Positions 1-64,000 of a stretch of 64,000 nt of DNA are shown here, one piece after another (positions within the stretch are counted from its first letter, which is position 1; every line of letters starts with the position of its first letter). Source of the stretch: a virus. The translations under genes and the position numbers were made by a program. The DNA is taken from positions 32,514 through 96,513 of IMG/VR virus record IMGVR_UViG_3300008113_000016; one strand, written 5' to 3'. A model generated the notes under the pieces. It had not been told where the DNA came from, did not search any database, and saw only the letters and a program-made list of their open reading frames with translations.

Positions 1-2
1 CT

Positions 3-2159
3 GCAACGGTACCAAACGTTGTTGGATTGACGGAAACTCAAGCAAAGTCTACTCTAACCACAAATTCTTTTGTTGGTGTTACAACAACAGAAACTTTGAC
101 AGCAGAGCAGTCATTAAACAATATAGTTTATGCACAATCTCCAAGTGGAGGAAACTCTGCTACAGTTTCTTCAAACGTTGCACTATCTGTTTACAGATGG
201 AATGGAAGTACCCCCGCACCAGTTACTACGACAACAACCACGACAACTGCTGCCCCAACAACCACAGCAGCACCTACTACATCTGCCCCAGGAACAACCT
301 CTGCTCCAAACCAAACATCTTCCGTAAGTAGTTTATCTCCTACAAGTGGGTCAACTGCTGGTGGTTATAGCGTTACAATTTATGGAACTTTTCCTACTCC
401 AATTACCAATATTTCGGTTGCTGGAACTAATATTGCTGTAAACAGTTGGAGCCAATCATCTTCTTCAATTTCTTTCCCAATGCCATCAAGATCTGCTGGT
501 ACTGTAGGAATTCAAGTCTTTAATGGACTGACCCCACTAATGTCTGAACTATCATTTACATATACATCTGGAACAACTGCTGCAACCAATGGACCAGTTC
601 CAAACGTAGTTGGACTTTCATATGATAGTGCATTTACAACACTTTATAATGCTGGTTTCCAGGTTGATGCCTCTGTTGCCAGTACAACTGTCGCTTCTAA
701 TGATCAAAAGGTTTACGCTCAAGCACCTTCTGGAAATAGCACAGCAACATATGGAACAACAGTTAATATTTATTTTTACCAATATAGTGGAACTACAACT
801 GCAGCACCTACATTAAAACTTTGTACTCAAGCAGATGTTAGTAACATTAACAATGCTTGTACTGTTGTAAATACTTGTAGATCATACGGAAACGGTGCTT
901 CTTGTACAACAGACCAAACTACAACTACTACAACAACTACTGCTGCTCCTTCAGGCGCAACATGGTACTGTACATACTCTGTTTGTAACCCATTCTCTGG
1001 ATATTATTCTACACAGCCATCAAACTATGGAACTTATTCAACGGATCAATCAACAACTTATGGTGGTGGAAGTTCTTACACTAAGATTGCTTGTAATACA
1101 ACCGCTTATAATATTTCTGCAGCAGCACAGGCTCCTTGCGAGTCAGTTGCTACTACCACTACAACTACAACAACTGCAGCCCCTACTACAACCACAACAA
1201 CGGCTGCTCCAACATATTATTATGCTTCTTGGTGTTCATATGGTCAATGCTACACTGACTATGTTTCTACAAGTTGCGCTACAATGAGAAACTTAGCAGA
1301 AGCAGATTCTGGTGGATCGTTTAGTGGATTTACATGCTCTACATCTGGATATCCACCATGCCCTGCTGCTTGTTCTGGAGGTCAAGTAACAACTACTACA
1401 ACCACAACAACAACCACAGCAGCACCAACAACATGGTATTGTACTTACTCTGTATGTCGTGGAACTTCTGGCGCATATATTACTAGCCCACAAGTTTATG
1501 GAACTTATTCTTCAAACCAAACGGCTACATCCTCTAGCGGTGGAAACACTACTAAGATTGTTTGCTATACAACTGGATACGATGTTACAGCAGCACAGCA
1601 ACCAGCATGCGAAGGATTTACCACTGCTGCACCAACTACAACCACAACAACTACTACATCTGCTTCTTGCGTTTGTGTATACTCTGATTATGGAACATAT
1701 TATTATTCACCACAGTGCTGTTCTTCTGGAGCACCAAGATCTGGTTCTTTAAGTGGGGTTACTTCTGGAGACTGCTGTCCTAACGTTAATAAGGCTACAA
1801 CTGCTGCTCCCACAACAACGGCTGCTCCTACAACCACTGCTGCACCAACTACAACTTCTGCATCTTGTGTTTGCGTCTATTCTGACTATGGAACATATTA
1901 CTTTGCTCCTCAATGCTGTCCAGCAGGTGCACCAAGATCTGGAGCATTAAGCGGAACAGCATCAGGATCATGTTGTCCAGATGTTGCAAAGGCTACATCA
2001 GCACCAGCCACAACTACAACAGCAGCACCTGCTACTACAACCACTGCTGCAGCGTCTGGAAGATTCTGTACTTCTGCTAATATTGCAAACCCATCAAATC
2101 CATGCTACAGTACATCTCAGTGCAGTTCACAAGGAAGCGGTAGTTTATGTTTCGTATAA
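3..2159 (+). CDS. Tail/adhesion protein with PASTA, IPT/TIG and Cys-rich modules (5' partial)
   Basis: The frame is open to the left edge of the window and already reads a PASTA-like VPNVVGL motif there, so the true start lies upstream. Visible modules in order: PASTA domain, Thr/Ala/Pro linker, an IPT/TIG-like Ig domain (about residues 105-185 counted from base 27), a second PASTA domain (about 190-258), then at least seven Cys-rich modules separated by TTTTTAAPTT-type linkers. Two modules begin WYCTYSVC, two begin CVCVYSDYGTYY, and two share a CxxADVxN/CTSANIxN pattern. PASTA domains bind peptidoglycan in other proteins, so a virion cell-wall adhesin is likely. This role is inferred; the modular architecture is seen directly. 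Confidence 0.75.
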   Translation, partial: ATVPNVVGLTETQAKSTLTTNSFVGVTTTETLTAEQSLNNIVYAQSPSGGNSATVSSNVALSVYRWNGSTPAPVTTTTTTTTAAPTTTAAPTTSAPGTTSAPNQTSSVSSLSPTSGSTAGGYSVTIYGTFPTPITNISVAGTNIAVNSWSQSSSSISFPMPSRSAGTVGIQVFNGLTPLMSELSFTYTSGTTAATNGPVPNVVGLSYDSAFTTLYNAGFQVDASVASTTVASNDQKVYAQAPSGNSTATYGTTVNIYFYQYSGTTTAAPTLKLCTQADVSNINNACTVVNTCRSYGNGASCTTDQTTTTTTTTAAPSGATWYCTYSVCNPFSGYYSTQPSNYGTYSTDQSTTYGGGSSYTKIACNTTAYNISAAAQAPCESVATTTTTTTTAAPTTTTTTAAPTYYYASWCSYGQCYTDYVSTSCATMRNLAEADSGGSFSGFTCSTSGYPPCPAACSGGQVTTTTTTTTTTAAPTTWYCTYSVCRGTSGAYITSPQVYGTYSSNQTATSSSGGNTTKIVCYTTGYDVTAAQQPACEGFTTAAPTTTTTTTTSASCVCVYSDYGTYYYSPQCCSSGAPRSGSLSGVTSGDCCPNVNKATTAAPTTTAAPTTTAAPTTTSASCVCVYSDYGTYYFAPQCCPAGAPRSGALSGTASGSCCPDVAKATSAPATTTTAAPATTTTAAASGRFCTSANIANPSNPCYSTSQCSSQGSGSLCFV

Positions 2160-2175
2160 TTGAAAGGAGAAACAA

Positions 2176-2841
2176 ATGAAAGAAGTTCTAAGAATGCCTA
2201 ATCTAGTTGGACTAGATGTTGGTGCAGCAACCCAAATGCTAAACAGTTTTGGTTTTCAAAATGTAGAGTTTCAGCCAGTAATTCCAAAAGATCAAAACTC
2301 TACGATTAATATGGTTTATCACCAAAGCGTACAGTTTGATACAGACATTAAAGCATTTGACGCTATTACAGTTTACTATTACTATAAAGAAGAAAAGCCC
2401 AACGAGTACTATGCTTTTGTTGGAAAAGACACATTGGTAAACACAGTAACTGGAATGAAGTTTGTTTCAGACCTTATGGCAAAAGATGTTATTCTTTCTT
2501 TAAATGATCAGTCTTTAGCAAAAAGTGGACAGGCTCCAGAAGACCCAGTTTTAGGAGTAATCTATCAAGTTAAGCCTATAAGTTTTAAATGGTATTGGGC
2601 AATCAACGACATGACGGTTGGATATCAGCAAGAATTCCTTATAAAAAGAAATGGAATTTGGGCTTACATTATTGCTGACGATTTAAAAGTTGGAGACACA
2701 GGATTAAACTCAGAACTAGTAGAAACTCAGATAACTAGCAAGGTAAGAATAGATGCTCCAATTAGCGGATATCAATTGTTAATTGTTGACTCTAAGCCAA
2801 TCATTACGGAGTCATTTGTAATCAGAACAAGAACGGAGTAA
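2176..2841 (+). CDS. PASTA-domain tail-associated protein
   Basis: 221 residues with a strong GAAAGGAG ribosome site just upstream. The N-terminal 65 residues read as a PASTA-like unit (MPNLVGLDVGAATQML, then hydrophobic beta strands ending TVYYYY), similar to the repeats in the upstream adhesin. The remaining 150 residues are beta-rich and unrecognised. It lies 17 bases after the adhesin and directly before a glycosyltransferase, so it is probably a small virion or receptor-contact protein. Function is inferred from the neighbour and the PASTA motif only. Confidence 0.6.
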   Translation: MKEVLRMPNLVGLDVGAATQMLNSFGFQNVEFQPVIPKDQNSTINMVYHQSVQFDTDIKAFDAITVYYYYKEEKPNEYYAFVGKDTLVNTVTGMKFVSDLMAKDVILSLNDQSLAKSGQAPEDPVLGVIYQVKPISFKWYWAINDMTVGYQQEFLIKRNGIWAYIIADDLKVGDTGLNSELVETQITSKVRIDAPISGYQLLIVDSKPIITESFVIRTRTE

Positions 2842-2844
2842 TTG

Positions 2845-3825
2845 ATGAAGAAGTCTATCTTCATACAAATTCCTTCCTATAAGGACTACGAACTTGAACC
2901 TACAATTCTAGACTGTATCAATAAGTCTTCTGGCAAGTTTGATTTAAGGTTTGGAGTTTCTTTACTTGTTCATGGAAAAAACGATGTACCAGTTCCAAAG
3001 TTATCTAATGTTCATGTAACTAGATTAACATTTGATGATGGCTATGGTGTTGGATTTTCTAGAGCAAGGGCTAACGAATGGTATGCTGGAGAAGACTACT
3101 ACTTTCAAATTGATTCACATGAAAGGTTTAAACCAAACTGGGATCTATACCTAGTTTTAGAATTAGAAAGATTAAAAGCAAATGGATACAATAAGCCATT
3201 AATGTCTGGATACCCTCAGAATTATTGGTTTAATGATTATGGTATGCCAACATATTTTGATGATGACTATATAACTAGTTTTAAATTTGTAGATAAAAAT
3301 ATTACTCAATTTTCAGAAACAGGAGTGTTAGATCAAACTGCACACCTTAATGATAAAAGCAGAACAATCAGAGCAAGATCATCTTGTGCTGGAATGGTGT
3401 TTACTGTAGGAGACTACGGTCTTATAAAGCCAAATGAAAAGATTATGTTTTGGGGAGAAGAAAACCTACAGTCTGCAAGAGCAATCACTAATGGATTTAG
3501 TTTATTTACTCCTCAAAAGAATGTTGTTTACCATCAGTATTTTGCAAAGAGTGAAGAGAACAGAAGCCACAAAAGAAATAAAAGAGCGCATGTTTGGTCA
3601 GACCTAAGAGATCATGGATTTGACGACTGGCATCAAAAAGATGAGGCTGGAAAAGAGTATCTAGTTAATCTATTTAAAAACTGGGAGATAAGTCAAGAAG
3701 GACTAGGCAGCGTTGTAAGTAAAGAACTGTATACTCTATACACTGGGATAGATCACGACTTGCGTTCTTTGACAGAAGATGCTATAATGGGAACTGAACC
3801 AAACGACTTATTAAGGAATATATAA
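2845..3825 (+). CDS. GlcNAc-type glycosyltransferase
   Basis: 326 residues. The start FIQIPSYKDYELEPTI and the later FQIDSHERFKPNWD match the hallmark of the GlcNAc glycosyltransferase family (Pfam PF11397): a Rossmann-type donor fold with a DxH metal motif (IDSH). A downstream FWGEE resembles the acidic acceptor/base motif of the family. ATG at 2845 is preferred over TTG at 2842, which abuts the stop of the previous gene. Probable role: adding a sugar to a virion protein or to host surface glycans. Overlaps the next gene by TAATG. Confidence 0.75.
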   Translation: MKKSIFIQIPSYKDYELEPTILDCINKSSGKFDLRFGVSLLVHGKNDVPVPKLSNVHVTRLTFDDGYGVGFSRARANEWYAGEDYYFQIDSHERFKPNWDLYLVLELERLKANGYNKPLMSGYPQNYWFNDYGMPTYFDDDYITSFKFVDKNITQFSETGVLDQTAHLNDKSRTIRARSSCAGMVFTVGDYGLIKPNEKIMFWGEENLQSARAITNGFSLFTPQKNVVYHQYFAKSEENRSHKRNKRAHVWSDLRDHGFDDWHQKDEAGKEYLVNLFKNWEISQEGLGSVVSKELYTLYTGIDHDLRSLTEDAIMGTEPNDLLRNI

Positions 3826-4007
3826 TGGAAACAAACCGATATGAACTAGTAATCACAGCACTACAGCAGCGAATTGGGGAGATAGTGGCAAACTATGAAA
3901 CCCAGATTGCAATTCTTAGGGCTGAGTTAACAGCAGTAACTGCACCAGCAGAAGAAGAAACTAAGGTTGTTGAAACAACTGATAAAAAGGGGAGTGCTAA
4001 GAAGTAA
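3825..4007 (+). CDS. Small coiled-coil protein
   Basis: 60 residues. The first 40 form a probable amphipathic helix/coiled coil (ALQQRIGEIVANYETQIAILRAEL), and the tail is Glu/Lys rich. Translationally coupled on both sides through TAATG overlaps. No family recognised. Similar small coiled-coil proteins occur among phage tail genes. Confidence 0.55.
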   Translation: METNRYELVITALQQRIGEIVANYETQIAILRAELTAVTAPAEEETKVVETTDKKGSAKK

Positions 4008-4414
4008 TGTCTTTTACTGATGGAACACCAATTACCTTTTCGTTTATTGAAAAGATTCAAAATGAGTTAAATAAGATTATTGGAAACATTGGCTCTAAGA
4101 GCATTCCAAAGATCTTTATCAATGGAACGATGGTAAAAGATCCACAGATTCTATCTAGACGAGTAGACATTAAGGCACCAGCAAAAACATTAGTATTTGA
4201 ATATAGAGTTAACTTTACAGATGCTGCATTTCAAACTAATCCAAATGTCACAATAACACTTCAGCACCCTAAGTATCGTGCATATGCTTCAATCACACAA
4301 ATTACCCCTGCATCGTTTCAGGGATTTATTACAGTATCACCACCAACAGAAAAGGCTACAGGTATTGACACATCAGTACCATTTGTGCTAAACTATATCG
4401 CTGTAGGATCATAA
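4007..4414 (+). CDS. Putative virion structural protein
   Basis: 135 residues. A short N-terminal helix (FSFIEKIQNELNKIIGN) is followed by a beta-rich region resembling an Ig-like sandwich. No recognised domain. TAATG overlap with the upstream coiled-coil gene and its place at the end of the adhesion cluster suggest a small tail or fibre component. Confidence 0.5.
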   Translation: MSFTDGTPITFSFIEKIQNELNKIIGNIGSKSIPKIFINGTMVKDPQILSRRVDIKAPAKTLVFEYRVNFTDAAFQTNPNVTITLQHPKYRAYASITQITPASFQGFITVSPPTEKATGIDTSVPFVLNYIAVGS

Positions 4415-4422
4415 TTAAATAA

Positions 4423-4677
4423 ATGAATAAAGGCGGATACGTTCTCGTAAACGCCCCTAATCATCCTAGAAGACATAAGGATGGAAAATATTGGCAACAC
4501 ATAATTGTTTGTGAACAGATTCTCGGAAGGCAACTTCGCAGATGGGAATCTGTTCATCACATTAATGAGATAAAGAATGATAATAGACCAGAAAACTTAT
4601 TTGTTTGTTCAAGGAAAGAGCATGACAAGGCTCATAACATGCAACCAAATAAAAAAAGAAAGAATTGCAAGAAGTAA
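4423..4677 (+). CDS. HNH endonuclease (homing-type)
   Basis: 84 residues with the HNH_3 pattern: an N-terminal GGYVLVNAPNHP strand, an HIIVCEQILGR helix, then VHHINEIKNDNRPENLFVCSRKEHDKAH, which contains the catalytic His pair, the NxxNL motif and the final His. This layout is typical of free-standing HNH homing nucleases that invade phage genomes. It sits alone between the tail genes and the replication operon and lacks a good ribosome site, consistent with a mobile gene. Confidence 0.85.
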   Translation: MNKGGYVLVNAPNHPRRHKDGKYWQHIIVCEQILGRQLRRWESVHHINEIKNDNRPENLFVCSRKEHDKAHNMQPNKKRKNCKK

Positions 4678-4693
4678 AAACTTCTGCTACAAT
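4665..4693 (+). promoter_or_regulatory. Sigma-70-like promoter for the replication operon
   Basis: TTGCAA (4665-4670), 17-base spacer, TACAAT (4688-4693), 25 bases before the metallophosphoesterase start. It overlaps the end of the HNH gene, so the HNH gene is transcriptionally separable from what follows. Confidence 0.6.
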
Positions 4694-4717
4694 ACGCTAA
4701 TTACAGAAAGGTAATTA

Positions 4718-5518
4718 ATGAGTAACGATTTAAAATGGATGCTGTCGTCTGATCAGCAATTTCCTTATCAGGACGATAAAGCCATTGAGTTGTGGTTTAA
4801 AGTCCTAAAATGGTTTAAGCCAGATGTAGTTGATTATCTTGGAGACACAGATGATCAGGCTTGTTACAGCAAGTATACTGAGGGAAGATCAGCAGAGTTC
4901 TTAAACCTACATAAGACTGACAGTCGAGACCTTATTGTTCCCATGATGAGACATGAGGCGAAAGGCGCAAGAGATTTTTATACAAAGACTCGTGAGATGC
5001 TTCCAGATGCACAATTGTTTTCTGCGTTGGGAAATCACGACGTAAGAATTTTTGATTATTTAGACAAAAAGTTACCAGAATACATTTCAGAAGTAACTCC
5101 AGAATCTTTGTGGTCTTTGGACTCCTTGGGATACGAATACATTTACTACAACGAATTGCCAAAGCGTCGCTTTGGAGATATTCACGTTCATCACGGATTG
5201 TCTGTTTCGGATACAGGTGCTGTTCGTAAAGACATGAATGATCTACAGATTTCTTTGATCCGTGGACACTCACATAGAATTGCTTCACACTTACAAACAT
5301 ACGAGTTGCGTAATAATGGAGAGGGCGAAACTATCCGTGGATATGAAATCGGGCACATGTGCGATGAGAAGGGTCCAGGAATGAAGTATACCCAACACCA
5401 TGATTGGCAAAAGGGGTTTGCTATTGCACACATTGTAAATGATTATCCACATATTCAGATGATTCATATTGCACCAGATTATTCATGTGTTGTAGATGGA
5501 AAGGTGTTTAAGGTTTGA
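4718..5518 (+). CDS. Calcineurin-like metallophosphoesterase
   Basis: 266 residues with the metallophosphatase signature in order: SSDQQFPYQD (first metal ligand D), YLGDTDDQ (GD motif), ALGNHDVR (GNHD motif), VHHGLS and RGHSHR (C-terminal His ligands). The family cleaves phosphomono- or phosphodiesters with two metals; phage members are often linked to DNA processing. It follows its own promoter and opens the replication gene run, so a nuclease or nucleotide phosphatase is plausible. The substrate cannot be told from sequence. Confidence 0.85.
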   Translation: MSNDLKWMLSSDQQFPYQDDKAIELWFKVLKWFKPDVVDYLGDTDDQACYSKYTEGRSAEFLNLHKTDSRDLIVPMMRHEAKGARDFYTKTREMLPDAQLFSALGNHDVRIFDYLDKKLPEYISEVTPESLWSLDSLGYEYIYYNELPKRRFGDIHVHHGLSVSDTGAVRKDMNDLQISLIRGHSHRIASHLQTYELRNNGEGETIRGYEIGHMCDEKGPGMKYTQHHDWQKGFAIAHIVNDYPHIQMIHIAPDYSCVVDGKVFKV

Positions 5519-5523
5519 TCAAT

Positions 5524-5730
5524 ATGTATTGTGGAAGATGTTCCACCAAAGAAAGAAAAAGCAGGGTGTTTGTTGACCGTGTGTTTACCTCTCAACTGCA
5601 CCTAGAAATGTATTGCCTTACTTGTGGTAAGAGATGGATGTTTCATCCACCAGAGGCTGGAGGAAGACTGGCTCTTCGTGTAATGGCACTTGAGCAGAAG
5701 TTCTTGAATGGAAGTAGTCAGGGACGATGA
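5524..5730 (+). CDS. Small zinc-ribbon protein
   Basis: About 68 residues with two Cys pairs (MYCGRC near the start and YCLTCGKRW near residue 35), a treble-clef or zinc-ribbon layout. ATG at 5524 has AAGG about 10 bases upstream; a TTG at 5515 overlapping the previous stop is an alternative. Probably a nucleic-acid-binding or adaptor protein; no specific function recognised. Confidence 0.65.
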   Translation: MYCGRCSTKERKSRVFVDRVFTSQLHLEMYCLTCGKRWMFHPPEAGGRLALRVMALEQKFLNGSSQGR

Positions 5731-6224
5731 AAGGTATCTCACCACACTTTACTCAATACAGAAGATACTTCTTCTTAAATGGTAAATTACATAAAATGAT
5801 TTATGTTGACAAGGCTCAAAATCTTTGTCATGCTCTTTTGCTAGAGGATAATAAGTTAATGTCGTATATTTACTCTGACGTAAAGAAGATGCATAAAAAA
5901 GCATTTACTATTGGTGAGGTTGCATTATTGGTTAATCGACACAAGAATAGAATTAGAGAGGCTATGGATAACGACTCCTTGCCTTTTCCTCAATCTATTC
6001 CAGGTAAGAGAAAAACTTACATGTGGAGTGAAGACGAAGTTTTAGATGTAAGAGATTATTTTGCAAGCGTTCACAGAGGCAGACCAAGAAAAGATGGAAT
6101 ATCAAAGTCTTGGAATGTTCCAACCATAGAGGAGTTAAGGTCAAAGATGTTAAGGGAAACCACCTTGTATGTTCAAAACGATGAGGGTAAGTTTATCCCT
6201 TTGTGGAAAGCAGAGGGTTTCTAG
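5727..6224 (+). CDS. Helix-turn-helix DNA-binding protein (MerR/excisionase-like)
   Basis: 165 residues. The N-terminal part (YRRYFFLNGKLHKMIYV and YIYSDVKK) is a beta domain seen in actinophage DNA-binding proteins. A central winged helix-turn-helix follows (about residues 58-115: AFTIGEVALLVNRHKNRIREAM, then KRKTYMWSEDEVLDVRDYF), like HTH_17/MerR excisionase domains. The C-terminus is basic. It overlaps its upstream neighbour by ATGA. It may regulate early genes or assist replication initiation; this is inferred. Confidence 0.7.
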   Translation: MKGISPHFTQYRRYFFLNGKLHKMIYVDKAQNLCHALLLEDNKLMSYIYSDVKKMHKKAFTIGEVALLVNRHKNRIREAMDNDSLPFPQSIPGKRKTYMWSEDEVLDVRDYFASVHRGRPRKDGISKSWNVPTIEELRSKMLRETTLYVQNDEGKFIPLWKAEGF

Positions 6225-6565
6225 TGGGAATACTTGATAACCTAGAAGCGTACCTTGAACACGATAATCAAAGCGCACAGTTAGAGTTAAACTTTGATGA
6301 AGAGCAAGACTTAGGGGATATGGAAGAAGATGAAGAACTAATTGAATTAGATCGTGACTCTTTGCTTGGGGCAGCAGTCAACACTTTATCTTTGGCTACA
6401 GACTATGCAAACTCTAAAAATGATTACAATGCATTGGCAAGAATATCAGATAGGTGGCTAAAAGCAGCAATGGTATTAGAGGGAATGGGCAAGCAAGAAA
6501 CAAAGAAGTATCCATTAGGATTTCAAGCATTAGATTCGGAGGACGATGATGAAGGAGACAACTAA
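6224..6565 (+). CDS. Conserved acidic phage protein
   Basis: 113 residues from GTG at 6224 (TAGTG overlap with the previous stop, CAGAGGG upstream). A longer ATG start at 6203 inside the previous gene is less likely. The sequence (VGILDNLEAYLEHDNQ, a strongly acidic middle, then a helical stretch ending MVLEGMGKQE) resembles short conserved proteins next to replication genes in actinophages. No enzymatic motif seen. Confidence 0.6.
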   Translation: MGILDNLEAYLEHDNQSAQLELNFDEEQDLGDMEEDEELIELDRDSLLGAAVNTLSLATDYANSKNDYNALARISDRWLKAAMVLEGMGKQETKKYPLGFQALDSEDDDEGDN

Positions 6566-6761
6566 GGTTCGTGTTGGACTAAAGTATGTAAGAAACTTAG
6601 GAAACTATGAAAGCATACACGTTGATATTGGCATAGAAGACTGGGTAAGAGATTCAGATCAAGGAACCTCTTCAGCAGTTGACAGGGTTTATGCGTTTGT
6701 AGAAGGAAAACTACTTGAGAAGATGAAGAGTATTGAGGAGGAAATTAATCATGTCGTTTAA
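6546..6761 (+). CDS. Small conserved phage protein
   Basis: 71 residues, read from tandem ATG codons at 6546/6549 with GGAGG just upstream. The core VRVGLKYVRNLGNYESIHVDIGIED is a beta-rich motif seen in small actinophage proteins encoded before DnaB. Overlaps both neighbours. Role unknown; linkage suggests replication support. Confidence 0.6.
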   Translation: MMKETTKVRVGLKYVRNLGNYESIHVDIGIEDWVRDSDQGTSSAVDRVYAFVEGKLLEKMKSIEEEINHVV

Positions 6762-7971
6762 AGAAGAAGCAGAGGTAATCTCTGCAGTATGCAAGAATAA
6801 AGATATTTATGTTCTTTACGAGAACAACGTAGATCCAATGATGACAAATTGTGGGGATATGTGGTCTTTTATTAAGGATTACTATAACGAAACAAAAAGC
6901 GTTCCAAATGTAGACTTAATTCAGTCAAGATTTAAAGATTTTACCCCAGTAGAATCAGGACCTACAATCTATCATGTAAACAGATTAAAAGAAGTGTATC
7001 TTGCAGATGCTTTAAAAAATGTATTAAGAAAGTCTGCTAACTTTGTTCAGTCTGGAGAAAACTCTTCTGCCCTTAATCTTTTGAGTTCAGAGGTTTCTAA
7101 CATTGCTAGAATTACATCTCGTGTTAAAGACGTTGACGTTACAGACATTGATGATGCGGTTGCCCACTTTGACTACGTTCAAAAGATGGCAGCAGAAGGT
7201 CGTGTTGGAATCAGAACTGGAATTAAATCACTAGACATATGCTTGCCTATGGGAATTGCTGACGGTCAACTTGGAATTATGCTTGCGTATCCAGCAATTG
7301 GAAAGTCTTGGCTGGCACTGCATCTTGCAGCACAGGCATGGAAGGTTGGCAAGAAGCCAATGATCATTAGTCTTGAAATGACTGAGAAAGAAGTTAGAAA
7401 TAGAATCTATACAATTCTTGGTGATGGAAAATGGTCTCATAGAAAGTTAAGTTCTGGAGATGTTGACAGAGAAGAGTTTGCAGCGTGGGCAGATGAAAAT
7501 CTAAAGGATAAGCCTAAGTTTAAGATTATTTCTATGGACGGAGAAAGTGCTATGACACCAAATCTAGTTCGTGGAAAGATTGATCAATACAAGCCAGATA
7601 TTGTATTTATTGACTACCTACAATTAATGACAGATAATGGAAACACTTCTGGTAGCGAAGTCATTAAGGTTAAGAACCTTTCAAGAGAACTTAAACTATT
7701 AGCAATATCATGCAACTTACCAGTTGTAGCCATTACGTCTGCAACCCCAGACGATGCACAAGACCTAGAATCTGTACCACAATTAGGTCAGGTTGCTTGG
7801 TCAAAACAGATTGCGTATGATGCAGACTGGATTTTGGCTATGGGAAGAAAAGCACATAGTACTGCACTAGAGGTCGCTTTTAGAAAGAATAGAAACGGTT
7901 CTTTAGGAGACTTTATTATGAATGTAGACTTTGACTCTGGAAGATTTAAAGAAGTATTTGATATATCATAA
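6751..7971 (+). CDS. dnaB: Replicative DNA helicase, DnaB-like
   Basis: 406 residues from ATG 6751, chosen because GAGGAGG lies ideally upstream. A compact N-terminal domain is followed by a RecA-fold ATPase: Walker A-like LAYPAIGKSW (about residues 178-187), ISLEMTEKEVRNR, and Walker B PDIVFIDYLQLM. These are SF4 hexameric helicase motifs. The Walker A glycine pattern is slightly altered (AYPAIGKS). It would unwind DNA 5'-3' at the fork together with the primase downstream. Confidence 0.88.
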   Translation: MSFKEEAEVISAVCKNKDIYVLYENNVDPMMTNCGDMWSFIKDYYNETKSVPNVDLIQSRFKDFTPVESGPTIYHVNRLKEVYLADALKNVLRKSANFVQSGENSSALNLLSSEVSNIARITSRVKDVDVTDIDDAVAHFDYVQKMAAEGRVGIRTGIKSLDICLPMGIADGQLGIMLAYPAIGKSWLALHLAAQAWKVGKKPMIISLEMTEKEVRNRIYTILGDGKWSHRKLSSGDVDREEFAAWADENLKDKPKFKIISMDGESAMTPNLVRGKIDQYKPDIVFIDYLQLMTDNGNTSGSEVIKVKNLSRELKLLAISCNLPVVAITSATPDDAQDLESVPQLGQVAWSKQIAYDADWILAMGRKAHSTALEVAFRKNRNGSLGDFIMNVDFDSGRFKEVFDIS

Positions 7972-7992
7972 GGGGGGTATAATTGTTATGGA

Positions 7993-8340
7993 ATGGAATT
8001 CATACAGCCCAAGAACCTTAAGATGTTTATGTACGAAGGAGAGTACTCAGATGAGTCTGACGTTATCAGGCTCAAGGCTCAATATGAAAAACTATTGATC
8101 TCCTATATGAGGTCTAAAGGATATCTGAGACAGATTGACTTAGATCCAGTCTATACTGTAGACTATAACGGTAAGACTTTTAAGTTTGAATTATTTATGT
8201 ATGGCATTTATGTCGGAAAGAGAAGGTCACAGTGTTACCAGTTCGTAATGGGAACAAGGCTTATACCGATGAGCAATTTACCGCAGAGCAAGTTAAATCA
8301 GTGTTGCAAGAATGCGGAATCAGTATTGGGTCGGAATTAG
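7993..8340 (+). CDS. Conserved phage protein overlapping primase
   Basis: 115 residues. The first 85 look protein-like (RSKGYLRQIDLDPVYTVDYNGKTFKFELFMYGIYVGKRRSQC) and resemble a small conserved actinophage protein. The last 36 codons overlap the primase start in another frame by 109 bases. A TATAAT at 7977-7982 lies just upstream without a clear -35. Function unknown. Confidence 0.6.
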   Translation: MEFIQPKNLKMFMYEGEYSDESDVIRLKAQYEKLLISYMRSKGYLRQIDLDPVYTVDYNGKTFKFELFMYGIYVGKRRSQCYQFVMGTRLIPMSNLPQSKLNQCCKNAESVLGRN

Positions 8341-9191
8341 AGACTCATTATTTAATTTATTGTCCATTTCACTATAACGTCAATACCCCTGCTTGTGAAG
8401 TAGATAAGACAAAGGGTTTGTTTATTTGTTTTTCTTGTAATGAAAAGGGAAGCCTATTTGATATTGTCACAAAGACAACAGGCAGAAAGTATTTTGAGGC
8501 TAGACGGTTTATTAATGGCAAGTCTACAGAAACTGTTAATATTGCAGAGACAATTGAGACAAACGTTGAGCCAATGCCAGAGTTTCAACCTTTTGATATG
8601 GAGTTGATTAACTCACTGCACGAACAACTGTTAAAGTCTGATAGGGCTAAGTCTTATCTTTATAACAGAGGGATAAACGACTTTGGTATCAAAAACTTTT
8701 TAGTAGGTTACTCTGAAAAGCAAGATATGATTACAGTTCCAGTATATAGTCCAGAAGGATTATGTGTTGGATTTGTTGGAAGATCCATAGAAGGAAAAGT
8801 TTTTAAGAATAGTATAAATCTGCCAAGAAACAAAACATTGTTTAATTTATCAAACGTAAAGTACACTTCAGATGTTGTGGTTGTAGAATCAAGTTTTGAT
8901 TGTATTAGGCTGTGGCAGTTGGGTATCCCTGCTGTGGCTACACTAGGGGCAATGATTGGCTCAAGGCAGATATCTTTAATGTCTAAGTATTTAGAGACAA
9001 TGATTTTGGCTATGGATCATGACGATGCAGGCAAGTCTTTAGAGAATAAGATTAAACAAGCATTACCTAACAAAAGCATATCCTCAATGGAGTTTCCAGA
9101 TAACTACAAGGACGTTGGGGCTATGTCAGATGAAAGCATTAAGCATTACTGGCGCAAGTCCTCTGAATTTGACGAACTGCTTTCTTTTTGA
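8232..9191 (+). CDS. DNA primase (CHC2 zinc finger plus Toprim)
   Basis: 319 residues from GTG 8232 (GAAGG five bases upstream). The CHC2-type zinc finger reads C44-PF-H47 ... C66-FS-C69; the Toprim domain has VVVVESSFD (catalytic Glu) and LAMDHDDAGK (DxD). This is the DnaG-type layout in a short form. It would make RNA primers for the DnaE polymerase downstream and pairs with the DnaB upstream. The start overlaps the previous gene by 109 bases, more than usual here. Confidence 0.85.
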   Translation: MLPVRNGNKAYTDEQFTAEQVKSVLQECGISIGSELETHYLIYCPFHYNVNTPACEVDKTKGLFICFSCNEKGSLFDIVTKTTGRKYFEARRFINGKSTETVNIAETIETNVEPMPEFQPFDMELINSLHEQLLKSDRAKSYLYNRGINDFGIKNFLVGYSEKQDMITVPVYSPEGLCVGFVGRSIEGKVFKNSINLPRNKTLFNLSNVKYTSDVVVVESSFDCIRLWQLGIPAVATLGAMIGSRQISLMSKYLETMILAMDHDDAGKSLENKIKQALPNKSISSMEFPDNYKDVGAMSDESIKHYWRKSSEFDELLSF

Positions 9192-9197
9192 TATAAT
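9169..9197 (+). promoter_or_regulatory. Near-consensus sigma-70 promoter
   Basis: TTGACG (9169-9174), 17-base spacer, TATAAT (9192-9197), inside the end of the primase gene. A small hairpin GGCTC-ACTTATA-GAGCC (9208-9224) would sit at the 5' end of the transcript, and AAGGAG precedes the next gene. Probably drives strong expression of the putative single-strand-binding protein. Confidence 0.8.
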
Positions 9198-9246
9198 AGT
9201 ATCAACAGGCTCACTTATAGAGCCAACTACTTAAGGAGTATAAATT

Positions 9247-9906
9247 ATGGCTGTAATTACAGGTCTCAAGAATATCCAAAAGGTTATTGAGAAACCAAAG
9301 GGTGCAATGGATGCACCAAAAGCAACTTGGCTAAAACTAGAAGATGGTCAAGGAATCAAAGTACGTTTTATTAACGAAGTAGACGGAGACTCAAAGTTTT
9401 ACGATGAAAATCGTGGTCTTGCTATTGTCGTTGCTGAACACACAAATCCAAAAGATTATCGTCGAAAGGCTGTTTGCACTATGGACGACGAAGGTCGTTG
9501 CTATGGTTGCGAAATGGCTAGAAAAGAACCAAAGACTGGCTGGAAGGCACGTCTACGCTTTTACTGTAACGTTCTTGTTGACGATGGTAACAAGGATCCG
9601 TATGTTGCAATTTGGTCACAAGGTGTTGGTCCAAAGGTAACAAGCACAAATACAATCTTTGAATACGCATCCGACAACGGATCAATTTCAAATTTGATTT
9701 GGCGTTTAAAAAGAAATGGAACTGGAACACAAACAAATTATGTTCTAATTCCTATTGCACCAGACACAGAAACATTTGATTGGTCTGGAATTGAACCGTA
9801 TGACTTGCAAAAGTCTGCAATTAGAAATGTAAACTATCCAGATCAAGAATCATTCTACATGGGCTTGATCGAAGATACAACAACCTCTACTGCTGTAGAT
9901 TGGTAA
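9247..9906 (+). CDS. Putative single-stranded DNA-binding protein
   Basis: 219 residues with AAGGAG upstream. The centre is OB-fold-like with a Cys pair (VCTMDDEGRCYGCEM) that could bind zinc, as in gp32-like proteins, and the tail is acidic (FYMGLIEDTTTSTAVDW), typical of SSBs. It has its own strong promoter and is bounded downstream by a hairpin, as expected for a protein needed in high copy. Family assignment rests on context and general features. Confidence 0.55.
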   Translation: MAVITGLKNIQKVIEKPKGAMDAPKATWLKLEDGQGIKVRFINEVDGDSKFYDENRGLAIVVAEHTNPKDYRRKAVCTMDDEGRCYGCEMARKEPKTGWKARLRFYCNVLVDDGNKDPYVAIWSQGVGPKVTSTNTIFEYASDNGSISNLIWRLKRNGTGTQTNYVLIPIAPDTETFDWSGIEPYDLQKSAIRNVNYPDQESFYMGLIEDTTTSTAVDW

Positions 9907-9913
9907 AAGATTG

Positions 9914-9943
9914 GGTGGGGAGTTTAGCCATTTACTCCCCACC
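9914..9943 (+). terminator. Strong stem-loop between SSB-like gene and dnaE
   Basis: GGTGGGGAGT (9914-9923), 10-base loop, ACTCCCCACC (9934-9943): a perfect 10-bp GC-rich stem. There is no T-run after it, so it may stabilise or process the abundant upstream mRNA and only partly reduce read-through into dnaE. Confidence 0.55.
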
Positions 9944-9965
9944 TAACACAAACAGATAGGAAGAC

Positions 9966-12900
9966 ATGTTTAACAACCATCACTCACACTCATACTATAG
10001 TTTGCTAGACGGATACTCTAGCCCACTAGAGTTGATGCAACGTGCAAAAGAAGTTGGCATGTCTTCTATGTCTATTACAGATCATGGTACTTTAAGTGGT
10101 CACAGAGATTTTCTTATGGCTGCAAAAGAAACTGGTGTAAAGCCAATCCTTGGTCTTGAGGCATATTTTACAACAGACAGAAATGATAAGCGTTCTAAGA
10201 AAGAAAGAAACGAAGATGAACAGGTTTATAATCACTTAATCGTTTTGGCAAAAAATGAAACTGGTTTATCTAATCTAAGTAAGATATCTGAGATAGCGTG
10301 GAACGACGGGTTTTTTACAAAACCAAGAATTGACTTTGATATTCTGGAAGAAAATCATGAAGGTCTTATAGTTTTATCTGGATGCATGAACGGAATCATT
10401 GCAAAGGCTATTCAAAACAACAACCCTTCTTTAGCAAAACAATATACTGCTTGGTTTAAGGATGTGTTTAAAGAAGACTTTTATATGGAAGTTCAGCCAC
10501 ATAACCCAGTAGAATTAAACATGCAACTTCTTTCCCTTGCAGATGAAATGGGAGTAAAGCCAACGGTAACCTTAGACTGCCATTATGCTTCTCCAGAAGA
10601 TCGGATTGCAGAAGAGATTATGCTTATCCTTGGAACGCATCCAAATGTTCTTAAGGAATCAAGTTTTGATGCAAGCAGAAAGATCAAGGACATTATGTCC
10701 AGACTTGATTACCTATATGGAGAAAGAAAAATGTCTTTCAAGGACTTAGACATTTATTTGATGGGTTACGAAGAGTTAATGTCAAAGATGAAAAAGTCTG
10801 GAATTGATCGACTAGACATGTTTGAGTCAAGCATGGAAATCTCTGATAAGGTTAGTAGTTATGAATTAAAGCAGAACCTAGACTTACTACCAATTCAGGT
10901 CTCAGACCCCGCACAGGAACTCCAGAGGCTGTCTTTTGCTGGTCTTAAAGCAAAAGGTCTAAACAATGATGAAGCATACCTAAAGCGTCTTAATGATGAA
11001 CTAAGTATTATTAAAGAAAAGAATTTTTCTGCATACTTTTTAGTTGTAGCCAACATGATTGGTTGGGCAAAGAATAATGAAATTATGGTTGGTCCAGGTC
11101 GTGGCTCTGCTGCTGGATCACTAGTTTGCTACGCTCTTGGAATCACTGACGTTGACCCAATAGAGCACGGACTTCTATTCTTTAGATTTATTAATCCAGA
11201 ACGTAATGACTTTCCAGATATTGACACAGACTACCAAGACTCTAGAAGAAATGAAGTTAAGGATTATTTAACAGAACAATATACTAACGTTGCATCTATT
11301 GCAACATTCCTTACATTTAAAGATAAGGGTGTTGTGCGAGATGTTGCAAGAGCCTTTCATATTCCACTAGCAGAAGTAAATAAGTCCCTTAAGAATGTTG
11401 AAACTTGGGACGAGTTTTTATCAAGCAAAACAACAGAAGAATTTAGGTCAAAGTATCCAGAGGTTGTTTTCTATGCAGATAAATTGCGTGGAAGAATTCG
11501 TGGAACTGGAATGCATGCTGCAGGAATAGTTGCATCTCAAGAGCCTATATCAAACTTTGCTCCTATGGAAACTAGAAAAGATACACAGAGTGACTCAAGA
11601 ATTCCTGTTGTTGCGGTGGATATGGAAAAAGCAGCAGACATTGGATTGATTAAAATTGATGCTCTTGGTTTAAAGACTCTTACAGTTATAAAGCAAACGC
11701 TAGATATAATCAAAGAGAGACATGGCAAAGAGATCAATCTATCCACCCTTCCACTTCACGATGCTGAGGTCTATGCAGATCTTAGTGCAGGTTTTACAAA
11801 GGGTGTCTTTCAGGCTGAAGCAGTTCCATACACAAATCTTTTGGTTAAGATGGGCGTAAGCAACTTTGACGAACTTGCTGCTTCTAATGCTTTGGTTCGT
11901 CCAGGAGCCATGAACACCATTGGAAAAGAATATATTTTAAGAAAAAAGGGTAAAAAGCAAGTAAAGTACATACATGATTTATTAAAACCATATACAATAG
12001 ATACCTATGGATGTATTCTCTACCAAGAACAAGTTATGCAAGCATGCGTACACCTTGGCGGTATGTCCATGTCGGAAGCAGATAAAGTTAGAAAGATCAT
12101 TGGAAAGAAAAAAGATGCTAAAGAGTTTGACCAGTTCAAAGAACAATTTGTTACTGGAGCATCTAATCACATCTCAGAGAAGGAAGCAGAGGCTTTATGG
12201 CATGATTTTGAGGCTCATGCTGGCTACTCTTTTAACAAGTCTCATGCTGTTGCTTACTCTATGCTATCTTATTGGACGGCTTGGCTAAAAAAATACTATC
12301 CGCATGAGTTTATGTTTGCAATCCTTAAAAATGAAAAAGACAAGGATGCTCGTACAGAATATTTAATTGAGGCTAAAAGAATTGGAATCAATGTTCGTTT
12401 GCCACACATTAATGAGTCTGACATTGACTTTAAACTAGAGGGTCAATCTATTCGATTTGGGTTGGGTAACGTAAAGTTTATATCAGAGAACATTGGTAAA
12501 AAGATTCTTGCTAACGCACCATACAAGTCTTATAAGGATTTTGTAGACTTTGCTATGGAAAAAGGATCTGGCATTAACAGCAGAGCAGTAGACGCATTAA
12601 ACAAAGTTGGTGCTGCTGCATTTAATGACAAGCCAAGAACTGGTGAAGAAAGACAAAACTATTATGAATATCTAAATATTCCAGAATTTAATTCAGAGAT
12701 TCCTAGATATATGGAAGCATACTTTACTCCACTAGAGGAGTTTGACGAGGTTTCTTGTATGATAGTTTCTGCAATGGTAAAGTCAATCAAACGTGGCAAG
12801 GGTTGGTCAAGAGTAGAGATTGTAGATAAGACTGGCAGCATTGGTGTTTTCCATGATGAAGATACAAACATTGAACCAGGAAAAATTTACATTATTTTAA

Positions 12901-13235
12901 TTGCTAGTAACAGAATTGCTGGTTTTGCAAAAGCAGAAGATCTTGAAAATATATCAAATCCTTTTGTTAAGTTCTTAAAGGCTAGAACTATTCCACTTGC
13001 AAACGACGAGTACTTTGTGGTAGACTTTAGTACAAGAAAAACAAAGAAGGGCGATAAGATGGCTAACGTCGTCTTATCTAATTCAGATAAAGAACTAACA
13101 TCGATTGTGGTTTTTCCATCGCTATATGCAACAGCCTTGGTAAATATGAGACCAGGAAGTGCATGTAAACCACAATTGAGTGAATTAAAAGACGGTGGAC
13201 TAACATTAAAGTGGGTAGAAAATGGAAAGGCTTGA
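9966..13235 (+). CDS. dnaE: DNA polymerase III alpha subunit (DnaE)
   Basis: 1089 residues, close to bacterial DnaE length. The N-terminal PHP domain has HHSHSYYSLLDG and SITDHGTLSGH. The C-family polymerase core has GPGRGSAAGSLVCYALG, the catalytic FPDIDTD near residues 417-423, and KIDALGLKTL near 563 carrying the third acidic residue. A later GYSFNKSHAVAYSMLSYWTAWLK is also typical. The C-terminus contains an OB-like segment (RGKGWSRVEIVDKTGSIGVF). The phage therefore brings its own replicase rather than a family A polymerase. Confidence 0.93.
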   Translation: MFNNHHSHSYYSLLDGYSSPLELMQRAKEVGMSSMSITDHGTLSGHRDFLMAAKETGVKPILGLEAYFTTDRNDKRSKKERNEDEQVYNHLIVLAKNETGLSNLSKISEIAWNDGFFTKPRIDFDILEENHEGLIVLSGCMNGIIAKAIQNNNPSLAKQYTAWFKDVFKEDFYMEVQPHNPVELNMQLLSLADEMGVKPTVTLDCHYASPEDRIAEEIMLILGTHPNVLKESSFDASRKIKDIMSRLDYLYGERKMSFKDLDIYLMGYEELMSKMKKSGIDRLDMFESSMEISDKVSSYELKQNLDLLPIQVSDPAQELQRLSFAGLKAKGLNNDEAYLKRLNDELSIIKEKNFSAYFLVVANMIGWAKNNEIMVGPGRGSAAGSLVCYALGITDVDPIEHGLLFFRFINPERNDFPDIDTDYQDSRRNEVKDYLTEQYTNVASIATFLTFKDKGVVRDVARAFHIPLAEVNKSLKNVETWDEFLSSKTTEEFRSKYPEVVFYADKLRGRIRGTGMHAAGIVASQEPISNFAPMETRKDTQSDSRIPVVAVDMEKAADIGLIKIDALGLKTLTVIKQTLDIIKERHGKEINLSTLPLHDAEVYADLSAGFTKGVFQAEAVPYTNLLVKMGVSNFDELAASNALVRPGAMNTIGKEYILRKKGKKQVKYIHDLLKPYTIDTYGCILYQEQVMQACVHLGGMSMSEADKVRKIIGKKKDAKEFDQFKEQFVTGASNHISEKEAEALWHDFEAHAGYSFNKSHAVAYSMLSYWTAWLKKYYPHEFMFAILKNEKDKDARTEYLIEAKRIGINVRLPHINESDIDFKLEGQSIRFGLGNVKFISENIGKKILANAPYKSYKDFVDFAMEKGSGINSRAVDALNKVGAAAFNDKPRTGEERQNYYEYLNIPEFNSEIPRYMEAYFTPLEEFDEVSCMIVSAMVKSIKRGKGWSRVEIVDKTGSIGVFHDEDTNIEPGKIYIILIASNRIAGFAKAEDLENISNPFVKFLKARTIPLANDEYFVVDFSTRKTKKGDKMANVVLSNSDKELTSIVVFPSLYATALVNMRPGSACKPQLSELKDGGLTLKWVENGKA

Positions 13236-13572
13236 ACTAGATAGATTGGCATTAGAGTTGCACTCTACTGCTGTTACAAAGAAGTTTTGGGACGAATATC
13301 CTAAGAACGGAACAGAGTCAGAGAAGTTTGTTTTTTATGCAAAGCAAATCGCAATGATTCATTCTGAGGCTACAGAGGTATTGGAGTCTATTAGAAAAAG
13401 AAAAGATAGCCATGAAACAGTTGAAGAACTGGCGGATATCTTGATTAGAACGTTGGATCTTTATGGCGCAATGTATTCTTATGGATATACTCCATTTAGT
13501 TTACAGAAGGTATTAGAATCAAAGATGGACAAAAACCTAAGTAGACCTGACAAACATGGTGTCCTTGGATAA
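13222..13572 (+). CDS. MazG-like nucleotide pyrophosphohydrolase
   Basis: 116 residues. An all-alpha protein with the MazG-like metal signature: HSEATEVLESIRK and VEELADILIRTLDL (ExxE and ExxxD pattern). Such enzymes hydrolyse non-canonical or excess nucleoside triphosphates and can alter host nucleotide signals. The start overlaps dnaE by 14 bases. Confidence 0.75.
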   Translation: MERLELDRLALELHSTAVTKKFWDEYPKNGTESEKFVFYAKQIAMIHSEATEVLESIRKRKDSHETVEELADILIRTLDLYGAMYSYGYTPFSLQKVLESKMDKNLSRPDKHGVLG

Positions 13573-13792
13573 GAAAAAAATAGATGGTTATTTTTTAGAG
13601 GGATCAGATAACGAACTTCTTTTGGTCCTTAGAGGTTACGACGAAGAAATATTTTTGTCGTTAATCAAAAAACTTGCCACCATGAGAGATACAGATATTA
13701 AGAAGTTAACAGATAAATTGGAGGAGCATTTTTATGAAAGAGATAGCATTAGAAAGCATTCTAAGCAACCTAGATCCAAAAACAAGAAATAG
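13556..13792 (+). CDS. Small charged protein before recA
   Basis: 78 residues, helical and Lys-rich at the C-terminus (SIRKHSKQPRSKNKK). Overlaps the MazG gene by 17 bases and recA by 59 bases, so its tail is constrained by the recA start. No family recognised. Confidence 0.5.
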   Translation: MVSLDKKKIDGYFLEGSDNELLLVLRGYDEEIFLSLIKKLATMRDTDIKKLTDKLEEHFYERDSIRKHSKQPRSKNKK

Positions 13793-14741
13793 GGTTCAGA
13801 AGGCTGTAAACGTAGAGATTGAAAAGCAGCCAACACCAAGCCTTGGTCTTAACGTTGCATTAAATGGTGGTCTTGGGTATGGGCGACAGGTTTTAGTTTG
13901 GGGAAATAAGTCTGCTGGTAAGTCTTCTTTTTGCTTACAGTTAATTGCAGAAGCGCAAAAACTTGGAAAGACCTGTGCTTGGATTGATTCAGAGCAATCA
14001 TACTCTGCAGATTGGGCAAGCAAACTAGGTGTAGATTCAGACAAACTAATCTACTCTGGAGCAAAAACTATTAACGATATGGTAGATGTAGGAACAGATC
14101 TAATGTCTGCAGGCGTAGACATTATTGTTGTTGACTCTATCTCAGCCCTCCTTCCAGCAATTTATTTTGAAAAAGATGGAGAAGAGTTAAAGTCTCTAGA
14201 AAATACAAAGCAGATAGGTGCAGAAGCAAAAGACATGACGCATGCTGTTAAGATGCTTAATTATGCTAATAAAAATACATTGTTAATTTTAATTTCTCAA
14301 CAAAGAAATTCTTTTGGCTCAATGCATGCGACACACATTCCAACTGGAGGAATGGCTACAAAGTTTTTTAGCAGCACAATTATTAAGTTGTGGTCTTCAG
14401 AAGCAGAAGCAAACAGAATTAAATCAGACGTTCAAGTGGGAGACAAACTCATAGAACGCCCTGTAGGTCGTAGTGTAAACTGGAACGTAGACTATAACAA
14501 AACTGGTCCACAGTTTGTTTCAGGGGCATATGACTTCTACTTTTTAGGTGAACACGTTGGGGTTGATAAGGTAGCAGACCTTGTTGATACAGCAGAACTT
14601 ATGGGCTTAATTGAAAAAGGTGGTGCTTGGTATACCGTTCTTGGAGAAAGATTTCAAGGAAGAGCAAAGGTTGTTGCATATGTTAGAGACAACAAAGAGG
14701 TCTTTGAAAAATTAGAAAAGATGGTGTATGAAAAGATATGA
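13734..14741 (+). CDS. recA: RecA-like recombinase
   Basis: 335 residues with GAGG upstream. Walker A GNKSAGKS at residues 57-64, Walker B-like VDIIVVDSISALLP, and ILISQQRNSFG are RecA/UvsX core motifs. It would form filaments on ssDNA and drive strand exchange during phage replication and repair, alongside the RuvC-like and Cas4-like nucleases downstream. Confidence 0.9.
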   Translation: MKEIALESILSNLDPKTRNRVQKAVNVEIEKQPTPSLGLNVALNGGLGYGRQVLVWGNKSAGKSSFCLQLIAEAQKLGKTCAWIDSEQSYSADWASKLGVDSDKLIYSGAKTINDMVDVGTDLMSAGVDIIVVDSISALLPAIYFEKDGEELKSLENTKQIGAEAKDMTHAVKMLNYANKNTLLILISQQRNSFGSMHATHIPTGGMATKFFSSTIIKLWSSEAEANRIKSDVQVGDKLIERPVGRSVNWNVDYNKTGPQFVSGAYDFYFLGEHVGVDKVADLVDTAELMGLIEKGGAWYTVLGERFQGRAKVVAYVRDNKEVFEKLEKMVYEKI

Positions 14742-14926
14742 GCATCGATCCCAATGAGTTTATCAAAAAAGAAAACAAGCCAGTAAAAGAAGAGTTTGAT
14801 ACGATCACTGGAAGTTTTAGTTGTCAAAGTTGTGACGAGTCAGTAGATTCCGCATTCTATGATGAAGAGAATAGACAGATATTTTGGGATTGTTCTTGCG
14901 GTAAAAGAAACAAGGCTAGACTATGA
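14738..14926 (+). CDS. Small zinc-ribbon protein
   Basis: 62 residues. Two Cys pairs, FSCQSCDES and WDCSCGKRN, form a probable zinc ribbon after a short acidic N-terminus. ATGA overlaps on both sides indicate translational coupling with recA and the following nuclease-like gene. Confidence 0.65.
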   Translation: MSIDPNEFIKKENKPVKEEFDTITGSFSCQSCDESVDSAFYDEENRQIFWDCSCGKRNKARL

Positions 14927-15225
14927 GCGAAGCAAGCGAGATTAAAAGAATGGGTGGCAAAGCCCATAAAAATAGTGGTCGTGGTCAGTATCAAAAAGCA
15001 GATGCAAGTTGGAAAATGTTTATCGTAGATATTAAAGAGTTTAGTAAATCATTTGGATTATCCAAAAGTGTTTGGTCTAAAATTGTTACAGATACTCTTA
15101 AGACAGATAACGAAAAGTATCCAGCACTAAAGGTTGTTCTTGGTGAGGGTTCAAGTAAGGTAAGATTAGCAGTCATAGAGTGGTCTATGTTAGAAGAGTT
15201 AGTAGAAAGGTACAATAATGAGTGA
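14923..15225 (+). CDS. Putative PD-(D/E)XK nuclease / Holliday-junction-type protein
   Basis: 100 residues. The sequence HKNSGRGQYQKADASWKMFIVDIKEFSKSFGL matches the pattern of short phage and archaeal nucleases: Gly/Arg-rich loop, a KxDA acidic residue, then D-x-K on the next strand, then KSF. The C-terminal AVIEWSMLEELV is also recurrent in this type. A role in cutting recombination intermediates fits its place between recA and ruvC. Assignment is from motif only. Confidence 0.6.
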   Translation: MSEASEIKRMGGKAHKNSGRGQYQKADASWKMFIVDIKEFSKSFGLSKSVWSKIVTDTLKTDNEKYPALKVVLGEGSSKVRLAVIEWSMLEELVERYNNE

Positions 15226-15556
15226 TTCAACATTAGAGTTAATCAATCAGATTACAGAGTTTAACGACATACATGAGTTTATGCAGGACAAAGATTTAGA
15301 TGAGGCTTTGGCTATCATCGTTAAGATTCTTATGAAGCCAGACATTCCTGCCACACAGGCTCCAGTCTTGATTTCAAAACTGCAGGCTATGTCTGCAAAG
15401 TTTGGAGTTATGGCTACTTGGTATACAACAGTTCAGAAGGGTCCTGCAGGATCCTCCAATAACATCAAAAAGAATGTATACTATACAATGAAAGACTCTT
15501 TAGACAAACTTGTAGATGCTCTAAAGTATGTGGCTAGATATAACCTAGGAGCGTAG
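15218..15556 (+). CDS. Conserved hypothetical protein in recombination cluster
   Basis: 112 residues, mostly helical. Distinct ALAIIVKILMKPDIPATQAPVLISKLQAMSAKF and a basic middle with NNIKKNVYYTMKDSLDKLVDALKY. It resembles conserved actinophage proteins placed between recA and Cas4-like genes; function unknown. Overlaps both neighbours by a few bases. Confidence 0.6.
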   Translation: MSDSTLELINQITEFNDIHEFMQDKDLDEALAIIVKILMKPDIPATQAPVLISKLQAMSAKFGVMATWYTTVQKGPAGSSNNIKKNVYYTMKDSLDKLVDALKYVARYNLGA

Positions 15557-16326
15557 TGGCAAAAAACTTAATTGACTCTGTAAGACGGGGCAAAAATAAA
15601 GAAGCGTTTGATACAAAAGGATTTATCAAGGCATTGAATAAGTCCTACCTTGAAGATAAGAACGCATCAAAGTATATGAAGAAGAATACTTTCTCTCCAA
15701 GTACTATTGGGTATGGTCACGGAATGTGTCCTAGGTACTGGTTCCATGCCTTTAATGGTACAGAGTTTAAGGATTCATTTACTGCTCCATCCGTTGCATC
15801 TATGTTAAGTGGAACAGCAGCGCATGAAAGACTGCAGTCAATTATTTCAAAGATGGAGTTTTTTAAAGAACTTGAAAGAGAAATTTTAAGTGAGGATCCA
15901 CCAGTAAGAGGCTTTGCTGACTTTGTTTTGGAGAAAGATGGCAAGGAAATTGTTGGAGAAATCAAAACAATAAAGGACGAATACTATGACATTAGAAAGG
16001 CTAGTAATAGCCCTTCAGAAAGCCACTACCTTCAACTACTAATCTATATGAAGATTGAAAAGGTTGAGCAAGGTTTTATCCTATATGAGAATAAAAACAC
16101 AAATGAGTTGCATGCAGTACCAGTAATGCTTGATGCAGAGGCTGAGAACTACATTGACTATGTGTTTGATTGGATGCGTGATGTTTACTCTTCATACAAA
16201 AATGACACTATGCCAGAAAGAGTGTTTACTGAATCAAGCAGACAATGTAAGGGCTGTCCAGTATCTTCTACATGTTGGGCAAATGGCGATGGAGAAGTTT
16301 TCATAGAACAGTTAGAGGTTAGATAA
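15556..16326 (+). CDS. Cas4/RecB-like iron-sulfur exonuclease
   Basis: 256 residues from GTG. PD-(D/E)XK motifs in order: AAHERL (H90), RGFADFVL (D122), GEIKT (E135-x-K137), and SHYLQLLIYM (Q motif). Four cysteines (C58, and CKGCPVSSTC near 230-240) match the 4Fe-4S cluster of Cas4/AddB-type nucleases. It likely resects DNA ends for RecA. No CRISPR array or other cas gene is nearby, so this is a replication/recombination nuclease. Confidence 0.85.
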   Translation: MAKNLIDSVRRGKNKEAFDTKGFIKALNKSYLEDKNASKYMKKNTFSPSTIGYGHGMCPRYWFHAFNGTEFKDSFTAPSVASMLSGTAAHERLQSIISKMEFFKELEREILSEDPPVRGFADFVLEKDGKEIVGEIKTIKDEYYDIRKASNSPSESHYLQLLIYMKIEKVEQGFILYENKNTNELHAVPVMLDAEAENYIDYVFDWMRDVYSSYKNDTMPERVFTESSRQCKGCPVSSTCWANGDGEVFIEQLEVR

Positions 16327-16643
16327 TGAAGGTTTGTGCTAACTGTCAGAAAAGTTTTATGTTTAAGACTCATAATCAAAAATATTGTTCAAATGAGTGC
16401 TGTCGTCTTGCAACCAATAAAAGAATAATGGAAAAGTATTATGACAAAAGGGCTAGACTAAAAGGTAAAGAAAGGCTATGTTTGTCTTGTGACGCTGCAC
16501 TAAGCAGATATAACAGTGAAGATATTTGTGCTTCCTGTTATGCATCTATGGTAAAAAACAAAGTTGTTATAGCAAGGGGGTTGGTAAAAAATGTCGCTAA
16601 TGCAAGCAAAAAGGGCAGACGCAAAAAGAATCCTGGGGATTGA
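16326..16643 (+). CDS. Zinc-finger protein
   Basis: 105 residues with three Cys clusters: CANC near the N-terminus, YCSNECC, and CLSC with CASC later, consistent with two zinc-binding units. The C-terminus is very basic (KKGRRKKNPGD). It overlaps ruvC by 53 bases. Probably nucleic-acid binding; related small proteins occur before ruvC in actinophages. Confidence 0.6.
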   Translation: MKVCANCQKSFMFKTHNQKYCSNECCRLATNKRIMEKYYDKRARLKGKERLCLSCDAALSRYNSEDICASCYASMVKNKVVIARGLVKNVANASKKGRRKKNPGD

Positions 16644-17142
16644 TGCATCCACCAACTCTGTAGCATTTACTTTGTTTGTTGACGGTAAGCCATCAAGATG
16701 GGGTAAGATTGAAATGGACGGAGACATATATGAAAAGGTTAGACAGTCCAGAGTAAGATTTGCTGATGCAATGAAAGAACTTAATCCAGACTACGTTGTT
16801 ATTGAGTCTGCTATTTTGGTTAGATCACCAGATGCAAGCATTAAGATAGCAATGGTTGTTGGCTCTATAATTGGAAGCCTAGAAAAACACGTTAGGGTTA
16901 TTACCGTAAAGCCAACAGAGTGGCAAAATTATATAGGAAATAGAAACTGGACAAAGGTACAAAAAGACTCCTTTAAGGTTGAGCATCCTGGGTACAAAGA
17001 ATCTTGGTACAGCAATAAGATCAGAGAGAAAAGAAAGCAGTTTACGGTAGACTACTTTAATAAAAAGTATTCTATAGAACTAGATGATTTTGATGTTGCC
17101 GATTCTTTTGGAGTGGCATACTTTGCAACGGAGAGGCTATGA
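16591..17142 (+). CDS. RuvC-like Holliday junction resolvase
   Basis: 183 residues. RNase H-fold acidic residues: ILGIDAST (D18), YVVIESA (E72), and the C-terminal DDFDVADSFGVAYF (two Asp). The order and spacing match RuvC. It would resolve branched replication DNA before packaging, and it lies two genes upstream of the terminase. The overlap with the preceding zinc-finger gene is long but supported by an intact start. Confidence 0.85.
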   Translation: MSLMQAKRADAKRILGIDASTNSVAFTLFVDGKPSRWGKIEMDGDIYEKVRQSRVRFADAMKELNPDYVVIESAILVRSPDASIKIAMVVGSIIGSLEKHVRVITVKPTEWQNYIGNRNWTKVQKDSFKVEHPGYKESWYSNKIREKRKQFTVDYFNKKYSIELDDFDVADSFGVAYFATERL

Positions 17143-17300
17143 AGTTATATCAAAGTAAAGAGTGGCTTTACAGAAGGTACGTTGTTCAAAAGAAGACTGT
17201 TACAGAGATAGCAGAAGAGTGCAAGACCTCATATCAAACAGTTTATAGATATCTTGTGTCTTTTAATTTAATTAGAGATCCAAGAAAGATAAAGAGATAA
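17139..17300 (+). CDS. Small helix-turn-helix protein
   Basis: 53 residues. Reads MKLYQSKEWLYRRYVVQ, then a helix-turn-helix TVTEIAEECKTSYQTVYRYL, then a basic tail. ATGA overlap with the ruvC-like gene. The layout matches small homeodomain-like DNA-binding proteins encoded just before terminase genes; it may bind the packaging site or regulate the late operon. Confidence 0.65.
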   Translation: MKLYQSKEWLYRRYVVQKKTVTEIAEECKTSYQTVYRYLVSFNLIRDPRKIKR

Positions 17301-17342
17301 GTACTGTTTTATGGTAAACTATAATCATAACAATGGAGTAAT

Positions 17343-17870
17343 ATGAGCAAAGATATTGAATTAGCAGAGCGTTGGGAAAAGATCAATAAGGTAGTTGAAG
17401 AATACCTTAAAGGAAATACTCCTACCCAAATTGCAAAAAGCACTGGCTATACTAGAAACCAAGTACAGGAATACATTTCTGAATGGCAGCAGGTTATCTG
17501 GAGCGATAGACAGATTCAAGAACGTGCTAAGTCTGCAATTATGTCTGCAGATCAACATTTCAATATGTTGATTCAAAGTGCTTGGGAAACATTAGACCAA
17601 GCAGATCAGGTTGGAAATCTTGGTGCAAAGACAACATCAATTAAGATTATTTCTGACATAGAGTCAAAAAGAATTGATATCTTGCAGAAGGCTGGACTAT
17701 TAAACAACAATGAGTTGGCTATGCAAATCGCAGAGGCTGAAGAAAGACAAGAAGTTTTGATTAAGATATTACGAGAGGTTTCTTCTAAGTGTGATAATTG
17801 CAAGGTAGAGGTTGCAAAAAGATTGTCACAGGCTAGTGGACAGGCTGAGGTAATAGAGACCAATGGTTGA
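17343..17870 (+). CDS. Terminase small subunit (probable)
   Basis: 175 residues. An N-terminal helix-turn-helix (TPTQIAKSTGYTRNQVQEYISEW) is followed by a long helical region with a coiled-coil character and a C-terminal CxxC. It overlaps the large terminase by 8 bases, the usual terS-terL order. A TATAAT at 17320-17325 precedes it, but no clear -35 is present. It would recognise phage DNA for packaging. Confidence 0.7.
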   Translation: MSKDIELAERWEKINKVVEEYLKGNTPTQIAKSTGYTRNQVQEYISEWQQVIWSDRQIQERAKSAIMSADQHFNMLIQSAWETLDQADQVGNLGAKTTSIKIISDIESKRIDILQKAGLLNNNELAMQIAEAEERQEVLIKILREVSSKCDNCKVEVAKRLSQASGQAEVIETNG

Positions 17871-19662
17871 TTTTAATTTTAACGAACTCTTTGAAATATT
17901 AGATGGAGAAGAGTTTGAAGAAAGACCAGTAACCATTGAAGAGTTTGTTGAGTCACAAAACTATCTTGGCTTGCCACCACTTTCAGATAACCAATATAAA
18001 TGTATTCGTGCCATGTCTCAGATCTATAAGCAAGAAACTTTAGAAAGACTTTATGGAAAAGAAAAAGGGTTTGAACGTTGGAAGCAAACATGCAACGAGG
18101 TTGTTCTTCAGTTAGGTAAGGGTAGTGGAAAAGATTATATGTCTACCATTGCAGTATCTTATATTGTTTACTTATTGTTATGCTTAAAGGATCCAGCAAA
18201 ATATTTTGGCAAGCCTCCAGGAGATTCAATAGACCTAATTAATATTGCTATTAACGCTCAACAGGCTAAGAACGTTTTCTTTAAAGGTCTTTGTAATAGA
18301 ATCGATAAGTCACCTTGGTTTGTTGGAAAGTACAATAAAAAGGCTGACAGCATAGACTTTGATAAGAATATATCTTGCTATTCTGGGCACTCAGAACGTG
18401 AGGCTTTTGAGGGTTACAACGTACTCACAGTAATCCTTGACGAGATTTCTGGTTTTGCTATAGACAACACTAGCGGTCATGAGCAGGCTAAAACTGGTTC
18501 AGCAATTTATGATATGTACCGTGCATCAGTTGATTCTCGTTTTCCAGATCACGGAAAGGTTATTCTTCTATCATTCCCTAGATATAAAAATGACTACATC
18601 CAGCAAAGGTACAATGCTGTTGTTGGAGAAAAAAATATTATCATTAAGCAGCATGAGTTTATTTTAAATGAAGAGTTGGATGAATCAGATCCATCAAACA
18701 AGTTTACTGTAGAGTGGGAAGAAGAGGAAATTATATCTTATAAGATACCTAAAGTTTTTGCTTTGAGAAGACCTACTTGGGACGTAAACCCACAAAGATC
18801 TATTGAAGATTTTAAGATTGCTTTCTATACAAATCCAAACGATGCATTGGCACGTTTTGCCTGTATGCCTGGAGAAGCAGAAGATGCTTTCTTTAAGTTC
18901 AGAGATAAGATTGAAAAGGCTTTTAATGGACCAGATGCTTTTGTAAACAGCCGTGTTGAAGAATGGATGGTTCCAGATCCAACAAAACAATACTATATGC
19001 ATGTTGACTTAGCACAAAAGCACGACCATTGTGCGGTAGCAATGTCTCATGTCTCAAAGTGGGTTAATGTTTCTATGGGTAGTTACTCAACAGTTCAGCC
19101 AATAGTACAAGTTGACTTTGTAAAGTTTTGGACACCAAGACCTGGAGATCCAGTAGAACTAAAAGATGTAAAACAGTTTATCATTGATATGCGTGGCTTA
19201 GGATTTGATATAAGATTAGTAACCTTTGACCGTTGGAATTCATTTGAAATAATGAATGAGTTGAAAGGGCTTGGAATGAATAGCGAAACTCTTTCTGTTG
19301 CAAAAAAGCACTATGAAGATATGGCTATGATCATTGCAGAAGAAAGATTATCTGGTCCAGCAATACCCCTTTTGATAGATGAATTACTTCAACTAAGAAT
19401 CGTAAGAGACAAGGTAGACCACCCTAGAAAGGGTTCTAAGGACCTTTCAGACGCTGTTTGTGGTTCAATATACAACGCAATTGCATATAGCCCTAAAAGG
19501 GTTGGAGAAGTAGAACTAGATATACACACATATAGAGACAGCAAGGTTGACAAACCACCACTAGGTATGGGAGAATATGACAATGTTATCAGAGCACCAA
19601 AGAGTAGATCGGAGATGCCAGCAGAGATATCTGATTATCTTGCTGGATTAAAACTATTATGA
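17863..19662 (+). CDS. Terminase large subunit
   Basis: 599 residues, a typical length. ATPase: Walker A-like LGKGSGKD (about residues 84-91) and Walker B with catalytic Glu in VLTVILDEISGF. The nuclease domain starts YYMHVDLAQKHDHCAVAMSH (first Asp) with later acidic residues, DLSDAVCGSIYNA among them. It powers DNA packaging into proheads and cuts concatemers. Confidence 0.9.
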   Translation: MVDFNFNELFEILDGEEFEERPVTIEEFVESQNYLGLPPLSDNQYKCIRAMSQIYKQETLERLYGKEKGFERWKQTCNEVVLQLGKGSGKDYMSTIAVSYIVYLLLCLKDPAKYFGKPPGDSIDLINIAINAQQAKNVFFKGLCNRIDKSPWFVGKYNKKADSIDFDKNISCYSGHSEREAFEGYNVLTVILDEISGFAIDNTSGHEQAKTGSAIYDMYRASVDSRFPDHGKVILLSFPRYKNDYIQQRYNAVVGEKNIIIKQHEFILNEELDESDPSNKFTVEWEEEEIISYKIPKVFALRRPTWDVNPQRSIEDFKIAFYTNPNDALARFACMPGEAEDAFFKFRDKIEKAFNGPDAFVNSRVEEWMVPDPTKQYYMHVDLAQKHDHCAVAMSHVSKWVNVSMGSYSTVQPIVQVDFVKFWTPRPGDPVELKDVKQFIIDMRGLGFDIRLVTFDRWNSFEIMNELKGLGMNSETLSVAKKHYEDMAMIIAEERLSGPAIPLLIDELLQLRIVRDKVDHPRKGSKDLSDAVCGSIYNAIAYSPKRVGEVELDIHTYRDSKVDKPPLGMGEYDNVIRAPKSRSEMPAEISDYLAGLKLL

Positions 19663-20006
19663 TGAGTGAAGATTTTGATGAGGGCGATGCTTTTGTTTCA
19701 TACCTACTACAGAATGGACATATAGAAGTTCACGGTGTTGATAAGCGTGGAGAAATATATTATAAGTTTACAGAAAAAGGAATAAAAGAGCAGGCAGAGT
19801 TTGTAAAGGATCACCAGTCTGTAATATCTGAAGTTGTTTTTGCTCTTTGGGAAAAAAATTTAATGGATATGCAGATGAACCCAGAAACAAACGATTGGAT
19901 GGGCAAGCCTACAGAACTTGCCTTTACAGATCATGGAATAGAGTTAACGGTTGAAGAAGAAGATGTTTTGGACCAGATTAAGTCACACTTTTTAGAAGGA
20001 AACTAA
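19659..20006 (+). CDS. Hypothetical protein after terminase
   Basis: 115 residues, acidic, with a winged-helix-like start (YLLQNGHIEVHGVDKRGEIYYKFTEKGIKEQ). It overlaps the terL stop (tandem ATGATG). The domain resembles winged-helix DNA-binding folds, but no family is certain. Confidence 0.5.
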   Translation: MMSEDFDEGDAFVSYLLQNGHIEVHGVDKRGEIYYKFTEKGIKEQAEFVKDHQSVISEVVFALWEKNLMDMQMNPETNDWMGKPTELAFTDHGIELTVEEEDVLDQIKSHFLEGN

Positions 20007-20012
20007 ATGTTT

Positions 20013-20085
20013 GCCTTTATAACTCAGTGGATAGAGTCACTGCCTTCTAAGCAGTTGGTCGCAGGTTCGATTCCTGCTAAGGGCG
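20013..20085 (+). tRNA. tRNA-Arg (TCT)
   Basis: Acceptor GCCTTTA/TAAGGGC, D-arm ACTC...GAGT, anticodon stem ACTGC/GCAGT with loop CTTCTAA (anticodon TCT at 20046-20048), T-arm GCAGG-TTCGATT-CCTGC. No complete CCA is encoded. It reads AGA, the commonest Arg codon in these genes. Confidence 0.93.
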
Positions 20086-20103
20086 CAATGAAAGGAAATT
20101 ATT

Positions 20104-21132
20104 ATGGAAGATAAGTTATATCAGATTGCTATGGCACAAATAGACCCAAACGGTCTTTGCAATTCAGGCTGTTGGTTTTGTCCAGTAGCCTATTCACCAA
20201 ACCCAGAGTTTGCAAAAAAGACAATGAGTCTAGAATTATTGGACAGTATTTGTAAGCAGTTGCACGAAGGAAAAGGAGACTTTGTTACTCCAAACTTTGA
20301 TTTTATTTATACTGCACATTACAATGAGGTGCTTTTGTATAAGCACTTTGAAGAAATGCTTCAGATATTTAGAAAATATAATTTTAAAACAATGGTTCTT
20401 TCAAACGGAATACCTTTAACCAATCAAAAGGTAGATATTATTAAGCAATATCCAGATGTTGTTTATGGCATATGCTTGAATATACCTTCATCTGAGCCAG
20501 AACTTTGGGCACAATATACCAAGTTTAATGTAAAGATGTTTGACAGATTAATGGGTCAAATTCAATATGCTATGGATGAATTGCCAGAATATGTTACAAG
20601 CAATAGGCTAACTATTCAGGTTAATGGTGTTAACGAAAACTCTTTATTCCACAAAGGTGGATGGTTGATCATGAAAGAAGGAGCACCATCAATTGATATG
20701 AACCCATTGAGTGGAACACTAGCAAATCAAGTAAAGGGTTTTCAAGATAGATTCCCAGGACTTCAGGTTTACGATAACCCTTATCTAGTTGATAGAGCAG
20801 GTACTCTTGCAGATATGGGGATTATATCTAATGGGCTAGGCATTCAAAGAGATGCTAACGCTCTAGAACTACTTGAGATTCCTTCAACTAAAAAGGTAAT
20901 TGGTTGCAAAAATGGAAGAGAAGTTGGTGGTAGAGCAAAGGGTTGGATTCATGTCAATGCAAATGGTCATATGTTCATATGTTGCAATGACTATGAAATG
21001 CAGACCATTTATGGCAACTTAGAAGAAAAACCATTAAAGGAAATTTGGAATAGCGAAGAGCACTTGAGCATGGTTCAGCAGGCTTATGACACATTATGCA
21101 GAACTTGTGGTGCTGCAATCTGGAGCGAATGA
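20104..21132 (+). CDS. Radical SAM/SPASM-domain enzyme
   Basis: 342 residues. The radical SAM cluster motif CNSGCWFC (C19, C23, C26) lies near the N-terminus. A SPASM-like C-terminus follows: GCKNGR, then GWIHVNANGHMFICCNDYEMQTIYGNL, then TLCRTCG, which would bind auxiliary iron-sulfur clusters. Such enzymes modify peptides or act as anaerobic maturases. It lies after tRNA-Arg and before a structured-RNA candidate. The substrate is unknown; no precursor peptide is obvious nearby. Confidence 0.85.
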   Translation: MEDKLYQIAMAQIDPNGLCNSGCWFCPVAYSPNPEFAKKTMSLELLDSICKQLHEGKGDFVTPNFDFIYTAHYNEVLLYKHFEEMLQIFRKYNFKTMVLSNGIPLTNQKVDIIKQYPDVVYGICLNIPSSEPELWAQYTKFNVKMFDRLMGQIQYAMDELPEYVTSNRLTIQVNGVNENSLFHKGGWLIMKEGAPSIDMNPLSGTLANQVKGFQDRFPGLQVYDNPYLVDRAGTLADMGIISNGLGIQRDANALELLEIPSTKKVIGCKNGREVGGRAKGWIHVNANGHMFICCNDYEMQTIYGNLEEKPLKEIWNSEEHLSMVQQAYDTLCRTCGAAIWSE

Positions 21133-21138
21133 TATAAT
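21130..21138 (+). promoter_or_regulatory. Extended -10 promoter
   Basis: TGATATAAT: TG (21130-21131), A, TATAAT (21133-21138), with no good -35. The predicted start point, about 21145, falls right before the 5' strand of the long helix described in the next entry. Confidence 0.6.
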
Positions 21139-21144
21139 TGTATT

Positions 21145-21253
21145 AAGGTTCTGTGGCTATTATCTTAGGATGATATAGTTACAAATCGGCAAGAGGATAT
21201 TAGACAGTGTTCTACCTCCCATACGGCAGGTTGACAAGGTTGCCACAGAACCC
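21145..21253 (+). ncRNA. Candidate structured RNA closed by an 11-bp helix
   Basis: GGTTCTGTGGC (21147-21157) pairs perfectly with GCCACAGAACC (21242-21252), closing an 84-base multibranch region. Inside are TATC/GATA and an ACCT-C-CC-ATAC-GG-C-AGGT hairpin (one C-C mismatch). An extended -10 promoter places the 5' end of the RNA at the helix. It sits before a DUF7455-type gene, so it is either a free-standing small RNA or a 5' leader regulator. It does not fit a tRNA. Confidence 0.6.
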
Positions 21254-21279
21254 CCACTTACTTAAACTAGGAGGATATT

Positions 21280-21468
21280 ATGGATCTTAAAGAAAAGTCT
21301 TATGTACTTAATGCAACAGACCGTTGTGATAGATGCTATGCTCAGGCATATGTTTGGGTAAATGGGATTGCTGGAGAACTTTTGTTTTGTGGTCACCACT
21401 ACAAAGAAAATGAAGAAAGCCTAAAGAGTTATGCTATTGAAATTGTAGATGAGAGGGATAAACTGTGA
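21280..21468 (+). CDS. DUF7455-type small protein
   Basis: 62 residues: NATDRCDRCYAQAYVWV, then ELLFCGHHYKENE, a CxxC...CxHH zinc-binding pattern that matches the small actinobacterial DUF7455 proteins. AGGAGG lies just upstream. It is downstream of the candidate structured RNA. Cellular homologues have unknown function; the match supports an actinobacterial host. Confidence 0.75.
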   Translation: MDLKEKSYVLNATDRCDRCYAQAYVWVNGIAGELLFCGHHYKENEESLKSYAIEIVDERDKL

Positions 21469-21719
21469 GAGAAATTTTATACTTTACTGCAAGTTGGTGT
21501 AACCCTTGTAAGAAGGTTAAGCCAATTGTAGAGGAGTTAAATAGTGAAATGAAAGATAAGATTAAGATTATAGATGTAGACGATAATTTTAAAAAAGTTC
21601 AAGAGTTTGAAATCAAATCGGTTCCAACCTTTGTTGTTTTGGTTGACGGCAAAGAGGTTGAAAGAAGAACAGGTGCTCAGACAAAAGACGAACTAGTGGA
21701 ATTGTATAGTAGGGTCTGA
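21465..21719 (+). CDS. Thioredoxin-like protein
   Basis: 84 residues from GTG. The active site WCNPC (C12, C15) is in the sequence FTASWCNPCKKVKP, and the cis-proline is in SVPTFVVLVDG. This is a minimal thioredoxin/glutaredoxin fold. It could reduce phage or host disulfides or support nucleotide reduction. Overlaps the previous gene by ATGA-type GTGA coupling. Confidence 0.88.
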   Translation: MREILYFTASWCNPCKKVKPIVEELNSEMKDKIKIIDVDDNFKKVQEFEIKSVPTFVVLVDGKEVERRTGAQTKDELVELYSRV

Positions 21720-21895
21720 TGCCAAGATACGATTATAAATGCAATAAGTGTGGGATTACCATAGAGTTTGAGAGAGGGTTTGGAGAGGACACAGAGCCTA
21801 TTTGCTGCAGCGAAGGCATGAGCAGGGTTTGGAGTGCTCCAGCAGCCGTTTTCAAGGGCACTGGCTTTTATTCCACAGATAATGCTAAAAACTAA
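21719..21895 (+). CDS. FmdB-type zinc-ribbon protein
   Basis: 58 residues. YDYKCNKCGITIEFERGF, then ICC and the tail RVWSAPAVFKGTGFYSTDN match the FmdB zinc-ribbon family (zf-FmdB), which is of putative regulatory function. ATG overlaps the thioredoxin stop. Confidence 0.75.
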   Translation: MPRYDYKCNKCGITIEFERGFGEDTEPICCSEGMSRVWSAPAAVFKGTGFYSTDNAKN

Positions 21896-21906
21896 AAACA
21901 ATACCG

Positions 21907-21915
21907 TGATACAAT
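21907..21915 (+). promoter_or_regulatory. Extended -10 promoter for the tail-fibre operon
   Basis: TG-A-TACAAT (21907-21915). The expected start point, about 21921-21923, nearly coincides with the ATG at 21923, so the first fibre gene may be translated from a leaderless or very short-leader mRNA. Confidence 0.45.
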
Positions 21916-21922
21916 TAGGATC

Positions 21923-22393
21923 ATGGCTGATCTTGGTTTTTCCCCTGGAGAATTAAATTTAAGTTTATATAAAGGTGACACCTTTTCAGCAAAAGTCATT
22001 GCAAAAGATGGCACTGGAAACACTCTAGATTTAACTGGATGGGCTATTAAGGCTTTAATTTATGCAGCAGATGGAGTAACACCTCTTAATTTTACGGATG
22101 GTGCTACTACCATTCCAGCAGAGTTTCAGATTGGATCAAAGAATTTAGGAGCAGGAGAAATCTTCATGTTCCTTCCAGATGGAGCAACAAGACAGATTCC
22201 AACAGGTTCAAAGTTTGACGTAGAAATATCAAAGTTTTACTCAATAGATGAACTCAATGTAGACAATAATACTTCTACTTTAGAGCAGGATCAGTGGGTA
22301 GTTTTGACAATAATTAAGGGTACAATTACAGTAGTGAATGATATCACATATTCAACTGGTACAATTCCAGTTGGTAGGGGGCAGATAAACTGA
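21923..22393 (+). CDS. Putative baseplate/tail protein
   Basis: 156 residues. Beta-rich with GELNLSLYKGDTFSAKVIAKDGTGNTLDLTGW, a pattern common in BppU-like or minor tail proteins (N-terminal fold of fibre-anchoring proteins). It opens a long run of fibre genes and overlaps the next by one base. Role inferred from context. Confidence 0.55.
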   Translation: MADLGFSPGELNLSLYKGDTFSAKVIAKDGTGNTLDLTGWAIKALIYAADGVTPLNFTDGATTIPAEFQIGSKNLGAGEIFMFLPDGATRQIPTGSKFDVEISKFYSIDELNVDNNTSTLEQDQWVVLTIIKGTITVVNDITYSTGTIPVGRGQIN

Positions 22394-24465
22394 TGGCAGA
22401 CGTAAGCGTATTAAGCGATTTAGCATCCATTGAAGTTAGCGTAGGTAATTTTGGTGGTGCTCAGATTTTGTTTGCTTCTGGAGCACCTTCTAGTGCTGTA
22501 GGTTCTAATGGCGATGTTTACTTTAATAAAACTAACGGTGATGTTTACAAGAAGGCTGCAGGATCTTGGACTCTAGAAACTAATGTTGGAACTCAAACCG
22601 AAATTGATGCTGCTGTTTCAATTATCAATACTGCTCTTGGAGATAAATCAGATAAGGCAACTACAATTACTGCTGGTCTGGGATTATCTGGCGGAGGAAG
22701 CCTAGCAGCAAATAGAACAATCGATGTTGACTTTACAACAGTTGGCGGAGACAATGGAACAAATGAAGAGGTTGCAAGAGGCAATCATATTCATGACGGA
22801 AGATATTATACTGAAACTGAATCAGATGCAAGATTTATTAATACAAACAAACTTGGTGTTGCAAACGGAGTAGCAACACTTGATCCAGATGGAAAGATTC
22901 CAGCCGTACAAATTCCAAGCGTTTCTTTGGTTGATGTTTTTACAGTTTCATCTGTAGCAGGATTGACAGCATTGTCAACCGCAAAGCAGGGTGACATTGG
23001 TATTGTTAATTCTTTAGGTCAAGACTATGCATATATTTTATCTACTGCAGATCCAGCAACATTATCTAACTGGATTGCACTTTCTTTCTTGCCAGGAGAA
23101 TCAGTAAGTTCTGTTGACGGACAAAGAGGCGCAGTTGATTTATCAGCAATCTATCTAAAATTAACTCCAGGTTCTGCTCAAACAGTTAGCGGAGTCCTTA
23201 ATCTAACAGGCAATGTATCTTTTACTAATGCGCCAACAATTGGAACTGGGGCAAATGGTAACAATACAGTATTAAATCAAGGAGAAATTGAAGCAAAGAT
23301 TGCTTTAGCAATTGAAGCATCACGACCAAATAAAACTTTTGATATTATTGGAAGCAACATTAGCAATACAACTGTACAACTTCAGTCTTTAGCAAATAAG
23401 ACAAGTGGTGTTTCTACTGGAAATACTCCAAATCAATTTATGGTTTCTCAAACATTAATTCCTTTTAGAACTGGAGATGCTGTTACAACTACTGCTGGCT
23501 CTGGTGTTACTATTCCTAGCGGATTAAACGCAACAACAACCTACTACGCTAGAGTATTTTCTATCGATCCAAGCGCAGCAACAGTTCCACCTTCATCAGT
23601 AACAAACTATGCTGTTACAGTTCCTTTTGGTACTGGAAGTGGATACTACTTGAATACAGTACAAAGACCAATTCTTTCATTCTTCCGTGGAAACACATAT
23701 AACTTTAATCAAAACGATTCATCAAACGCTGGACACCCAGTCGGAATTACATCTATTGTAGATGATGAAGCAGGTCTTTTGACAATAGCACAGGGAGTAA
23801 AGTATTACTTAGATGGTGCTTTAGTTGCAGACTTTGTTGCATATGAAACTGGATTTGCTGCTGCCACAACAAGAAAAGTTGAATTTATTCCAAACGGAAA
23901 TACTCCAGCAACAGTATATTATTTCTGTGGTCACCATACGCTTATGGGCAACCAAATTAATGTTACAACATATAGCACTGGAAACATAGATGTAACTACA
24001 GCAATTCCTCTATCTAGAGGGCAGGCTTCTTCTACTCTTTACAGCAATGCATATGGAGTTCAACTTTATAATACATATGAAAATGCAATAAATGTTGGAA
24101 GTTATACTGGTCTTATTACTATAGGAACATTTACAACAAACCTTGTAGCACCAGATTTGCTTTACATTAACACAAACAACAACTTCTTAGAGTTTGATTT
24201 TGATATTACAACAGCAATCCAATCAACAACTTCTGGTCTTCAGTTACCAGGAACATTGCTAGATTTTCCACAGGCTCATGTAACGGTATGGGACGGAGTA
24301 AGCAAGAGAAAAGTTGAGATTGAAACAATGATAGAGGCTATTGACACAAATGCAGATTCAGTTTTAGATGCTGCAAGATTAAAAGTTATTTTTGCAAAAA
24401 GACCAAGATTAGGAGAAAACTACAGAGTACTTGTTGGTCAGTACTCTAAGGTAGTTAATACATAG
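22393..24465 (+). CDS. Tail fibre protein
   Basis: 690 residues. Contains fibre-type units: GDVYFNKTNGDVYKKAAGSW, GLGLSGGGSLAANRTIDVDF, NHIHDGRYYTETESDARF, and SSVDGQRGAVDLSAIYLK. These short beta motifs are typical of trimeric phage fibres. A segment near residues 430-530 (FFRGNTYNFNQNDSSNAGHPVGI ... YYFCGHHTLMG) looks like a cupredoxin-type beta sandwich with His/Cys residues. It likely contacts the host. Confidence 0.7.
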   Translation: MADVSVLSDLASIEVSVGNFGGAQILFASGAPSSAVGSNGDVYFNKTNGDVYKKAAGSWTLETNVGTQTEIDAAVSIINTALGDKSDKATTITAGLGLSGGGSLAANRTIDVDFTTVGGDNGTNEEVARGNHIHDGRYYTETESDARFINTNKLGVANGVATLDPDGKIPAVQIPSVSLVDVFTVSSVAGLTALSTAKQGDIGIVNSLGQDYAYILSTADPATLSNWIALSFLPGESVSSVDGQRGAVDLSAIYLKLTPGSAQTVSGVLNLTGNVSFTNAPTIGTGANGNNTVLNQGEIEAKIALAIEASRPNKTFDIIGSNISNTTVQLQSLANKTSGVSTGNTPNQFMVSQTLIPFRTGDAVTTTAGSGVTIPSGLNATTTYYARVFSIDPSAATVPPSSVTNYAVTVPFGTGSGYYLNTVQRPILSFFRGNTYNFNQNDSSNAGHPVGITSIVDDEAGLLTIAQGVKYYLDGALVADFVAYETGFAAATTRKVEFIPNGNTPATVYYFCGHHTLMGNQINVTTYSTGNIDVTTAIPLSRGQASSTLYSNAYGVQLYNTYENAINVGSYTGLITIGTFTTNLVAPDLLYINTNNNFLEFDFDITTAIQSTTSGLQLPGTLLDFPQAHVTVWDGVSKRKVEIETMIEAIDTNADSVLDAARLKVIFAKRPRLGENYRVLVGQYSKVVNT

Positions 24466-24473
24466 GGGGAACC

Positions 24474-25136
24474 ATGGCAATTAAATATTTATCAGATATA
24501 GATTTAGGCAACCTTCAGTTAGTTCGTGCCCGTGTTGAAAACCGATCAAACAATCCTACTGTCCCAACAGGAGAAGAAAACGATTACAAGGGTTATGTAT
24601 ACTACAATACTGCAGATAACTCTTTTTACTATTTTAATGGAACTAGTTGGGTTAAACTAACCCAGGTAAACGTTGCAAGCGTTAACAACTTAACTGGTGC
24701 AATCACTCTGACTACAAACGAAGTTCCAGAGGGAAGCAATAACAAGTATTATGTAAAAGAAACTGCACAAGATGATGTTGCTCAAATGTTTACTGCAGCA
24801 ACACACAGAGGTCTTAGCGTTAACTATAACGATTCAGCCAACACCCTCAGCGTGGACCTGACTCAAAACGTAACACTTACATTCCCTTATCAAGTTTTTA
24901 CTGGATCATTAAACCAAACCACCTTTATTATGAACGAAGAAGTTCTAAGCCCAACTCACCTATTGGTGTCAGTTGGCGGAGTCATGCAAACCCCATTTGA
25001 CTCCTACACAATCAATGGGTATCAACTAGTCTTCTCTGAAGCACCAGAAGAAGAAGCAAAAATCACAGTACGCTATATGGCTGCCCCTGTTGTAATCACA
25101 GATACGGTACAATTAGTAGACGGTGGAACATTTTAA
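24474..25136 (+). CDS. Tail fibre/baseplate protein
   Basis: 220 residues. NDYKGYVYYNTADNSFYYFNGTSW and VNNLTGAITLTTNEVPEGSNNKYY are fibre-repeat motifs. The C-terminal half, with VSVGGVMQTPFDSYTINGYQLVFSEAPEEEAKI, resembles the surface-exposed fibre domain of T4-like cyanophage structural proteins. GGGGGA-type ribosome site just upstream. Confidence 0.6.
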   Translation: MAIKYLSDIDLGNLQLVRARVENRSNNPTVPTGEENDYKGYVYYNTADNSFYYFNGTSWVKLTQVNVASVNNLTGAITLTTNEVPEGSNNKYYVKETAQDDVAQMFTAATHRGLSVNYNDSANTLSVDLTQNVTLTFPYQVFTGSLNQTTFIMNEEVLSPTHLLVSVGGVMQTPFDSYTINGYQLVFSEAPEEEAKITVRYMAAPVVITDTVQLVDGGTF

Positions 25137-25151
25137 TGGAGGAATATACTA

Positions 25152-28100
25152 ATGGCACTAGATAGAGTACCATCTTATTTAATCAAGGGCGATGTAGCGT
25201 TTAGCCCAATTCAAGCATTGCTGGACCCAGTTAGCAAACTGCGTGTATCAACACCAGAGAACCTAATTGATACAGACTTCGAATATGGTCTTCAGACCAC
25301 TAAGTGGGAGACTCTTGAATTAGTTAATAATATTCCAACATTCTTCAACCGTGCTGGTGACGACCCAATTGCATTTAATACTATTACAGGAACTAACGGA
25401 ACAGACGTTATTTTAGTAAACTGTCTTGCAGCACATAACCTAACAGTTGGATCTCCAATTATTGTTCAAGGTTTAAGATCAACATCTGCTGAAGGTGCTT
25501 ATGTTGTAACTAGAGTTGTAGATGCAAATAATTTTGAATACAAGGCAAAAAGAACACAGACAGTGACTCAGCAACTACACGACACATACACATTGGTTTT
25601 TCCAGGACAACTTTATCAGGGTACACAGTACAGACTAGATGCATTGGGAGCAATTCATACAAATGGTGCAAACCCATCAACAATTACAGTTGATACAACA
25701 GACCCACACGGTTTTGCGGTAGGAACTAAGTTCCTTCTAACAAACTCTGTATCTAACAAGGTCCTTTCTTTCTCAGGACAGGGCATTGATATTGCATCAG
25801 ACATTGCATCAACAAAGGTAACCGTTGCAAACAACTTGGTTTCAGGAGCAACTGGATATCAAGAATTCAACACAATACCTTACGATTGGCAGGGAACACA
25901 GTCTTTATTCTTTAAGATTTCAAACATTGATCTAAACTTAAATAAGTTTACATTTTTGACAGTTCATGGATTGGCAAATAACGATCAGGTTATGTATGTT
26001 TCTCCTATTGGAGACAACGTTGTTGGAGGTCTTGTAAACTATGCAATGTACTATGTTAAGAAGTTAACAGACTATGAGTTCCAACTTACAACAACATTTA
26101 ATGGTTCAGCGATTGACCTTACTACAAACCCAAGCATTACTTTTGGTCCACACGCATTCTTTAGAGCCTACAAGGTTCAGCAAGTAGATAGCGTAACTAA
26201 CGACACATTGATTTTAGAAAATGCTCCAGTGTTTACAACTGGTGCAGAAATGTTTTGCTTTACATCAAACTCAGCAACTGGTGGTGTTGCAGCAACTACT
26301 ACTGGAGGAATTGCAAACATTTCTCTTTCAGTAAACAACTTTAACCCAGTAAACTATGACAAGCATATCGCTGATCAAGTTGACGCACCAAATAGAAGAT
26401 TAAGACTTACTAGCCCTTCTGGTGCAGTAAGAGATATTATTAATACAAACGTAAATGGATTTACATGGTTGGTTCCATCTGTAGATATTACAGAAAGAGA
26501 TTCTATTTATGTTCAAAACCACGGCTTTGTTAACAATGATATTCTTCTACTTACTTCTGCACAGACACCTCCAGGTGGTTTGTCTAACGGAAGCATTTAT
26601 TTTACAGAAAGAGTTTCTAATGATAGATTCCGTGTAAAGGGAACCAAAGCAGGTTCTACCATTCAACTATCAAGCGTTGGAACTGCTACATTAAACTGGG
26701 CACTTCGTAAGCCAAATGCTAACGTAGATACTGTTTTCTCAACAGCACATGGAGTTACAGATGGAACACAGTTAGTTTATAACAATGCTGGTAACCCATC
26801 AATTGGTGGTTTAACAAACTCAACAACATACTATGCATACAAGTCAGATGCAAATAGATTTAAATTAACAACACAAGCATCTAACCCAATCATTAACTCA
26901 TACACATTTGTACAAAATACTTCAAATATCAACTTAACTTATGCATATGTTGAACTTGGTCAAACACATAACTGGACTACTGGAGATGCTGTAGAGTACA
27001 AGTCTTTGTTTGAAGTTGATGGAATTATTGATTCTTCAATTTACTATGTAAGAGTTTGGACTTCATCACAGTTCTCTTTATACTATACTAAGGCAGATGC
27101 ACTTGCTGGATCTTCAAGAGATGTTGCTCTTGGAACAGATCAGCGTGTAAGATTTACAGGAAGCCCAACTGGAGACGGAACCTTTAGAAAGGTAGACTTC
27201 GTTGACCTAACATCTCAGGCTGCAGGAACTCACACATTTAACGTAATTAAGGAAGGTGGAGCAGACGATGTTTATGAAGTTGCTTCAGTTCCTACAATTA
27301 ATACATTTACACTCGCTTCATCTTCACAACTAGATAAGCGTTCATTTAACTTTAACCCTTCAGACTCAGTGGACCTATATAGAGATGCAATTTATCTTCC
27401 AGGTCACAAACTATACACTGGAGCACCTATTGACTATACAGTTGGTGGTTCAGGAACGGCAATTGGTGGATTAGTTAACACAACAAGATACTATGTCATT
27501 CGTGTAAGTCGTGACTGGATTGAACTTGCAGAAACACCAGACCTAGCCAAGGCTAAGATTGCAATTAATCTTAACTCAATTGGAACTGGATCATCACATA
27601 ACTTCCTAAGCCCATCTGTTGCTGGAGAAGTTTTTGGTAATGGAACTGTTGGAATTACAGTAGGATCTAACCTTGTAACAGGAACTAACACAAACTTCCT
27701 AAACTTGTTTAAGATTGGTGATATCTTTAAGGTTAACATTAACCAAGATAACCCTACAATTACTGTTGCTCAATCAGGAACAACTGTTAACACAACAACA
27801 TCTGTGATTACGTTCAACTCTCATGGATTTGTTAACGGTGAGGCAGTTAGATATAACTCTGCTGGACCAATTGGTGGTTTAACAGATAATAATATTTACT
27901 ATGTTCGTGTTACAGATGCAAACAATTTCTCTTTGCACGAAAGTCCAGATGGAGCAAATAACAACAACCTTCGTTTAATTCTTACTACAGTAGGATCTGG
28001 AAACGGAACCTTTAATAAGTTTAATAACGGATGTACTTTTGAATCTAGAATCACTGCTATCAGAGATAAGACTAGACTTGTAGTTGCAGATAATGTTCCT

Positions 28101-30329
28101 TCAGTTATCTTTAACAAGCCTCTTGGAAAGAGTGCTGTTATTACTAACAAAGTTTTAAGCACAAATAATGCTACTTTAACAACATTGGTTAACCATAACT
28201 TTGTTAACGGAGATCAAGTAGTAGTCACTGGAGTTGACTCTACATTTAATGGCACATACACAATTACTGGTGTCACTGGAAACACATTTACCTATACAAA
28301 GGTTTCAGGAAACGTTCCTTCTGCATCAGTTATTCCAAATGGTTTTGCAGCACAAAATGCAAACACTGTTTCAACTCTTAACTATGTTCAGACAACAGCA
28401 TTGTTCGTAAAGGCAGACGGATTTGCAATTCATAGACCATACGATGGTGGTGTAGAACTTATTCCAGCAACAAACCCTGACGCACAAATCATTCGTCAGA
28501 CAAGAAAGTACTTTAGATACCAGTCTGGTAAGGGTATCCAAGTTTCTTTTGCAATTAACTTTAGTGCTCCAACAGAAATCACAACCTTAACACGCAATAG
28601 CGGTAGCAACATTGCAATTGTAAAGACTGTTAACCCTCATAGAATGAGTAGCGGTGTAAAGATTAAGGTAGAAAACGCAGTTGTATCTGGTGGAACAAAC
28701 TACTGGAATGGAAACTTTACAGTAGATACAGTCATTGATGATTATCAGTTTACATACAATATGCTTGCAGAGCCTGTTGGAACAAAGGCTCAAGGATTCC
28801 CTCAATTTGCTGTTAGAGAATGGCAGAACTCAAGACTTCGTTGTGGATTGTTTGATGATCAAAACGGTATGTTCTTTGAGTATGATGGTCAGTACCTATA
28901 TTGCGTTAGAAGATCTAGCGTACAGCAGTTGTCTGGAAGAGTACAGACAACATTTAACAGTGCTAAGATATCTGGAACAGACACATCATTTACATCTCAG
29001 ATTGCAGCAGGTCAAATGATTGTAATCAAGGGTCAGTCATACAAGGTTGTTGGTGTAGATAATGATACAACAATGTATATCCAGCCAGTATATCGTGGTC
29101 AATCATCTACAAACGTAGTAGTAACAAAGACTATTGATACTAGAACAACACAATCACTTTGGTCAATTGACAAGTGTGATGGAACTGGTGTTACAGGATA
29201 CAACCTAGACATTAATAAGATTCAAATGGCTTACATGGACTACTCATGGTACGGTGCTGGTAAAATTCGTTATGGATTTAAGGACCAACTTGGAGAAGTA
29301 AAGTATGTTCATGAGTTTAAGCATAACAACATCTTCACAGAGGCTTACTTCCGCTCTGGTAACTTGCCAGCACGTTATGAAGTAATCAATACTGGAACAC
29401 CAAACTATGTTCCAAGCCTTAACCACTGGGGTACATCTGTTATTATGGATGGAGAATTCCAGCAAGACGATGCATACTTGTTCACAGCAGCAGGTAACAT
29501 TATTACAAATACAAACGCAACTACTGCTACATTTACAGCACAGATTGCAGCAACAACACAAAGAGCAACAAGATACGATCCAACACAGGGAAGATCTGTT
29601 CCAGTATGGAGAATTGAAGCAACTACATATTCTGCAGTTCGTAACATTCCTTCTGGAACTCCTTTGGTTAACGCTACATACCTACAGGCTGGTACAAAGA
29701 CAGTAGGATCTGTACAGCAGTCTGGTTCTGTTGGTTTCATTTATATTGATAGAGCACCAATCCAAGCGATTGGAACAAACCAAACATTTACATACGGAGA
29801 CTCTACAGAACTACCAGCATTGATTCCTTTGGTTTCAATTAGATTGGCACCTTCTGTAGACAACGGAACAACTGGTGTTCTTGGTTCAAGAGAAATTATT
29901 AACAGAATGCAGTTAATTCTTAACAGCGTTGGTATCCTTACTAACTATGATGCTGAAATCAAACTGCTACTTAATGGTATCCTTGATAACTCAGATTGGC
30001 AGAGAGTAACATCACCTTCACTTAGCCAGGTGGTATACCATGCATCTGGAAACACAATCACTGGAGGAACGCAGATTTATAACTTCCGTGCTCCAGGTGG
30101 ATCTCCAGAAACAGTAGGGTCTTTGTCAAGACGTGTTTCTAACGCAACAACATTTAACTTGAACGAATTGGTTAACATGGGTAACTCAATCCTTGGTGGT
30201 GACGGTGTATATCCAGATGGTCCAGACGTTCTTACAATTGCAGCAACCGTTGTAGATCTTATCGGTGTGGGTGCGGATAACCCAATCTCAATCACTGGTA
30301 GACTATCATGGTCAGAAAGCCAAGCATAA
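25152..30329 (+). CDS. Giant repeat-containing tail/baseplate protein
   Basis: 1725 residues, the largest gene here. After a 120-residue head it repeats a beta module many times: a HGF/HGL turn, GDxVxY, a GGL.N.xxYYV core (for example IGGLTDNNIYYVRV), then xxFxLxxT. At least eight copies are readable, for example near residues 270-320, 455-500, 540-590, 620-670, 780-830 and 905-960. The last 500 residues differ and resemble cyanophage/T4-like structural proteins. Likely a long tail spike or baseplate wedge. No enzymatic motif seen. Confidence 0.7.
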   Translation: MALDRVPSYLIKGDVAFSPIQALLDPVSKLRVSTPENLIDTDFEYGLQTTKWETLELVNNIPTFFNRAGDDPIAFNTITGTNGTDVILVNCLAAHNLTVGSPIIVQGLRSTSAEGAYVVTRVVDANNFEYKAKRTQTVTQQLHDTYTLVFPGQLYQGTQYRLDALGAIHTNGANPSTITVDTTDPHGFAVGTKFLLTNSVSNKVLSFSGQGIDIASDIASTKVTVANNLVSGATGYQEFNTIPYDWQGTQSLFFKISNIDLNLNKFTFLTVHGLANNDQVMYVSPIGDNVVGGLVNYAMYYVKKLTDYEFQLTTTFNGSAIDLTTNPSITFGPHAFFRAYKVQQVDSVTNDTLILENAPVFTTGAEMFCFTSNSATGGVAATTTGGIANISLSVNNFNPVNYDKHIADQVDAPNRRLRLTSPSGAVRDIINTNVNGFTWLVPSVDITERDSIYVQNHGFVNNDILLLTSAQTPPGGLSNGSIYFTERVSNDRFRVKGTKAGSTIQLSSVGTATLNWALRKPNANVDTVFSTAHGVTDGTQLVYNNAGNPSIGGLTNSTTYYAYKSDANRFKLTTQASNPIINSYTFVQNTSNINLTYAYVELGQTHNWTTGDAVEYKSLFEVDGIIDSSIYYVRVWTSSQFSLYYTKADALAGSSRDVALGTDQRVRFTGSPTGDGTFRKVDFVDLTSQAAGTHTFNVIKEGGADDVYEVASVPTINTFTLASSSQLDKRSFNFNPSDSVDLYRDAIYLPGHKLYTGAPIDYTVGGSGTAIGGLVNTTRYYVIRVSRDWIELAETPDLAKAKIAINLNSIGTGSSHNFLSPSVAGEVFGNGTVGITVGSNLVTGTNTNFLNLFKIGDIFKVNINQDNPTITVAQSGTTVNTTTSVITFNSHGFVNGEAVRYNSAGPIGGLTDNNIYYVRVTDANNFSLHESPDGANNNNLRLILTTVGSGNGTFNKFNNGCTFESRITAIRDKTRLVVADNVPSVIFNKPLGKSAVITNKVLSTNNATLTTLVNHNFVNGDQVVVTGVDSTFNGTYTITGVTGNTFTYTKVSGNVPSASVIPNGFAAQNANTVSTLNYVQTTALFVKADGFAIHRPYDGGVELIPATNPDAQIIRQTRKYFRYQSGKGIQVSFAINFSAPTEITTLTRNSGSNIAIVKTVNPHRMSSGVKIKVENAVVSGGTNYWNGNFTVDTVIDDYQFTYNMLAEPVGTKAQGFPQFAVREWQNSRLRCGLFDDQNGMFFEYDGQYLYCVRRSSVQQLSGRVQTTFNSAKISGTDTSFTSQIAAGQMIVIKGQSYKVVGVDNDTTMYIQPVYRGQSSTNVVVTKTIDTRTTQSLWSIDKCDGTGVTGYNLDINKIQMAYMDYSWYGAGKIRYGFKDQLGEVKYVHEFKHNNIFTEAYFRSGNLPARYEVINTGTPNYVPSLNHWGTSVIMDGEFQQDDAYLFTAAGNIITNTNATTATFTAQIAATTQRATRYDPTQGRSVPVWRIEATTYSAVRNIPSGTPLVNATYLQAGTKTVGSVQQSGSVGFIYIDRAPIQAIGTNQTFTYGDSTELPALIPLVSIRLAPSVDNGTTGVLGSREIINRMQLILNSVGILTNYDAEIKLLLNGILDNSDWQRVTSPSLSQVVYHASGNTITGGTQIYNFRAPGGSPETVGSLSRRVSNATTFNLNELVNMGNSILGGDGVYPDGPDVLTIAATVVDLIGVGADNPISITGRLSWSESQA

Positions 30330-30338
30330 GGAGATAAA

Positions 30339-30851
30339 ATGCCTACACAGACGCAAATCTTATTTAAGAGAAGCAACACAAGTGGTGCAGTTCCAACAAC
30401 AACACAGTTGTCTGCTGGAGAAATTGCAATCAATTCTTATGATGGAAAAGTTTATTTCAAAAGAAGTAATGCTCAAGGAGACGCAGTAATTGAATTTGTT
30501 ACTGCTGGAAATGATGGAAAGATTAATCCATTGTATTTGCCACCACAAAGACTACAGCAAACTTATGTTGTAGGTAGCCAAGGAGCAATGACAGCACTAA
30601 GTTCTGCAATTACTGGAGACCTTGCTGTAAGAACAGATCAAGGTAAAACATATATTTTAGGTGGAACTGGAGATTACTCTATTTTAGGAAACTGGGTAGA
30701 GTTATTATTTGCTGCAGCAGCCGTTAACAGCGTTGACGGAAGAACTGGAGCGGTAACTCTGACAGACAAATACGCTGGAATTTCAGCATTTGCCTCACTT
30801 TCACAACTTGTAGATGATACAATAGTAATGACATTAATGGGAGGATACTAA
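30339..30851 (+). CDS. Tail fibre-associated protein
   Basis: 170 residues. FKRSNTSGAVPTTTQLSAGEIAINSYDGKVYFKRSN is a standard fibre N-terminal unit, and VNSVDGRTGAVTLTDKYAG recurs in other fibres here. Strong AAGGAGAT site upstream. Probably a short fibre or a fibre connector. Confidence 0.6.
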   Translation: MPTQTQILFKRSNTSGAVPTTTQLSAGEIAINSYDGKVYFKRSNAQGDAVIEFVTAGNDGKINPLYLPPQRLQQTYVVGSQGAMTALSSAITGDLAVRTDQGKTYILGGTGDYSILGNWVELLFAAAAVNSVDGRTGAVTLTDKYAGISAFASLSQLVDDTIVMTLMGGY

Positions 30852-30854
30852 AAA

Positions 30855-31157
30855 ATGCCAACAACACAAAAGGTACTGTACAGAGGAGTAGCACCAACAA
30901 CAAACGGTACTCTTTATACAGCAGCAACAACTGGGGGTACTGTAATTACAAACATTATTGTAAGCAATGCCTCAGCATCAGCAGGAACATTTAACTTTAC
31001 CCTAGACGGTATTGTTTTTGCACAGTCAAGTGCTGTTCCAGCAAATGGTTTTGTTAACTTTGATATCAAGCAAGTTCTACCTAACACAAAGACAATTGCT
31101 GGATCTGGTTCATCAACATCAATTTCATTTCATATTTCAGGAGTAGAACTCTCCTAA
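30855..31157 (+). CDS. Small beta-sandwich virion protein (paralogue A)
   Basis: 100 residues. VLYRGVAPTTNGTLYTAATTGGTVITNIIVSNASASAGTFNFTLDGIVF resembles the 107-residue product at 36887-37210 (LYRGIVPYSGSGTYTNVYTSPSAGTITVIKNIVVS), so the two are paralogues. Such small sandwiches decorate virions or terminate fibres. Role inferred. Confidence 0.55.
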   Translation: MPTTQKVLYRGVAPTTNGTLYTAATTGGTVITNIIVSNASASAGTFNFTLDGIVFAQSSAVPANGFVNFDIKQVLPNTKTIAGSGSSTSISFHISGVELS

Positions 31158-31594
31158 TGCCAATTAATACATATCCTGCAAATGCTGGTGATCATTTTCA
31201 TAGCGGTCAATACATTCAGAGCAATGGTGACGTTATGAACGGAACACTTCTTTTGAAGTCTGTTAACACAAGGTCTGTAAGTCTTGGAACAGTTAGCGGA
31301 TCAGTAAACTTGGATATGGCTCAAGGTAATGACTTTATTGTTACCGTAAACGGAGCAACAACCTTTAATTTTACTGGTGTAACTGCATCAAATGCAGTTC
31401 TAGGAACATTGGTTCACTCAGTTGGTCTACAACTTATTAATGGTGGAAACTTTACAATGTCTTTCCCTGGAGTAAAGTGGGCTGGAGGAACAGTTCCAAC
31501 CCTAACTTCTAGCGCAACAGACATTCTTTCTTTTGTTACCTTTGATGGTGGTACCAACTGGCGAGGCATGATGGTATCAAAGGACAGTAAGTAA
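31157..31594 (+). CDS. Tail fibre C-terminal-type protein
   Basis: 145 residues. NAGDHFHSGQYIQSNGDVMNGTLLLKSVNTRSVSLGTVSGSVNLDMAQGNDFIVTVNGATTFNFTG is a fibre-like beta structure, and the ending SFVTFDGGTNWRGMM is common in fibre tips. One-base TAATG overlap with the previous gene. Confidence 0.6.
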   Translation: MPINTYPANAGDHFHSGQYIQSNGDVMNGTLLLKSVNTRSVSLGTVSGSVNLDMAQGNDFIVTVNGATTFNFTGVTASNAVLGTLVHSVGLQLINGGNFTMSFPGVKWAGGTVPTLTSSATDILSFVTFDGGTNWRGMMVSKDSK

Positions 31595-32055
31595 TGATGT
31601 TTGTATACGCTCCCAATAACACTGTTCAAGAGATTTTAAACGAAGATATGCTTCGTGCAGCATTTCCAGAGACAGCATTTCCAGTAGATATGTCTAACGC
31701 TGAACTTCCAAAAGATTACTATGATGTTAGAGATACAGAGATTCCTGCTTGGGATAAGGCAACAGAAAAAATTGTTGAAGAGATGGTTATTGAATTTGGT
31801 CACTGCTGGAAAAAGTATACAGTTGCTAAACTAAATGCAGAAGAACTAATTGCTCACAATGCAAGAAAGTGGTCAGAGTTAAGATATTTAAGAAATGTAG
31901 AACTACAAAGAACTGACTGGATGATGCTTCCAGATACTTGGGAAACATTTACAGACAAGCAGAAAAGAACAATTTTAGATTATAGATCAGAACTAAGAAA
32001 CATTACTGAGGGTTCAGATCCTTTCTCAATTACAATAAAGCCATTTGAGTGGTAA
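31594..32055 (+). CDS. Tail fibre assembly/APC-like protein
   Basis: 153 residues. The C-terminal part ELRYLRNVELQRTDWMMLPDTWETFTDKQKRTILDYRSELRNI matches the Phage_tail_APC/fibre-assembly motif (RNxxLxxTDWxxLPD...YRxxLR). In other phages this domain sits on fibre-associated or chaperone proteins. Its position next to fibre genes agrees. Confidence 0.65.
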   Translation: MMFVYAPNNTVQEILNEDMLRAAFPETAFPVDMSNAELPKDYYDVRDTEIPAWDKATEKIVEEMVIEFGHCWKKYTVAKLNAEELIAHNARKWSELRYLRNVELQRTDWMMLPDTWETFTDKQKRTILDYRSELRNITEGSDPFSITIKPFEW

Positions 32056-32071
32056 GGGAGGGCGTTAGGAT

Positions 32072-32992
32072 ATGGCGTTAAGACCTCATGCTAGAAGATC
32101 TGGATTTGCAGCCCCACTATCATTTTTACTTAGACAAATTATTGCTGCTGGATATGTTCATGCAGGATATAAAGACGCTTCTCCTTGGAGAAACGTAGCA
32201 AGAATTAATCACTCAAACGATACTTTTACTAACCTTGGAGATGTTCTTCAATATATTCATGCATATGCTGGAGGATTCTCTAATGCCGATAAGGCTTGGA
32301 TCACTCGTGGTGTTCCAAACTGGCTTCCAGCAACAACAAATGTATCAACGTTTAACATGAGAACAGAGACAACTTTTGGAGGAAACTACTCTGCGCCAGA
32401 GGCTATTGCAGACTGCGATGGCATGTGGCAAGAACAACTTCGTGGTTGGATGTATGCACACGGTGCCTCTTCCAATAGAATGAGATTTAATTTAGTCACT
32501 GAGGCTTGGATTAGTTCTCTTGGTGGTAACCTTACATCTGGTGGTTCTGGTCATGCAACAGCAGCACACGAAACAAGAGGATGGGCTTGGGCAGATGGTA
32601 ACACATCATCAAACGCTAGAAGCACTACATTTGCTACAGAAACAGAAGCAGTGACAAATGTTTATGGAAACTATGGTCAACAAAAAGGAATTTCTTCAAA
32701 ACTTTCATATGTGTATGCAGGAAATGAGGGAGACTATGCTGGTGGCAATAACCTTCGTAGGTTTAACGTAGCAACAGAAACTAACGTTGGTAACGTAGCC
32801 AAGCCAATTGGCAACAGTGGAGAAGAAAATTTTGACATGGGTCAAGAAAAACAATTTATGGCTGGCATGTATAATGGTCTACAAAACACTAGATCATGGC
32901 GTTTTAATTATACAACAGATAGCGGATACGAAATTACAGGTCCTGCGGGTACACCTGGAAGAAGTTCTGGCTACTGTTCATGGCGTTCTTAG
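32072..32992 (+). CDS. Putative receptor-binding tail protein with RFN repeats
   Basis: 306 residues. Repeats of the type MRFNLVTEAW, RRFNVATETN, WRFNYTTDSG and FNMRTETTFG suggest a beta-propeller or kelch-like fold. The N-terminus is basic and the C-terminus Gly/Ser rich (AGTPGRSSGYCSWRS). GGGAGGG upstream. Position at the end of the fibre operon fits a receptor-binding protein. Inference only. Confidence 0.55.
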   Translation: MALRPHARRSGFAAPLSFLLRQIIAAGYVHAGYKDASPWRNVARINHSNDTFTNLGDVLQYIHAYAGGFSNADKAWITRGVPNWLPATTNVSTFNMRTETTFGGNYSAPEAIADCDGMWQEQLRGWMYAHGASSNRMRFNLVTEAWISSLGGNLTSGGSGHATAAHETRGWAWADGNTSSNARSTTFATETEAVTNVYGNYGQQKGISSKLSYVYAGNEGDYAGGNNLRRFNVATETNVGNVAKPIGNSGEENFDMGQEKQFMAGMYNGLQNTRSWRFNYTTDSGYEITGPAGTPGRSSGYCSWRS

Positions 32993-33006
32993 AAAGGAAT
33001 AAATAG

Positions 33007-33744
33007 ATGAGATATGAGAGAGGTATTACCTCTGATGTAAGCAACTTTAATCAAGATCAAAAAGAGATTTTAAAGTATGCGTTAAACAGACAATGGGGAG
33101 TTCCAGTATTTAAGATTGATAATTTTATTGGAAATTCACACTTTACACCCTTTGGAAAAATTAGACAATTCATGATGGAACTTCAGGTTAGAGAAAATGT
33201 TGTTATGGACCTAGAGTTAATCATTGAAGAACTAAAAGCAAAAATTGAGATTGAAACAGAAGAAATTGAAGCAACAGATTCTCCAGGTAGAAAGAAACTT
33301 CATGCAGTTCAAATTGCTAAACACGAAAAAGATTTGTACGCATACAGAGAAAAGGTAACCTATGCCTATGAAGATAGAGATAAGATTATGATGCTTATTT
33401 CTAGATTTAATGATTCAGAAGACGGTAAGTTGCCAGACGGTAGAAGGCTTGTAGATTGCCTTGGAGACCACGATCTTGAAGAACAACTAGAAGAAGAGAT
33501 GTGGGTAGAACGTCTTGGGTCACAGGCTGCTTGGGATATTGCATTTTATGGAAGACCAGGAATTGGAAACGTTGAGGCAATTCAACAAATGCCTAAAGAT
33601 GTTCAAATTAAAACAATTCAGTTTGCTGCAAAGAAAGCAATTGAAACATCACATGTATTTGAGTTGGCAACTAAGCAAGCAATGGCAGAACTAGAGTTTA
33701 ACGACGAGGAGTGGCTAAACCTAGAAAGCAAGGAGTTAGAGTAA
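33007..33744 (+). CDS. Conserved hypothetical phage protein
   Basis: 245 residues. Helical, with a long charged coiled-coil stretch (LIIEELKAKIEIETEEIEATDSP) and SRFNDSEDGKLPDGRRLVDCLGDHDLEEQLEEEMW. The layout resembles uncharacterised T4-like cyanophage/pelagiphage structural-region proteins. It is coupled (TAATG) to the next gene. Function unknown. Confidence 0.55.
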   Translation: MRYERGITSDVSNFNQDQKEILKYALNRQWGVPVFKIDNFIGNSHFTPFGKIRQFMMELQVRENVVMDLELIIEELKAKIEIETEEIEATDSPGRKKLHAVQIAKHEKDLYAYREKVTYAYEDRDKIMMLISRFNDSEDGKLPDGRRLVDCLGDHDLEEQLEEEMWVERLGSQAAWDIAFYGRPGIGNVEAIQQMPKDVQIKTIQFAAKKAIETSHVFELATKQAMAELEFNDEEWLNLESKELE

Positions 33745-34337
33745 TGTATATACTTTATGAAACTCCAGATGTTAGCCACCATCACAATTGGATAGAAGAG
33801 ATAGGTCAGTACCTAAACTATAGAGTAGGATACTTTGACGACGAACTTCTTTATTCTCACAGACTTCCAAAGATGATACCTTTGCCAAATAAAGATGTTG
33901 CAATGGCGTGGAAATTTGCTGGAAATTTAACTGGAAACATAACAGTAAGAGAAGGCACCATAGTATATGATCAATTAGATAAAAACTCATTGAGAGAGTA
34001 CAAAGATAAGTTTAAATATTATCTAACACTTGAAGATAAATTAAATGCTGCTCAGTTAATGAAGATTGCCTTGTATGGAACTGTTACTAAGTACTTTTCT
34101 AACTGCAGCGATATAAACTTTCATGTGGCACCGTTCTACGATGCACCATTTAATCCAGATGAGATGCACAAGTCTTATGAGGAGATCTTGAGAAAGATTA
34201 ACGATTGTGCTACAATTGAGGACTGCAACGAACTAATGTATACAGATTTTGGATACAGCAGACCACCAAAGAATGAAGGTGACGGTTTATATTCTTATGA
34301 TGAAACCCCATCTGGTAATCCGACGAAAGGGTACTAA
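33744..34337 (+). CDS. Hypothetical protein before U32-like fusion
   Basis: 197 residues from ATG 33744 (TAATG overlap); the upstream in-frame start at 33711 lies inside the previous gene. The N-terminus YILYETPDVSHHHNWIEEIGQYLNYRVGYFDDELL contains an unusual HHH cluster. The middle is helical, with a Cys pair near residue 112 and a Pro/Gly-rich tail. No family recognised. Coupled to the following U32-like/methyltransferase gene. Confidence 0.5.
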   Translation: MYILYETPDVSHHHNWIEEIGQYLNYRVGYFDDELLYSHRLPKMIPLPNKDVAMAWKFAGNLTGNITVREGTIVYDQLDKNSLREYKDKFKYYLTLEDKLNAAQLMKIALYGTVTKYFSNCSDINFHVAPFYDAPFNPDEMHKSYEEILRKINDCATIEDCNELMYTDFGYSRPPKNEGDGLYSYDETPSGNPTKGY

Positions 34338-35980
34338 TGTTTACGGTTCCTCTGAACCCCAAACTCAACGAAAAGGAGATGGAGGGTTTTATTGCCTTTT
34401 TAGAAAAGTATAAGCACCTCATCTTTGACTTCTATTTTACTTGTCGCATACCACCATTTACACAGGATGCAATGGGTGACGTTTTTATTGGCGGGGAAGA
34501 AGATCATAACTATCTAAATGAATTGGCATTATTTATTCAGGAAAAGACTGGCGTAACTGCCTCTGCTGTATTTAATAATATAGAGGTTAGACCAGACCAA
34601 CAAAACCTAGACTTATGGATTGAAAACTTTAGACCTTGGTATGAAAAAGGTATTAGGTCTGTAACCATACCACACACACATTGGATGGCTACTGGTCAAA
34701 TTAAAAAGAATTTTCCAGAATTATTTGTTAAGAATACTATTTTAAGAAACGTGTCAGAGCCAAGAGACATTGAGAAGTTGGCTAAGGCTGGATTTGATTA
34801 CATTAATCTAGATCGTGATTTGATGAGAGACCACGAAAAGTTATTAAGGTTTAAGAAAGCAAAAGAAAAGTATGGAGTAAAACTATCCCTGCTTGCAAAC
34901 GAAGGATGCCTTGGTGGTTGCATTATGATGGACGAACACTATCAGTTTAACAATACAAGAACTGGTGGTCCTCAATATTTTAATGATCCAATCAGCCGTG
35001 TTGCCTGTCCTAAATGGGACATGGAAGATCAAGCAGTTATGTTAAAGACAGCAAACTTTACTCCATGGAGAGAGGACTGGGTTGAGTTCCTAGAAGAACT
35101 TGGTATTGATGTTATTAAGATGCATGGTCGTGAAGCAAAGACAAGGCTTCGTGAAAGCATGGACATTATTAAAAAGTTTGATAGCGGTGAAGAGATACTC
35201 TTTGAACACTTTAAAGGATTTATAGAAGAGACAAACCTAATAGATAAGCCCATAGATATATGGCGTAAAAAGATTAAGAACTGTAAGTTTGATTGTTGGG
35301 ACTGTGGTTTCTGTGACAAGATTATGCAGGCTAAGTATGGAAAGACAGTAGACCCCAAGGTCCTTCTTGTAACCAAGGAGTTAGTGGATTCTGTGAATAA
35401 CAGTATAGATATTGATATTCCTGGGCTAACTAGCCCTAGAGTCCAGTCTCTTATAAATAGCCTCTCTAAAGCCTCTACAGGCTACCTAGAGGTGGGTTCA
35501 GCCATGGGTGCTACGGCTGCAGCAGCCCTAAAGGATAACTCACTTAGGGCATACTTTGTAGATCTTTGGCAGGAAGATATCCAGCCATTCAAAGATAACT
35601 TATTTAATTTACCATCAAATACAAGGGATGGTTTTGTTAAGAATATAACACCCTATCTTGGTAAAAATAAAGTATCTGTAATTAAATCAGATATGTTAAA
35701 GGTAGACAAGCACAAGATAGAAAACATTGATCTGTTCTTTTACGACGGACCTCACGATAGACAATCCACATCAAAAGTGGTACAATATTATTCGGAAACA
35801 TTCGCTGACACGGCAGTCCTTATCTTTGATGATGCAAACTGGACTGAGGTTGTAGAGGGTGCTCAAGACGGAATAGCAAAGTCAGGCTTGAATGTTTTAT
35901 TTTCAAAAAAGGTTTTAAACGATATAGAATCAGAAAGGGATTGGTGGAATGGAATTTTCATCGTCGTTGTTAGTAGATAA
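34337..35980 (+). CDS. Fusion: U32-like TIM-barrel enzyme plus class I methyltransferase
   Basis: 547 residues in two parts. Residues 1-350: a barrel-like domain with FDYINLDRDLMRDHEKLLRF, then KLSLLANEGCLGGCIMMDEHYQFN and VACPKWDME, resembling U32/UbiV-type proteins that hold an Fe-S cluster on such cysteines; a further CKFDCWDCGFC cluster lies near 310-320. Residues 365-547: a Methyltransf_24-like domain with GYLEVGSAMGATAAAAL (SAM site), LFFYDGPHDRQSTSKVV and AVLIFDDANW. The fusion is unusual. It overlaps the next membrane-protein gene by 32 bases. Substrate unknown. Confidence 0.6.
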   Translation: MFTVPLNPKLNEKEMEGFIAFLEKYKHLIFDFYFTCRIPPFTQDAMGDVFIGGEEDHNYLNELALFIQEKTGVTASAVFNNIEVRPDQQNLDLWIENFRPWYEKGIRSVTIPHTHWMATGQIKKNFPELFVKNTILRNVSEPRDIEKLAKAGFDYINLDRDLMRDHEKLLRFKKAKEKYGVKLSLLANEGCLGGCIMMDEHYQFNNTRTGGPQYFNDPISRVACPKWDMEDQAVMLKTANFTPWREDWVEFLEELGIDVIKMHGREAKTRLRESMDIIKKFDSGEEILFEHFKGFIEETNLIDKPIDIWRKKIKNCKFDCWDCGFCDKIMQAKYGKTVDPKVLLVTKELVDSVNNSIDIDIPGLTSPRVQSLINSLSKASTGYLEVGSAMGATAAAALKDNSLRAYFVDLWQEDIQPFKDNLFNLPSNTRDGFVKNITPYLGKNKVSVIKSDMLKVDKHKIENIDLFFYDGPHDRQSTSKVVQYYSETFADTAVLIFDDANWTEVVEGAQDGIAKSGLNVLFSKKVLNDIESERDWWNGIFIVVVSR

Positions 35981-36863
35981 TCAAGAATACTTGTTGCTTT
36001 TAGCCATTGTCATGGGGCTATCTTTTGCAGCAAAGAAGACTCAATTTTTTCTTCCCCTGTATTCTTTAATTGCAAGAAAAGTAAAATCTAAAAGAGCAGT
36101 AGTTGCTTTAATTTCTTTAATATCTGGAGTGCTTCCAATTAATGGTCGTGCCTCAGTTTCTGCTGGAGCACTAGATACTATTGCTCCCAAGAAAAATAGA
36201 TCTAAGTATGGGGTCGTAGACTATCTATCAACACACCACTACTACTTCTGGTCTCCACTAGAGGCAACGGTTATCGTTCCAATGGCTACCCTAGGAATTA
36301 CCTATTGGCAGTTTATGGGAAGAATGCTTCCACTACTGCTGACCGCACTGGCTGTTATAGTATTTTATTTGTTTAGAGTATTAAAAGAAGAAGACATAGA
36401 TATTGATGTGGTCAAGAGGACAGAGCCAACTGAGTGGAAGCAAGATAGAAAGCAGTTGGTGGGCTACGCTAAGACATTGCTTTTTGTTGGTGCAATCATT
36501 ATTCTTGGCAACATCGTTAAGGCTAACTTTGAAACAATCAATGCTTGGGTAAACAGTGCTCACGACAATGGTCTACTGCTTATGGTTATTATTGCAGGAT
36601 TCTTAGCCTCTTTTGCTTTAGGAAGTAGTGGTAAGTTTGCAGGCTTTACTTCTCTATCTGCTACGGTATATGGAGTGGAATACCTACCATTGTTCTTTGC
36701 AATTGATTACGCAGGATACATGTTGTCTCCAGCACACAAGTGCTTGATCATTACAAAGTCTTATTTTGGAACAACACTAAAAGAACACTACAAGGCTATT
36801 TTTGCTTTGGTCATACCAGTCATGGCTATGGGCGTATTGACCTATCTAACAATTGATAAATAG
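35949..36863 (+). CDS. DUF401-like integral membrane permease
   Basis: 304 residues with about eight hydrophobic segments. SGVLPINGRASVSAGALDTIAPKKNRS and AGYMLSPAHKCLIITKSYFGTTLKEH match the two conserved loops of the DUF401/anion-permease-like family (PxxGRxxxSAxxLDxxAP; LSPxHxCLxxTxxYF). An auxiliary membrane transporter is rare in phages. The start overlaps the U32-like/methyltransferase gene, suggesting joint function. Confidence 0.65.
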   Translation: MEFSSSLLVDNQEYLLLLAIVMGLSFAAKKTQFFLPLYSLIARKVKSKRAVVALISLISGVLPINGRASVSAGALDTIAPKKNRSKYGVVDYLSTHHYYFWSPLEATVIVPMATLGITYWQFMGRMLPLLLTALAVIVFYLFRVLKEEDIDIDVVKRTEPTEWKQDRKQLVGYAKTLLFVGAIIILGNIVKANFETINAWVNSAHDNGLLLMVIIAGFLASFALGSSGKFAGFTSLSATVYGVEYLPLFFAIDYAGYMLSPAHKCLIITKSYFGTTLKEHYKAIFALVIPVMAMGVLTYLTIDK

Positions 36864-36886
36864 TATAATTGGTTAGGAGGTAATAA

Positions 36887-37210
36887 ATGTATCCATCACA
36901 CACAATGACCCTTTATAGAGGAATAGTCCCATATAGCGGAAGCGGAACCTATACTAATGTATATACTTCTCCTTCTGCAGGTACTATCACTGTAATAAAG
37001 AATATAGTTGTTTCACACGATCATAATGCTGCCAGAGAAATAAGCATCAAACTTAATGGTGTCGCATTTCTAATTGACAAGCAAATTCAACCAAAAGACT
37101 TTGTAAACCTGCTTATTGATCAAAACGTAGATACTATTGAAATGTTTTGTACCCTAGACCCCGTAGATGGGGATATGCATGTGCATATTAGTGGTACAGA
37201 AGAGCACTAA
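36887..37210 (+). CDS. Small beta-sandwich virion protein (paralogue B)
   Basis: 107 residues; paralogue of the product at 30855-31157. GGAGG upstream. A TATAAT at 36864-36869 lies 18 bases before the start, without a well-placed -35. Contains several His residues near the C-terminus (DMHVHISGTEEH). Possibly a virion decoration protein expressed separately from the fibre operon. Confidence 0.5.
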   Translation: MYPSHTMTLYRGIVPYSGSGTYTNVYTSPSAGTITVIKNIVVSHDHNAAREISIKLNGVAFLIDKQIQPKDFVNLLIDQNVDTIEMFCTLDPVDGDMHVHISGTEEH

Positions 37211-37212
37211 CA

Positions 37213-37221
37213 TGCTATAAT
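37213..37221 (+). promoter_or_regulatory. Extended -10 promoter upstream of terminator
   Basis: TG-C-TATAAT (37213-37221). Transcripts would start near 37228 and meet the terminator about 15 bases later. Confidence 0.55.
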
Positions 37222-37241
37222 AATATAGCCTGTCCAACGGC

Positions 37242-37272
37242 AGTTAGTCCCCGAAAGGGGATTAACTTTTTT
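37242..37272 (+). terminator. Rho-independent terminator / attenuator
   Basis: AGTTAGTCCCC (37242-37252), GAAA loop, GGGGATTAACT (37257-37267): 11 bp with one G-T pair, then six T. It ends the upstream transcript, but an extended -10 promoter lies just before it, so transcripts from that promoter would be cut to about 45 bases unless read-through occurs. Confidence 0.88.
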
Positions 37273-37285
37273 AGAAAGGTAAAAT

Positions 37286-37651
37286 ATGAATATTCTGGTT
37301 TACGGAACAGATAGTTTTAATGACTATAGCACCTTCATGAGAGGGCTGGTGGTTTGCATAGACAACAACCACAAAGAAGAAACTCGTGAGGTAGTTATAT
37401 ATAGCGCAGGACCATATGCTTTAAACCATATGACTGCTGAGTTCTGCAATAAAACACTAGACTATTTTAAACAAAAGAAAATTAAGATTAAGTTTCATCG
37501 TATTCCTATTAAGACTGCTAGTAAGAAGATTGCAGAGATTAACCCAGATGAGGTAATATCTTTTCAAGCACGACTTGACAACACCTCTAAGGATCCGCTA
37601 AAATATACCTGTGAACTATTTGGCATTAAATACAGTTTTTATCGTGTTTGA
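37286..37651 (+). CDS. SLOG-like nucleotide-binding protein (tentative)
   Basis: 121 residues. The N-terminus ILVYGTDSFNDYSTFMRGLVVCIDNNHKE resembles the SLOG/YspA Rossmann-like fold (GSRxFxDYxxF). The remainder (VVIYSAGPYALNHMTAEF) agrees with a nucleotide-type pocket. It lies between a terminator/attenuator and a consensus promoter. Role uncertain; some SLOG proteins sense or hydrolyse nucleotide signals. Confidence 0.5.
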   Translation: MNILVYGTDSFNDYSTFMRGLVVCIDNNHKEETREVVIYSAGPYALNHMTAEFCNKTLDYFKQKKIKIKFHRIPIKTASKKIAEINPDEVISFQARLDNTSKDPLKYTCELFGIKYSFYRV

Positions 37652-37653
37652 TG

Positions 37654-37682
37654 TTGACAATTCTTTAAAACAAGCGTATAAT
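37654..37682 (+). promoter_or_regulatory. Perfect sigma-70 consensus promoter
   Basis: TTGACA (37654-37659), 17-base spacer, TATAAT (37677-37682). Both hexamers are perfect. It begins immediately after the previous gene and drives the WhiB-containing operon. Confidence 0.9.
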
Positions 37683-37705
37683 GATATTAAATAGAAAGGT
37701 TGGAC

Positions 37706-37957
37706 ATGGCACAAAAACAAAAAGATATTAAGACAATTGACTTGACATATGATCAGGCTCATGACCTAGTATCAAAGAACCCAGATTTGTATTGGGATGG
37801 ATACACCATTGTAAGTTGGAGAGAGAATGTAGATGCATTCACAATGCCTAATGGTTTATTCAGAAATGGTAAATGGGGTATTGCCTTCAGACACTCATTT
37901 AATGAGGCAGGCATTTGGAGGGTTCCAGTATTTTATGTTAATAGACGTAGACGGTAA
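37706..37957 (+). CDS. Conserved small actinophage protein
   Basis: 83 residues from ATG 37706, seven bases after AAAGG. Sequence: DLTYDQAHDLVSKNPDLYWDGYTIVSWRENVDAF, then a basic tail VNRRRR. No catalytic motif. Overlaps the whiB start by 23 bases and is the first gene of a strong promoter, so it may act early. Confidence 0.6.
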   Translation: MAQKQKDIKTIDLTYDQAHDLVSKNPDLYWDGYTIVSWRENVDAFTMPNGLFRNGKWGIAFRHSFNEAGIWRVPVFYVNRRRR

Positions 37958-38222
37958 CTGGAAAAAAGACGCTGCTTGCAAGTCTTTAGATCCAGAACTA
38001 TTCTTCGACAAGTATGAAGAAGATCCAGACTTAGCAAAGGCTGTAGATCAGATTTGTTTAGGTTGTCCAGTAATCTCAAGATGTTTTGAGGTAGGTACTA
38101 GTTTGAATAACTATGGAGTCTGGGGTGGTGTATACTTAGTAGAGGGTGAGCCTGATAAGTCTCGTAACCTACATAAAACACAAACAGTTTGGACTGAAAT
38201 TATGGAGTTAATTAATGAGTAA
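37935..38222 (+). CDS. whiB: WhiB-family Fe-S transcription regulator
   Basis: 95 residues. The four cysteines that bind a 4Fe-4S cluster are C15 (AACKSLDPELFF), C41 and C44 (ICLGC) and C50 (SRC), with the conserved GVWGGVYL turn after them. WhiB proteins are restricted to Actinobacteria and their phages; they bind the principal sigma factor and change promoter choice. Start at ATG 37935 inside the previous gene. Confidence 0.9.
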   Translation: MLIDVDGNWKKDAACKSLDPELFFDKYEEDPDLAKAVDQICLGCPVISRCFEVGTSLNNYGVWGGVYLVEGEPDKSRNLHKTQTVWTEIMELINE

Positions 38223-38472
38223 GTTTACAGAAGATATGGCGTTTGCTGTTAGACAAATACCACACCCATATCCTGGATTGATTGTAGATTTTGTTGAGTT
38301 CCCAGACTATATTGGTATTCGTGTTTATGAAAATCAAATTATGGAACTTAATGACAACAAGCGTGTTACATTTATGGAATACTTACAGCAACTTCGTCAG
38401 ATGATTGAACTTGCTGGAGAAAAAGCATTCTTTGATGGTGTAGCGGGTGACCCGCCAAGTAAAAGGAGATAA
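38215..38472 (+). CDS. Hypothetical protein
   Basis: 85 residues, overlapping whiB by 8 bases. FAVRQIPHPYPGLIVDFVEFPDYIGIRVYENQIMELNDNKRVTFMEYLQQLRQMIEL: a beta hairpin then a helix, as in small actinophage proteins of the whiB cluster. Function unknown. Confidence 0.6.
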   Translation: MSKFTEDMAFAVRQIPHPYPGLIVDFVEFPDYIGIRVYENQIMELNDNKRVTFMEYLQQLRQMIELAGEKAFFDGVAGDPPSKRR

Positions 38473-38473
38473 C

Positions 38474-38656
38474 GTGAACAGACCAGTGCTTATTATAGAG
38501 TTTAATATAATGGGGCAACTTCTCAAAGAAGGACTATACATGTCCTTGATTTCTTGGGAACAAGATGGTATACTTCACGAAGAGTATTTGGAAAACGATG
38601 AGTTTGTCCCACTTGAAGATCTTGGGTGGGAACATGAGCAAGAAACTAATTTCTAA
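38474..38656 (+). CDS. Small acidic protein
   Basis: 60 residues from GTG 38474 with AAAGGAG upstream (an ATG at 38447 is inside the previous gene). Beta-hairpin character with an acidic C-terminus (LENDEFVPLEDLGWEHEQE). No family recognised. Confidence 0.5.
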   Translation: MNRPVLIIEFNIMGQLLKEGLYMSLISWEQDGILHEEYLENDEFVPLEDLGWEHEQETNF

Positions 38657-38669
38657 AAGATAGGGAATA

Positions 38670-39221
38670 ATGACTGTAATTGTTGGCGTAGTAAACAGTA
38701 CTGGATGCTATATTGCTGGTGACCGTGGGGCATCTGACGATAACATAATTCTTCCTTTAGCGCACCCAAAAGTTTGGAGAACTGGAAACTATCTTTTTGG
38801 ATATTACGGAAGTATGGATGGGGAAAAAGTTATGTATAACTTTGAGCCACCTGCTTTATCAAATAGAAAAAATGTAGATAAGTTTATGCTTGGAGATTTT
38901 ACTCAAGCCCTAAAAGCATTTTATGATCAACATTTTGTTTTTGCTACACAAGACAAAGAACTAGATTTTGGAATGATCATTATTGCTGGAAAGTATATGT
39001 ATGAGCATGATGCTGGAACAATGTCTATGACAAGATTTGAAACAGATTATCTTTCTGTTGGTAGCGGTTCTGAGTATGCTTATGGATCTCTTTATGCAAC
39101 ATCTGCTTGGTCGGACGGAAAGAAGAGAGCAAAGACTGCTATTGAGGCTGCAGTAAAATATAGCCCTAGTTGTATGGCACCCATAGATCTATTGGAGATA
39201 AAACATGAAGAAAAGCAATGA
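38670..39221 (+). CDS. Proteasome-like Ntn hydrolase
   Basis: 183 residues. MTVIVGVVNSTGCYIAGDRGASD puts Thr2 at the N-terminus after Met removal, as in HslV/proteasome beta subunits. The end YLSVGSGSEYAYGSLYATSAW ... AIEAAVKYSPSCMAPIDLLEI matches their conserved GSGxxYAxGAL and helix-turn pattern. It may be a phage protease or self-assembling peptidase; no ATPase partner is seen here. Confidence 0.75.
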   Translation: MTVIVGVVNSTGCYIAGDRGASDDNIILPLAHPKVWRTGNYLFGYYGSMDGEKVMYNFEPPALSNRKNVDKFMLGDFTQALKAFYDQHFVFATQDKELDFGMIIIAGKYMYEHDAGTMSMTRFETDYLSVGSGSEYAYGSLYATSAWSDGKKRAKTAIEAAVKYSPSCMAPIDLLEIKHEEKQ

Positions 39222-39513
39222 CGATTATTTAGTTAAGTTTGAAAAAGATGCAAGAGAGATTCTAGAAGAAGCCCTTGCAACTCTGATCAAAAAGCAGGAG
39301 GACTATGGTCCAAAGAACATTAGCACTGCCCCAGGAGGACCACTAAATGGTCTTATGGTGAGGCTGCATGATAAGATGGAGAGACTTAAAAATCTCATCT
39401 ACAATAATAGGATTACCAAAAATGAGTCTGTTGAAGACAGTTTCTTGGACAGCATGAACTACAATCTAATTGCCCTTATGGTTTTAAGAGGCAAGTGGGA
39501 TAACTGGGAGTGA
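39205..39513 (+). CDS. Nucleotide-modification-associated/MazG-like protein
   Basis: 102 residues. KKQEDYGPKNI and GLMVRLHDKMERLKNL...VEDSFLDSMNYNLIALMVLRGKW match the DUF1599/Nmad1-type, MazG-related all-alpha fold often found in phages near nucleotide-metabolism genes. It overlaps the proteasome-like gene by 17 bases. Confidence 0.65.
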   Translation: MKKSNDDYLVKFEKDAREILEEALATLIKKQEDYGPKNISTAPGGPLNGLMVRLHDKMERLKNLIYNNRITKNESVEDSFLDSMNYNLIALMVLRGKWDNWE

Positions 39514-39515
39514 GC

Positions 39516-39668
39516 ATGAAGTTGCATAAGACAGGGTTCTTTGGTATAATTGGGTTTGTGTTCATTTGGGCAACGCTCACTGTGATACATACCTTTAGGT
39601 CAATGAAAGACATTGACCTTTTTGATATCGGAGAAGACGATATCGAAGACAATCTAAATAATGAATAA
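39516..39668 (+). CDS. Small single-pass membrane protein
   Basis: 50 residues: MKLHKTGFFGIIGFVFIWATLTVIHTF spans the membrane once, followed by an acidic cytoplasmic tail. It starts two bases after the previous stop. A promoter lies inside its coding region. No family recognised. Confidence 0.5.
   Translation: MKLHKTGFFGIIGFVFIWATLTVIHTFRSMKDIDLFDIGEDDIEDNLNNE
39522..39550 (+). promoter_or_regulatory. Promoter of the secreted-protein moron
   Basis: TTGCAT (39522-39527), 17-base spacer, extended TGG-TATAAT (39545-39550). It lies inside the small membrane-protein gene, 132 bases before the next start, and may create a separate transcript for the secreted protein. Confidence 0.6.
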
Positions 39669-39681
39669 TTAAGGAGAATAA

Positions 39682-40788
39682 ATGAATTCATTTAAGAAAA
39701 TCGCTCTAGCCGTGGTTGCAGCCATGACTACCGCAACAATCGTAGCAACACCTGCAAGTGCTGCTGTAATGACAGTCGCTGTTGACCTTGCTGGAACGGC
39801 TAACACAACCGCTTCAGCAATTGCCACACCTGCTTCATTGCCAGTACCTGCTGATAACACGGTAGATGCTGCAGATGCACTTAAGTTTGTTGCAACAGTA
39901 GATACAGGAACAAACGTTACTGTAACAACTACAAATGCAACAATTGTATCTGCACTACATACTGCTGCTGCTCCAGTAGGAGCATCGTCAGGATCATCAT
40001 CTTTGACAATTGCAACTGGTACAGGAACAACTGCAACGTTCTATGTATACACAAAGACAACCGCAATCGGTACAGTTGTAGTTAATAATCAAGGAACAAC
40101 CCTTACATACTATGTACAGGGAACTGCTGGTAAGATTAATAACCTTACAGTATCTGCACCTGCATCTGGTGCTGCTGGAACAAAGCAAGACATTACTGTA
40201 ACTGCTACAGACGTATTTGGAAACAAGGTTTCTGGTAAGTCAATCACAGCATCAGTATTTGCTGCAACCGCAACACTAGATACAGCAACAGCAACAACTG
40301 GTGCAACACTTTCAGATTTTGGAGTTGCTAAGTTTGCTGCAACACTTCCATCAACTGGATCACGTTCACTAATTACATTTGCACCAACAACATCATCTGA
40401 TGCAACAACAGCAGATGTAGTTGGTCTTGCTGCTCGTACACTTGCACCGTTTGCAGAGATTACAGTTCGTGATCTAGTATCAGAACTTGCTGCACAGACT
40501 GCTGCAAAGGATGCAGCACTTGCTGCAAAGGCAGTAGCAGATGCTGCACTTGTTAAGGCAACTGCAGAACACACTGCTCTAATTGCTGCTGAAAAGGCTG
40601 CTTCTGCTAAGGCACTTGCCGATGCAAAGACTGCTTCAGATGCTGCACTTGTTGCAAAGGATGCAGAGATTGCAAAGTTGAAGGCAGATAATGCTGCTGC
40701 ACTTGCTGCAATTAAGAAGGCATTCAACGATCTTGCTAAGAAATGGAATGCAAAGAATCCAAAGGCAAAGGTCACACTAGTTAAGTAA
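39682..40788 (+). CDS. Secreted Ala/Thr-rich surface protein, host-like
   Basis: 368 residues. A clear Sec signal peptide (KKIALAVVAAMTTATIVATPASA, cleavage after ASA) precedes a Thr/Ala-rich Ig-like region (VTVSAPASGAAGTKQDITVTATDVFGNKVSGKSITASVF). The last 120 residues are a coiled coil (AAKDAALAAKAVADAALVKATAEH). The codon use is less AT-rich than its neighbours. It has its own promoter and terminator. The domain layout resembles actinobacterial cell-surface proteins, so it may have been acquired from a host. AAGGAG upstream. Confidence 0.8.
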   Translation: MNSFKKIALAVVAAMTTATIVATPASAAVMTVAVDLAGTANTTASAIATPASLPVPADNTVDAADALKFVATVDTGTNVTVTTTNATIVSALHTAAAPVGASSGSSSLTIATGTGTTATFYVYTKTTAIGTVVVNNQGTTLTYYVQGTAGKINNLTVSAPASGAAGTKQDITVTATDVFGNKVSGKSITASVFAATATLDTATATTGATLSDFGVAKFAATLPSTGSRSLITFAPTTSSDATTADVVGLAARTLAPFAEITVRDLVSELAAQTAAKDAALAAKAVADAALVKATAEHTALIAAEKAASAKALADAKTASDAALVAKDAEIAKLKADNAAALAAIKKAFNDLAKKWNAKNPKAKVTLVK

Positions 40789-40801
40789 TTAACACAACAT
40801 T

Positions 40802-40831
40802 AAGGGGCTAACTAAGGTTAGCCCCTTTTTT
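40802..40831 (+). terminator. Rho-independent terminator after secreted protein
   Basis: AAGGGGCTAAC (40802-40812), TAAG loop, GTTAGCCCCTT (40817-40827), then more T: a perfect 11-bp stem plus T-run. Confidence 0.93.
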
Positions 40832-40841
40832 GTTTGTCAAA

Positions 40842-40850
40842 TGATATACT
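40842..40850 (+). promoter_or_regulatory. Extended -10 promoter for the PA14 surface gene
   Basis: TGA-TATACT (40842-40850) directly after the terminator, with no -35. Predicted start about 40857. Confidence 0.55.
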
Positions 40851-40889
40851 TATCTTGTAAGACATTTGTCTTCATTAGGAGAAAGGGAA

Positions 40890-43037
40890 ATTAGACGGTA
40901 CTTACGCATAGGTATATCAAGTTTTTTGGCATTTGGGTGGCTTGTAATAACACCCATAGATGCCAATTCTGATGATCCATTAACCGTTGCAGCCCAAGAA
41001 ATACAGGAACTTAATAGTGCCGTAGATAAACTAGACTATAAAGATGGTCTAGTAGACCTAATTGATATAGCGGAGAATAAGTTCACTTATGCTAAAAATG
41101 CAAAAGACGACATGGATGATGCAAAGAATGCATATGATGATGCCGTAGAAGCAGAGGCTATAGCCCTTGAAGAAAAAAATGATGCACAGTCAGCCGTCGA
41201 CGATCAGACAGCCACAGTAGCCCTAGCCCTTGAACATAAAGATAGCGCACTTGAAGATAAGAATGATGCACAGGACGCACTTGATATAGCCAACATAAAT
41301 GTTCAAAACACATTGTCAAATCTTCAATCTGCTGGAGGGTCAGGGCTTTCCTACACAGTTTATAACTTATTAAGAAGTGGAAACTCAGCAGTACCTGGAT
41401 CTGGAATATGCTCAGGAACATGGAACTCAAACTCCATGCAACTTCCAGTATGTGGAAATAGATATGAAAATATTGTAGTTAAATTTACTGGACAGATAAC
41501 ACTTCCATCATGGTTTTCAACAGTAGCATTTGCTGGATATACAGATGATGGTTTTAGAATGTATGTTGATGGACAGCCTGCTGTTAACAACTGGGTTGAG
41601 CAGGGAGCAAGATGGAGTGCTTGGTCTCCAACATATGATGTAAGCCAAGATAAAACTTTAGATGTAGAGATATGGTGGTATAACGGAGGAGGACCAGGAT
41701 CTTATCATCTTGGATGGACAATTCCTGGTGGTATGACTGGTGCAGGTTGTGATTATGCTGGAAATCCAAGAGTGTGGGGAGAAAACTTTAGTTGTAATCT
41801 AGATACATTCTCTTCTGGATCTGGACCAACACAGGCACAATTAGACGCACATGATAGTGCAATTTCAGATCAGCAAGACGCACTAGAAAACTATAACGAT
41901 AAGTTAGCAGAATATAATGACAAACTCAATGTTTATAATCAAGAAGTTGCAACACTCAATGCATATAATCAAACATTAATCAATAAAACTTCTGAGTATG
42001 ATAATGCTGTAAACGATACAGAAGATGCTTTATCTGAAAAAAATAATTCTATTTCTACTTTTAACAGTGCAATAAATGATGTTAATGCTGCTATTGATGA
42101 TGCATGGCGTTACTATGATGAGCAATCACAGAGAGAAATTCAAAGAGCAATTGCACAGGCAGCAGCAAATGCTGCAGCAAACCAACCAAAGCCAGAACCA
42201 AAGCCTACTGTTGAACCAGAAAAGCCAAAGCCTTCTCCACCACCAACAGATAAACCAGAGCCAAAGCCAACTAATCCTACTGCTACAGAAGACCCAGAAG
42301 GTTCTATTGGCAATCCAGATCCTAAGCCAACACCACCAGGACCTAAGCCAGAAGAGCCAAAACCAGAGGAACCTAAGCCAACCCCTGCCCCAACACCTGA
42401 ACCCAAGCCAGAGCCTGCTCCAGAGCCTCCTGTTGAGCCTGCTCCAGAACCTAAACCGCTTCCAAGACCAGATTTTAAGCCAGCAGAAAATGTTGATCCA
42501 GCAATTAAAGATGCAGCATTAGCAGCACTTATTCCAGAAAAAGGTAGCGGAACATCAGAAGATCTATCTGGAGTTATTGCCAATCTTACAAGCAAGGATA
42601 ATAAGTTAGTAAAACTTTCTGTAGAACAAACTGCAGCAGTAAGTCAAACACTTAAGGCTCTAACAAAAGAAGCAAAGGCTGAAATTGCTGGAGAACTTGG
42701 TATTTCTGCAGCAGAAGTTGCAAAGGTAGCAGAAGTAATGAAATCAGATCCTGCCGTTGCATCAGCATTTGTTGAGTTTGCAGATAGAGCAGGTGAGGCA
42801 GGAGATACACCAATGCCATTTACATTAGCAGATGCAACAACAGAAGTACAAACAGAAGCATTCTTAGCAGACCCACTTGGAGCATTATTTGAAGTGGATG
42901 TTACAGAACTCTTATCTAATTTCTCTGAGTTAGGTAAGGATATGACAGATGATCAGAGAGAAAAAGCGCAAGAAGTAATAGTTCCAGTAATCATTGTTTC
43001 GCAAATTGCATCAACAGTGATTGGAATGAGGAGGTAG
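40890..43037 (+). CDS. PA14-domain surface protein with Pro-rich stalk
   Basis: About 715 residues. A signal-like N-terminus (RRYLRIGISSFLAFGWLVITPIDA) precedes a long coiled coil (residues 30-150), a PA14 domain (about 155-310: AFAGYTDDGFRMYVDGQPAVNNW, WWYNGGG), another coiled coil, a Pro/Glu/Lys stalk (about 425-540, with repeated PEPKP units) and a helical C-terminus. PA14 domains bind carbohydrate. The only well-spaced ribosome site, AGGAG at 40877-40881, points to ATT at 40890; TTG at 40866 has none. A virion or host-surface attachment role is inferred. Confidence 0.75.
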   Translation: MRRYLRIGISSFLAFGWLVITPIDANSDDPLTVAAQEIQELNSAVDKLDYKDGLVDLIDIAENKFTYAKNAKDDMDDAKNAYDDAVEAEAIALEEKNDAQSAVDDQTATVALALEHKDSALEDKNDAQDALDIANINVQNTLSNLQSAGGSGLSYTVYNLLRSGNSAVPGSGICSGTWNSNSMQLPVCGNRYENIVVKFTGQITLPSWFSTVAFAGYTDDGFRMYVDGQPAVNNWVEQGARWSAWSPTYDVSQDKTLDVEIWWYNGGGPGSYHLGWTIPGGMTGAGCDYAGNPRVWGENFSCNLDTFSSGSGPTQAQLDAHDSAISDQQDALENYNDKLAEYNDKLNVYNQEVATLNAYNQTLINKTSEYDNAVNDTEDALSEKNNSISTFNSAINDVNAAIDDAWRYYDEQSQREIQRAIAQAAANAAANQPKPEPKPTVEPEKPKPSPPPTDKPEPKPTNPTATEDPEGSIGNPDPKPTPPGPKPEEPKPEEPKPTPAPTPEPKPEPAPEPPVEPAPEPKPLPRPDFKPAENVDPAIKDAALAALIPEKGSGTSEDLSGVIANLTSKDNKLVKLSVEQTAAVSQTLKALTKEAKAEIAGELGISAAEVAKVAEVMKSDPAVASAFVEFADRAGEAGDTPMPFTLADATTEVQTEAFLADPLGALFEVDVTELLSNFSELGKDMTDDQREKAQEVIVPVIIVSQIASTVIGMRR

Positions 43038-43038
43038 T

Positions 43039-43242
43039 ATGAAGATAATTAAGAAAGTCGTAAAAGGCTTCTTTACATGGCTTAAAGATGCGGGAATAGA
43101 AGTGATTGCACAGGCTTTCACCCTCCTTGGCTTCTTTATCGCATGGCTTACTTTAACTGGATCTGCTAGGGATATTGTTGGCATAGCCGTAATGATAACA
43201 ACAGCAGTTTGGTTAATCACCATACCTTTAAGAAAAGACTAA
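43039..43242 (+). CDS. Small two-helix membrane protein (possible holin partner)
   Basis: 67 residues with two hydrophobic segments (IEVIAQAFTLLGFFIAWLTL and IVGIAVMITTAVWLITIPL) and basic ends. It starts two bases after the previous stop and precedes the holin and endolysin. It may be a second holin or antiholin; not certain. Confidence 0.6.
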   Translation: MKIIKKVVKGFFTWLKDAGIEVIAQAFTLLGFFIAWLTLTGSARDIVGIAVMITTAVWLITIPLRKD

Positions 43243-43256
43243 TAAGGAGGAACATA

Positions 43257-43574
43257 ATGGCAAGAAGAAAGAAAGATGTAGACCTAACAATCCTTGACCC
43301 TGAGACAGGTCAAGAAGTTCTTGGTGGAGCAGTAACTAATCTATGGAACATTTTCCTAAGAATTGTTGCTGTCTTTGCTGCGTCAGGCTTGTCAGTCATT
43401 GGTGCTGGAGCGGTAGTAGGTATCTCTACCCTTACAGCAGTAACAATGGCTGGCTTGTTGGGTGTGGCTACAGTAGTCGAAAGACTAGCAAGAGCCTTCC
43501 TAGATGATGGCAAGTTGTCTGCTGAAGAAATTAATCAGGCATTTGCTAAAGTTGACAAGAAATCAGGAGAGTAA
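43257..43574 (+). CDS. Holin (r1t/actinophage type)
   Basis: 105 residues from ATG 43257 with AAGGAGG upstream. Two membrane segments: LWNIFLRIVAVFAASGLSVIGAGAVVGI and TAVTMAGLLGVATVVERLARAF, flanked by a basic N-terminus and a Glu/Lys tail. The Ala/Gly-rich second segment and position before the endolysin agree with the r1t-type actinophage holin family. It would time host membrane permeabilisation. Confidence 0.75.
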   Translation: MARRKKDVDLTILDPETGQEVLGGAVTNLWNIFLRIVAVFAASGLSVIGAGAVVGISTLTAVTMAGLLGVATVVERLARAFLDDGKLSAEEINQAFAKVDKKSGE

Positions 43575-43579
43575 TTTTC

Positions 43580-43588
43580 TGATATAAT
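43580..43588 (+). promoter_or_regulatory. Extended -10 promoter of endolysin
   Basis: TGA-TATAAT (43580-43588), no good -35 at 17 bases. Predicted start about 43595, just before the hairpin at 43602. Confidence 0.6.
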
Positions 43589-43601
43589 ATTGTTATTAAG
43601 T

Positions 43602-43626
43602 CCCACCCTGAGCAAATCAGGGTGGG
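43602..43626 (+). promoter_or_regulatory. 5' leader stem-loop of endolysin mRNA
   Basis: CCCACCCTGA (43602-43611), GCAAA loop, TCAGGGTGGG (43617-43626): a perfect 10-bp stem placed about 7 bases after the predicted start and about 12 bases before the AAGGAG ribosome site. No T-run, so it may protect the mRNA 5' end or control timing. Confidence 0.65.
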
Positions 43627-43648
43627 CATACAATATAAGGAGTTTATC

Positions 43649-44452
43649 ATGGCAGAAAAAGGAACACTGGCAAAAATTATTGAGGTTGCCAAAGCAGAAG
43701 TTGGGACCATTGAGGGTCCAAAAGATAATGAAACAAAGTATGGTAAGTGGACTGGAGCAAACTTTTTGCCATGGTGCCAGTCTTTTGTTTCTTGGTGTGC
43801 ATACACATCAGGATTAGACGCAAAGAAGTATCCAAAGAGTGCAGCAACGATTGCTGCTTCAGACTGGTTTAAGAAAAATAATCGTTGGGCAGATGCTCGT
43901 AATGACGATCCAACTCCAGGAGATTGGATCTATTTTGATTTTCCAGATGATGGTGTCAATAGAATCTCACATGTAGGAATTTGCATTAAAAATAATGGTG
44001 ATGGAACAATTCAAGTTATTGAAGGAAATACTTCAGGAACTGCAAAGGGAGATCAAAGAAATGGCGGAATGTGCGTAGAAAAGACTCGTGCATATGTCAA
44101 AAATAATAAAAAGAAGTTAATTAATGCCGTAGTTGGTTGGGGAAGACCAGTATATGTTGGAGAAGAAAATCTTCCTTTGCTATCTAAGGTTGGTTCATCT
44201 GATGCTGCTCCTGTTGCACCTAAGACAGTAAAGAAGCCAGCACCTACAAAGCCTGTACAGTTTGTTAATTTAAAGGTTGGTTCAAAAGGACAGAATGTAA
44301 AAACAATTCAAGCAGCATTAAAACTGAAAACTGATGGTGCTTTTGGTCCTGGAACAGAAAAGGCTGTAAAAGAATTTCAAGCAAAAAACAAAATGCTTCT
44401 GACAGGCATTGTTGATGAAACACTATTTAAGTTGTTAAGGGGTTCAAAGTAA
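43649..44452 (+). CDS. Endolysin (CHAP plus peptidoglycan-binding domain)
   Basis: 267 residues from ATG 43649, with AAGGAG upstream. CHAP-type NlpC/P60-like amidase/endopeptidase: catalytic Cys in PWCQSFVSWC (C43), His in RISHVGIC (about 112). The C-terminal PG_binding_1 domain starts LKVGSKGQNVKTIQAALKLKTDGAFGPGTEKAVKEFQ. It cleaves host peptidoglycan after the holin acts. Confidence 0.9.
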   Translation: MAEKGTLAKIIEVAKAEVGTIEGPKDNETKYGKWTGANFLPWCQSFVSWCAYTSGLDAKKYPKSAATIAASDWFKKNNRWADARNDDPTPGDWIYFDFPDDGVNRISHVGICIKNNGDGTIQVIEGNTSGTAKGDQRNGGMCVEKTRAYVKNNKKKLINAVVGWGRPVYVGEENLPLLSKVGSSDAAPVAPKTVKKPAPTKPVQFVNLKVGSKGQNVKTIQAALKLKTDGAFGPGTEKAVKEFQAKNKMLLTGIVDETLFKLLRGSK

Positions 44453-45288
44453 TGGCAATTGCTGAAGGCGATTTGGTAATGGGCAACACATCTGAGGGAA
44501 TGATCCACGGAATGGTTGAGCATATTATGTGGGAAGGTGGAACATTAGGAACACCTGGAACAGAGTTTGCAATTGAATCAATGCCACCAGATAATCCAGC
44601 AATGTCAGTTAGAATCTACAGAGAGTTAAATGGAACTTGGCAGCCAACAGCATATAGCATTGGCATGATGTATCTTAGTGCTACTAAACTTGAAACTCTT
44701 AAGGGTCATAGCATGGACGATGAAGATGATGAAGATAAAGAAAAGGTTAGAAAGAAAGCACCTTGTTGGGATGGTTATGTACAACGTGGAATGAAGCCAG
44801 GAGAAAATGGAAGAATGGTTCCAAACTGCGTACCAGTTGCTAAGTCAAACGATTTCTTTGAAGATAACGACGATGTAGTTTATGATTACGAAACAGTATC
44901 TAAGGCTGAAGGCTATAGCCCACCAGAAGGTGCTAGATCAGCAGCACGTCGTGCTATTAAGTTGAAGGAACAAGGTAAGGCTAAGGGTGCGGGAACTTCT
45001 GTGGGTTGGACTCGTGCAGGTCAACTTGCTAGAGGAGAAACCCTTTCTCTTAGTACAGTTAAAAGAATGTATTCATACTTTAGTAGACATGAGGTTGACA
45101 AGCAGGGCAAGGATTGGAACAATGCAGAAAGCCCTTCAAATGGCAAGATTATGTGGCTTGCTTGGGGCGGAGACGCAGGGTATTCATGGTCTAGATCAAT
45201 TGTTGAAAGATCAAAGAAGAAGACTACTAAGTCAAACACTGTTAGTTGGTTTGGTCACTTTAACCCTAAAGGCGTTAGAAAGTCCTAA
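44452..45288 (+). CDS. Phage structural/maturation-linked protein
   Basis: 278 residues. Three parts: a beta domain (IAEGDLVMGNTSEGMIHGMVEHIMWEGG), a CWDGYVQRGMKPGENGRMVPNCVPV unit common in phage head/capsid polyproteins, and a C-terminal domain (PPEGARSAARRAIKLKEQGKAKGAGTSVGW ... MYSYFSRHEVDKQGKDWNNAE...IMWLAWGGDAGYSWS) also known from phage proteins. No protease residues certain. TAATG overlap with endolysin. Confidence 0.6.
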   Translation: MAIAEGDLVMGNTSEGMIHGMVEHIMWEGGTLGTPGTEFAIESMPPDNPAMSVRIYRELNGTWQPTAYSIGMMYLSATKLETLKGHSMDDEDDEDKEKVRKKAPCWDGYVQRGMKPGENGRMVPNCVPVAKSNDFFEDNDDVVYDYETVSKAEGYSPPEGARSAARRAIKLKEQGKAKGAGTSVGWTRAGQLARGETLSLSTVKRMYSYFSRHEVDKQGKDWNNAESPSNGKIMWLAWGGDAGYSWSRSIVERSKKKTTKSNTVSWFGHFNPKGVRKS

Positions 45289-45289
45289 C

Positions 45290-45318
45290 TTGACTTCCAT
45301 TGCCCATTTTGATATAAT
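45290..45318 (+). promoter_or_regulatory. Near-consensus promoter for the micro-protein operon
   Basis: TTGACT (45290-45295), 17-base spacer, TGA-TATAAT (45313-45318). It starts a 2.4-kb run of overlapping tiny genes. Confidence 0.85.
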
Positions 45319-45350
45319 TGGGTAATAAACAACATGAAAGGTAAATTATT

Positions 45351-45446
45351 ATGGTTCATTCTCTTTGGCTTTTGGCTGCATTTGCTGTTGGCTGGATTGT
45401 CTGTTATATTCAAATGACATACGGCGTAGATCAAGATCAAGACTAA
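45351..45446 (+). CDS. Membrane micro-protein
   Basis: 31 residues with one hydrophobic segment (LWLLAAFAVGWIVCYI) and an acidic tail. Ribosome site GAAAGG. It overlaps the next start through TAATG. Confidence 0.5.
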   Translation: MVHSLWLLAAFAVGWIVCYIQMTYGVDQDQD

Positions 45447-45556
45447 TGTCAAGTAACAGGGTTGTCATTTGTCCACAATGCAAAAAAGAACTAGAGGTTC
45501 GTTCTGCTTTTGCTCATCACACACTATACAATCACATAAGTAAAGCGCACAAGTAA
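45446..45556 (+). CDS. C2H2-like zinc-finger micro-protein
   Basis: 36 residues from ATG 45446: ICPQCKKELEVRSAFAHHTLYNHISKAHK, a CxxC...H...H zinc finger. TAATG coupling to the membrane micro-protein. Probably DNA- or RNA-binding. Confidence 0.6.
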   Translation: MSSNRVVICPQCKKELEVRSAFAHHTLYNHISKAHK

Positions 45557-45568
45557 TTGACAAACATT

Positions 45569-45826
45569 ATGCGTATGGACTGGGCAGCGTTAGGCTATCA
45601 AGCAAACTGGAAAGATGGGATGGTATCTTGGGAGATACCTGATCCATTTGATACATTTGTAGCAGAAAAAGATGCTAAGTCTAAGGGTGCTAAGTACGAC
45701 TTCTTTGCAAAAGAATGGTCAATGAACTGTGGCTGCTGCAATGAAGAGTTGTTTGCTAAAAATAAAAAGATGCTAACTAAAATTAGACTTTATCATACTA
45801 GAAATGAGTGCTGCGGTGGCTATTAG
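45569..45826 (+). CDS. Cys-rich small protein
   Basis: 85 residues from ATG 45569; TTG at 45557 is an alternative. RMDWAALGYQANWKDGMVSWEIPDPFDTFVAEK and NCGCCNEELFAKN with a later CC suggest metal binding. Function unknown. Confidence 0.5.
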   Translation: MRMDWAALGYQANWKDGMVSWEIPDPFDTFVAEKDAKSKGAKYDFFAKEWSMNCGCCNEELFAKNKKMLTKIRLYHTRNECCGGY

Positions 45827-45962
45827 TTGTATTGAATGCAATCAATCAGAAGAAGATGAAGACTTCTACGACAAGCATCAATGGCTTCCAGATCGATTAT
45901 GGTGCGTTAATAAGAGAGTTGATGAAATGACACAGAGCATAGTTAAAAAGGCTAAAAGATGA
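45804..45962 (+). CDS. Small Cys-containing protein
   Basis: 52 residues starting inside the previous gene: MSAAVAISCIECNQSEEDEDFYDKHQWLPDRLWC, then a basic helix. A CxxC and a lone C may bind zinc. Its TGA overlaps the next ATG. Confidence 0.5.
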   Translation: MSAAVAISCIECNQSEEDEDFYDKHQWLPDRLWCVNKRVDEMTQSIVKKAKR

Positions 45963-46198
45963 ATCATGATGAGTTAAGATCTAAAATTCAGCATTATAAT
46001 TGGGTGGAAGCGACAGATTTAATTAAGGCATTAGATGCAGTAGTGAAGTTGCATAAGCCAGTCATGGCATTTACAGGCGGATATGACGGGGAAGAAAATG
46101 AATTATGGGCAGAGCAATGTCAAGAATGTTCAGGTAATGGATTTAGCCAGATGTATCCCTGCACAACTATTCAGGCTATTGAGAAGGAACTAAAATGA
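45959..46198 (+). CDS. Small Cys-pair protein
   Basis: 79 residues. Helical N-terminus (ELRSKIQHYNWVEATDLIKALDAVVKLH) and a QCQECSGNGFSQMYPC segment resembling one zinc knuckle of DnaJ type. ATGA overlaps on both sides. Confidence 0.55.
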   Translation: MNHDELRSKIQHYNWVEATDLIKALDAVVKLHKPVMAFTGGYDGEENELWAEQCQECSGNGFSQMYPCTTIQAIEKELK

Positions 46199-46464
46199 TT
46201 GATTGGTTAGTTAATAGAATATTTAGGTGGGATCCACTAAGACATGCTATCTTTGATGAAGTAAGGTTGTATCAATCTGTGGATAGGGCAATGTGGGAAG
46301 AAGAAAGAGATAACCCAACTAACCTTACATGGTCTGAAGGTAATAGGTGGTACGGCTGGACTTACAATAGTAAGGCTAAACGTTACTATTTTGATGATAT
46401 TGGCAATGAGTCTCTAATGGGATTATGGGAAGATCAATGGAAGAGAGAGAAAGACAATGAATAA
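46195..46464 (+). CDS. Trp-rich small protein
   Basis: 89 residues with nine Trp, including MWEEERDNPTNLTWSEGNRWYGWTYNSKAKRYYFDD. Possibly a WW-like or compact beta fold. Unknown function; coupled to neighbours by short overlaps. Confidence 0.5.
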   Translation: MIDWLVNRIFRWDPLRHAIFDEVRLYQSVDRAMWEEERDNPTNLTWSEGNRWYGWTYNSKAKRYYFDDIGNESLMGLWEDQWKREKDNE

Positions 46465-46594
46465 AGAGTTTAAAGTAGGAAAGAAATGGGTATCTATAGG
46501 TGCTAGTAAACGAAGATTTGCTATAGGTTTTGCCATTTCTCCTTGGTCTATAGATATAGACTTTTTGTGGTTTTGGATTGGAGTAGAACTGTAA
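46457..46594 (+). CDS. Small hydrophobic protein
   Basis: 45 residues: a basic start (MNKEFKVGKKWVSIGASKRRF) and a hydrophobic, Trp-rich end (IGFAISPWSIDIDFLWFWIGVEL). Overlaps the previous gene by 8 bases. Possibly membrane-associated. Confidence 0.45.
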   Translation: MNKEFKVGKKWVSIGASKRRFAIGFAISPWSIDIDFLWFWIGVEL

Positions 46595-46863
46595 TGTTAT
46601 GGTCATGGATATTAGCGGTTATTGGCGTTGCAGGAATTTACTTTGTTGGTAAAAAAACTATTTGGGGTTGGTTAGTATTACTATTTAATGAAACATTGTG
46701 GATTGCTTATGCAGTATTAACACAACAATACGGTTTTATTTTTAGTGCTATTGCATATGCAATTGTTTATATTAAATCTTACATACACTGGACTAATGAT
46801 AAGAAAGTAATGATTAAGAACCTTGAAGATACTATTGAAGATATGGAGTTTTTTAGAGAATGA
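46594..46863 (+). CDS. Small three-helix membrane protein
   Basis: 89 residues from ATG 46594 (TAATG). Hydrophobic segments at about 4-18, 24-43 and 47-62, then a charged C-terminal helix. The pattern GWLVLLFNETLWIAYAVLTQQYGFIFSAIAYAIVYI recalls short PnuC-like phage membrane proteins, but the match is weak. Confidence 0.55.
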   Translation: MLWSWILAVIGVAGIYFVGKKTIWGWLVLLFNETLWIAYAVLTQQYGFIFSAIAYAIVYIKSYIHWTNDKKVMIKNLEDTIEDMEFFRE

Positions 46864-47021
46864 AAGATATCTTGTTGTCTACGCTCACAGGCTTTGGCTG
46901 CGGTCTAGTGTTTGCTTTGTTTAAGTTGCCAGTGCCAGCCCCTCCAGTTTTTGCAGGAGTTGCTGGTATTATTGGATTGTGGGTAGGATATAGTTTGATC
47001 TCAGGAGGATTAAATGGGTAA
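46860..47021 (+). CDS. XapX-type small membrane protein
   Basis: 53 residues: STLTGFGCGLVFALFKLPVPAPPVFAGVAGIIGLWVGYSLI matches XapX-domain proteins (GxxFxxxxLPxPAPPxxAGxxGIxGxxxG), with two membrane helices. XapX proteins have unknown function. ATGA overlap with the previous gene. Confidence 0.7.
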   Translation: MKDILLSTLTGFGCGLVFALFKLPVPAPPVFAGVAGIIGLWVGYSLISGGLNG

Positions 47022-47151
47022 GCATAAGGATAAGATTGAAAAGGCTCTAGAAATTAGACGAGCACACCATAAGGGTCCAGGTCCTGCACCTGGATCAATG
47101 AACAAGAAGAAGACTGGCTACAGAGGTCAGAAGGCTAGAGGCAATAAGTAA
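47014..47151 (+). CDS. Basic Gly/Lys-rich micro-protein
   Basis: 45 residues, strongly basic (GKHKDKIEKALEIRRAHHKGPGPAPGSMNKKKTGYRGQKARGNK). AGGAGG sits upstream inside the XapX gene. Likely nucleic-acid binding. TAATG overlap with the methyltransferase. Confidence 0.5.
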   Translation: MGKHKDKIEKALEIRRAHHKGPGPAPGSMNKKKTGYRGQKARGNK

Positions 47152-47714
47152 TGGGGTTTTGGGATAGCCTAGACAAAGAAACTGCGGGAGATGCCATCCT
47201 AACAGGATATAAAGGTGATCTTGCAGATATGCCTCTCTATGAAGAGGTACACAACAAAGTTCCAGGAGGTCACTCAGTTCTTGACTTTGGCTGTGGTGTA
47301 GGAAGAAATATCCCAAGCCTAGTAAACAAGTTTGAAAAGGTAGTAGGGTATGACTTCCCTAATATGCTTGATCTAGTTCCAGAAGGGCGGAAACAGGTAA
47401 GCAATGACCCATACAAACTATCTTACAGTAGTAACTGGGACTATGTATCCCTACAGAAATATGATTGTATCTTTGCTAGTTTAGTCTTCCAGCATATTGA
47501 TGAAGAAGAACTAAATACATACTTATCAGATATGCAAGGTATGTTGGTTAATAAATTAGTTGTACATTCAAGAACTACTTTAGATAACGGTACTACTCTA
47601 GTGTTACCTATTATTGAAAAATACTTTGCTTTGGATTCTATTGATTATAAGAAAGATCCAAACAGTGCTGCTTACGATCACTTCATTGCGGTCTTTAAGC
47701 ATCAGTGGATGTAG
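47151..47714 (+). CDS. Class I SAM-dependent methyltransferase
   Basis: 187 residues. SAM-binding motif I SVLDFGCGVGRNIPSLV, motif II EKVVGYDFPNMLDLV, and YDCIFASLVFQHIDEEELNTYLSDM. It has the Methyltransf_11/25 layout; the substrate is unclear. Its last 10 bases form the 5' end of tRNA-Gly, and its TAG stop coincides with the TAG of the tRNA. Confidence 0.8.
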   Translation: MGFWDSLDKETAGDAILTGYKGDLADMPLYEEVHNKVPGGHSVLDFGCGVGRNIPSLVNKFEKVVGYDFPNMLDLVPEGRKQVSNDPYKLSYSSNWDYVSLQKYDCIFASLVFQHIDEEELNTYLSDMQGMLVNKLVVHSRTTLDNGTTLVLPIIEKYFALDSIDYKKDPNSAAYDHFIAVFKHQWM

Positions 47715-47775
47715 CGTAGTGGTAGCGCATCACCTTGCCAAGGTGTAGGTGTGGGTTCGATTCCCATCATCCGCT
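47705..47775 (+). tRNA. tRNA-Gly (GCC)
   Basis: Acceptor GTGGATG/CATCCGC, D-arm GCGT...GCGC, anticodon loop TTGCCAA with anticodon GCC at 47737-47739 (stem TCACC/GGTGT has one T-T mismatch at its base), T-arm GTGGG-TTCGATT-CCCAT. The 5' end overlaps the methyltransferase stop codon. Confidence 0.88.
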
Positions 47776-47786
47776 CAAAAATAACT

Positions 47787-47813
47787 AAAGGGGCTACTTT
47801 ATGTAGCCCCTTT
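47787..47813. terminator. Bidirectional rho-independent terminator
   Basis: AAAGGGGCTAC (47787-47797), TTTAT loop, GTAGCCCCTTT (47803-47813): a perfect 11-bp stem flanked by A and T tracts. It ends the rightward block after tRNA-Gly and also stops leftward transcription from hsp20. Confidence 0.92.
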
Positions 47814-47892
47814 AATCTTTAAATTTCGGCGGTGACTAGAAGCGTCGGCGTGACTAGGAGCAATAAAGTATTGTCCCAATACACCTAGTCCT

Positions 47893-48312
47893 CTACTTAA
47901 TCCGAATAGTTTTTGGTTTCTTCTCTTCTGGCACAATACGTTCTACTTCGATGGTTAGCATTCCTGCATCCATCTTGGCTCCAACGACTTCCATGAATTC
48001 GCCAAGTGCAAAAGTTCTTACGAACTTTCTTGTGGCAATACCTCTGTGAAGATACTCTGCAGCATCCTCATCAGCCTTTTCACCTTTAACGATAAGTGTG
48101 CCATTATCTACAGACACCTCTACATCGTCCTTGTCGAAGCCAGCAACAGCAATAGATACCTTGTAGGTATCATCGTTTTCTTTCACGATATTATAAGGTG
48201 GATATGATTGCTTAGATGCTGCTTCATGAATATGTGCAAAACGGTCTAACTCACGGTTAAACCCAATAAAAAAAGGATCTGAGAACAGATCCATAGTAAA
48301 TAGATTACCCAT
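47893..48312 (-). CDS. Small heat-shock protein (Hsp20/IbpA-like)
   Basis: 139 residues from ATG 48312 with AAAAGGAGAAC upstream. Alpha-crystallin domain: YNIVKENDDTYKVSIAVAGFDKDDVEVSVDNGTLIVKGEK, then IATRKFVRTFALGEFMEV and GMLTIEVERIVPEEKKPKTIRIK with the C-terminal I-x-I motif. A holdase chaperone; in T4-like cyanophages similar proteins are structural helpers. It has its own promoter and a bidirectional terminator, so it is an independent unit. Confidence 0.9.
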   Translation of the reverse strand: MGNLFTMDLFSDPFFIGFNRELDRFAHIHEAASKQSYPPYNIVKENDDTYKVSIAVAGFDKDDVEVSVDNGTLIVKGEKADEDAAEYLHRGIATRKFVRTFALGEFMEVVGAKMDAGMLTIEVERIVPEEKKPKTIRIK

Positions 48313-48374
48313 TTTTGTTCTCCTTTTAAGCGAGTAAATTGGCGGAATCCCAAATGGCAATTCCACCTGATACC

Positions 48375-48404
48375 ATTATACTATATAGAACAATATAAGG
48401 TCAA
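48375..48404 (-). promoter_or_regulatory. hsp20 promoter
   Basis: Leftward TTGACC (complement of 48399-48404), 18-base spacer, TATAAT (complement of 48375-48380). About 60 bases before the hsp20 start. Confidence 0.8.
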
Positions 48405-48473
48405 TTTATCTTGAATCAAGGATAACTTCCCAGTGATTAATTCCGTTCCTCCGTAATATGTTATACTAGAGAT

Positions 48474-48557
48474 ATGAAACCTTTCTTAATTTTACTTCTT
48501 GGATTATTCATCTTTCTTAACTATATGGCTTATTTACAACAACAGAATTGGGGATAA
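48474..48557 (+). CDS. Membrane micro-peptide by the origin
   Basis: 27 residues: MKPFLILLLGLFIFLNYMAYLQQQNWG, mainly one hydrophobic segment. A TTATACT lies before it but the ribosome site is weak. The stop reaches into the first repeat of the DnaA-box cluster. Uncertain as a gene. Confidence 0.35.
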   Translation: MKPFLILLLGLFIFLNYMAYLQQQNWG

Positions 48558-48800
48558 CCTGTGTATAAACCTGTGGATAACTTAATATAAACAGTGCTTA
48601 TGTTATATGTATATCAGTACTAATATATATAGTATGTTTTTACTGTGTAATAATGTGTATATGAAATAGCCTTCGTAATCATTTTCCCAACTGGGGAAAA
48701 ACTGTGGATAACTTATCATATCTTGTGGATAACATTGTGGATAACCCAGTATGATAGGATAAGTACTGTATATTGTCTTAAAATGTGGATAAATATGTGT
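48550..48800. other. Candidate replication origin with DnaA-box cluster
   Basis: Six sites matching TTATnCACA (read as TGTGnATAA on this strand), all in one direction: 48560-48568, 48572-48580, 48703-48711, 48724-48732, 48736-48744 and 48784-48792. The surroundings are very AT-rich, with an inverted repeat TTTTCCC/GGGGAAAA near 48683-48700. It lies in a 400-base gene-poor stretch at the divide between rightward and leftward genes. A host-DnaA-dependent origin is inferred. Confidence 0.7.
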
Positions 48801-48955
48801 CTCAAATATTGAGAAATTCTGTACTATTTTAAGACAAAATAACTTATTTTACATATATTTTAATTCATTTAATCTCTTTTCTTATTGTTTTTATCCTATA
48901 TATAATCCCAGTGATTTTTAGATCAAGTTCGTAATCTATTTTAGATCCCGATTCA

Positions 48956-49186
48956 TTATTCGGATGCAACTGCTATGTCTGCATATCCTAGTATTCTTAG
49001 ATATGCAAATGTACTCATGAGTAACTCACGGGTATTACAAACGTCACATCCACAAAAGATATCATAGGTATTATAACCATCAGGAACTTCTTCATCCATC
49101 AATTGATTGTAAGCATTATTGAGATGATCAGTTACATATTCCTCAAGCATTATAGCATGTTCCTGCGTAATGTCAATTTTTAGCAT
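48956..49186 (-). CDS. ComFB-like small protein (tentative)
   Basis: 76 residues from ATG 49186 (GGGGA just upstream; TTG 49195 is an alternative). LKIDITQEHAIMLEEYVTDHLNNAYNQLMDEE and DIFCGCDVCNTRELLMSTFAYLRI recall ComFB family zinc-Cys proteins (CxCxxC), a weak match. A CAGTGAC-N14-CGTAAT element and a palindrome AGTGA-N6-TCACA (49213-49228) lie upstream. Confidence 0.5.
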   Translation of the reverse strand: MLKIDITQEHAIMLEEYVTDHLNNAYNQLMDEEVPDGYNTYDIFCGCDVCNTRELLMSTFAYLRILGYADIAVASE

Positions 49187-49212
49187 ATTCCCCAAATTTC
49201 CTGTGAAATTCC

Positions 49213-49228
49213 AGTGACTTTTTTCACA
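49213..49228. promoter_or_regulatory. CRP/GlxR-like palindrome
   Basis: AGTGA-CTTTTT-TCACA, nine of ten conserved bases. It overlaps one copy of the CAGTGAC-N14-CGTAAT element (49212-49238). Confidence 0.45.
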
Positions 49229-49269
49229 TCATCGTAATGTTTATTTAGATTGGTTTTGAAAGTCGGCTG

Positions 49270-49294
49270 CATCGCCTGCTCTCGCAGGCAGATG
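49270..49294 (-). terminator. Stem-loop after leftward gene
   Basis: CATC-GCCTGC, TCTC loop, GCAGGC-A-GATG: a 10-bp stem with one bulged A. It lies 10 bases after the stop of the 49305-49616 gene on the leftward strand, followed by CCGACTTT, so it is probably a weak terminator. Confidence 0.5.
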
Positions 49295-49304
49295 ACTAAT
49301 AAGC

Positions 49305-49616
49305 CTACTCTACTTCTGCAACTTTTTCTACAGTGTAAGGTTGGATTAACTCCAGGATGTTATCTAAGTTAATCTTAATTGGTGGCTCATTATGCTGATT
49401 AACAAAATCCTCTAACTGAATAAAGGTTTGCTCTAACTTTTCCTTACCCTTATCTGTAAGTGCTAGATCCCCGTCAATCAATCCATATGCATAAGGAAAT
49501 CCTAAATCGTTGGCAGCACAAAAGTATGCTACCTCTCCATCATAGCGATGGTTAAGCCATACCTTTGTAAGTGTGGCAGCCATCTGTGTAAACTCTTCGT
49601 TATTAATTTCTTCCAT
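49305..49616 (-). CDS. Hypothetical winged-helix-like protein
   Basis: 103 residues. NNEEFTQMAATLTKVWLNHRYDGEVAYFCAANDLGFPYAYGLIDGDLALTDKGKEKLEQTF reads like helix-strand-helix with a winged ending, often DNA-binding. A consensus promoter (49623-49651) lies just upstream. Function unknown. Confidence 0.55.
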   Translation of the reverse strand: MEEINNEEFTQMAATLTKVWLNHRYDGEVAYFCAANDLGFPYAYGLIDGDLALTDKGKEKLEQTFIQLEDFVNQHNEPPIKINLDNILELIQPYTVEKVAEVE

Positions 49617-49622
49617 AGCCTA

Positions 49623-49651
49623 ATTATACCGTCCTATTCTAACTCTGTCAA
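49623..49651 (-). promoter_or_regulatory. Consensus leftward promoter
   Basis: TTGACA (complement of 49646-49651), 17-base spacer, TATAAT (complement of 49623-49628). It lies at the 3' end of the upstream gene and drives 49305-49616. Confidence 0.85.
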
Positions 49652-49849
49652 ATCTACTGGCTCTTGTCCTTCAGGATTTCTGTAAGACCTGCCAGAGATG
49701 TAATTGTGGTATTCTTTCCACTCATCTAATCTATCATTCATATCATCTGAGAAGGCACGAGAGGTGTGCTGTGCCAACTCTGCTGGAGATAGCCTTCCGT
49801 CAAGGAATGCCTTCTCTAGGTGTTTGCTTGCCTCTTTTTCATTCATCAT
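49634..49849 (-). CDS. Small helical protein
   Basis: 71 residues: KEASKHLEKAFLDGRLSPAELAQHTSRAFSDDMNDRLDEWKEYHNYISGRSYRN, all helical. The ending PVDLTELE overlaps the next promoter. Unknown function. Confidence 0.55.
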   Translation of the reverse strand: MMNEKEASKHLEKAFLDGRLSPAELAQHTSRAFSDDMNDRLDEWKEYHNYISGRSYRNPEGQEPVDLTELE

Positions 49850-49852
49850 TGG

Positions 49853-49881
49853 ATTGTATCATATTCCTCTCAGATTGTAAA
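49853..49881 (-). promoter_or_regulatory. Leftward promoter
   Basis: TTTACA (complement of 49876-49881), 17-base spacer, TGA-TACAAT (complement of 49853-49858). It drives the 71-residue gene. Confidence 0.65.
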
Positions 49882-49973
49882 GTTAAGAAATGGCTGCTTG
49901 CTCCCCCTCAGAAACAGCATACTTAGCGACTTGGGATAAACCCTCCGACAATAGCCGTACCAAGTTTAATTAA

Positions 49974-50126
49974 TTAACGAGACTTGACTTTGGTACCCTT
50001 GCGAAGTGCACTGAGGGACACATTGTCAACGAACTTGCCATTCTTACGAATAACAACACGGTCTGATAGACCATAGCGTGTATCCCATTGTTCTAGGTAC
50101 GGGATCTGCTTTGCTTTCTTTGCCAT
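49974..50126 (-). CDS. Small basic protein
   Basis: 50 residues: AKKAKQIPYLEQWDTRYGLSDRVVIRKNGKFVDNVSLSALRKGTKVKSR, a basic SH3-like or beta-rich protein. AGAAAGGCAG lies upstream. Between it and the next leftward gene (49850-49973) I see no gene or strong structure. Confidence 0.5.
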   Translation of the reverse strand: MAKKAKQIPYLEQWDTRYGLSDRVVIRKNGKFVDNVSLSALRKGTKVKSR

Positions 50127-50141
50127 ATGCTTTCTGCCTTT

Positions 50142-50501
50142 CTAGACTAATTCAGTCTGTCGTGAGTAGTAATCGATGAACTGTTGAATAGATACTACGT
50201 TGCCTGCATCATTAACAGTATTGTTGGTGAGGTCAATCATGGTGTAATGATATTCCTCTTCGGTCCTATCCATTTGATTAACAAGGATGCCAAAACCTGT
50301 CTCGCTATCCCATGAATCACCGATGAGTTGAGATATCATGATTCGCAATGCATAAGGAGTATCTCCCATGGCAATACGACCCTGTGCTGCAGTAAGTGCA
50401 CGGGCTAAATCATAGTTCTTGGTATCTCCGCCCCAATGTGAATACAGTGTTACTGTATTGTCTTCATCTTGTTTAAAATGAAAATTAGTTCTTGCTCCCA
50501 C
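50142..50501 (-). CDS. Conserved actinophage protein
   Basis: 119 residues from GTG. GARTNFHFKQDEDNTVTLYSHWGGDTKNYDLARALTAAQGRIAMGDTPYALRIMISQLIGDSWDSETGFGI is a conserved pattern in actinophage leftward operons. No catalytic residues seen. Function unknown. Confidence 0.65.
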   Translation of the reverse strand: MGARTNFHFKQDEDNTVTLYSHWGGDTKNYDLARALTAAQGRIAMGDTPYALRIMISQLIGDSWDSETGFGILVNQMDRTEEEYHYTMIDLTNNTVNDAGNVVSIQQFIDYYSRQTELV

Positions 50502-50503
50502 GA

Positions 50504-50674
50504 TTAAACCTCTTCTTCTATGCTAGTAACTTCTAGTGGATACCAATCAAAGGCGTAAATTTCTACGTCTTCTTCACGCTCTATACGTTCAATCTCTTCA
50601 ATTGCTTCAGCCTCTGTTTCTGCCTCAATCTCAAAGTCGTATAACGTTTCTCGTTTTGCTTCTATCTTATACAT
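50504..50674 (-). CDS. Small acidic protein
   Basis: 56 residues, Glu-rich (EIEAETEAEAIEEIERIEREEDVEI), ending YAFDWYPLEVTSIEEEV. It overlaps the end of the following upstream gene by 8 bases (leftward order). DNA-mimic character is possible but untested. Confidence 0.5.
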   Translation of the reverse strand: MYKIEAKRETLYDFEIEAETEAEAIEEIERIEREEDVEIYAFDWYPLEVTSIEEEV

Positions 50675-51113
50675 TGGCATTGTAGTTTTCCAATCCTACT
50701 AGGGTAAGTTCCTGAATTGTAGCACACTCTGTGCATTTCTCCAAATCGTGTTCCTGAAAAGAATCTCTAATAAGATTATCAGGGTCCTCTAGTTCAGCAT
50801 GGCAACTTTCACAGAAATACCAATTAGAACTAACTTTGATTTGAATATCAGTATCTGCGGGGAAAGGGACCTCAGTGATAAAGTATCCTATTCGATTGAC
50901 AAAGTGCCAGCCTGACCAAATGTAAGAGCCACCGTCGTCACCATCACCATACATCCATATCTGACGCTCTGGAAAACATTTGACAAAGTTGACCTCATCT
51001 CCATATGTTTCCCACATGTAACCATCAAAAGATGCATTCTCATCGAAGGTATTCTTGATAGGCTTATAAGTCTCAAACCACTCATCGAAGTCCATCTCAA
51101 TAAACTTATTCAC
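50667..51113 (-). CDS. Cys-rich conserved protein
   Basis: 148 residues from GTG. An acidic, aromatic N-terminus (MDFDEWFETYKP, GDGDDGGSYIWSGWHFVNRIGYFI) and a zinc-binding C-terminus (FCESCHAELEDPDN ... LEKCTECATI). Unknown function, widespread pattern in actinophages. Confidence 0.6.
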   Translation of the reverse strand: MNKFIEMDFDEWFETYKPIKNTFDENASFDGYMWETYGDEVNFVKCFPERQIWMYGDGDDGGSYIWSGWHFVNRIGYFITEVPFPADTDIQIKVSSNWYFCESCHAELEDPDNLIRDSFQEHDLEKCTECATIQELTLVGLENYNANV

Positions 51114-51261
51114 TGAGTTTCATCCTAACTATGTCATATGCATCAATACATCCAGCAGTATAGTCAACCATTGAGAACTCATTCTCAGATTCATATTGCT
51201 CACGCATTACAGTTAGTTCTTCTATCCTTAACTTAACAAAGGATAATAGTTCTTCAAGCAT
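51106..51261 (-). CDS. Small helical protein
   Basis: 51 residues: LEELLSFVKLRIEELTVMREQYESENEFSMVDYTAGCIDAYDIVRMKLSE. Helical throughout, overlapping both neighbours by 8 bases. Unknown function. Confidence 0.5.
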   Translation of the reverse strand: MLEELLSFVKLRIEELTVMREQYESENEFSMVDYTAGCIDAYDIVRMKLSE

Positions 51262-51526
51262 TTTGATACCTGTCTTTCATTTCGAGGAGGATAAGGTCCG
51301 TATACTCTACAGCACCTTCTAGGTAGTGGTATATTGTATCAGCACCGTCAACGGTTGTCAAACGCTCTTCTAATTCATTCTTAAGATTCTCAGTATAGCG
51401 AATGATCCCCTCAATCAAATCTACCGCAGTCTCTCGTTCACAGGGACCACAGCAAACATATTCGTCTTCGCTGTAAGGTACGGAGCAACCACAACTGTTG
51501 CACCAAGACTCATCATACATTCCCAT
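51254..51526 (-). CDS. Zinc-ribbon protein
   Basis: 90 residues from ATG 51526 (AAGGAGAAG upstream). SWCNSCGCSVPYSEDEYVCCGPCERE is a zinc ribbon; the rest is one long helix pair. The longer start at 51556 lies inside the previous gene. Unknown function. Confidence 0.6.
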   Translation of the reverse strand: MGMYDESWCNSCGCSVPYSEDEYVCCGPCERETAVDLIEGIIRYTENLKNELEERLTTVDGADTIYHYLEGAVEYTDLILLEMKDRYQNA

Positions 51527-51752
51527 TGTCTTCTCCTTGCTCATATGGTGGAACATTTACAGCAGGAGGTTCTGAGAAGAATAGATTGAAAGCAACCTCT
51601 AAGCCCTGAGCGTAGCCCATAGCCTCAGTTCTTTCCATAGACAACATAGCGTCTGAGAAACCATCTTGTTCTTCTTCTTGGGCAATCTCATTAAAATCTG
51701 CCCACGCTCTGTCAATTAGTTCTTGTAGTGCTTGTTTGAGGGTCTGTGTCAT
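51513..51752 (-). CDS. Small acidic helical protein
   Basis: 79 residues: LKQALQELIDRAWADFNEIAQEEEQDGFSDAMLSMERTEAMGYAQGLEVAFNLFF, then a Pro-rich tail. Conserved-looking in the leftward operon. Overlaps the next gene by 14 bases. Confidence 0.55.
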   Translation of the reverse strand: MTQTLKQALQELIDRAWADFNEIAQEEEQDGFSDAMLSMERTEAMGYAQGLEVAFNLFFSEPPAVNVPPYEQGEDNGNV

Positions 51753-51763
51753 TGTTTTGCTTT

Positions 51764-52300
51764 CTAGTAGTGGAAATCAACTGGAACGATATATTGTAGC
51801 ATAGCCTTGTCAGGATTGTCAAGTCTCTCCATAAGATACTTCATATGGCTGGTATGCTCTACACAGTCAAAGAAATGGCTATCTGAGGTATAAAAGTCCA
51901 TGAGTGATTCGCAAGCGTTCTTAATGGTATAAGTATTCATGCTGAATCTCTGATTATCTGGAATACCACTATTTGAGATATAATCAACCATATCACTAAC
52001 AAACTTATCTGTGTTAATTTCCTTTAATGCACGATTCATGTTTTCAATACGCCAAGACTTAATTTGTTCAATAAGATTATTAAACTTATCTTTGTCAGTT
52101 GCATAGGATATAACTTGTGAATCATTAGGTGAGTATCCGTCTCCAATTGGATTCCAACGACCACCACCAACTACATGCCAGTCAGACCATTCTGGAAAAC
52201 TGTATCCAGTATCATCTGAAGGTTCTAGTAATGCTGAAACTTCTGAGAATGCTTCTTCTTTATCTGGGGCTTCTACTATAAAATAATGAAGCGTATGCAT
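51764..52300 (-). CDS. Conserved phage protein of leftward operon
   Basis: 178 residues. LHYFIVEAPDKEEAFSEVSALLEP then WSDWHVVGGGRWNPIGDGYSP: the VGGGRWN turn is a recurring actinophage motif. A helical C-terminus follows. It is the first gene after promoter P1 (52331-52353), with AAAGGTTACC upstream. Function unknown. Confidence 0.65.
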   Translation of the reverse strand: MHTLHYFIVEAPDKEEAFSEVSALLEPSDDTGYSFPEWSDWHVVGGGRWNPIGDGYSPNDSQVISYATDKDKFNNLIEQIKSWRIENMNRALKEINTDKFVSDMVDYISNSGIPDNQRFSMNTYTIKNACESLMDFYTSDSHFFDCVEHTSHMKYLMERLDNPDKAMLQYIVPVDFHY

Positions 52301-52330
52301 GAGGGGTAACCTTTCTGTTGTGAGGCTCTA

Positions 52331-52353
52331 AGTATACCAAAAGCCACTGACAA
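52331..52353 (-). promoter_or_regulatory. P1, TGTCAGT-type promoter
   Basis: Leftward TTGTCA (complement of 52348-52353) followed by GTGGCTTT and TGG-TATACT (hexamer 52331-52336); 11 bases separate TTGTCA from the hexamer. A TTGCAT 17 bases upstream of the -10 also exists, so ordinary recognition is possible too. Confidence 0.7.
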
Positions 52354-52389
52354 ATGCAATTCCCGTGACTTTTTTGCTTACCCCGTAAT

Positions 52390-52405
52390 AGTGAGATTGA
52401 TCACA
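52390..52405. promoter_or_regulatory. CRP/GlxR-like palindrome
   Basis: AGTGA-GATTGA-TCACA, centred about 72 bases upstream of the P1 start point. CCCGCCC follows at 52413-52419. Confidence 0.6.
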
Positions 52406-52430
52406 TATCCCACCCGCCCTGCATTTCTTG

Positions 52431-52506
52431 CGATTCCGATGGGATTTGAACCCACGATCTCTACAGTGACAGTGTAGCGATTTAAACCAGACTAATCTAC
52501 GGAACC
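52431..52506 (-). tRNA. tRNA-Asp (GTC)
   Basis: On the complement: acceptor GGTTCCG/CGGAATC, D-arm GATT/AATC, anticodon stem CTACA/TGTAG with loop CTGTCAC (anticodon at 52468-52470), T-arm GTGGG-TTCAAAT-CCCAT, discriminator G. Lies 7 bases after pseudoknot A. Confidence 0.92.
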
Positions 52507-52512
52507 AAATGG

Positions 52513-52541
52513 TGAGCAGTTTTAAATCTTGCTCAGGATTT
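52513..52541 (-). ncRNA. H-type pseudoknot element, copy A
   Basis: On the leftward strand: stem 1 AAATC/GATTT (complements of 52537-52541 and 52524-52528) closes loop CTGAGCAA. TGAGC in that loop pairs with a downstream GCTCA (52513-52517) after the linker AAAACT. It begins 6 bases after the DUF932 gene stop and precedes tRNA-Asp. Confidence 0.65.
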
Positions 52542-52546
52542 TTTAG

Positions 52547-53557
52547 TTATGCGCTAACTAAAGTCTGCACAACTTTTAGCAGACGATTTTTTTCTGCATT
52601 GACCTGTGGGTCAAAACCAGAAGCAGCAGCAAGAATGCTTTCGTTGTTTCCACCACGAGCAGTGCGGAACCAATCAAGGCGTTCTGTGAGAGCGTTAAAC
52701 GCACCCCAAGCATTACCAGCAATCATTCCGTTAAATTGCCCTGTGTAAATATCGTTGATAATATCAACTTTATTTTCCCACTTCTTAAGCGCACCCTTTG
52801 TATCCTTCTCAGGCTTTGGGTAAGCAGCAAGAATAATCTTGTTAAAGTCTTGTGCGGTGATTTCCTTCTCAATCATAGCCTTAGCCATTTTATCGAATTC
52901 GTCCATATAGACATTAGCAAGACCAAGAGCCTCACGAGCAGCAACTACCTTGCCCTCTGCGGTCTGAGTGTGGCGTATCTTGAAAGATTGCTTTACGCCG
53001 TTCTTCTTCTTAATTGAATTAAGAGCAAGATTGAGAGTGTTAGCGCACACTACACGAACAGGTGTAATGCTTGCTTGAATTGCAACAGAACCGTCGTGTG
53101 ATGTGTTGATGAGCAAATAAGTCTTTACAACATCTGCAACACCGTTAGGGTCTAGAACAGTTTCACGCTCTAGTGCAATAGAACCGAAAACCACTTTACC
53201 CTTTTTGATTGAGCCAGCAGTTTCCCAACGACCTCCACCGTCGATGATGTTATCACCAAATGAGAATAAATCTTCATTCTGTAGTGGAACATAACGCTCA
53301 CCAACAACGCCAAGAATATCTGTGCCGTTGTCATATGGATTGGTGCGTGTAACCATAAATGAATTAGAAGCCTTACGATACCCGTCAGGGATAATCATAT
53401 CTTCTAACTTAACATTCCAGTTATTTAGTTTTGCTAGTGATAGCATTTCTGATGTATTTACTTCTTCTGTAAATACTGTGCCTAAACCGTGCCAAGCAGG
53501 TTCTCTGAATGAAGCGAAAGATGTTTCGCCGTTTTGTTGCTCTAAATCGTGAGCCAT
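52547..53557 (-). CDS. DUF932 / phage-plasmid LGT-type protein
   Basis: 336 residues from ATG 53557 (GAAAGGAA upstream). SFASFREPAWHGLGTVF at the N-terminus, then VGERYVPLQNEDLFSFGDNII, and the ending GNAWGAFNALTERLDWF match the DUF932 (TIGR03299) family of phage and plasmid proteins, length about 330. Biochemical role unknown. It has its own P2 promoter and ends at pseudoknot A. Confidence 0.88.
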   Translation of the reverse strand: MAHDLEQQNGETSFASFREPAWHGLGTVFTEEVNTSEMLSLAKLNNWNVKLEDMIIPDGYRKASNSFMVTRTNPYDNGTDILGVVGERYVPLQNEDLFSFGDNIIDGGGRWETAGSIKKGKVVFGSIALERETVLDPNGVADVVKTYLLINTSHDGSVAIQASITPVRVVCANTLNLALNSIKKKNGVKQSFKIRHTQTAEGKVVAAREALGLANVYMDEFDKMAKAMIEKEITAQDFNKIILAAYPKPEKDTKGALKKWENKVDIINDIYTGQFNGMIAGNAWGAFNALTERLDWFRTARGGNNESILAAASGFDPQVNAEKNRLLKVVQTLVSA

Positions 53558-53586
53558 TTTTTTCCTTTCGATTGGTTGATGGTGCA

Positions 53587-53609
53587 ATTATAGCAGTCTG
53601 GGCTGACAT
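53587..53609 (-). promoter_or_regulatory. P2, TGTCAG-type promoter
   Basis: Leftward ATGTCA (complement of 53604-53609), 11 bases, TGC-TATAAT (hexamer 53587-53592). A TTGACA 18 bases upstream of the -10 also exists, giving dual recognition. Confidence 0.7.
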
Positions 53610-53793
53610 ATGTCAAATCGTCCTGTGAAAAATGTCCGATTTGCGTAATGCTATCTTATATAGTGAGACGGGGGCGGGTTGGAAAAGGGACAGTTTAAAC
53701 ACATGTCCAGGTGATGATCCAAGAAAATGACAATAAACTTGGATGGACCTTTTAACATCGTGTCCAGGATGATTAGATAGCCCCTACCTAAAT
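53610..53793. repeat. Intergenic region with paired repeats
   Basis: No gene seen. It holds a CTGTGAA-N14-CGTAAT element (53623-53649), GGGCGGG (53672-53678), an inverted repeat ATCCAAG/CTTGGAT (53717-53723, 53738-53744) and a direct repeat TGTCCAGG at 53704-53711 and 53761-53768. Confidence 0.6.
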
Positions 53794-54270
53794 TTAAGAG
53801 GAAGCCCGTGCACTGTCCAAGGACCAATCATGAATCTCAACGTTTCCATTGCTAGATTCAATTGAAATCTCATCTTGCATTACCCAATCAATATCGAAGT
53901 CTTCAACTTCATCGAATGGTACTGAGACTGTTCCTGTAACTGTAAACGTTGCAGTGAATTCAATTTCCTTGGAAGGATTAATTCCAAAGTACTCGCATAG
54001 TTCACGCAGCACGTCGTCCTTATCATAGTTTGGGTTAGACCATTCCATGATGTGTTCATCAAGACCGTTAATCTTATCCTGCAGAACTGCATTATGCTTT
54101 GACGCTTGTCGTGCATTGTGTAGTTCCCATTCAATATTGCGTACCTTATCGATAGTATACTCAGGGTCTGAGTATCCATGAATCACCTTGTACGAGATGA
54201 GTGTGTCTGGGTTGTAAGGTACTGACAGTTCTTCTTCTGTCTTATATGTTTGTAGCGACATAAGGGGCAT
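53794..54270 (-). CDS. Hypothetical conserved phage protein
   Basis: 158 residues. An N-terminal MSLQTYKTEEELSVPYNPDTLISYKVIHGYSDPEYT, a helical centre (VRNIEWELHNARQASKHNAVLQDKINGL), and a C-terminal beta domain (EIEFTATFTVTGTVSVPFDEVEDFDI). Promoter P3 lies just upstream. Unknown function. Confidence 0.6.
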   Translation of the reverse strand: MPLMSLQTYKTEEELSVPYNPDTLISYKVIHGYSDPEYTIDKVRNIEWELHNARQASKHNAVLQDKINGLDEHIMEWSNPNYDKDDVLRELCEYFGINPSKEIEFTATFTVTGTVSVPFDEVEDFDIDWVMQDEISIESSNGNVEIHDWSLDSARASS

Positions 54271-54297
54271 TCTTCTTTCTAGTAGGTTAGGGTCCTA

Positions 54298-54320
54298 ATT
54301 ATACACGAACCCAGTGACAT
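54298..54320 (-). promoter_or_regulatory. P3, TGTCA-type promoter
   Basis: Leftward ATGTCACT (complement of 54313-54320), 11 bases between TGTCA and TATAAT (hexamer 54298-54303). A CRP/GlxR-like TGTGA-GGAATA-TCACA sits at 54343-54358. Confidence 0.65.
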
Positions 54321-54342
54321 TTTCAACTTGTACCTTAATGAA

Positions 54343-54358
54343 TGTGAGGAATATCACA
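54343..54358. promoter_or_regulatory. CRP/GlxR-like palindrome
   Basis: TGTGA-GGAATA-TCACA, a perfect match in both half-sites, about 58 bases upstream of the P3 start. Confidence 0.65.
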
Positions 54359-54367
54359 AAAAGTCGG

Positions 54368-54385
54368 GCGCAGCATTTGCTGCGC
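54368..54385 (-). terminator. Leftward rho-independent terminator
   Basis: GCGCAGC (54368-54374), ATTT loop, GCTGCGC (54379-54385). On the leftward strand it is followed by CCGACTTTTT. It ends the GP88 operon. Confidence 0.8.
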
Positions 54386-54401
54386 TAACTAAATTAATTT
54401 A

Positions 54402-54473
54402 TCATGAAATCCAATCACCAATCAAAATTAAAAATAAAATAAAAAATGATAATCCAATTATTACACTTGCCAT
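54402..54473 (-). CDS. Membrane micro-protein
   Basis: 23 residues: MASVIIGLSFFILFLILIGDWIS, one hydrophobic segment, with GAGG upstream at a good distance. It starts 8 bases after the GP88 stop and is followed by the leftward terminator. Confidence 0.45.
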   Translation of the reverse strand: MASVIIGLSFFILFLILIGDWIS

Positions 54474-54480
54474 GTTAACC

Positions 54481-55200
54481 TCACTTCTTACTAGAGGAGA
54501 AGATTATATCAGATTTATTGAAGACGCACAAGGAGCAGGTTACACAAGCAGAACCCTCTTTGCTAATCAGTGGAATAGCCTTTTTATTTTCAGGACACTT
54601 TGCTCCAGGCTTTCCGATAATTTCTTTTAGAGTGCTTTGACCAATAGCAAAATTTTGTGCAAGGTATGCCATTTTAATACCATAAGTCAATTTAAGATCT
54701 GTTGCCTCTTTGATATTCTCACTGTCTGCAGAATAATATAATGAGAGATTATCTATATCCTTAAGCATAATTGCAGCAGACTTTACACGAGTATATACCC
54801 AGAATTGAATATCAGGATGATTTAAGATAATATGCTTCCAGGCGAAGGCATAATCGTCGCTAAAGAAATCTCCGTCCCAGTGGATACGGAATAACTTTTC
54901 AGCATTGCGCTTTTCACAATCCTTTTTGAAATCTGCAATCATCTCTTCAAGCAGCAATTCCATTGTGTCGTGGTCTGCGTCTTTTAGCAAATTCCAATTG
55001 TTAAGTAGATTATCTCTTACGCCCTTATATATCTTTTCTAGTTTTCCTGCGTAGCAGACTTTCTTACATATAGAGGTTTCACCAGGGCACGAGTAAGCCT
55101 TGCCACTAGGCAATCCAAAAGTGTTGGCAATTGTTGGGGTTTTTCCATTAGGGGAGACGGCATTAGTAACTTTCCTATCTTTAGAACGAATGAGGGGCAT
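54481..55200 (-). CDS. GP88-family protein (Cys-rich)
   Basis: 239 residues. NTFGLPSGKAYSCPGETSICKKVCYAGKLEK matches the GP88 phage family (PF17338: PGxxYSCPGATxxCxxxCYA). Later RIHWDGDFFSDDYAFAWKHIIL and a C-terminal GSACVTCSLCVF add more cysteines; the fold is thought to resemble radical SAM-like metalloproteins. The family is frequent in mycobacteriophages and of unknown activity. Promoter P4 precedes it. Confidence 0.85.
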   Translation of the reverse strand: MPLIRSKDRKVTNAVSPNGKTPTIANTFGLPSGKAYSCPGETSICKKVCYAGKLEKIYKGVRDNLLNNWNLLKDADHDTMELLLEEMIADFKKDCEKRNAEKLFRIHWDGDFFSDDYAFAWKHIILNHPDIQFWVYTRVKSAAIMLKDIDNLSLYYSADSENIKEATDLKLTYGIKMAYLAQNFAIGQSTLKEIIGKPGAKCPENKKAIPLISKEGSACVTCSLCVFNKSDIIFSSSKK

Positions 55201-55215
55201 TTAGTGTTCCTTTCT

Positions 55216-55353
55216 TTAGCGATATTCTACCATACGGGACTGACGATGTTTTACCTTGCGAGAATAAGCCTTTTTAGACTTTACATAGGTAGCAGCATTA
55301 GACCTACGGAGATCCATAAGTTTTCGCAATTCTTCCTCAGTCTTTTTTCGCAT
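55216..55353 (-). CDS. Small basic helical protein
   Basis: 45 residues: RKKTEEELRKLMDLRRSNAATYVKSKKAYSRKVKHRQSRMVEYR, strongly basic and helical, likely nucleic-acid binding. Promoter P5 lies just upstream, and P4 is inside its 3' end. Confidence 0.5.
   Translation of the reverse strand: MRKKTEEELRKLMDLRRSNAATYVKSKKAYSRKVKHRQSRMVEYR
55224..55246 (-). promoter_or_regulatory. P4, CGTCAGT-type promoter
   Basis: Leftward TCGTCA (complement of 55241-55246), 11 bases, TGG-TAGAAT (hexamer 55224-55229). Drives the GP88 gene. Confidence 0.55.
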
Positions 55354-55359
55354 ATTGCA

Positions 55360-55382
55360 AGTATAGCAAATTTATCAGACAT
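55360..55382 (-). promoter_or_regulatory. P5, TGTCTGA-type promoter
   Basis: Leftward ATGTCT (complement of 55377-55382), 11 bases, TGC-TATACT (hexamer 55360-55365). Drives the 45-residue basic protein; the start point may nearly coincide with its ATG. Confidence 0.55.
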
Positions 55383-55398
55383 TAGCAAATCAAAACGC

Positions 55399-55446
55399 TG
55401 TGATAAATCTCACATGGTTTTAATGCTGTGGATAACCTGTGGATAA
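55399..55446. promoter_or_regulatory. CRP/GlxR palindrome plus two DnaA-box-like sites
   Basis: TGTGA-TAAATC-TCACA at 55399-55414, then TGTGGATAA at 55427-55435 and 55438-55446 and CCCGCCC at 55448-55454. The DnaA-like sites are in the same direction as the main cluster at 48.6 kb. Confidence 0.6.
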
Positions 55447-55531
55447 ACCCGCCCGCATTTTTATGCATAGCAATTTATAAAAATACATTTTTTATTTTTG
55501 ATCCAAATAAAAAAAATAAATAAAAAAATGT

Positions 55532-55559
55532 TGAGCAGTTTTGCGACTTACTCAGGTCG
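55532..55559 (-). ncRNA. H-type pseudoknot element, copy B
   Basis: Leftward strand: stem 1 CGAC/GTCG (complements of 55556-55559 and 55544-55547) closes loop CTGAGTAA; TGAGT pairs with GCTCA (complement of 55532-55536, one G-T pair) after linker CAAAACT. Followed on that strand by several T. Located 27 bases after the stop of the 55586-56011 gene. 55455-55530 is very AT-rich with no gene. Confidence 0.65.
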
Positions 55560-55585
55560 TTTTGTTTTAGCGTTGTGCTAAACTA

Positions 55586-56011
55586 TTACAAATAACGAGC
55601 AATAGCGTTGTATGTAGAAGTATTTACAACTTCCTCATCTGTCATTTTGAGGATACGAATTGCGTTCGTGATTTCCTCTTTTTGCTCGTTGTAAGTGTGG
55701 GTGTGAATTACCTCAAAATCCTTTTCAGGTTCTTGTGGGAAATCTCCCTGCTTTACTACAATGTCAAAATCAACATTGAGGTTGTTGTTCCAAGAACGAT
55801 AGTTAGTGCGAAGGTTCTCAGCCTTTGAGAAGTTCTCAATAGCCCATTTACCAACTTCCTTGCGCCACTTTTCCATAGCCTTAGTGTGCTTGGCTTCGTT
55901 TTCGCCTTGTGTAGCGTAGTTCTTTTCTAACTCAGCAAGGCGTGTTTCTAGTGCCTTGATTACTTTAGGGGTAGCGATTTTCACGCTAATAGATTTTCCG
56001 TTTCTAGCCAT
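55586..56011 (-). CDS. Conserved helical protein
   Basis: 141 residues from ATG 56011 (AAAAGGAAAC upstream; the longer start at 56077 is unsupported). A central coiled coil (ETRLAELEKNYATQGENEAKHTKAMEKWRKEVGKWAIENF) follows MARNGKSISVKIATPKVI. The C-terminal half is EEVVNTSTYNAIARYL. Unknown function. Promoter P6 drives it. Confidence 0.65.
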   Translation of the reverse strand: MARNGKSISVKIATPKVIKALETRLAELEKNYATQGENEAKHTKAMEKWRKEVGKWAIENFSKAENLRTNYRSWNNNLNVDFDIVVKQGDFPQEPEKDFEVIHTHTYNEQKEEITNAIRILKMTDEEVVNTSTYNAIARYL

Positions 56012-56050
56012 TTTGTTTCCTTTTCTGTTGAGGGTTTGTCTTGTAGGGGT

Positions 56051-56073
56051 ATTATAGCAGGGGCTACTGACAA
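56051..56073 (-). promoter_or_regulatory. P6, TGTCAGT-type promoter
   Basis: Leftward TTGTCA (complement of 56068-56073), GTAGCCCC, TGC-TATAAT (hexamer 56051-56056). A clear example with no ordinary -35 at 17 bases. Confidence 0.75.
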
Positions 56074-56095
56074 GCAATAACCCCTGCTAATCTTA

Positions 56096-56272
56096 TTAGT
56101 CTAGGGCTTCTGAATAGCAAGCGTCATAGAAACGCTTACTATCGAAGTTAGGGTTATCACTCTCAAAATAAGCACAGAACTCGTCAATGAGTTCCTCAAA
56201 TACAATTTGAGGGATTTCGTCTTTGTATGTGCTAAGGATTTCAGCCGTTGCCACATAGTCTTTGCGTGTCAT
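56096..56272 (-). CDS. Conserved actinophage protein (MTRKDY type)
   Basis: 58 residues. MTRKDYVATAEILSTYKDEIPQIVFEELIDEFCAYFESDNPNFDSKRFYDACYSEALD matches the short MTRKDY...FxxDNPxFDxxRFxxAC proteins common in actinophages. A second ATG at 56275 gives one extra Met. Function unknown. Confidence 0.7.
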   Translation of the reverse strand: MTRKDYVATAEILSTYKDEIPQIVFEELIDEFCAYFESDNPNFDSKRFYDACYSEALD

Positions 56273-56279
56273 CATTTTA

Positions 56280-56447
56280 TTAGTTTGCCTTTCTTGTGCG
56301 ATAGTATTTGTAAGCCTTGTAACCTGCGTATGCTAATCCTGTTAGCAATACTGCGTTAGGTATGTTTATGTCAATCCATAATAGATTATCTACTTGGAAA
56401 GAAATCCACCAATTATTGCTTATCTCAAATAATACTTTGTTATCCAT
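56280..56447 (-). CDS. Small membrane protein
   Basis: 55 residues: an N-terminal ISNNWWISFQVDNLLWIDINI, a hydrophobic segment NAVLLTGLAYAGYKAYKYY and a basic tail RTRKAN. Pseudoknot C lies 30 bases upstream of its start, so it may be controlled at the RNA level. Confidence 0.5.
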   Translation of the reverse strand: MDNKVLFEISNNWWISFQVDNLLWIDINIPNAVLLTGLAYAGYKAYKYYRTRKAN

Positions 56448-56476
56448 TTTTACCTGTCCTTTTCTTTTTTGTTAGT

Positions 56477-56504
56477 TGAGCCTTTTAGACACTTGCTCAG
56501 GTGT
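56477..56504 (-). ncRNA. H-type pseudoknot element, copy C
   Basis: Leftward strand: stem 1 ACAC/GTGT (complements of 56501-56504 and 56489-56492) closes loop CTGAGCAA; TGAGC pairs with GCTCA (complement of 56477-56481) after linker CTAAAAG. It lies between the stop of the 56513-56689 gene and the small membrane protein. Confidence 0.65.
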
Positions 56505-56512
56505 GTGGATAA

Positions 56513-56689
56513 TTACTTATCCAAATCCTCAACTGACACAGTTGTCCAACGCTCTCCCTTTGGAGTAGTTAGTCGAACTCTCACCGAGCCAGATGAGTTA
56601 GATACGATTTCCTCAATCGTTCCTGTAACGCCACTTTTTAGAGTTGTGAATAAATCGCCAACCTTGTAAGTGTTTCCATTTACTGACAT
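56513..56689 (-). CDS. SH3/KOW-like small protein
   Basis: 58 residues: NGNTYKVGDLFTTLKSGVTGTIEEIVSNSSGSVRVRLTTPKGERWTTVSVEDLDK, a beta-barrel pattern with VGDxF...GTIxxI typical of KOW/SH3-like domains. It may bind nucleic acid. Promoter P7 lies upstream. Confidence 0.55.
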   Translation of the reverse strand: MSVNGNTYKVGDLFTTLKSGVTGTIEEIVSNSSGSVRVRLTTPKGERWTTVSVEDLDK

Positions 56690-56722
56690 TATTGCTTCCC
56701 TTCGTTTGTTGTTTGTAGGCTT

Positions 56723-56745
56723 ATTGTATCAGGTGCTACTGACAA
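56723..56745 (-). promoter_or_regulatory. P7, TGTCAGT-type promoter
   Basis: Leftward TTGTCA (complement of 56740-56745), GTAGCACC, TGA-TACAAT (hexamer 56723-56728). No ordinary -35. Confidence 0.75.
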
Positions 56746-56746
56746 A

Positions 56747-56869
56747 TTACAGAGCACCCTCTTGGAACAGCCCAATTTCCAAATCTAGTTTTTCATTTTC
56801 GGTGGCTTCGGATAAATCTACCCAACCAGCACCATTTTCATCTATTCTAAAAATCTCTACATAACCCAT
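56747..56869 (-). CDS. Small acidic protein
   Basis: 40 residues: GYVEIFRIDENGAGWVDLSEATENEKLDLEIGLFQEGAL. Acidic, one beta hairpin and a helix. Promoter P8 lies upstream. Unknown. Confidence 0.5.
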   Translation of the reverse strand: MGYVEIFRIDENGAGWVDLSEATENEKLDLEIGLFQEGAL

Positions 56870-56895
56870 TTGGTTTGTCCTTTCTGTATGTAGCA

Positions 56896-56924
56896 ATTAT
56901 AGCAAAATCTTGGAGGCAAATCAA
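56896..56924 (-). promoter_or_regulatory. P8, ordinary leftward promoter
   Basis: TTGATT (complement of 56919-56924), 17-base spacer, TGC-TATAAT (hexamer 56896-56901). It lacks the TGTCAGT element but has the same extended -10 and an upstream palindrome at 56965-56980. Confidence 0.6.
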
Positions 56925-56964
56925 ATCCAAAACGAAATAATCTCACATTTTGATACAAAATCCC

Positions 56965-56980
56965 TGTGATAAAAATCACA
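56965..56980. promoter_or_regulatory. CRP/GlxR-like palindrome
   Basis: TGTGA-TAAAAA-TCACA, perfect half-sites, about 82 bases upstream of the P8 start. GGGCGGG lies beyond it at 57012-57018. Confidence 0.65.
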
Positions 56981-57031
56981 CGGATCTTACTTGACTTACT
57001 GGCGAGTAGGGGGGCGGGTTTAGTTGAAACT

Positions 57032-57109
57032 TCAACTATATATTGCGATGATCCATCCCACTGTAATTAAAATAAATAAAATAACATCTAACAATTTTGC
57101 ATTAACCAA
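57032..57109 (-). CDS. Possible membrane micro-protein
   Basis: 25 residues from TTG: VNAKLLDVILFILITVGWIIAIYS, one hydrophobic helix, overlapping the previous gene. Weak ribosome site. Its stop lies in a stem-loop TAGTTGA/TCAACTA (57021-57038). Confidence 0.3.
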   Translation of the reverse strand: MVNAKLLDVILFILITVGWIIAIYS

Positions 57110-57234
57110 TCGTCTTCAGGATAATATTTTGCTAACGTTTCATCGCTGTAGCATGCATGACACAATTGAATGTCGTCGTCAATTGGTCCTTCCATCCACA
57201 TTTTATTAGTACAATTTAAGCAAGTTTCATTCAT
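57088..57234 (-). CDS. Small zinc-ribbon protein
   Basis: 48 residues: NETCLNCTNKMWMEGPIDDDIQLCHACYSDETLAKYYPEDDW, two Cys pairs as in zinc ribbons. GGAGAAG upstream. Function unknown. Confidence 0.6.
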   Translation of the reverse strand: MNETCLNCTNKMWMEGPIDDDIQLCHACYSDETLAKYYPEDDWLMQNC

Positions 57235-57523
57235 ACTCTTCTCCCTCTACTGGGTCGATGAACCATTGCAAGTGGTGCTGCTCTACAATTGCGTGTGCAG
57301 GTGCTTGCGTTGAACCTTTATAAGTAATTTGAAAATCACCAACCATTGGCATTTCAATCATACGATTATAATCTTCATCGTAGAATGCGTCAATTGCTTC
57401 AATACAAGGTTGAACCATTTCTGCGGGAACGGGTGGATAGTGATTACCCTTCAAGTGATAGAGTAATTGTGTTTCTAAGTCTAGAACGCTATCTGCTAAT
57501 CCAATTGCTGTAACTGATCCCAT
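57227..57523 (-). CDS. Conserved phage protein
   Basis: 98 residues: TAIGLADSVLDLETQLLYHLKGNHYPPVPAEMVQPCIEAIDAFYDEDYNRMIEMPMVGDFQITYKGSTQAPAHAIVEQHHLQWF. The motif LxGNHYPPxPxxM...CxxAI is recurrent among actinophages. Function unknown. Confidence 0.65.
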   Translation of the reverse strand: MGSVTAIGLADSVLDLETQLLYHLKGNHYPPVPAEMVQPCIEAIDAFYDEDYNRMIEMPMVGDFQITYKGSTQAPAHAIVEQHHLQWFIDPVEGEEYE

Positions 57524-57525
57524 TA

Positions 57526-57666
57526 TTATTTCTCCTCTATATCTGATACATAAACATCATTTTTATTTAGTAATCCGTATTTGATATTGCTATCAAACAT
57601 TTCAATAGCAGCGTCATAGTCCTCTGCTTCAACATTTATAAAACAAGTAAATTCAAACAGGGGCAT
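57526..57666 (-). CDS. Small protein with ferredoxin-like pattern
   Basis: 46 residues: PLFEFTCFINVEAEDYDAAIEMFDSNIKYGLLNKNDVYVSDIEEK. Beta-helix-beta pattern. TAATG overlap with the next gene. Unknown. Confidence 0.5.
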   Translation of the reverse strand: MPLFEFTCFINVEAEDYDAAIEMFDSNIKYGLLNKNDVYVSDIEEK

Positions 57667-57875
57667 TATTTCACGCTCACATTTCCATTAGTGTAGAAAG
57701 TCTTAGTATACATTTTACCCGTAGGGTCTGACAGGTTATAGGTTGCGTATTCTTTTGCGTCTCCATAATCAACGCACTTAGTCCAAGCGTCTACTGCTTC
57801 TAGTAAATCGCTAACACGCAAAGTATTTACAAGGCTTCCGTCATAGGAAGTAGTTAGAGAGTAATTGTATTCCAT
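57666..57875 (-). CDS. Small conserved protein
   Basis: 69 residues: EYNYSLTTSYDGSLVNTLRVSDLLEAVDAWTKCVDYGDAKEYATYNLSDPTGKMYTKTFYTNGNVSVK. Beta-helix-beta layout, resembling small actinophage proteins with the DYGDAxEYATYNL motif. Unknown function. Confidence 0.6.
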   Translation of the reverse strand: MEYNYSLTTSYDGSLVNTLRVSDLLEAVDAWTKCVDYGDAKEYATYNLSDPTGKMYTKTFYTNGNVSVK

Positions 57876-57877
57876 TA

Positions 57878-58081
57878 TTACTCACCAACCTTTACTGCTA
57901 CTGTGCGATAAGTATTCTTGAACCCATACTGAGGCTTTACCTCTACAAGGTAAGAGTCGCAACCTTCATACCAAACTGCGTGAGGGTGCTTTTCTGCGGA
58001 GACAATTTCTCCACTTACTGAACGGGATACATAGCGTGTGCCTACAAGTAGGCTTTCGATAGAATAAACATTTGCTGACAT
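57878..58081 (-). CDS. Small SH3-like protein
   Basis: 67 residues: NVYSIESLLVGTRYVSRSVSGEIVSAEKHPHAVWYEGCDSYLVEVKPQYGFKNTYRTVAVKVGE, beta-rich and SH3-like. Promoter P9 lies upstream. Unknown. Confidence 0.55.
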   Translation of the reverse strand: MSANVYSIESLLVGTRYVSRSVSGEIVSAEKHPHAVWYEGCDSYLVEVKPQYGFKNTYRTVAVKVGE

Positions 58082-58203
58082 TATTTAGTCTCACTTTCTT
58101 TTGTTGTTGATACGGACATTGTAGCAGATAGAACTGACAAGGCTTCTGCCTTGCTTGCTTGACGGGTGGCGATTACATACGCCTTGAATTCGTCTAGGTT
58201 CAT
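58081..58203 (-). CDS. Small helical protein
   Basis: 40 residues: NLDEFKAYVIATRQASKAEALSVLSATMSVSTTKESETK, helical then Ser/Thr-rich. AGAAGG upstream. P9 lies inside its 3' end, P10 before it. Confidence 0.45.
   Translation of the reverse strand: MNLDEFKAYVIATRQASKAEALSVLSATMSVSTTKESETK
58118..58140 (-). promoter_or_regulatory. P9, TGTCAGT-type promoter
   Basis: Leftward TTGTCA (complement of 58135-58140), GTTCTATC, TGC-TACAAT (hexamer 58118-58123). No ordinary -35. Inside the 40-residue gene. Confidence 0.7.
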
Positions 58204-58236
58204 TTTTGACCTTCTTTCGTTGTTGTTATAGTAGCA

Positions 58237-58259
58237 AGTATACCAAAATAGTCTGACAT
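58237..58259 (-). promoter_or_regulatory. P10, TGTCAGA-type promoter
   Basis: Leftward ATGTCA (complement of 58254-58259), GACTATTT, TGG-TATACT (hexamer 58237-58242). Confidence 0.7.
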
Positions 58260-58296
58260 TATCAAATCCAAATTCGGACATTTGGGACACTTTCCG

Positions 58297-58339
58297 TGTG
58301 ATAAATCTCACACTCGTAAATCCAGTGATAAATCTCACA
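58297..58339. promoter_or_regulatory. Tandem CRP/GlxR-like palindromes
   Basis: TGTGA-TAAATC-TCACA at 58297-58312 and AGTGA-TAAATC-TCACA at 58324-58339, 27 bases apart. Centres lie about 73 and 100 bases upstream of the P10 start. CCCGCCC lies at 58373-58379. 58340-58419 has no gene. Confidence 0.7.
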
Positions 58340-58419
58340 TCGTACATAAAGGTGCAAAACGGACATTTTGCCCCCGCCCGTTTTTTATGCAGATCGTCGC
58401 ATTTTTATAAATTACAAAA

Positions 58420-58626
58420 TTAATTTTTTAATTTAGCAATTATTTTTTCTGCTTCTAATTTTGTAATTATTTCATCTGCGAAAGCAATTGAAATTTCTGT
58501 TTGCTGTTTTTCTGTAAGCGATGCCCACAAATAACCAAGCAAATAGTGTGTGCCACTATCTACATTACCATTACGAATTTTTGTAGACATTTCTTTTACT
58601 TCTTGTAGCAATTCCATATTAGCCAT
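58420..58626 (-). CDS. Small helical protein
   Basis: 68 residues: NMELLQEVKEMSTKIRNGNVDSGTHYLLGYLWASLTEKQQTEISIAFADEIITKLEAEKII. Helical, no motif. It overlaps the next gene by 8 bases. Unknown. Confidence 0.55.
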   Translation of the reverse strand: MANMELLQEVKEMSTKIRNGNVDSGTHYLLGYLWASLTEKQQTEISIAFADEIITKLEAEKIIAKLKN

Positions 58627-58801
58627 TTAGCCACTCCTCTCCAGAAAAATCACTTTCCATTTGTGATAAATCTTCATCAGTAGGTGTAAAGAAATCCTCA
58701 AAATCTTCTTCTACTTCAGGGGTAGTAAAGAGAGAGGCATTATCTTCATAGTAGTTATCCCAAGAGTATTTTGGGGCTTCCCAAGACATTGTGTAAGTCA
58801 T
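58619..58801 (-). CDS. Small acidic protein
   Basis: 60 residues: TMSWEAPKYSWDNYYEDNASLFTTPEVEEDFEDFFTPTDEDLSQMESDFSGEEW. Very acidic and aromatic, a possible DNA mimic or inhibitor. TAATG overlap with the gene after it. Confidence 0.55.
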   Translation of the reverse strand: MTYTMSWEAPKYSWDNYYEDNASLFTTPEVEEDFEDFFTPTDEDLSQMESDFSGEEWLNG

Positions 58802-58926
58802 TATTTATTCTCCATTTCTTTTACGCAATCACAAGGCTCACAATCATAGTCATTTTCGTTACCCCAAAAGATAACGCCTTGACCATTACATTCATCACAA
58901 TCAAAACGCATTAGAAAGTTTATCAT
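58801..58926 (-). CDS. DnaJ-type zinc-knuckle protein
   Basis: 41 residues: RFDCDECNGQGVIFWGNENDYDCEPCDCVKE, a CxxCxGxG repeat as in DnaJ zinc domains. ATG at 58926 overlaps the previous stop (ATGA), with GGAAGG upstream. Confidence 0.55.
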   Translation of the reverse strand: MINFLMRFDCDECNGQGVIFWGNENDYDCEPCDCVKEMENK

Positions 58927-59105
58927 TGAGAAACCTTCCAATCTCTCCACATTGGGAGGCGTTCAGGGTCAGTATCATCATACCAACGCTCTATGTTATT
59001 TTCACAAACTTCGCAGAATGTGAATTGGTCATCTCCTACCATTGAGATAGCAGACTTATTAGGTGTGTGAGATTTACACACTTCGTTTATTGTTAATGTA
59101 GTCAT
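58923..59105 (-). CDS. Conserved actinophage protein with Cys pair
   Basis: 60 residues from ATG 59105 (AAGG upstream; GTG 59114 possible). LTINEVCKSHTPNKSAISMVGDDQFTFCEVCENNIERWYDDTDPERLPMWRDW. The FCxxCExxIERWYxxDDPER pattern is common in actinophages. Zinc-binding likely; function unknown. Confidence 0.6.
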   Translation of the reverse strand: MTTLTINEVCKSHTPNKSAISMVGDDQFTFCEVCENNIERWYDDTDPERLPMWRDWKVSQ

Positions 59106-59138
59106 TTTGACCACCTTTCTTTAATTTCTAATACTAGT

Positions 59139-59161
59139 ATCCTAACAGATACCACTGACAA
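59139..59161 (-). promoter_or_regulatory. P11, TGTCAGT-type promoter
   Basis: Leftward TTGTCA (complement of 59156-59161), GTGGTATC, TGT-TAGGAT (hexamer 59139-59144). Confidence 0.65.
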
Positions 59162-59170
59162 ATTGAGGTC

Positions 59171-59222
59171 TTATTTGCTTAGGCTCACTGTGATTTATCT
59201 CACATTTATTTGCTAAGGCTCA
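59171..59222. repeat. Direct repeats flanking a CRP/GlxR-like palindrome
   Basis: TTATTTGCTTAGGCTCA (59171-59187) and TTATTTGCTAAGGCTCA (59206-59222) differ at one base, 35 bases apart, with TGTGA-TTTATC-TCACA (59189-59204) exactly between them. Confidence 0.75.
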
Positions 59223-59258
59223 TACCTTGCTTCTTTATTTAATTTTTCTTATACGGGA

Positions 59259-59287
59259 AGTATAGCACAAGGAAACGGAAAAGTCAA
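59259..59287 (-). promoter_or_regulatory. P12, ordinary leftward promoter
   Basis: TTGACT (complement of 59282-59287), 17-base spacer, TGC-TATACT (hexamer 59259-59264). No gene lies between it and P11, so it acts in tandem or makes a leader RNA. Confidence 0.6.
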
Positions 59288-59318
59288 GTCCAGACACGGA
59301 CAAAACGGACATTTTTAA

Positions 59319-59334
59319 TGTGATGTTCGTCACA
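59319..59334. promoter_or_regulatory. CRP/GlxR-like palindrome
   Basis: TGTGA-TGTTCG-TCACA, about 73 bases upstream of the P12 start. GGGCGGG at 59337-59343. Confidence 0.65.
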
Positions 59335-59358
59335 GAGGGCGGGTGATCCAAGGCGGGT

Positions 59359-59388
59359 TTTTTTGCTAACCTTTCGATTAGCAAAAAA
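59359..59388. terminator. Stem-loop after leftward gene
   Basis: TTTTTTGCTAA (59359-59369), 8-base loop, TTAGCAAAAAA (59378-59388), then CTTTTTT on this strand. It fits a rightward terminator, but it also directly follows the stop of the leftward gene 59394-59543. Confidence 0.55.
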
Positions 59389-59393
59389 CTTTT

Positions 59394-59543
59394 TTAGTTT
59401 TCGATAACTTCTAAAACTTCAAAAGCATTAAACTTTTCTAATTCATCATCAGAAAGTTTTGCAAATACTTTATTTAGATTGAATACTGCTTGCAAATCTG
59501 AATCTGCATCAGTAACGAAACTAATCAAAACATTTTTTTTCAT
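59394..59543 (-). CDS. Small helical protein
   Basis: 49 residues: KKNVLISFVTDADSDLQAVFNLNKVFAKLSDDELEKFNAFEVLEVIEN. AAAGGAG upstream. Its start overlaps the previous stop by ATGA. Unknown. Confidence 0.5.
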   Translation of the reverse strand: MKKNVLISFVTDADSDLQAVFNLNKVFAKLSDDELEKFNAFEVLEVIEN

Positions 59544-59650
59544 TTATATTCTCCTTTCGAGATAAGTTCATCTAGCATTTTTGCTAGTGGGTCTATTGGC
59601 TCGTCTGCCAAATAGTTTTCTAATTCTAATTGTTTTACGAAATCTATCAT
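59540..59650 (-). CDS. Small helical protein
   Basis: 36 residues: IDFVKQLELENYLADEPIDPLAKMLDELISKGEYK. AAAGGA upstream. The pattern ELENYLADEPIDPL looks conserved. Coupled to the next gene by ATGA. Confidence 0.5.
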   Translation of the reverse strand: MIDFVKQLELENYLADEPIDPLAKMLDELISKGEYK

Positions 59651-59673
59651 TGTTTATTTATCCTTTCTTATTC

Positions 59674-59847
59674 TTAGCAATAAACTAATTCTGTAGAGTA
59701 TGAGTATGTCATTGACTCTCTGTCAAAGTAAGCCCACATTTCTTGTGTCTTGTGAGACTTATCTACGGAACAGAACCTGTCCCAACTATCACCTGTCCAT
59801 TGGCAGGATAGGCACTTACTTACTTGATGTGATAATACTTTTGTCAT
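59674..59847 (-). CDS. Small zinc-knuckle protein
   Basis: 57 residues: SHQVSKCLSCQWTGDSWDRFCSVDKSHKTQEMWAYFDRESMTYSYSTELVYC. One CxxC and further Cys. Promoter P13 upstream. Unknown. Confidence 0.55.
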   Translation of the reverse strand: MTKVLSHQVSKCLSCQWTGDSWDRFCSVDKSHKTQEMWAYFDRESMTYSYSTELVYC

Positions 59848-59896
59848 TTTCTGACCTTTCTAGTTTAGAGACCTTCTCTAACTTTCTAATACTGGA

Positions 59897-59919
59897 AGTA
59901 TAACACAGGGTACTGACAT
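59897..59919 (-). promoter_or_regulatory. P13, TGTCAGT-type promoter
   Basis: Leftward ATGTCA (complement of 59914-59919), GTACCCTG, TGT-TATACT (hexamer 59897-59902). Divergent from P14. Confidence 0.7.
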
Positions 59920-59951
59920 TTTGAGGGGTATAAAACGGACATTCTAGACAT

Positions 59952-60011
59952 TGTGATGTAGGTCATATGTGATGTACGCCACAGAGGGCGGGTGGTGTGA
60001 GGTATATCACA
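59952..60011. promoter_or_regulatory. Triple CRP/GlxR-like palindrome array in divergent region
   Basis: TGTGA-N6-TCATA (59952-59967), TGTGA-N6-CCACA (59968-59983) and TGTGA-GGTATA-TCACA (59996-60011); GGGCGGG lies between the last two (59986-59992). It sits between leftward P13 and rightward P14 and could serve both. Confidence 0.65.
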
Positions 60012-60048
60012 AAAATAGTTTTGAGACACGCCCGAAAAACGGGTCAAA

Positions 60049-60071
60049 ATGTCAGTGGTAGGTGATAGGAT
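60049..60071 (+). promoter_or_regulatory. P14, rightward TGTCAGT-type promoter
   Basis: ATGTCA (60049-60054), GTGGTAGG, TGA-TAGGAT (hexamer 60066-60071). The only rightward member of the family; drives 60120-60677. Confidence 0.7.
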
Positions 60072-60119
60072 ACTAGGTATCAAGATGAGATAAAGGTTAT
60101 CTCAAAGAAAGGAGTCAAT

Positions 60120-60332
60120 ATGACTCACTCATTATCCGTAGTGGTAGAACCCTATCACTCTATGTCCTCTAGCAATACTAAGGATAAGAATATCTTTAGA
60201 CTTGCTAATGGTAACTACATTAGCAGAATTGCTTATGTCCATATGGTAGCCTCTGAGGGATTACTCTCTCATCGTTACCTAAGCCCTAACGAAAGTAAAT
60301 GGGTATTCCAATTTAGAAAGGAGTCTAACTAA
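60120..60332 (+). CDS. Small protein, first gene of P14 operon
   Basis: 70 residues: HSLSVVVEPYHSMSSSNTKDKNIFRLANGNYISRIAYVHMVASEGLLSHRYLSPNESKWVFQF. AAAGGAG upstream. Beta/helix mixture; unknown function. The stop overlaps the next start. Confidence 0.6.
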   Translation: MTHSLSVVVEPYHSMSSSNTKDKNIFRLANGNYISRIAYVHMVASEGLLSHRYLSPNESKWVFQFRKESN

Positions 60333-60466
60333 TGACTACACTTATTTGTTGTTTCTGTGAGAAAACTTATTCTCACGGAACTATGTTCTGCGGTTTCTGT
60401 AACGAATACAAAGGTCTTATGACTATTACAGATTTTGATAAATACTATGGAAAGGTATCTAACTAA
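60332..60466 (+). CDS. Zinc-ribbon micro-protein
   Basis: 44 residues: TLICCFCEKTYSHGTMFCGFCNEYKGLMTITDFDKYYGKVSN. Two CxxC pairs form a small zinc ribbon. GAAAGGAG upstream and TAATG coupling. Confidence 0.6.
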   Translation: MTTLICCFCEKTYSHGTMFCGFCNEYKGLMTITDFDKYYGKVSN

Positions 60467-60576
60467 TGGATTACTATGACGATTACTATGATTATCAAAA
60501 CGATAACCTATTATCAGTAGGTTGTTACTGCAAGATTAATTTTGTTTGTTCTGAATGCAAGGAGGATTACCTATGA
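60466..60576 (+). CDS. Tyr/Asp-rich micro-protein with Cys pair
   Basis: 36 residues: DYYDDYYDYQNDNLLSVGCYCKINFVCSECKEDYL. A CxC and a CxxC suggest zinc binding. Coupled on both sides by TAATG or ATGA overlaps. Confidence 0.5.
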   Translation: MDYYDDYYDYQNDNLLSVGCYCKINFVCSECKEDYL

Positions 60577-60677
60577 AGATTTGGATATCATGTCAGATCT
60601 GTGAACAACCTGTTGTTGAAGTAGATATTGAAGACAGTAAGTATCTAACAGCAACTTGCTCAGAGTGTTGGGATTAG
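60573..60677 (+). CDS. Zinc-ribbon micro-protein
   Basis: 34 residues: KIWISCQICEQPVVEVDIEDSKYLTATCSECWD. Two CxxC pairs. AAGGAGG upstream. Last gene of the P14 operon. 60678-60799 then holds no gene or clear structure. Confidence 0.55.
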   Translation: MKIWISCQICEQPVVEVDIEDSKYLTATCSECWD

Positions 60678-60799
60678 CAATGCCTGCTAAATCCGCATAA
60701 TGGGCGCACTATTCAAAATCGCATAATGCTTTGAAAATTGCGTATCATACATGAAAAAATTTTATTCACATTTTTAGAATATCTAAATAAACAGTACTA

Positions 60800-61144
60800 T
60801 TAGTTACTTAGTAAGAATTTAAACACAGGAACGGTATCTGGAATCTGATCTTTGGGTGCGGTAGCAAGCCATTCTTTAATAGATTCTACAGATGCAGGAT
60901 CGTGCTCCAAGAATGGAGCATCTTCTTCTGTGTGATGAGACTCCCATTTACCAATTGGACAGGAGGTATCCTGAAACTCAATTTTTCCAGGCATGTAACA
61001 TCCACATCTTCCACATAGGTATGCTTCCTTGTGAAAGAAAGGACAGGTAGCACAAGCAGAGATTCTATGTTTGAGTACAACATCATTTACAACAGCAATC
61101 TCGTATGATGATCCATCTTCATTCTTAACAGTCTTCTTAGCCAT
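60800..61144 (-). CDS. CGC-motif zinc protein (DUF6171-like), paralogue 1
   Basis: 114 residues from ATG 61144. RISACATCPFFHKEAYLCGRCGCYMPGKIEFQDTSCPIGKW shares the CxxCP...CxxCGC...CPxGKW pattern with the next gene. The ending VPVFKFLLSN is unrelated. A zinc-binding small protein known from marine myoviruses; function unknown. Confidence 0.6.
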   Translation of the reverse strand: MAKKTVKNEDGSSYEIAVVNDVVLKHRISACATCPFFHKEAYLCGRCGCYMPGKIEFQDTSCPIGKWESHHTEEDAPFLEHDPASVESIKEWLATAPKDQIPDTVPVFKFLLSN

Positions 61145-61376
61145 GATTTTCACTACTTTCTTGTTTCCATTTACCCAATGGGCAATATGCATGAGGCAAT
61201 TTTGCCTTTGCATTCATTATACATCCACATTGCTTACACATGTTGATAGGTTTAAGTAATTGAGGACATGCTTTGCATATCTCTAATCTATTTAAATAAA
61301 CAGTATCATTAACTTTATCTATACTAGGATTAAGCATATCCCAAGGCATTGCTTGTCTATCTGGAACATTACTCAT
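61137..61376 (-). CDS. CGC-motif zinc protein (DUF6171-like), paralogue 2
   Basis: 79 residues. LEICKACPQLLKPINMCKQCGCIMNAKAKLPHAYCPLGKW is paralogous to the gene on its left. The two genes overlap by 8 bases and probably arose by tandem duplication. Confidence 0.6.
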   Translation of the reverse strand: MSNVPDRQAMPWDMLNPSIDKVNDTVYLNRLEICKACPQLLKPINMCKQCGCIMNAKAKLPHAYCPLGKWKQESSENHG

Positions 61377-61578
61377 TGTTATCTTCTTCTCCTACAAGCG
61401 ACGGAAGTGGACACATCAGTTGTCCCTGACTATGTAATTGCCGTAGATTCAATGCATCTTCACCTTTACCTAAAGCATCGGCAACTAATAGCAACATATC
61501 ATAAACCCTACCTAGCATAATATAAGTAATTACGCCTGAGTTCTCATTAATATCTTTAAATTCAGATTCTGTGCTCAT
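61369..61578 (-). CDS. Small helical protein after thyX
   Basis: 69 residues: SGVITYIMLGRVYDMLLLVADALGKGEDALNLRQLHSQGQLMCPLPSLVGEE. Helical; a pattern known from T4-like marine phages. Overlaps thyX by 17 bases. Confidence 0.55.
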   Translation of the reverse strand: MSTESEFKDINENSGVITYIMLGRVYDMLLLVADALGKGEDALNLRQLHSQGQLMCPLPSLVGEEDNNE

Positions 61579-62260
61579 GCCACGCCTTCGCTGTTATAGG
61601 AAACGATTGTAGCACAAAAGATTCGATAGCGTTAGCGTATTCACGAATCTCATATTGCGAATCTTGTTTCTTTCTTAGCGACAAAAAGTGAAGTACGGAA
61701 TTTAGTGAGGCAGTCCAATGCCATCGCACATACATAGCATATGCTGGAAGCAGCAATCTTGCTTGTTCTGGTGCGATACCATCCTCTAATGCCTCTAAAT
61801 AGGCTGTATGCCCTAATTCTGCTAGTTGTCTTAATTTGTTTGTATACATGGCTCCTGTTTCCGCCGAAACTGGCAAGCCAGAGCCTTGCTTTTTATTTTC
61901 AGGAGAAGATCTCCACTCATTTGGTAGAGGTAGATAGAAAATCTCATTTTCAGTTACATACCTCCTACTACTTTCATTCCAACCCAACTGGTCTTCTACA
62001 TGTGCGCTTGCTACAGCATGCTTATACCACTGTCTAGCGACCATAAGAGGTGCGTAGACCTCAAAGGTAAGGGCGCAATGTCTCAGTGTAGAATCATGCT
62101 TGTCACGAACTAAGAAGTTAATTAATTTTTCATCTTTGTCTGTAATTTCGACGCTTGCTTTTTCGAAAGAAGCCCTAGCAGCATTTACCACTTCTAGATC
62201 TGAACCCATTGTATGCACAAGCCCAACGTACCCATGATCTAGCACTTTGATTTTTTCCAT
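61562..62260 (-). CDS. thyX: Flavin-dependent thymidylate synthase ThyX
   Basis: 232 residues. The ThyX core reads LRHCALTFEVYAPLMVARQWYKHAVASAHVEDQLGWNESSRRYV: the usual RHRxxS-NExSxRY signature appears here in the longer phage form with an insert between the KH and the NESSRRY. YVRWHWTASLNSVLHFLSLRK supplies the C-terminal ligands. It makes dTMP from dUMP with FAD, NADPH and methylenetetrahydrofolate. Its promoter is at 62284-62312. Confidence 0.92.
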   Translation of the reverse strand: MEKIKVLDHGYVGLVHTMGSDLEVVNAARASFEKASVEITDKDEKLINFLVRDKHDSTLRHCALTFEVYAPLMVARQWYKHAVASAHVEDQLGWNESSRRYVTENEIFYLPLPNEWRSSPENKKQGSGLPVSAETGAMYTNKLRQLAELGHTAYLEALEDGIAPEQARLLLPAYAMYVRWHWTASLNSVLHFLSLRKKQDSQYEIREYANAIESFVLQSFPITAKAWHEHRI

Positions 62261-62283
62261 TTAAACCCTTACTCTAGAACCCT

Positions 62284-62312
62284 ATTGTACCAAATCAGAC
62301 CTGATTATGCAA
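62284..62312 (-). promoter_or_regulatory. thyX promoter with palindrome
   Basis: Leftward TTGCAT (complement of 62307-62312), 17-base spacer, TGG-TACAAT (hexamer 62284-62289). The spacer contains the perfect palindrome AATCAG-AC-CTGATT (62293-62306), a likely operator. Confidence 0.75.
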
Positions 62313-62318
62313 ATGGTG

Positions 62319-62349
62319 TATAATTTTCTTATGACCCTTGTTGGTCATA
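62319..62349 (+). promoter_or_regulatory. Rightward -10 with 5' leader hairpin
   Basis: TATAAT (62319-62324) followed at the predicted start by TATGACC-CTTGTT-GGTCATA (62330-62349). The -35 is weak and falls in the thyX operator, so the two promoters may be co-regulated. Confidence 0.55.
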
Positions 62350-62367
62350 GAAATAGGAGACATACTA

Positions 62368-62622
62368 ATGTCCGAATCATTGAAAAACCTACTATCGTCT
62401 TACGGACGACATGTTCTAGGTGCAGCAATTGCACTTTACGGTGCAGGAGTTACTGACCCTGTAGATCTACTTAACGCATTGTGGGCAGCCTTGCTCCCAG
62501 TAGCAATTCGCTATGTAAACCCAAATGACAAATCATTTGGAAGAATGCCAGAATCTGCAGAAGTTAAGGATGCGCTTGCAAAAGCAAAAGCACCTGTCAA
62601 GAAGTCCAAGAAGGTTATCTAA
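62368..62622 (+). CDS. Small membrane-anchored protein
   Basis: 84 residues from ATG 62368 (AGGAG upstream). SSYGRHVLGAAIALYGAGVTDPVDLLNALWAALLPVAIRYVNP is hydrophobic; the C-terminus is Lys-rich (KAPVKKSKKVI). Possibly a holin-like or anchoring protein. Unknown. Confidence 0.55.
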   Translation: MSESLKNLLSSYGRHVLGAAIALYGAGVTDPVDLLNALWAALLPVAIRYVNPNDKSFGRMPESAEVKDALAKAKAPVKKSKKVI

Positions 62623-62685
62623 ATAAAAACAGAAAGCATCTTGTGATGTGAAGTGAATTACACTTCAGGGGTACTTAAATAAAAA

Positions 62686-62721
62686 AATAAAGGGGTTACA
62701 TGCAAATGTGACTCCTTTATT
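62686..62721. terminator. Bidirectional terminator
   Basis: AATAAAGGGGTTACAT (62686-62701), GCAA loop, ATGTGACTCCTTTATT (62706-62721): a 16-bp stem with two G-T pairs, then TATTTT. A smaller hairpin TGAAGTG/CACTTCA (62649-62655, 62661-62667) precedes it. Confidence 0.85.
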
Positions 62722-62734
62722 TATTTTAATCTTG

Positions 62735-62740
62735 TATAAT
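62735..62740 (+). promoter_or_regulatory. -10 element for the following gene
   Basis: TATAAT only 9 bases before ATG 62750, directly after the terminator. The transcript would be leaderless or nearly so. Confidence 0.4.
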
Positions 62741-62749
62741 GAGATTATT

Positions 62750-63049
62750 ATGAATATCCTTGAGTGGACTGTTCTGATAGGAGCAGCAATTGGCGCAATT
62801 GGCGTAATGTTTGCATTTGTAAAGAAGGTGGTTTTATTGTTTAAAACATGGTTCCAATTTACTGATGCCTGGTTTGGCACAGAAGAAACTCTTGGCGTTG
62901 TAAAGCGTCTAGAAGAGGGAAACCAAAGATTTGACAACATCGAATCTGAACTTATGATTATTAAGGCAGAGTTATTTAATAATCATGGAACCTCACTAAG
63001 AGATTCTATTGATAGGATCGAAGCAGCAGTAACTAAGAAAGACGACTAA
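62750..63049 (+). CDS. Membrane protein with coiled-coil tail
   Basis: 99 residues from ATG 62750 (an in-frame ATG at 62708 lies in the terminator). ILEWTVLIGAAIGAIGVMFAFVKKVVLLF spans the membrane; VKRLEEGNQRFDNIESELMIIKAEL and RDSIDRIEAAV are coiled coil. This layout is like small phage lysis-accessory or minor tail proteins (DUF2746-like). Role uncertain. Confidence 0.6.
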   Translation: MNILEWTVLIGAAIGAIGVMFAFVKKVVLLFKTWFQFTDAWFGTEETLGVVKRLEEGNQRFDNIESELMIIKAELFNNHGTSLRDSIDRIEAAVTKKDD

Positions 63050-63050
63050 G

Positions 63051-63998
63051 TTGAAATATACTTTTAATGGTTGTTCTGCCTCCGTTGCTACTGGATACGG
63101 ATATGCAGCATTTAAAGTTATCATGACTATGAAACGTTTGGGTTATGACGTTGCAACAAATGATACTGGAGATGTAGAAATTACATTCTCTTTGCCTAAT
63201 GGATATCAACACACAAAAGAAAAAAATTTTAAAGTTGGATACACAGCATGGGAAAGCGGAGACTTTTATGTTTCTTGGCTTGATCCACTAAAGAACGTAG
63301 ACGAACTATGGGTTCCTAACCAATATACTAAATCAGTTTTTCAACCTTGGGTAGAAAAAGAGATCCAAGTGTTTCCTCATGGAGTAGATCCTGTTTGGAG
63401 TCCCAAGCAACGTGAAAGAGGCAAGAAGGTTAGATACCTACACATTGGGTACCCTGCTGTAAGAAAAAACCTTCAGTTGGCTGTAGAAGGCTTTTTAGAG
63501 GTATTTGGACCTGACAGTAAAGATGCAGAATTGATCATTAAGTGTTATGGGGAACATACCCCTCCTAACATTCCCAAAGATGATAGTATTAAAATTATTT
63601 CAGAAACAATGACAACAGACAATCTCGTAAAACTATTTCACTCTTGCGATGTTTTACTTTATCCATCTATGGGAGAGGGATTTGGAATGCTTCCTCTTCA
63701 AGCCCTTGCAACTGGAATGCCTGCAATCGTAACAGAGGGTTGGGCTGACTATCTGTGGCTTGCTCCAAAACTTGGCGTTAAAAGCCTCTACGGAGAGCAT
63801 GGAGAGGGTCGCAGGCACCCAGGGGATATGTTTGTACCAGATAGAGAAGACTTTGTTAACAAGATTAAGCAATCATATGAAGAAATAGATAATTTACAAT
63901 CAGAGTATCTAGAAATCTCTAAAGATATACATAAACATTATAGTTGGGATTTTGTAGTCAGTGAATTTTTCAAATCTTTTGAAAATAGATATATATAA
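63051..63998 (+). CDS. GT4-family glycosyltransferase
   Basis: 315 residues from TTG 63051. GT-B fold: VGYTAWESGDFYVSW, ELWVPNQYTKSVF, VFPHGVDPVWSP, then the C-terminal domain YLHIGYPAVRKNLQLAVEGFLEVF and VLLYPSMGEGFGMLPLQALATGMPAIVTE, which carries the EGFGxxxLEA-type nucleotide-sugar motif. It would transfer a sugar to a virion or host surface acceptor. Stop at the window edge, complete. Confidence 0.85.
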   Translation: MKYTFNGCSASVATGYGYAAFKVIMTMKRLGYDVATNDTGDVEITFSLPNGYQHTKEKNFKVGYTAWESGDFYVSWLDPLKNVDELWVPNQYTKSVFQPWVEKEIQVFPHGVDPVWSPKQRERGKKVRYLHIGYPAVRKNLQLAVEGFLEVFGPDSKDAELIIKCYGEHTPPNIPKDDSIKIISETMTTDNLVKLFHSCDVLLYPSMGEGFGMLPLQALATGMPAIVTEGWADYLWLAPKLGVKSLYGEHGEGRRHPGDMFVPDREDFVNKIKQSYEEIDNLQSEYLEISKDIHKHYSWDFVVSEFFKSFENRYI

Positions 63999-64000
63999 TA

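Follow-up and report, generated by a model that had tools for sequence, protein, structure and literature searches.

Candidate PafBC-type promoters precede nearly every small gene in one region of a phage probably infecting freshwater actinobacteria

PafBC-dependent (RecA-NDp) promoters are a known promoter type of Actinobacteria, where those described serve host DNA-repair genes. In M. tuberculosis the PafBC motif reads TGTCGG-10N-TA-3N-T; TGTCAG and TGTCAC are also allowed (PMC8151990). PafB contacts the -26 element on sigma-A polymerase, and single-stranded DNA (ssDNA) is the trigger (PMC11804915). A Streptomyces RecA-NDp gene has TGTCAGTGGTGGCCCGTACGGT directly upstream of its ATG, as known from a primer (PMC5087735). 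For S. venezuelae, an initial search for the M. smegmatis PafBC motif found none (PMC9380542). Judged by title or abstract, none of the papers listed for PafBC together with phages or prophages treats phage promoters, in a search that covered few subscription journals.

The DNA analysed here, called the window, is a stretch of 64,000 nucleotides, positions 32,514 to 96,513 of virus record IMGVR_UViG_3300008113_000016 (96.5 kb). All site coordinates are window positions. The virus is probably a phage of freshwater actinobacteria, and its WhiB-like gene is a marker of an actinobacterial host. In this phage and its relatives, nearly every small gene of one region appears, from the DNA alone, to lie behind a promoter with the PafBC signature. 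The sites, their statistics and conservation, substitution tolerance, helical phasing and the lack of recognisable phage WYL or cNMP regulators were computed directly. The features are as follows, where "for" names the gene that a promoter is predicted to drive.

37833..38222, plus strand: WhiB-like gene (PF02467), outside the promoter array
52331..52352, minus strand: PafBC-type promoter TGTCAGTGGCTTTTGGTATACT, for 51764-52300
52390-52405: Crp-like site AGTGAGATTGATCACA, 53 bp upstream of the 52331 promoter
52547..53557, minus strand: DUF932-family gene (PF06067, E 2.6e-47; phrog_1221)
53587..53608, minus strand: PafBC-type promoter TGTCAGCCCAGACTGCTATAAT, for the DUF932 gene
54298..54319, minus strand: PafBC-type promoter, TGTCAC variant, for 53794-54270; Crp site 39 bp upstream
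54343..54358: Crp/GlxR-type palindrome TGTGAGGAATATCACA
54481..55200, minus strand: GP88-family gene (PF17338, E 8e-55)
55224..55245, minus strand: weaker promoter, CGTCAG variant, for the GP88 gene
55360..55381, minus strand: promoter, TGTCTG variant, -10 TATACT; 45-aa gene 55216-55353 downstream
55399..55414: Crp/GlxR-type palindrome TGTGATAAATCTCACA
56051..56072, minus strand: PafBC-type promoter TGTCAGTAGCCCCTGCTATAAT, for 55586-56011
56723..56744, minus strand: PafBC-type promoter TGTCAGTAGCACCTGATACAAT, for 56513-56689
56896..56924, minus strand: ordinary promoter P8, TTGATT-17-TATAAT, extended -10
56965..56980: Crp/GlxR-type palindrome TGTGATAAAAATCACA, upstream of P8
57712..57733, minus strand: PafBC-type promoter TGTCAGACCCTACGGGTAAAAT, within ORF 57666-57875 and upstream of the next gene
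58118..58139, minus strand: PafBC-type promoter TGTCAGTTCTATCTGCTACAAT, for 57878-58081
58237..58258, minus strand: PafBC-type promoter TGTCAGACTATTTTGGTATACT, start codon near 58203; Crp site (at most one mismatch) 54 bp upstream
58297..58339: two Crp/GlxR-type palindromes, 58297-58312 exact, 58324-58339 with one mismatch
59139..59160, minus strand: PafBC-type promoter TGTCAGTGGTATCTGTTAGGAT, for 58923-59105; Crp site 44 bp upstream
59189..59204: Crp/GlxR-type palindrome TGTGATTTATCTCACA
59259..59287, minus strand: ordinary promoter P12, TTGACT-17-TATACT, extended -10
59319..59334: Crp/GlxR-type palindrome TGTGATGTTCGTCACA, upstream of P12
59897..59918, minus strand: PafBC-type promoter TGTCAGTACCCTGTGTTATACT, start codon near 59847
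59996..60011: Crp/GlxR-type palindrome TGTGAGGTATATCACA, between divergent promoters, the rightward 54 bp and the leftward 93 bp away
60050..60071, plus strand: PafBC-type promoter TGTCAGTGGTAGGTGATAGGAT, for 60120-60332

The motif TGTCAG-N10-TANNNT occurs ten times in window positions 52001-60300, against a mean of 0.094 and a maximum of 2 in 1000 shuffles. The promoter family proposed in a preliminary description of this DNA is therefore real. Over the whole window there are 10 sites against 1.0 when shuffled, and outside 52001-60300 there are none, including in the remaining 32.5 kb of the record. The earlier description counted twelve copies; the array stands, while its number becomes 13. 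These are nine canonical leftward sites (52331, 53587, 56051, 56723, 57712, 58118, 58237, 59139 and 59897), one canonical rightward site (60050) and three one-base variants (TGTCAC at 54298, CGTCAG at 55224, TGTCTG at 55360). When two mismatches are allowed there is no excess over chance (118 versus 108), which means that the exact form of the motif matters.

The TGTCAG element lies at about -28 to -23, centred near -26, and is paired with an extended -10, as had been described. It also holds that most small leftward genes have their own copy, and that P8 and P12 use an ordinary -35. The formula given for the motif needs a correction, since its N8 counts from TGTCA; after TGTCAGT come six bases and then TGN. 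The 45-aa gene is probably leaderless, because the -10 of its promoter ends 6 nt before the ATG. The GP88-family gene is shared by this phage, mycobacteriophages and Streptomyces phages.

Relatives were found with the DUF932 gene as probe. Across about 160 related viral loci the spacing of the motif is strict. In 80 relatives, the N10 spacing is found at 570 sites on the gene strand versus 48 on the opposite strand; on the gene strand, N9 is found 14 times and N11 three times. There are 456 distinct motif sites across 81 loci. Twenty long relatives carry 5-20 copies each, mainly on one strand, where a backward-read control gives 0-2. For 970 of 1031 sites an ORF starts 4-110 nt downstream in the right orientation (median 32 nt). 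A DNA-level search of cultured phages gave no match.

This strictness bears on the earlier comparison with L5-type stoperators. The sites could be operators of a phage repressor, from a stoperator or immunity system, that overlap promoters. Like the sites here, the stoperators of L5 and cluster A have a TGTCA core and occur in actinophages in many asymmetric copies, and the array has its many same-orientation copies in one region. Stoperators however have a 13-bp consensus, are not tied to a -10 and are bound by a phage repressor. A repressor does not need the strict distance to the -10 that hundreds of distinct sites keep, and the sites are restricted to promoters. No stoperator-like 13-mer (consensus around TGTCAAG, up to 3 mismatches) overlaps any promoter, and no immunity repressor was recognised among the scanned proteins. 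The likeness to stoperators thus falls away, and operators of this kind are hardly credible.

The claim that the family is new is not supported. Its bases, the variants that it tolerates and its spacing agree with the published PafBC/RecA-NDp motif: ten TGTCAG promoters and one TGTCAC promoter of the window have the M. tuberculosis spacing. Shared with the PafBC promoters of mycobacteria and other Actinobacteria are TGTC[AG]G, ten bases and TANNNT, the -26 position, the absence of a strong -35 and a place directly upstream of genes. Among the 18 single substitutions of TGTCAG ahead of a strong extended -10, TGTCGG is the sole clear enrichment (18 versus 0.1 expected; the runner-up, TGTCAT, has 4). 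TGTCGG is the canonical mycobacterial form, and this choice of A or G is the R of the published motif. There are also differences. In these phages 5-20 copies serve phage genes and not host DNA repair, the bases after the element are [TA][CG][CG], slightly unlike the TG of mycobacteria, and the promoters have Crp sites in phase upstream of them.

It is very improbable that polymerase alone reads TGTCAG, as a spacer or a -35-like stretch of simple extended -10 promoters for sigma-A, with Crp as the only regulator. TGn is frequent before a -10, and the logo has a weak TTGAAA-like trace at the true -35 position, with a TTGACA peak at -8. Yet a -35 would need a wider gap than 11 bp, and six bases conserved near-absolutely, with A/G as almost the sole freedom, indicate that something reads them specifically. 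Several families of genes with TGTCAG lack a Crp site entirely.

These Crp-like sites were overlooked in the preliminary description. The promoter region holds seven exact TGTGA-N6-TCACA palindromes versus 0.009 expected from shuffling, and the rest of the 96.5-kb record holds none. A Crp-like palindrome lies 30-110 bp upstream of 466 out of 913 distinct sites, and downstream of 7. Its distance to the promoter peaks at 34, 44, 54, 64-65 and 75 bp, phased with a period of 10-10.25 bp (R 0.64), and between orthologous promoters it shifts by whole helical turns. The centre of the palindrome is fixed: in 80 loci, 345 sites have N6 versus 0-9 for other gaps. Class I CRP promoters of the lac type, and the GlxR/Crp sites of Actinobacteria, have the same TGTGA-N6-TCACA upstream in steps of about 10-10.5 bp. 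In the phage, by contrast, the palindromes are coupled to the PafBC-type element and not to a -35, and their positions (about -64.5, -74.5 and -85) are roughly 3 bp off those of classical E. coli class I. No precedent for a phage array of PafBC-type promoters helically phased with Crp sites was found in the literature searched.

All this makes it quite probable that the sites are PafBC-dependent promoters of the actinobacterial host type, with host Crp as a second input. From these patterns we infer PafBC binding, Crp binding, activation, timing and the identity of the host. The RNA polymerase of the host, carrying its housekeeping sigma factor (sigma-A), would engage the extended -10 (TGnTAnnnT). 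Once activated by ssDNA, the PafBC of the host would place the helix-turn-helix of PafB on TGTC[AG]G near -26 and make up for the lack of a -35 contact, as in sigma adaptation. The second input, present at roughly half of the promoters, would be a CRP/GlxR-type protein of the host that binds TGTGA-N6-TCACA upstream, on a fixed helix face. This mostly leftward block, whose genes are small and probably early, would then fire when the infected cell holds ssDNA, from host DNA breakdown or phage replication, and cAMP-Crp is active. Should PafBC depend on ssDNA, little activity would be expected from the promoters just as infection begins.

The likeness to T4 middle promoters, which join a MotA box near -30 to an extended -10, was rightly noted: the architecture is the same and likely also the mechanism, in which an activator takes over from the contact between sigma region 4 and the -35. 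In T4, MotA and AsiA are phage-made and the box differs, whereas the array described here most likely relies on an activator of the host. A phage-encoded activator had been taken as implied. By that account WhiB or a small HTH protein would sit on TGTCAG near -26 and take over sigma as MotA/AsiA do, and the fixed spacing to the -10 does show a polymerase-bound factor. WhiB proteins bind sigma region 4, and both this phage and 14 of 15 long relatives carry a WhiB gene, so WhiB is formally possible. A 98-kb relative, perhaps a fragment, has 16 sites however and no WhiB was seen in it. Domain searches found no sigma70_r4 or HTH_11 match in this phage's proteins, and no WYL or cNMP-binding domain across 21 long records, although a small activator of unfamiliar fold may escape such a search. 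A known host activator has the same substitution profile and the same spacing. A phage-made activator is therefore unlikely, host PafBC is the simplest candidate, and the gene block seems to answer to stress sensors of the host.

The Streptomyces phages Jay2Jay, NootNoot and LilMartin (Stanwilliamsviridae) have a syntenic leftward block with DUF932 and ThyX genes and, as here, numerous small genes, of which many have a promoter each. Those promoters differ: they have a TTGY -35 and, upstream, CGGACATTT, and TGYCC stands at the -26 position. The Jay2Jay block has neither TGTCAG-N10-TANNNT nor a Crp palindrome. Given that TGYCC and the TTGY -35 occupy these places in syntenic phages, the history of the element may exceed PafBC. 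Like the negative S. venezuelae search and the 3-bp offset of the Crp positions, this weighs against the reading by PafBC and Crp.

On the host side, a DUF932 search of genome contigs had one match, in a MAG labelled as a cyanobacterium. It is probably a misbinned phage, because the only WhiB of that MAG sits on the matching contig. Two phages that were isolated on Planktophila have genes for WhiB and for a sigma factor (PMC10202952). Literature on the proteasome locus of Planktophila yielded nothing of use.

It is possible, at somewhat short of even chances, that a widespread group of actinophages controls most of one gene block by a gate with two inputs, both of them host sensors. PafBC would report ssDNA and Crp cAMP, coupled through helical phase, and the infection programme would read cell physiology and DNA state with no phage regulator. 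The around 900 natural variants of PafBC-type promoters are also a data set for defining PafBC recognition, and they offer a case, read from sequence, of Crp and PafBC apparently acting on one promoter. If the PafBC reading is true, a phage gene programme is tied to the DNA damage response that Actinobacteria run independently of LexA. Phages whose hosts are probably common freshwater bacteria would thus have a counterpart of SOS-driven phage control.

Between window positions 52331 and 60071 lies a run of small, mostly leftward genes, most with their own predicted promoter; this layout suggests that the block is expressed early. Ten exact matches to TGTCAG-N10-TANNNT fall in this region, versus 0.094 expected from dinucleotide shuffling, and there is none in the other 32.5 kb of the record. 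One-base variants at 54298 (TGTCAC), 55224 (CGTCAG) and 55360 (TGTCTG) bring the total to 13. The preliminary description had the sites facing mostly leftward genes, and nine of the 10 exact ones do, the other facing a rightward gene at 60120. The excess over shuffled sequence that it called for checking is present, and relatives are rich in the motif as well. The degenerate motif, with two mismatches allowed, shows no excess over chance.

Querying viral contigs with the DUF932 gene (52547-53557) gave 322 related stretches, from which 80 loci were retained. In these the motif is found 570 times on the gene strand versus 48 times on the opposite one, and neighbouring spacings occur 14 (N9) and 3 (N11) times. 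Among other gaps (L003-L082, the same loci), N16 is second to N10 on the gene strand with 170 copies, and N5 has 71 and N15 59; the N16 copies possibly reflect another TA-rich hexamer downstream of the -10. The 456 distinct sites yield the logo AwwTGTCAGTss...aTGnTAtaaT. Its TGn and flanks are independent support for promoters, because neither was used in picking the sites. Each of twenty long relatives, 78-117 kb in length, has 5-20 copies. These are mostly on a single strand and, in the relatives whose positions were tabulated, mostly inside about 10-15 kb; the pattern read backward, as a control, gives 0-2. An ORF starts 4-110 nt downstream of 970 of 1031 sites, and 50 of these ORFs begin 6-7 nt after the hexamer, which fits leaderless messages.

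In M. tuberculosis the PafBC motif is published as TGTCGG-10N-TA-3N-T, and TGTCAG or TGTCAC is accepted in place of its first six bases (PMC8151990). A Streptomyces gene described as having a RecA-NDp promoter has a start region, given in a primer as TGTCAGTGGTGGCCCGTACGGT (PMC5087735), that also fits TGTCAG-N10-TANNNT. All 18 single changes of TGTCAG were counted ahead of a strong extended -10 in the phages. The sole clearly tolerated change is TGTCGG (18 observed versus 0.1 expected; TGTCAT comes next at 4). It corresponds to the R of the published motif, and the search did not presuppose that. PafB binds the -26 element, and PafC meets sigma region 4, once ssDNA is bound by the WYL domains (PMC11804915). 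Taking +1 as 7 nt past the hexamer, the phage element is at -28 to -23, by prediction where the PafB contact requires it. On every sequence feature tested, these are predicted PafBC promoters.

The region also holds seven exact copies of the palindrome TGTGA-N6-TCACA, versus 0.009 expected. The 80 relatives have 345, at least one per locus; other centre lengths give 0-9. With one mismatch allowed, the palindrome lies 30-110 bp upstream of 466 of 913 distinct TGTCAG sites, and downstream of 7. Distances from palindrome start to TGTCAG peak at 34, 44, 54, 64-65 and 75; lesser peaks lie at 49-50 and 81-82. This helical phasing has a resultant length of 0.64 at a period of 10-10.25 bp. The loci sampled are related, which makes their sites non-independent, and some were fetched with a pattern admitting distances 34-64; the first 80 loci, fetched without that pattern, have the same main peaks. 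Orthologous promoters are shifted by whole turns: 54, 63-65 and 81-82 for the DUF932 gene, and 44, 54 and 64-65 for the MSANVYS family. The palindrome would be bound by a CRP/GlxR-type protein, since it equals the CRP/GlxR consensus.

Upstream of the TGTCAG promoters of relatives (L003-L167), ATGTCCG[AT] is about 12-fold enriched, at -22/-23, -31 to -33 and -39/-40. GCGTCTC and CGTCTCA, often inside TTGAGCGTCTCA, are about 20-fold enriched there. In the window ATGTCCG[AT], a third element, is at:

58276, ATGTCCG[AT]
58361, ATGTCCG[AT]
59307, ATGTCCG[AT]
about 59930, ATGTCCG[AT]

The record is 96,513 bp long (the window being bases 32514-96513), with 38% G+C. It has a WhiB gene and is therefore probably an actinophage; WhiB and the low G+C point to an actinobacterial host, and low-GC Nanopelagicales are plausible (PMC6802176, PMC10202952). 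A cyanobacterium-labelled MAG contains a 110-kb contig of the same group (L084, CAINGU010000031.1), seemingly by misbinning, as the only WhiB of that MAG is on this contig. Other window features are:

52430-52506, tRNA-Asp(gtc)
47705-47776, tRNA-Gly(gcc)
20013-20086, tRNA-Arg(tct)
47893-48366, leftward, HSP20-family small heat-shock protein gene

Domain searches find no WYL or cNMP-binding domain in the record or in the 20 long relatives. For sigma70 region 4, 12 records gave no match that passes the curated cut-off, and the phage record, which also lacks an HTH_11 match, gave no match of any strength. WhiB, a less probable candidate for reading the sites, is present in 14 of 15 long relatives; the one without it still has 16 TGTCAG sites. 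Most simply, the host would supply both regulators, PafBC-type and Crp-type.

In Stanwilliamsviridae phages of Streptomyces there is a syntenic block that includes DUF932, ThyX and numerous small genes. Their promoters (L085, L208-L211) differ: the -35 is TTGY, normally spaced, TGYCC ahead of TAGACT stands where the present phages have TGTCAG (the -26 position), and CGGACATTT lies farther upstream. TGTC-N12-TANANT is found 21 versus 0 times by strand, and ATGTCCG[AT] is present in reversed orientation. One published remark is consistent with this difference: an initial search of S. venezuelae did not recover the M. smegmatis PafBC motif (PMC9380542). The comparison with these Streptomyces phages makes it probable that the promoter architecture is old, with the PafBC-type sequence belonging to the sampled group.
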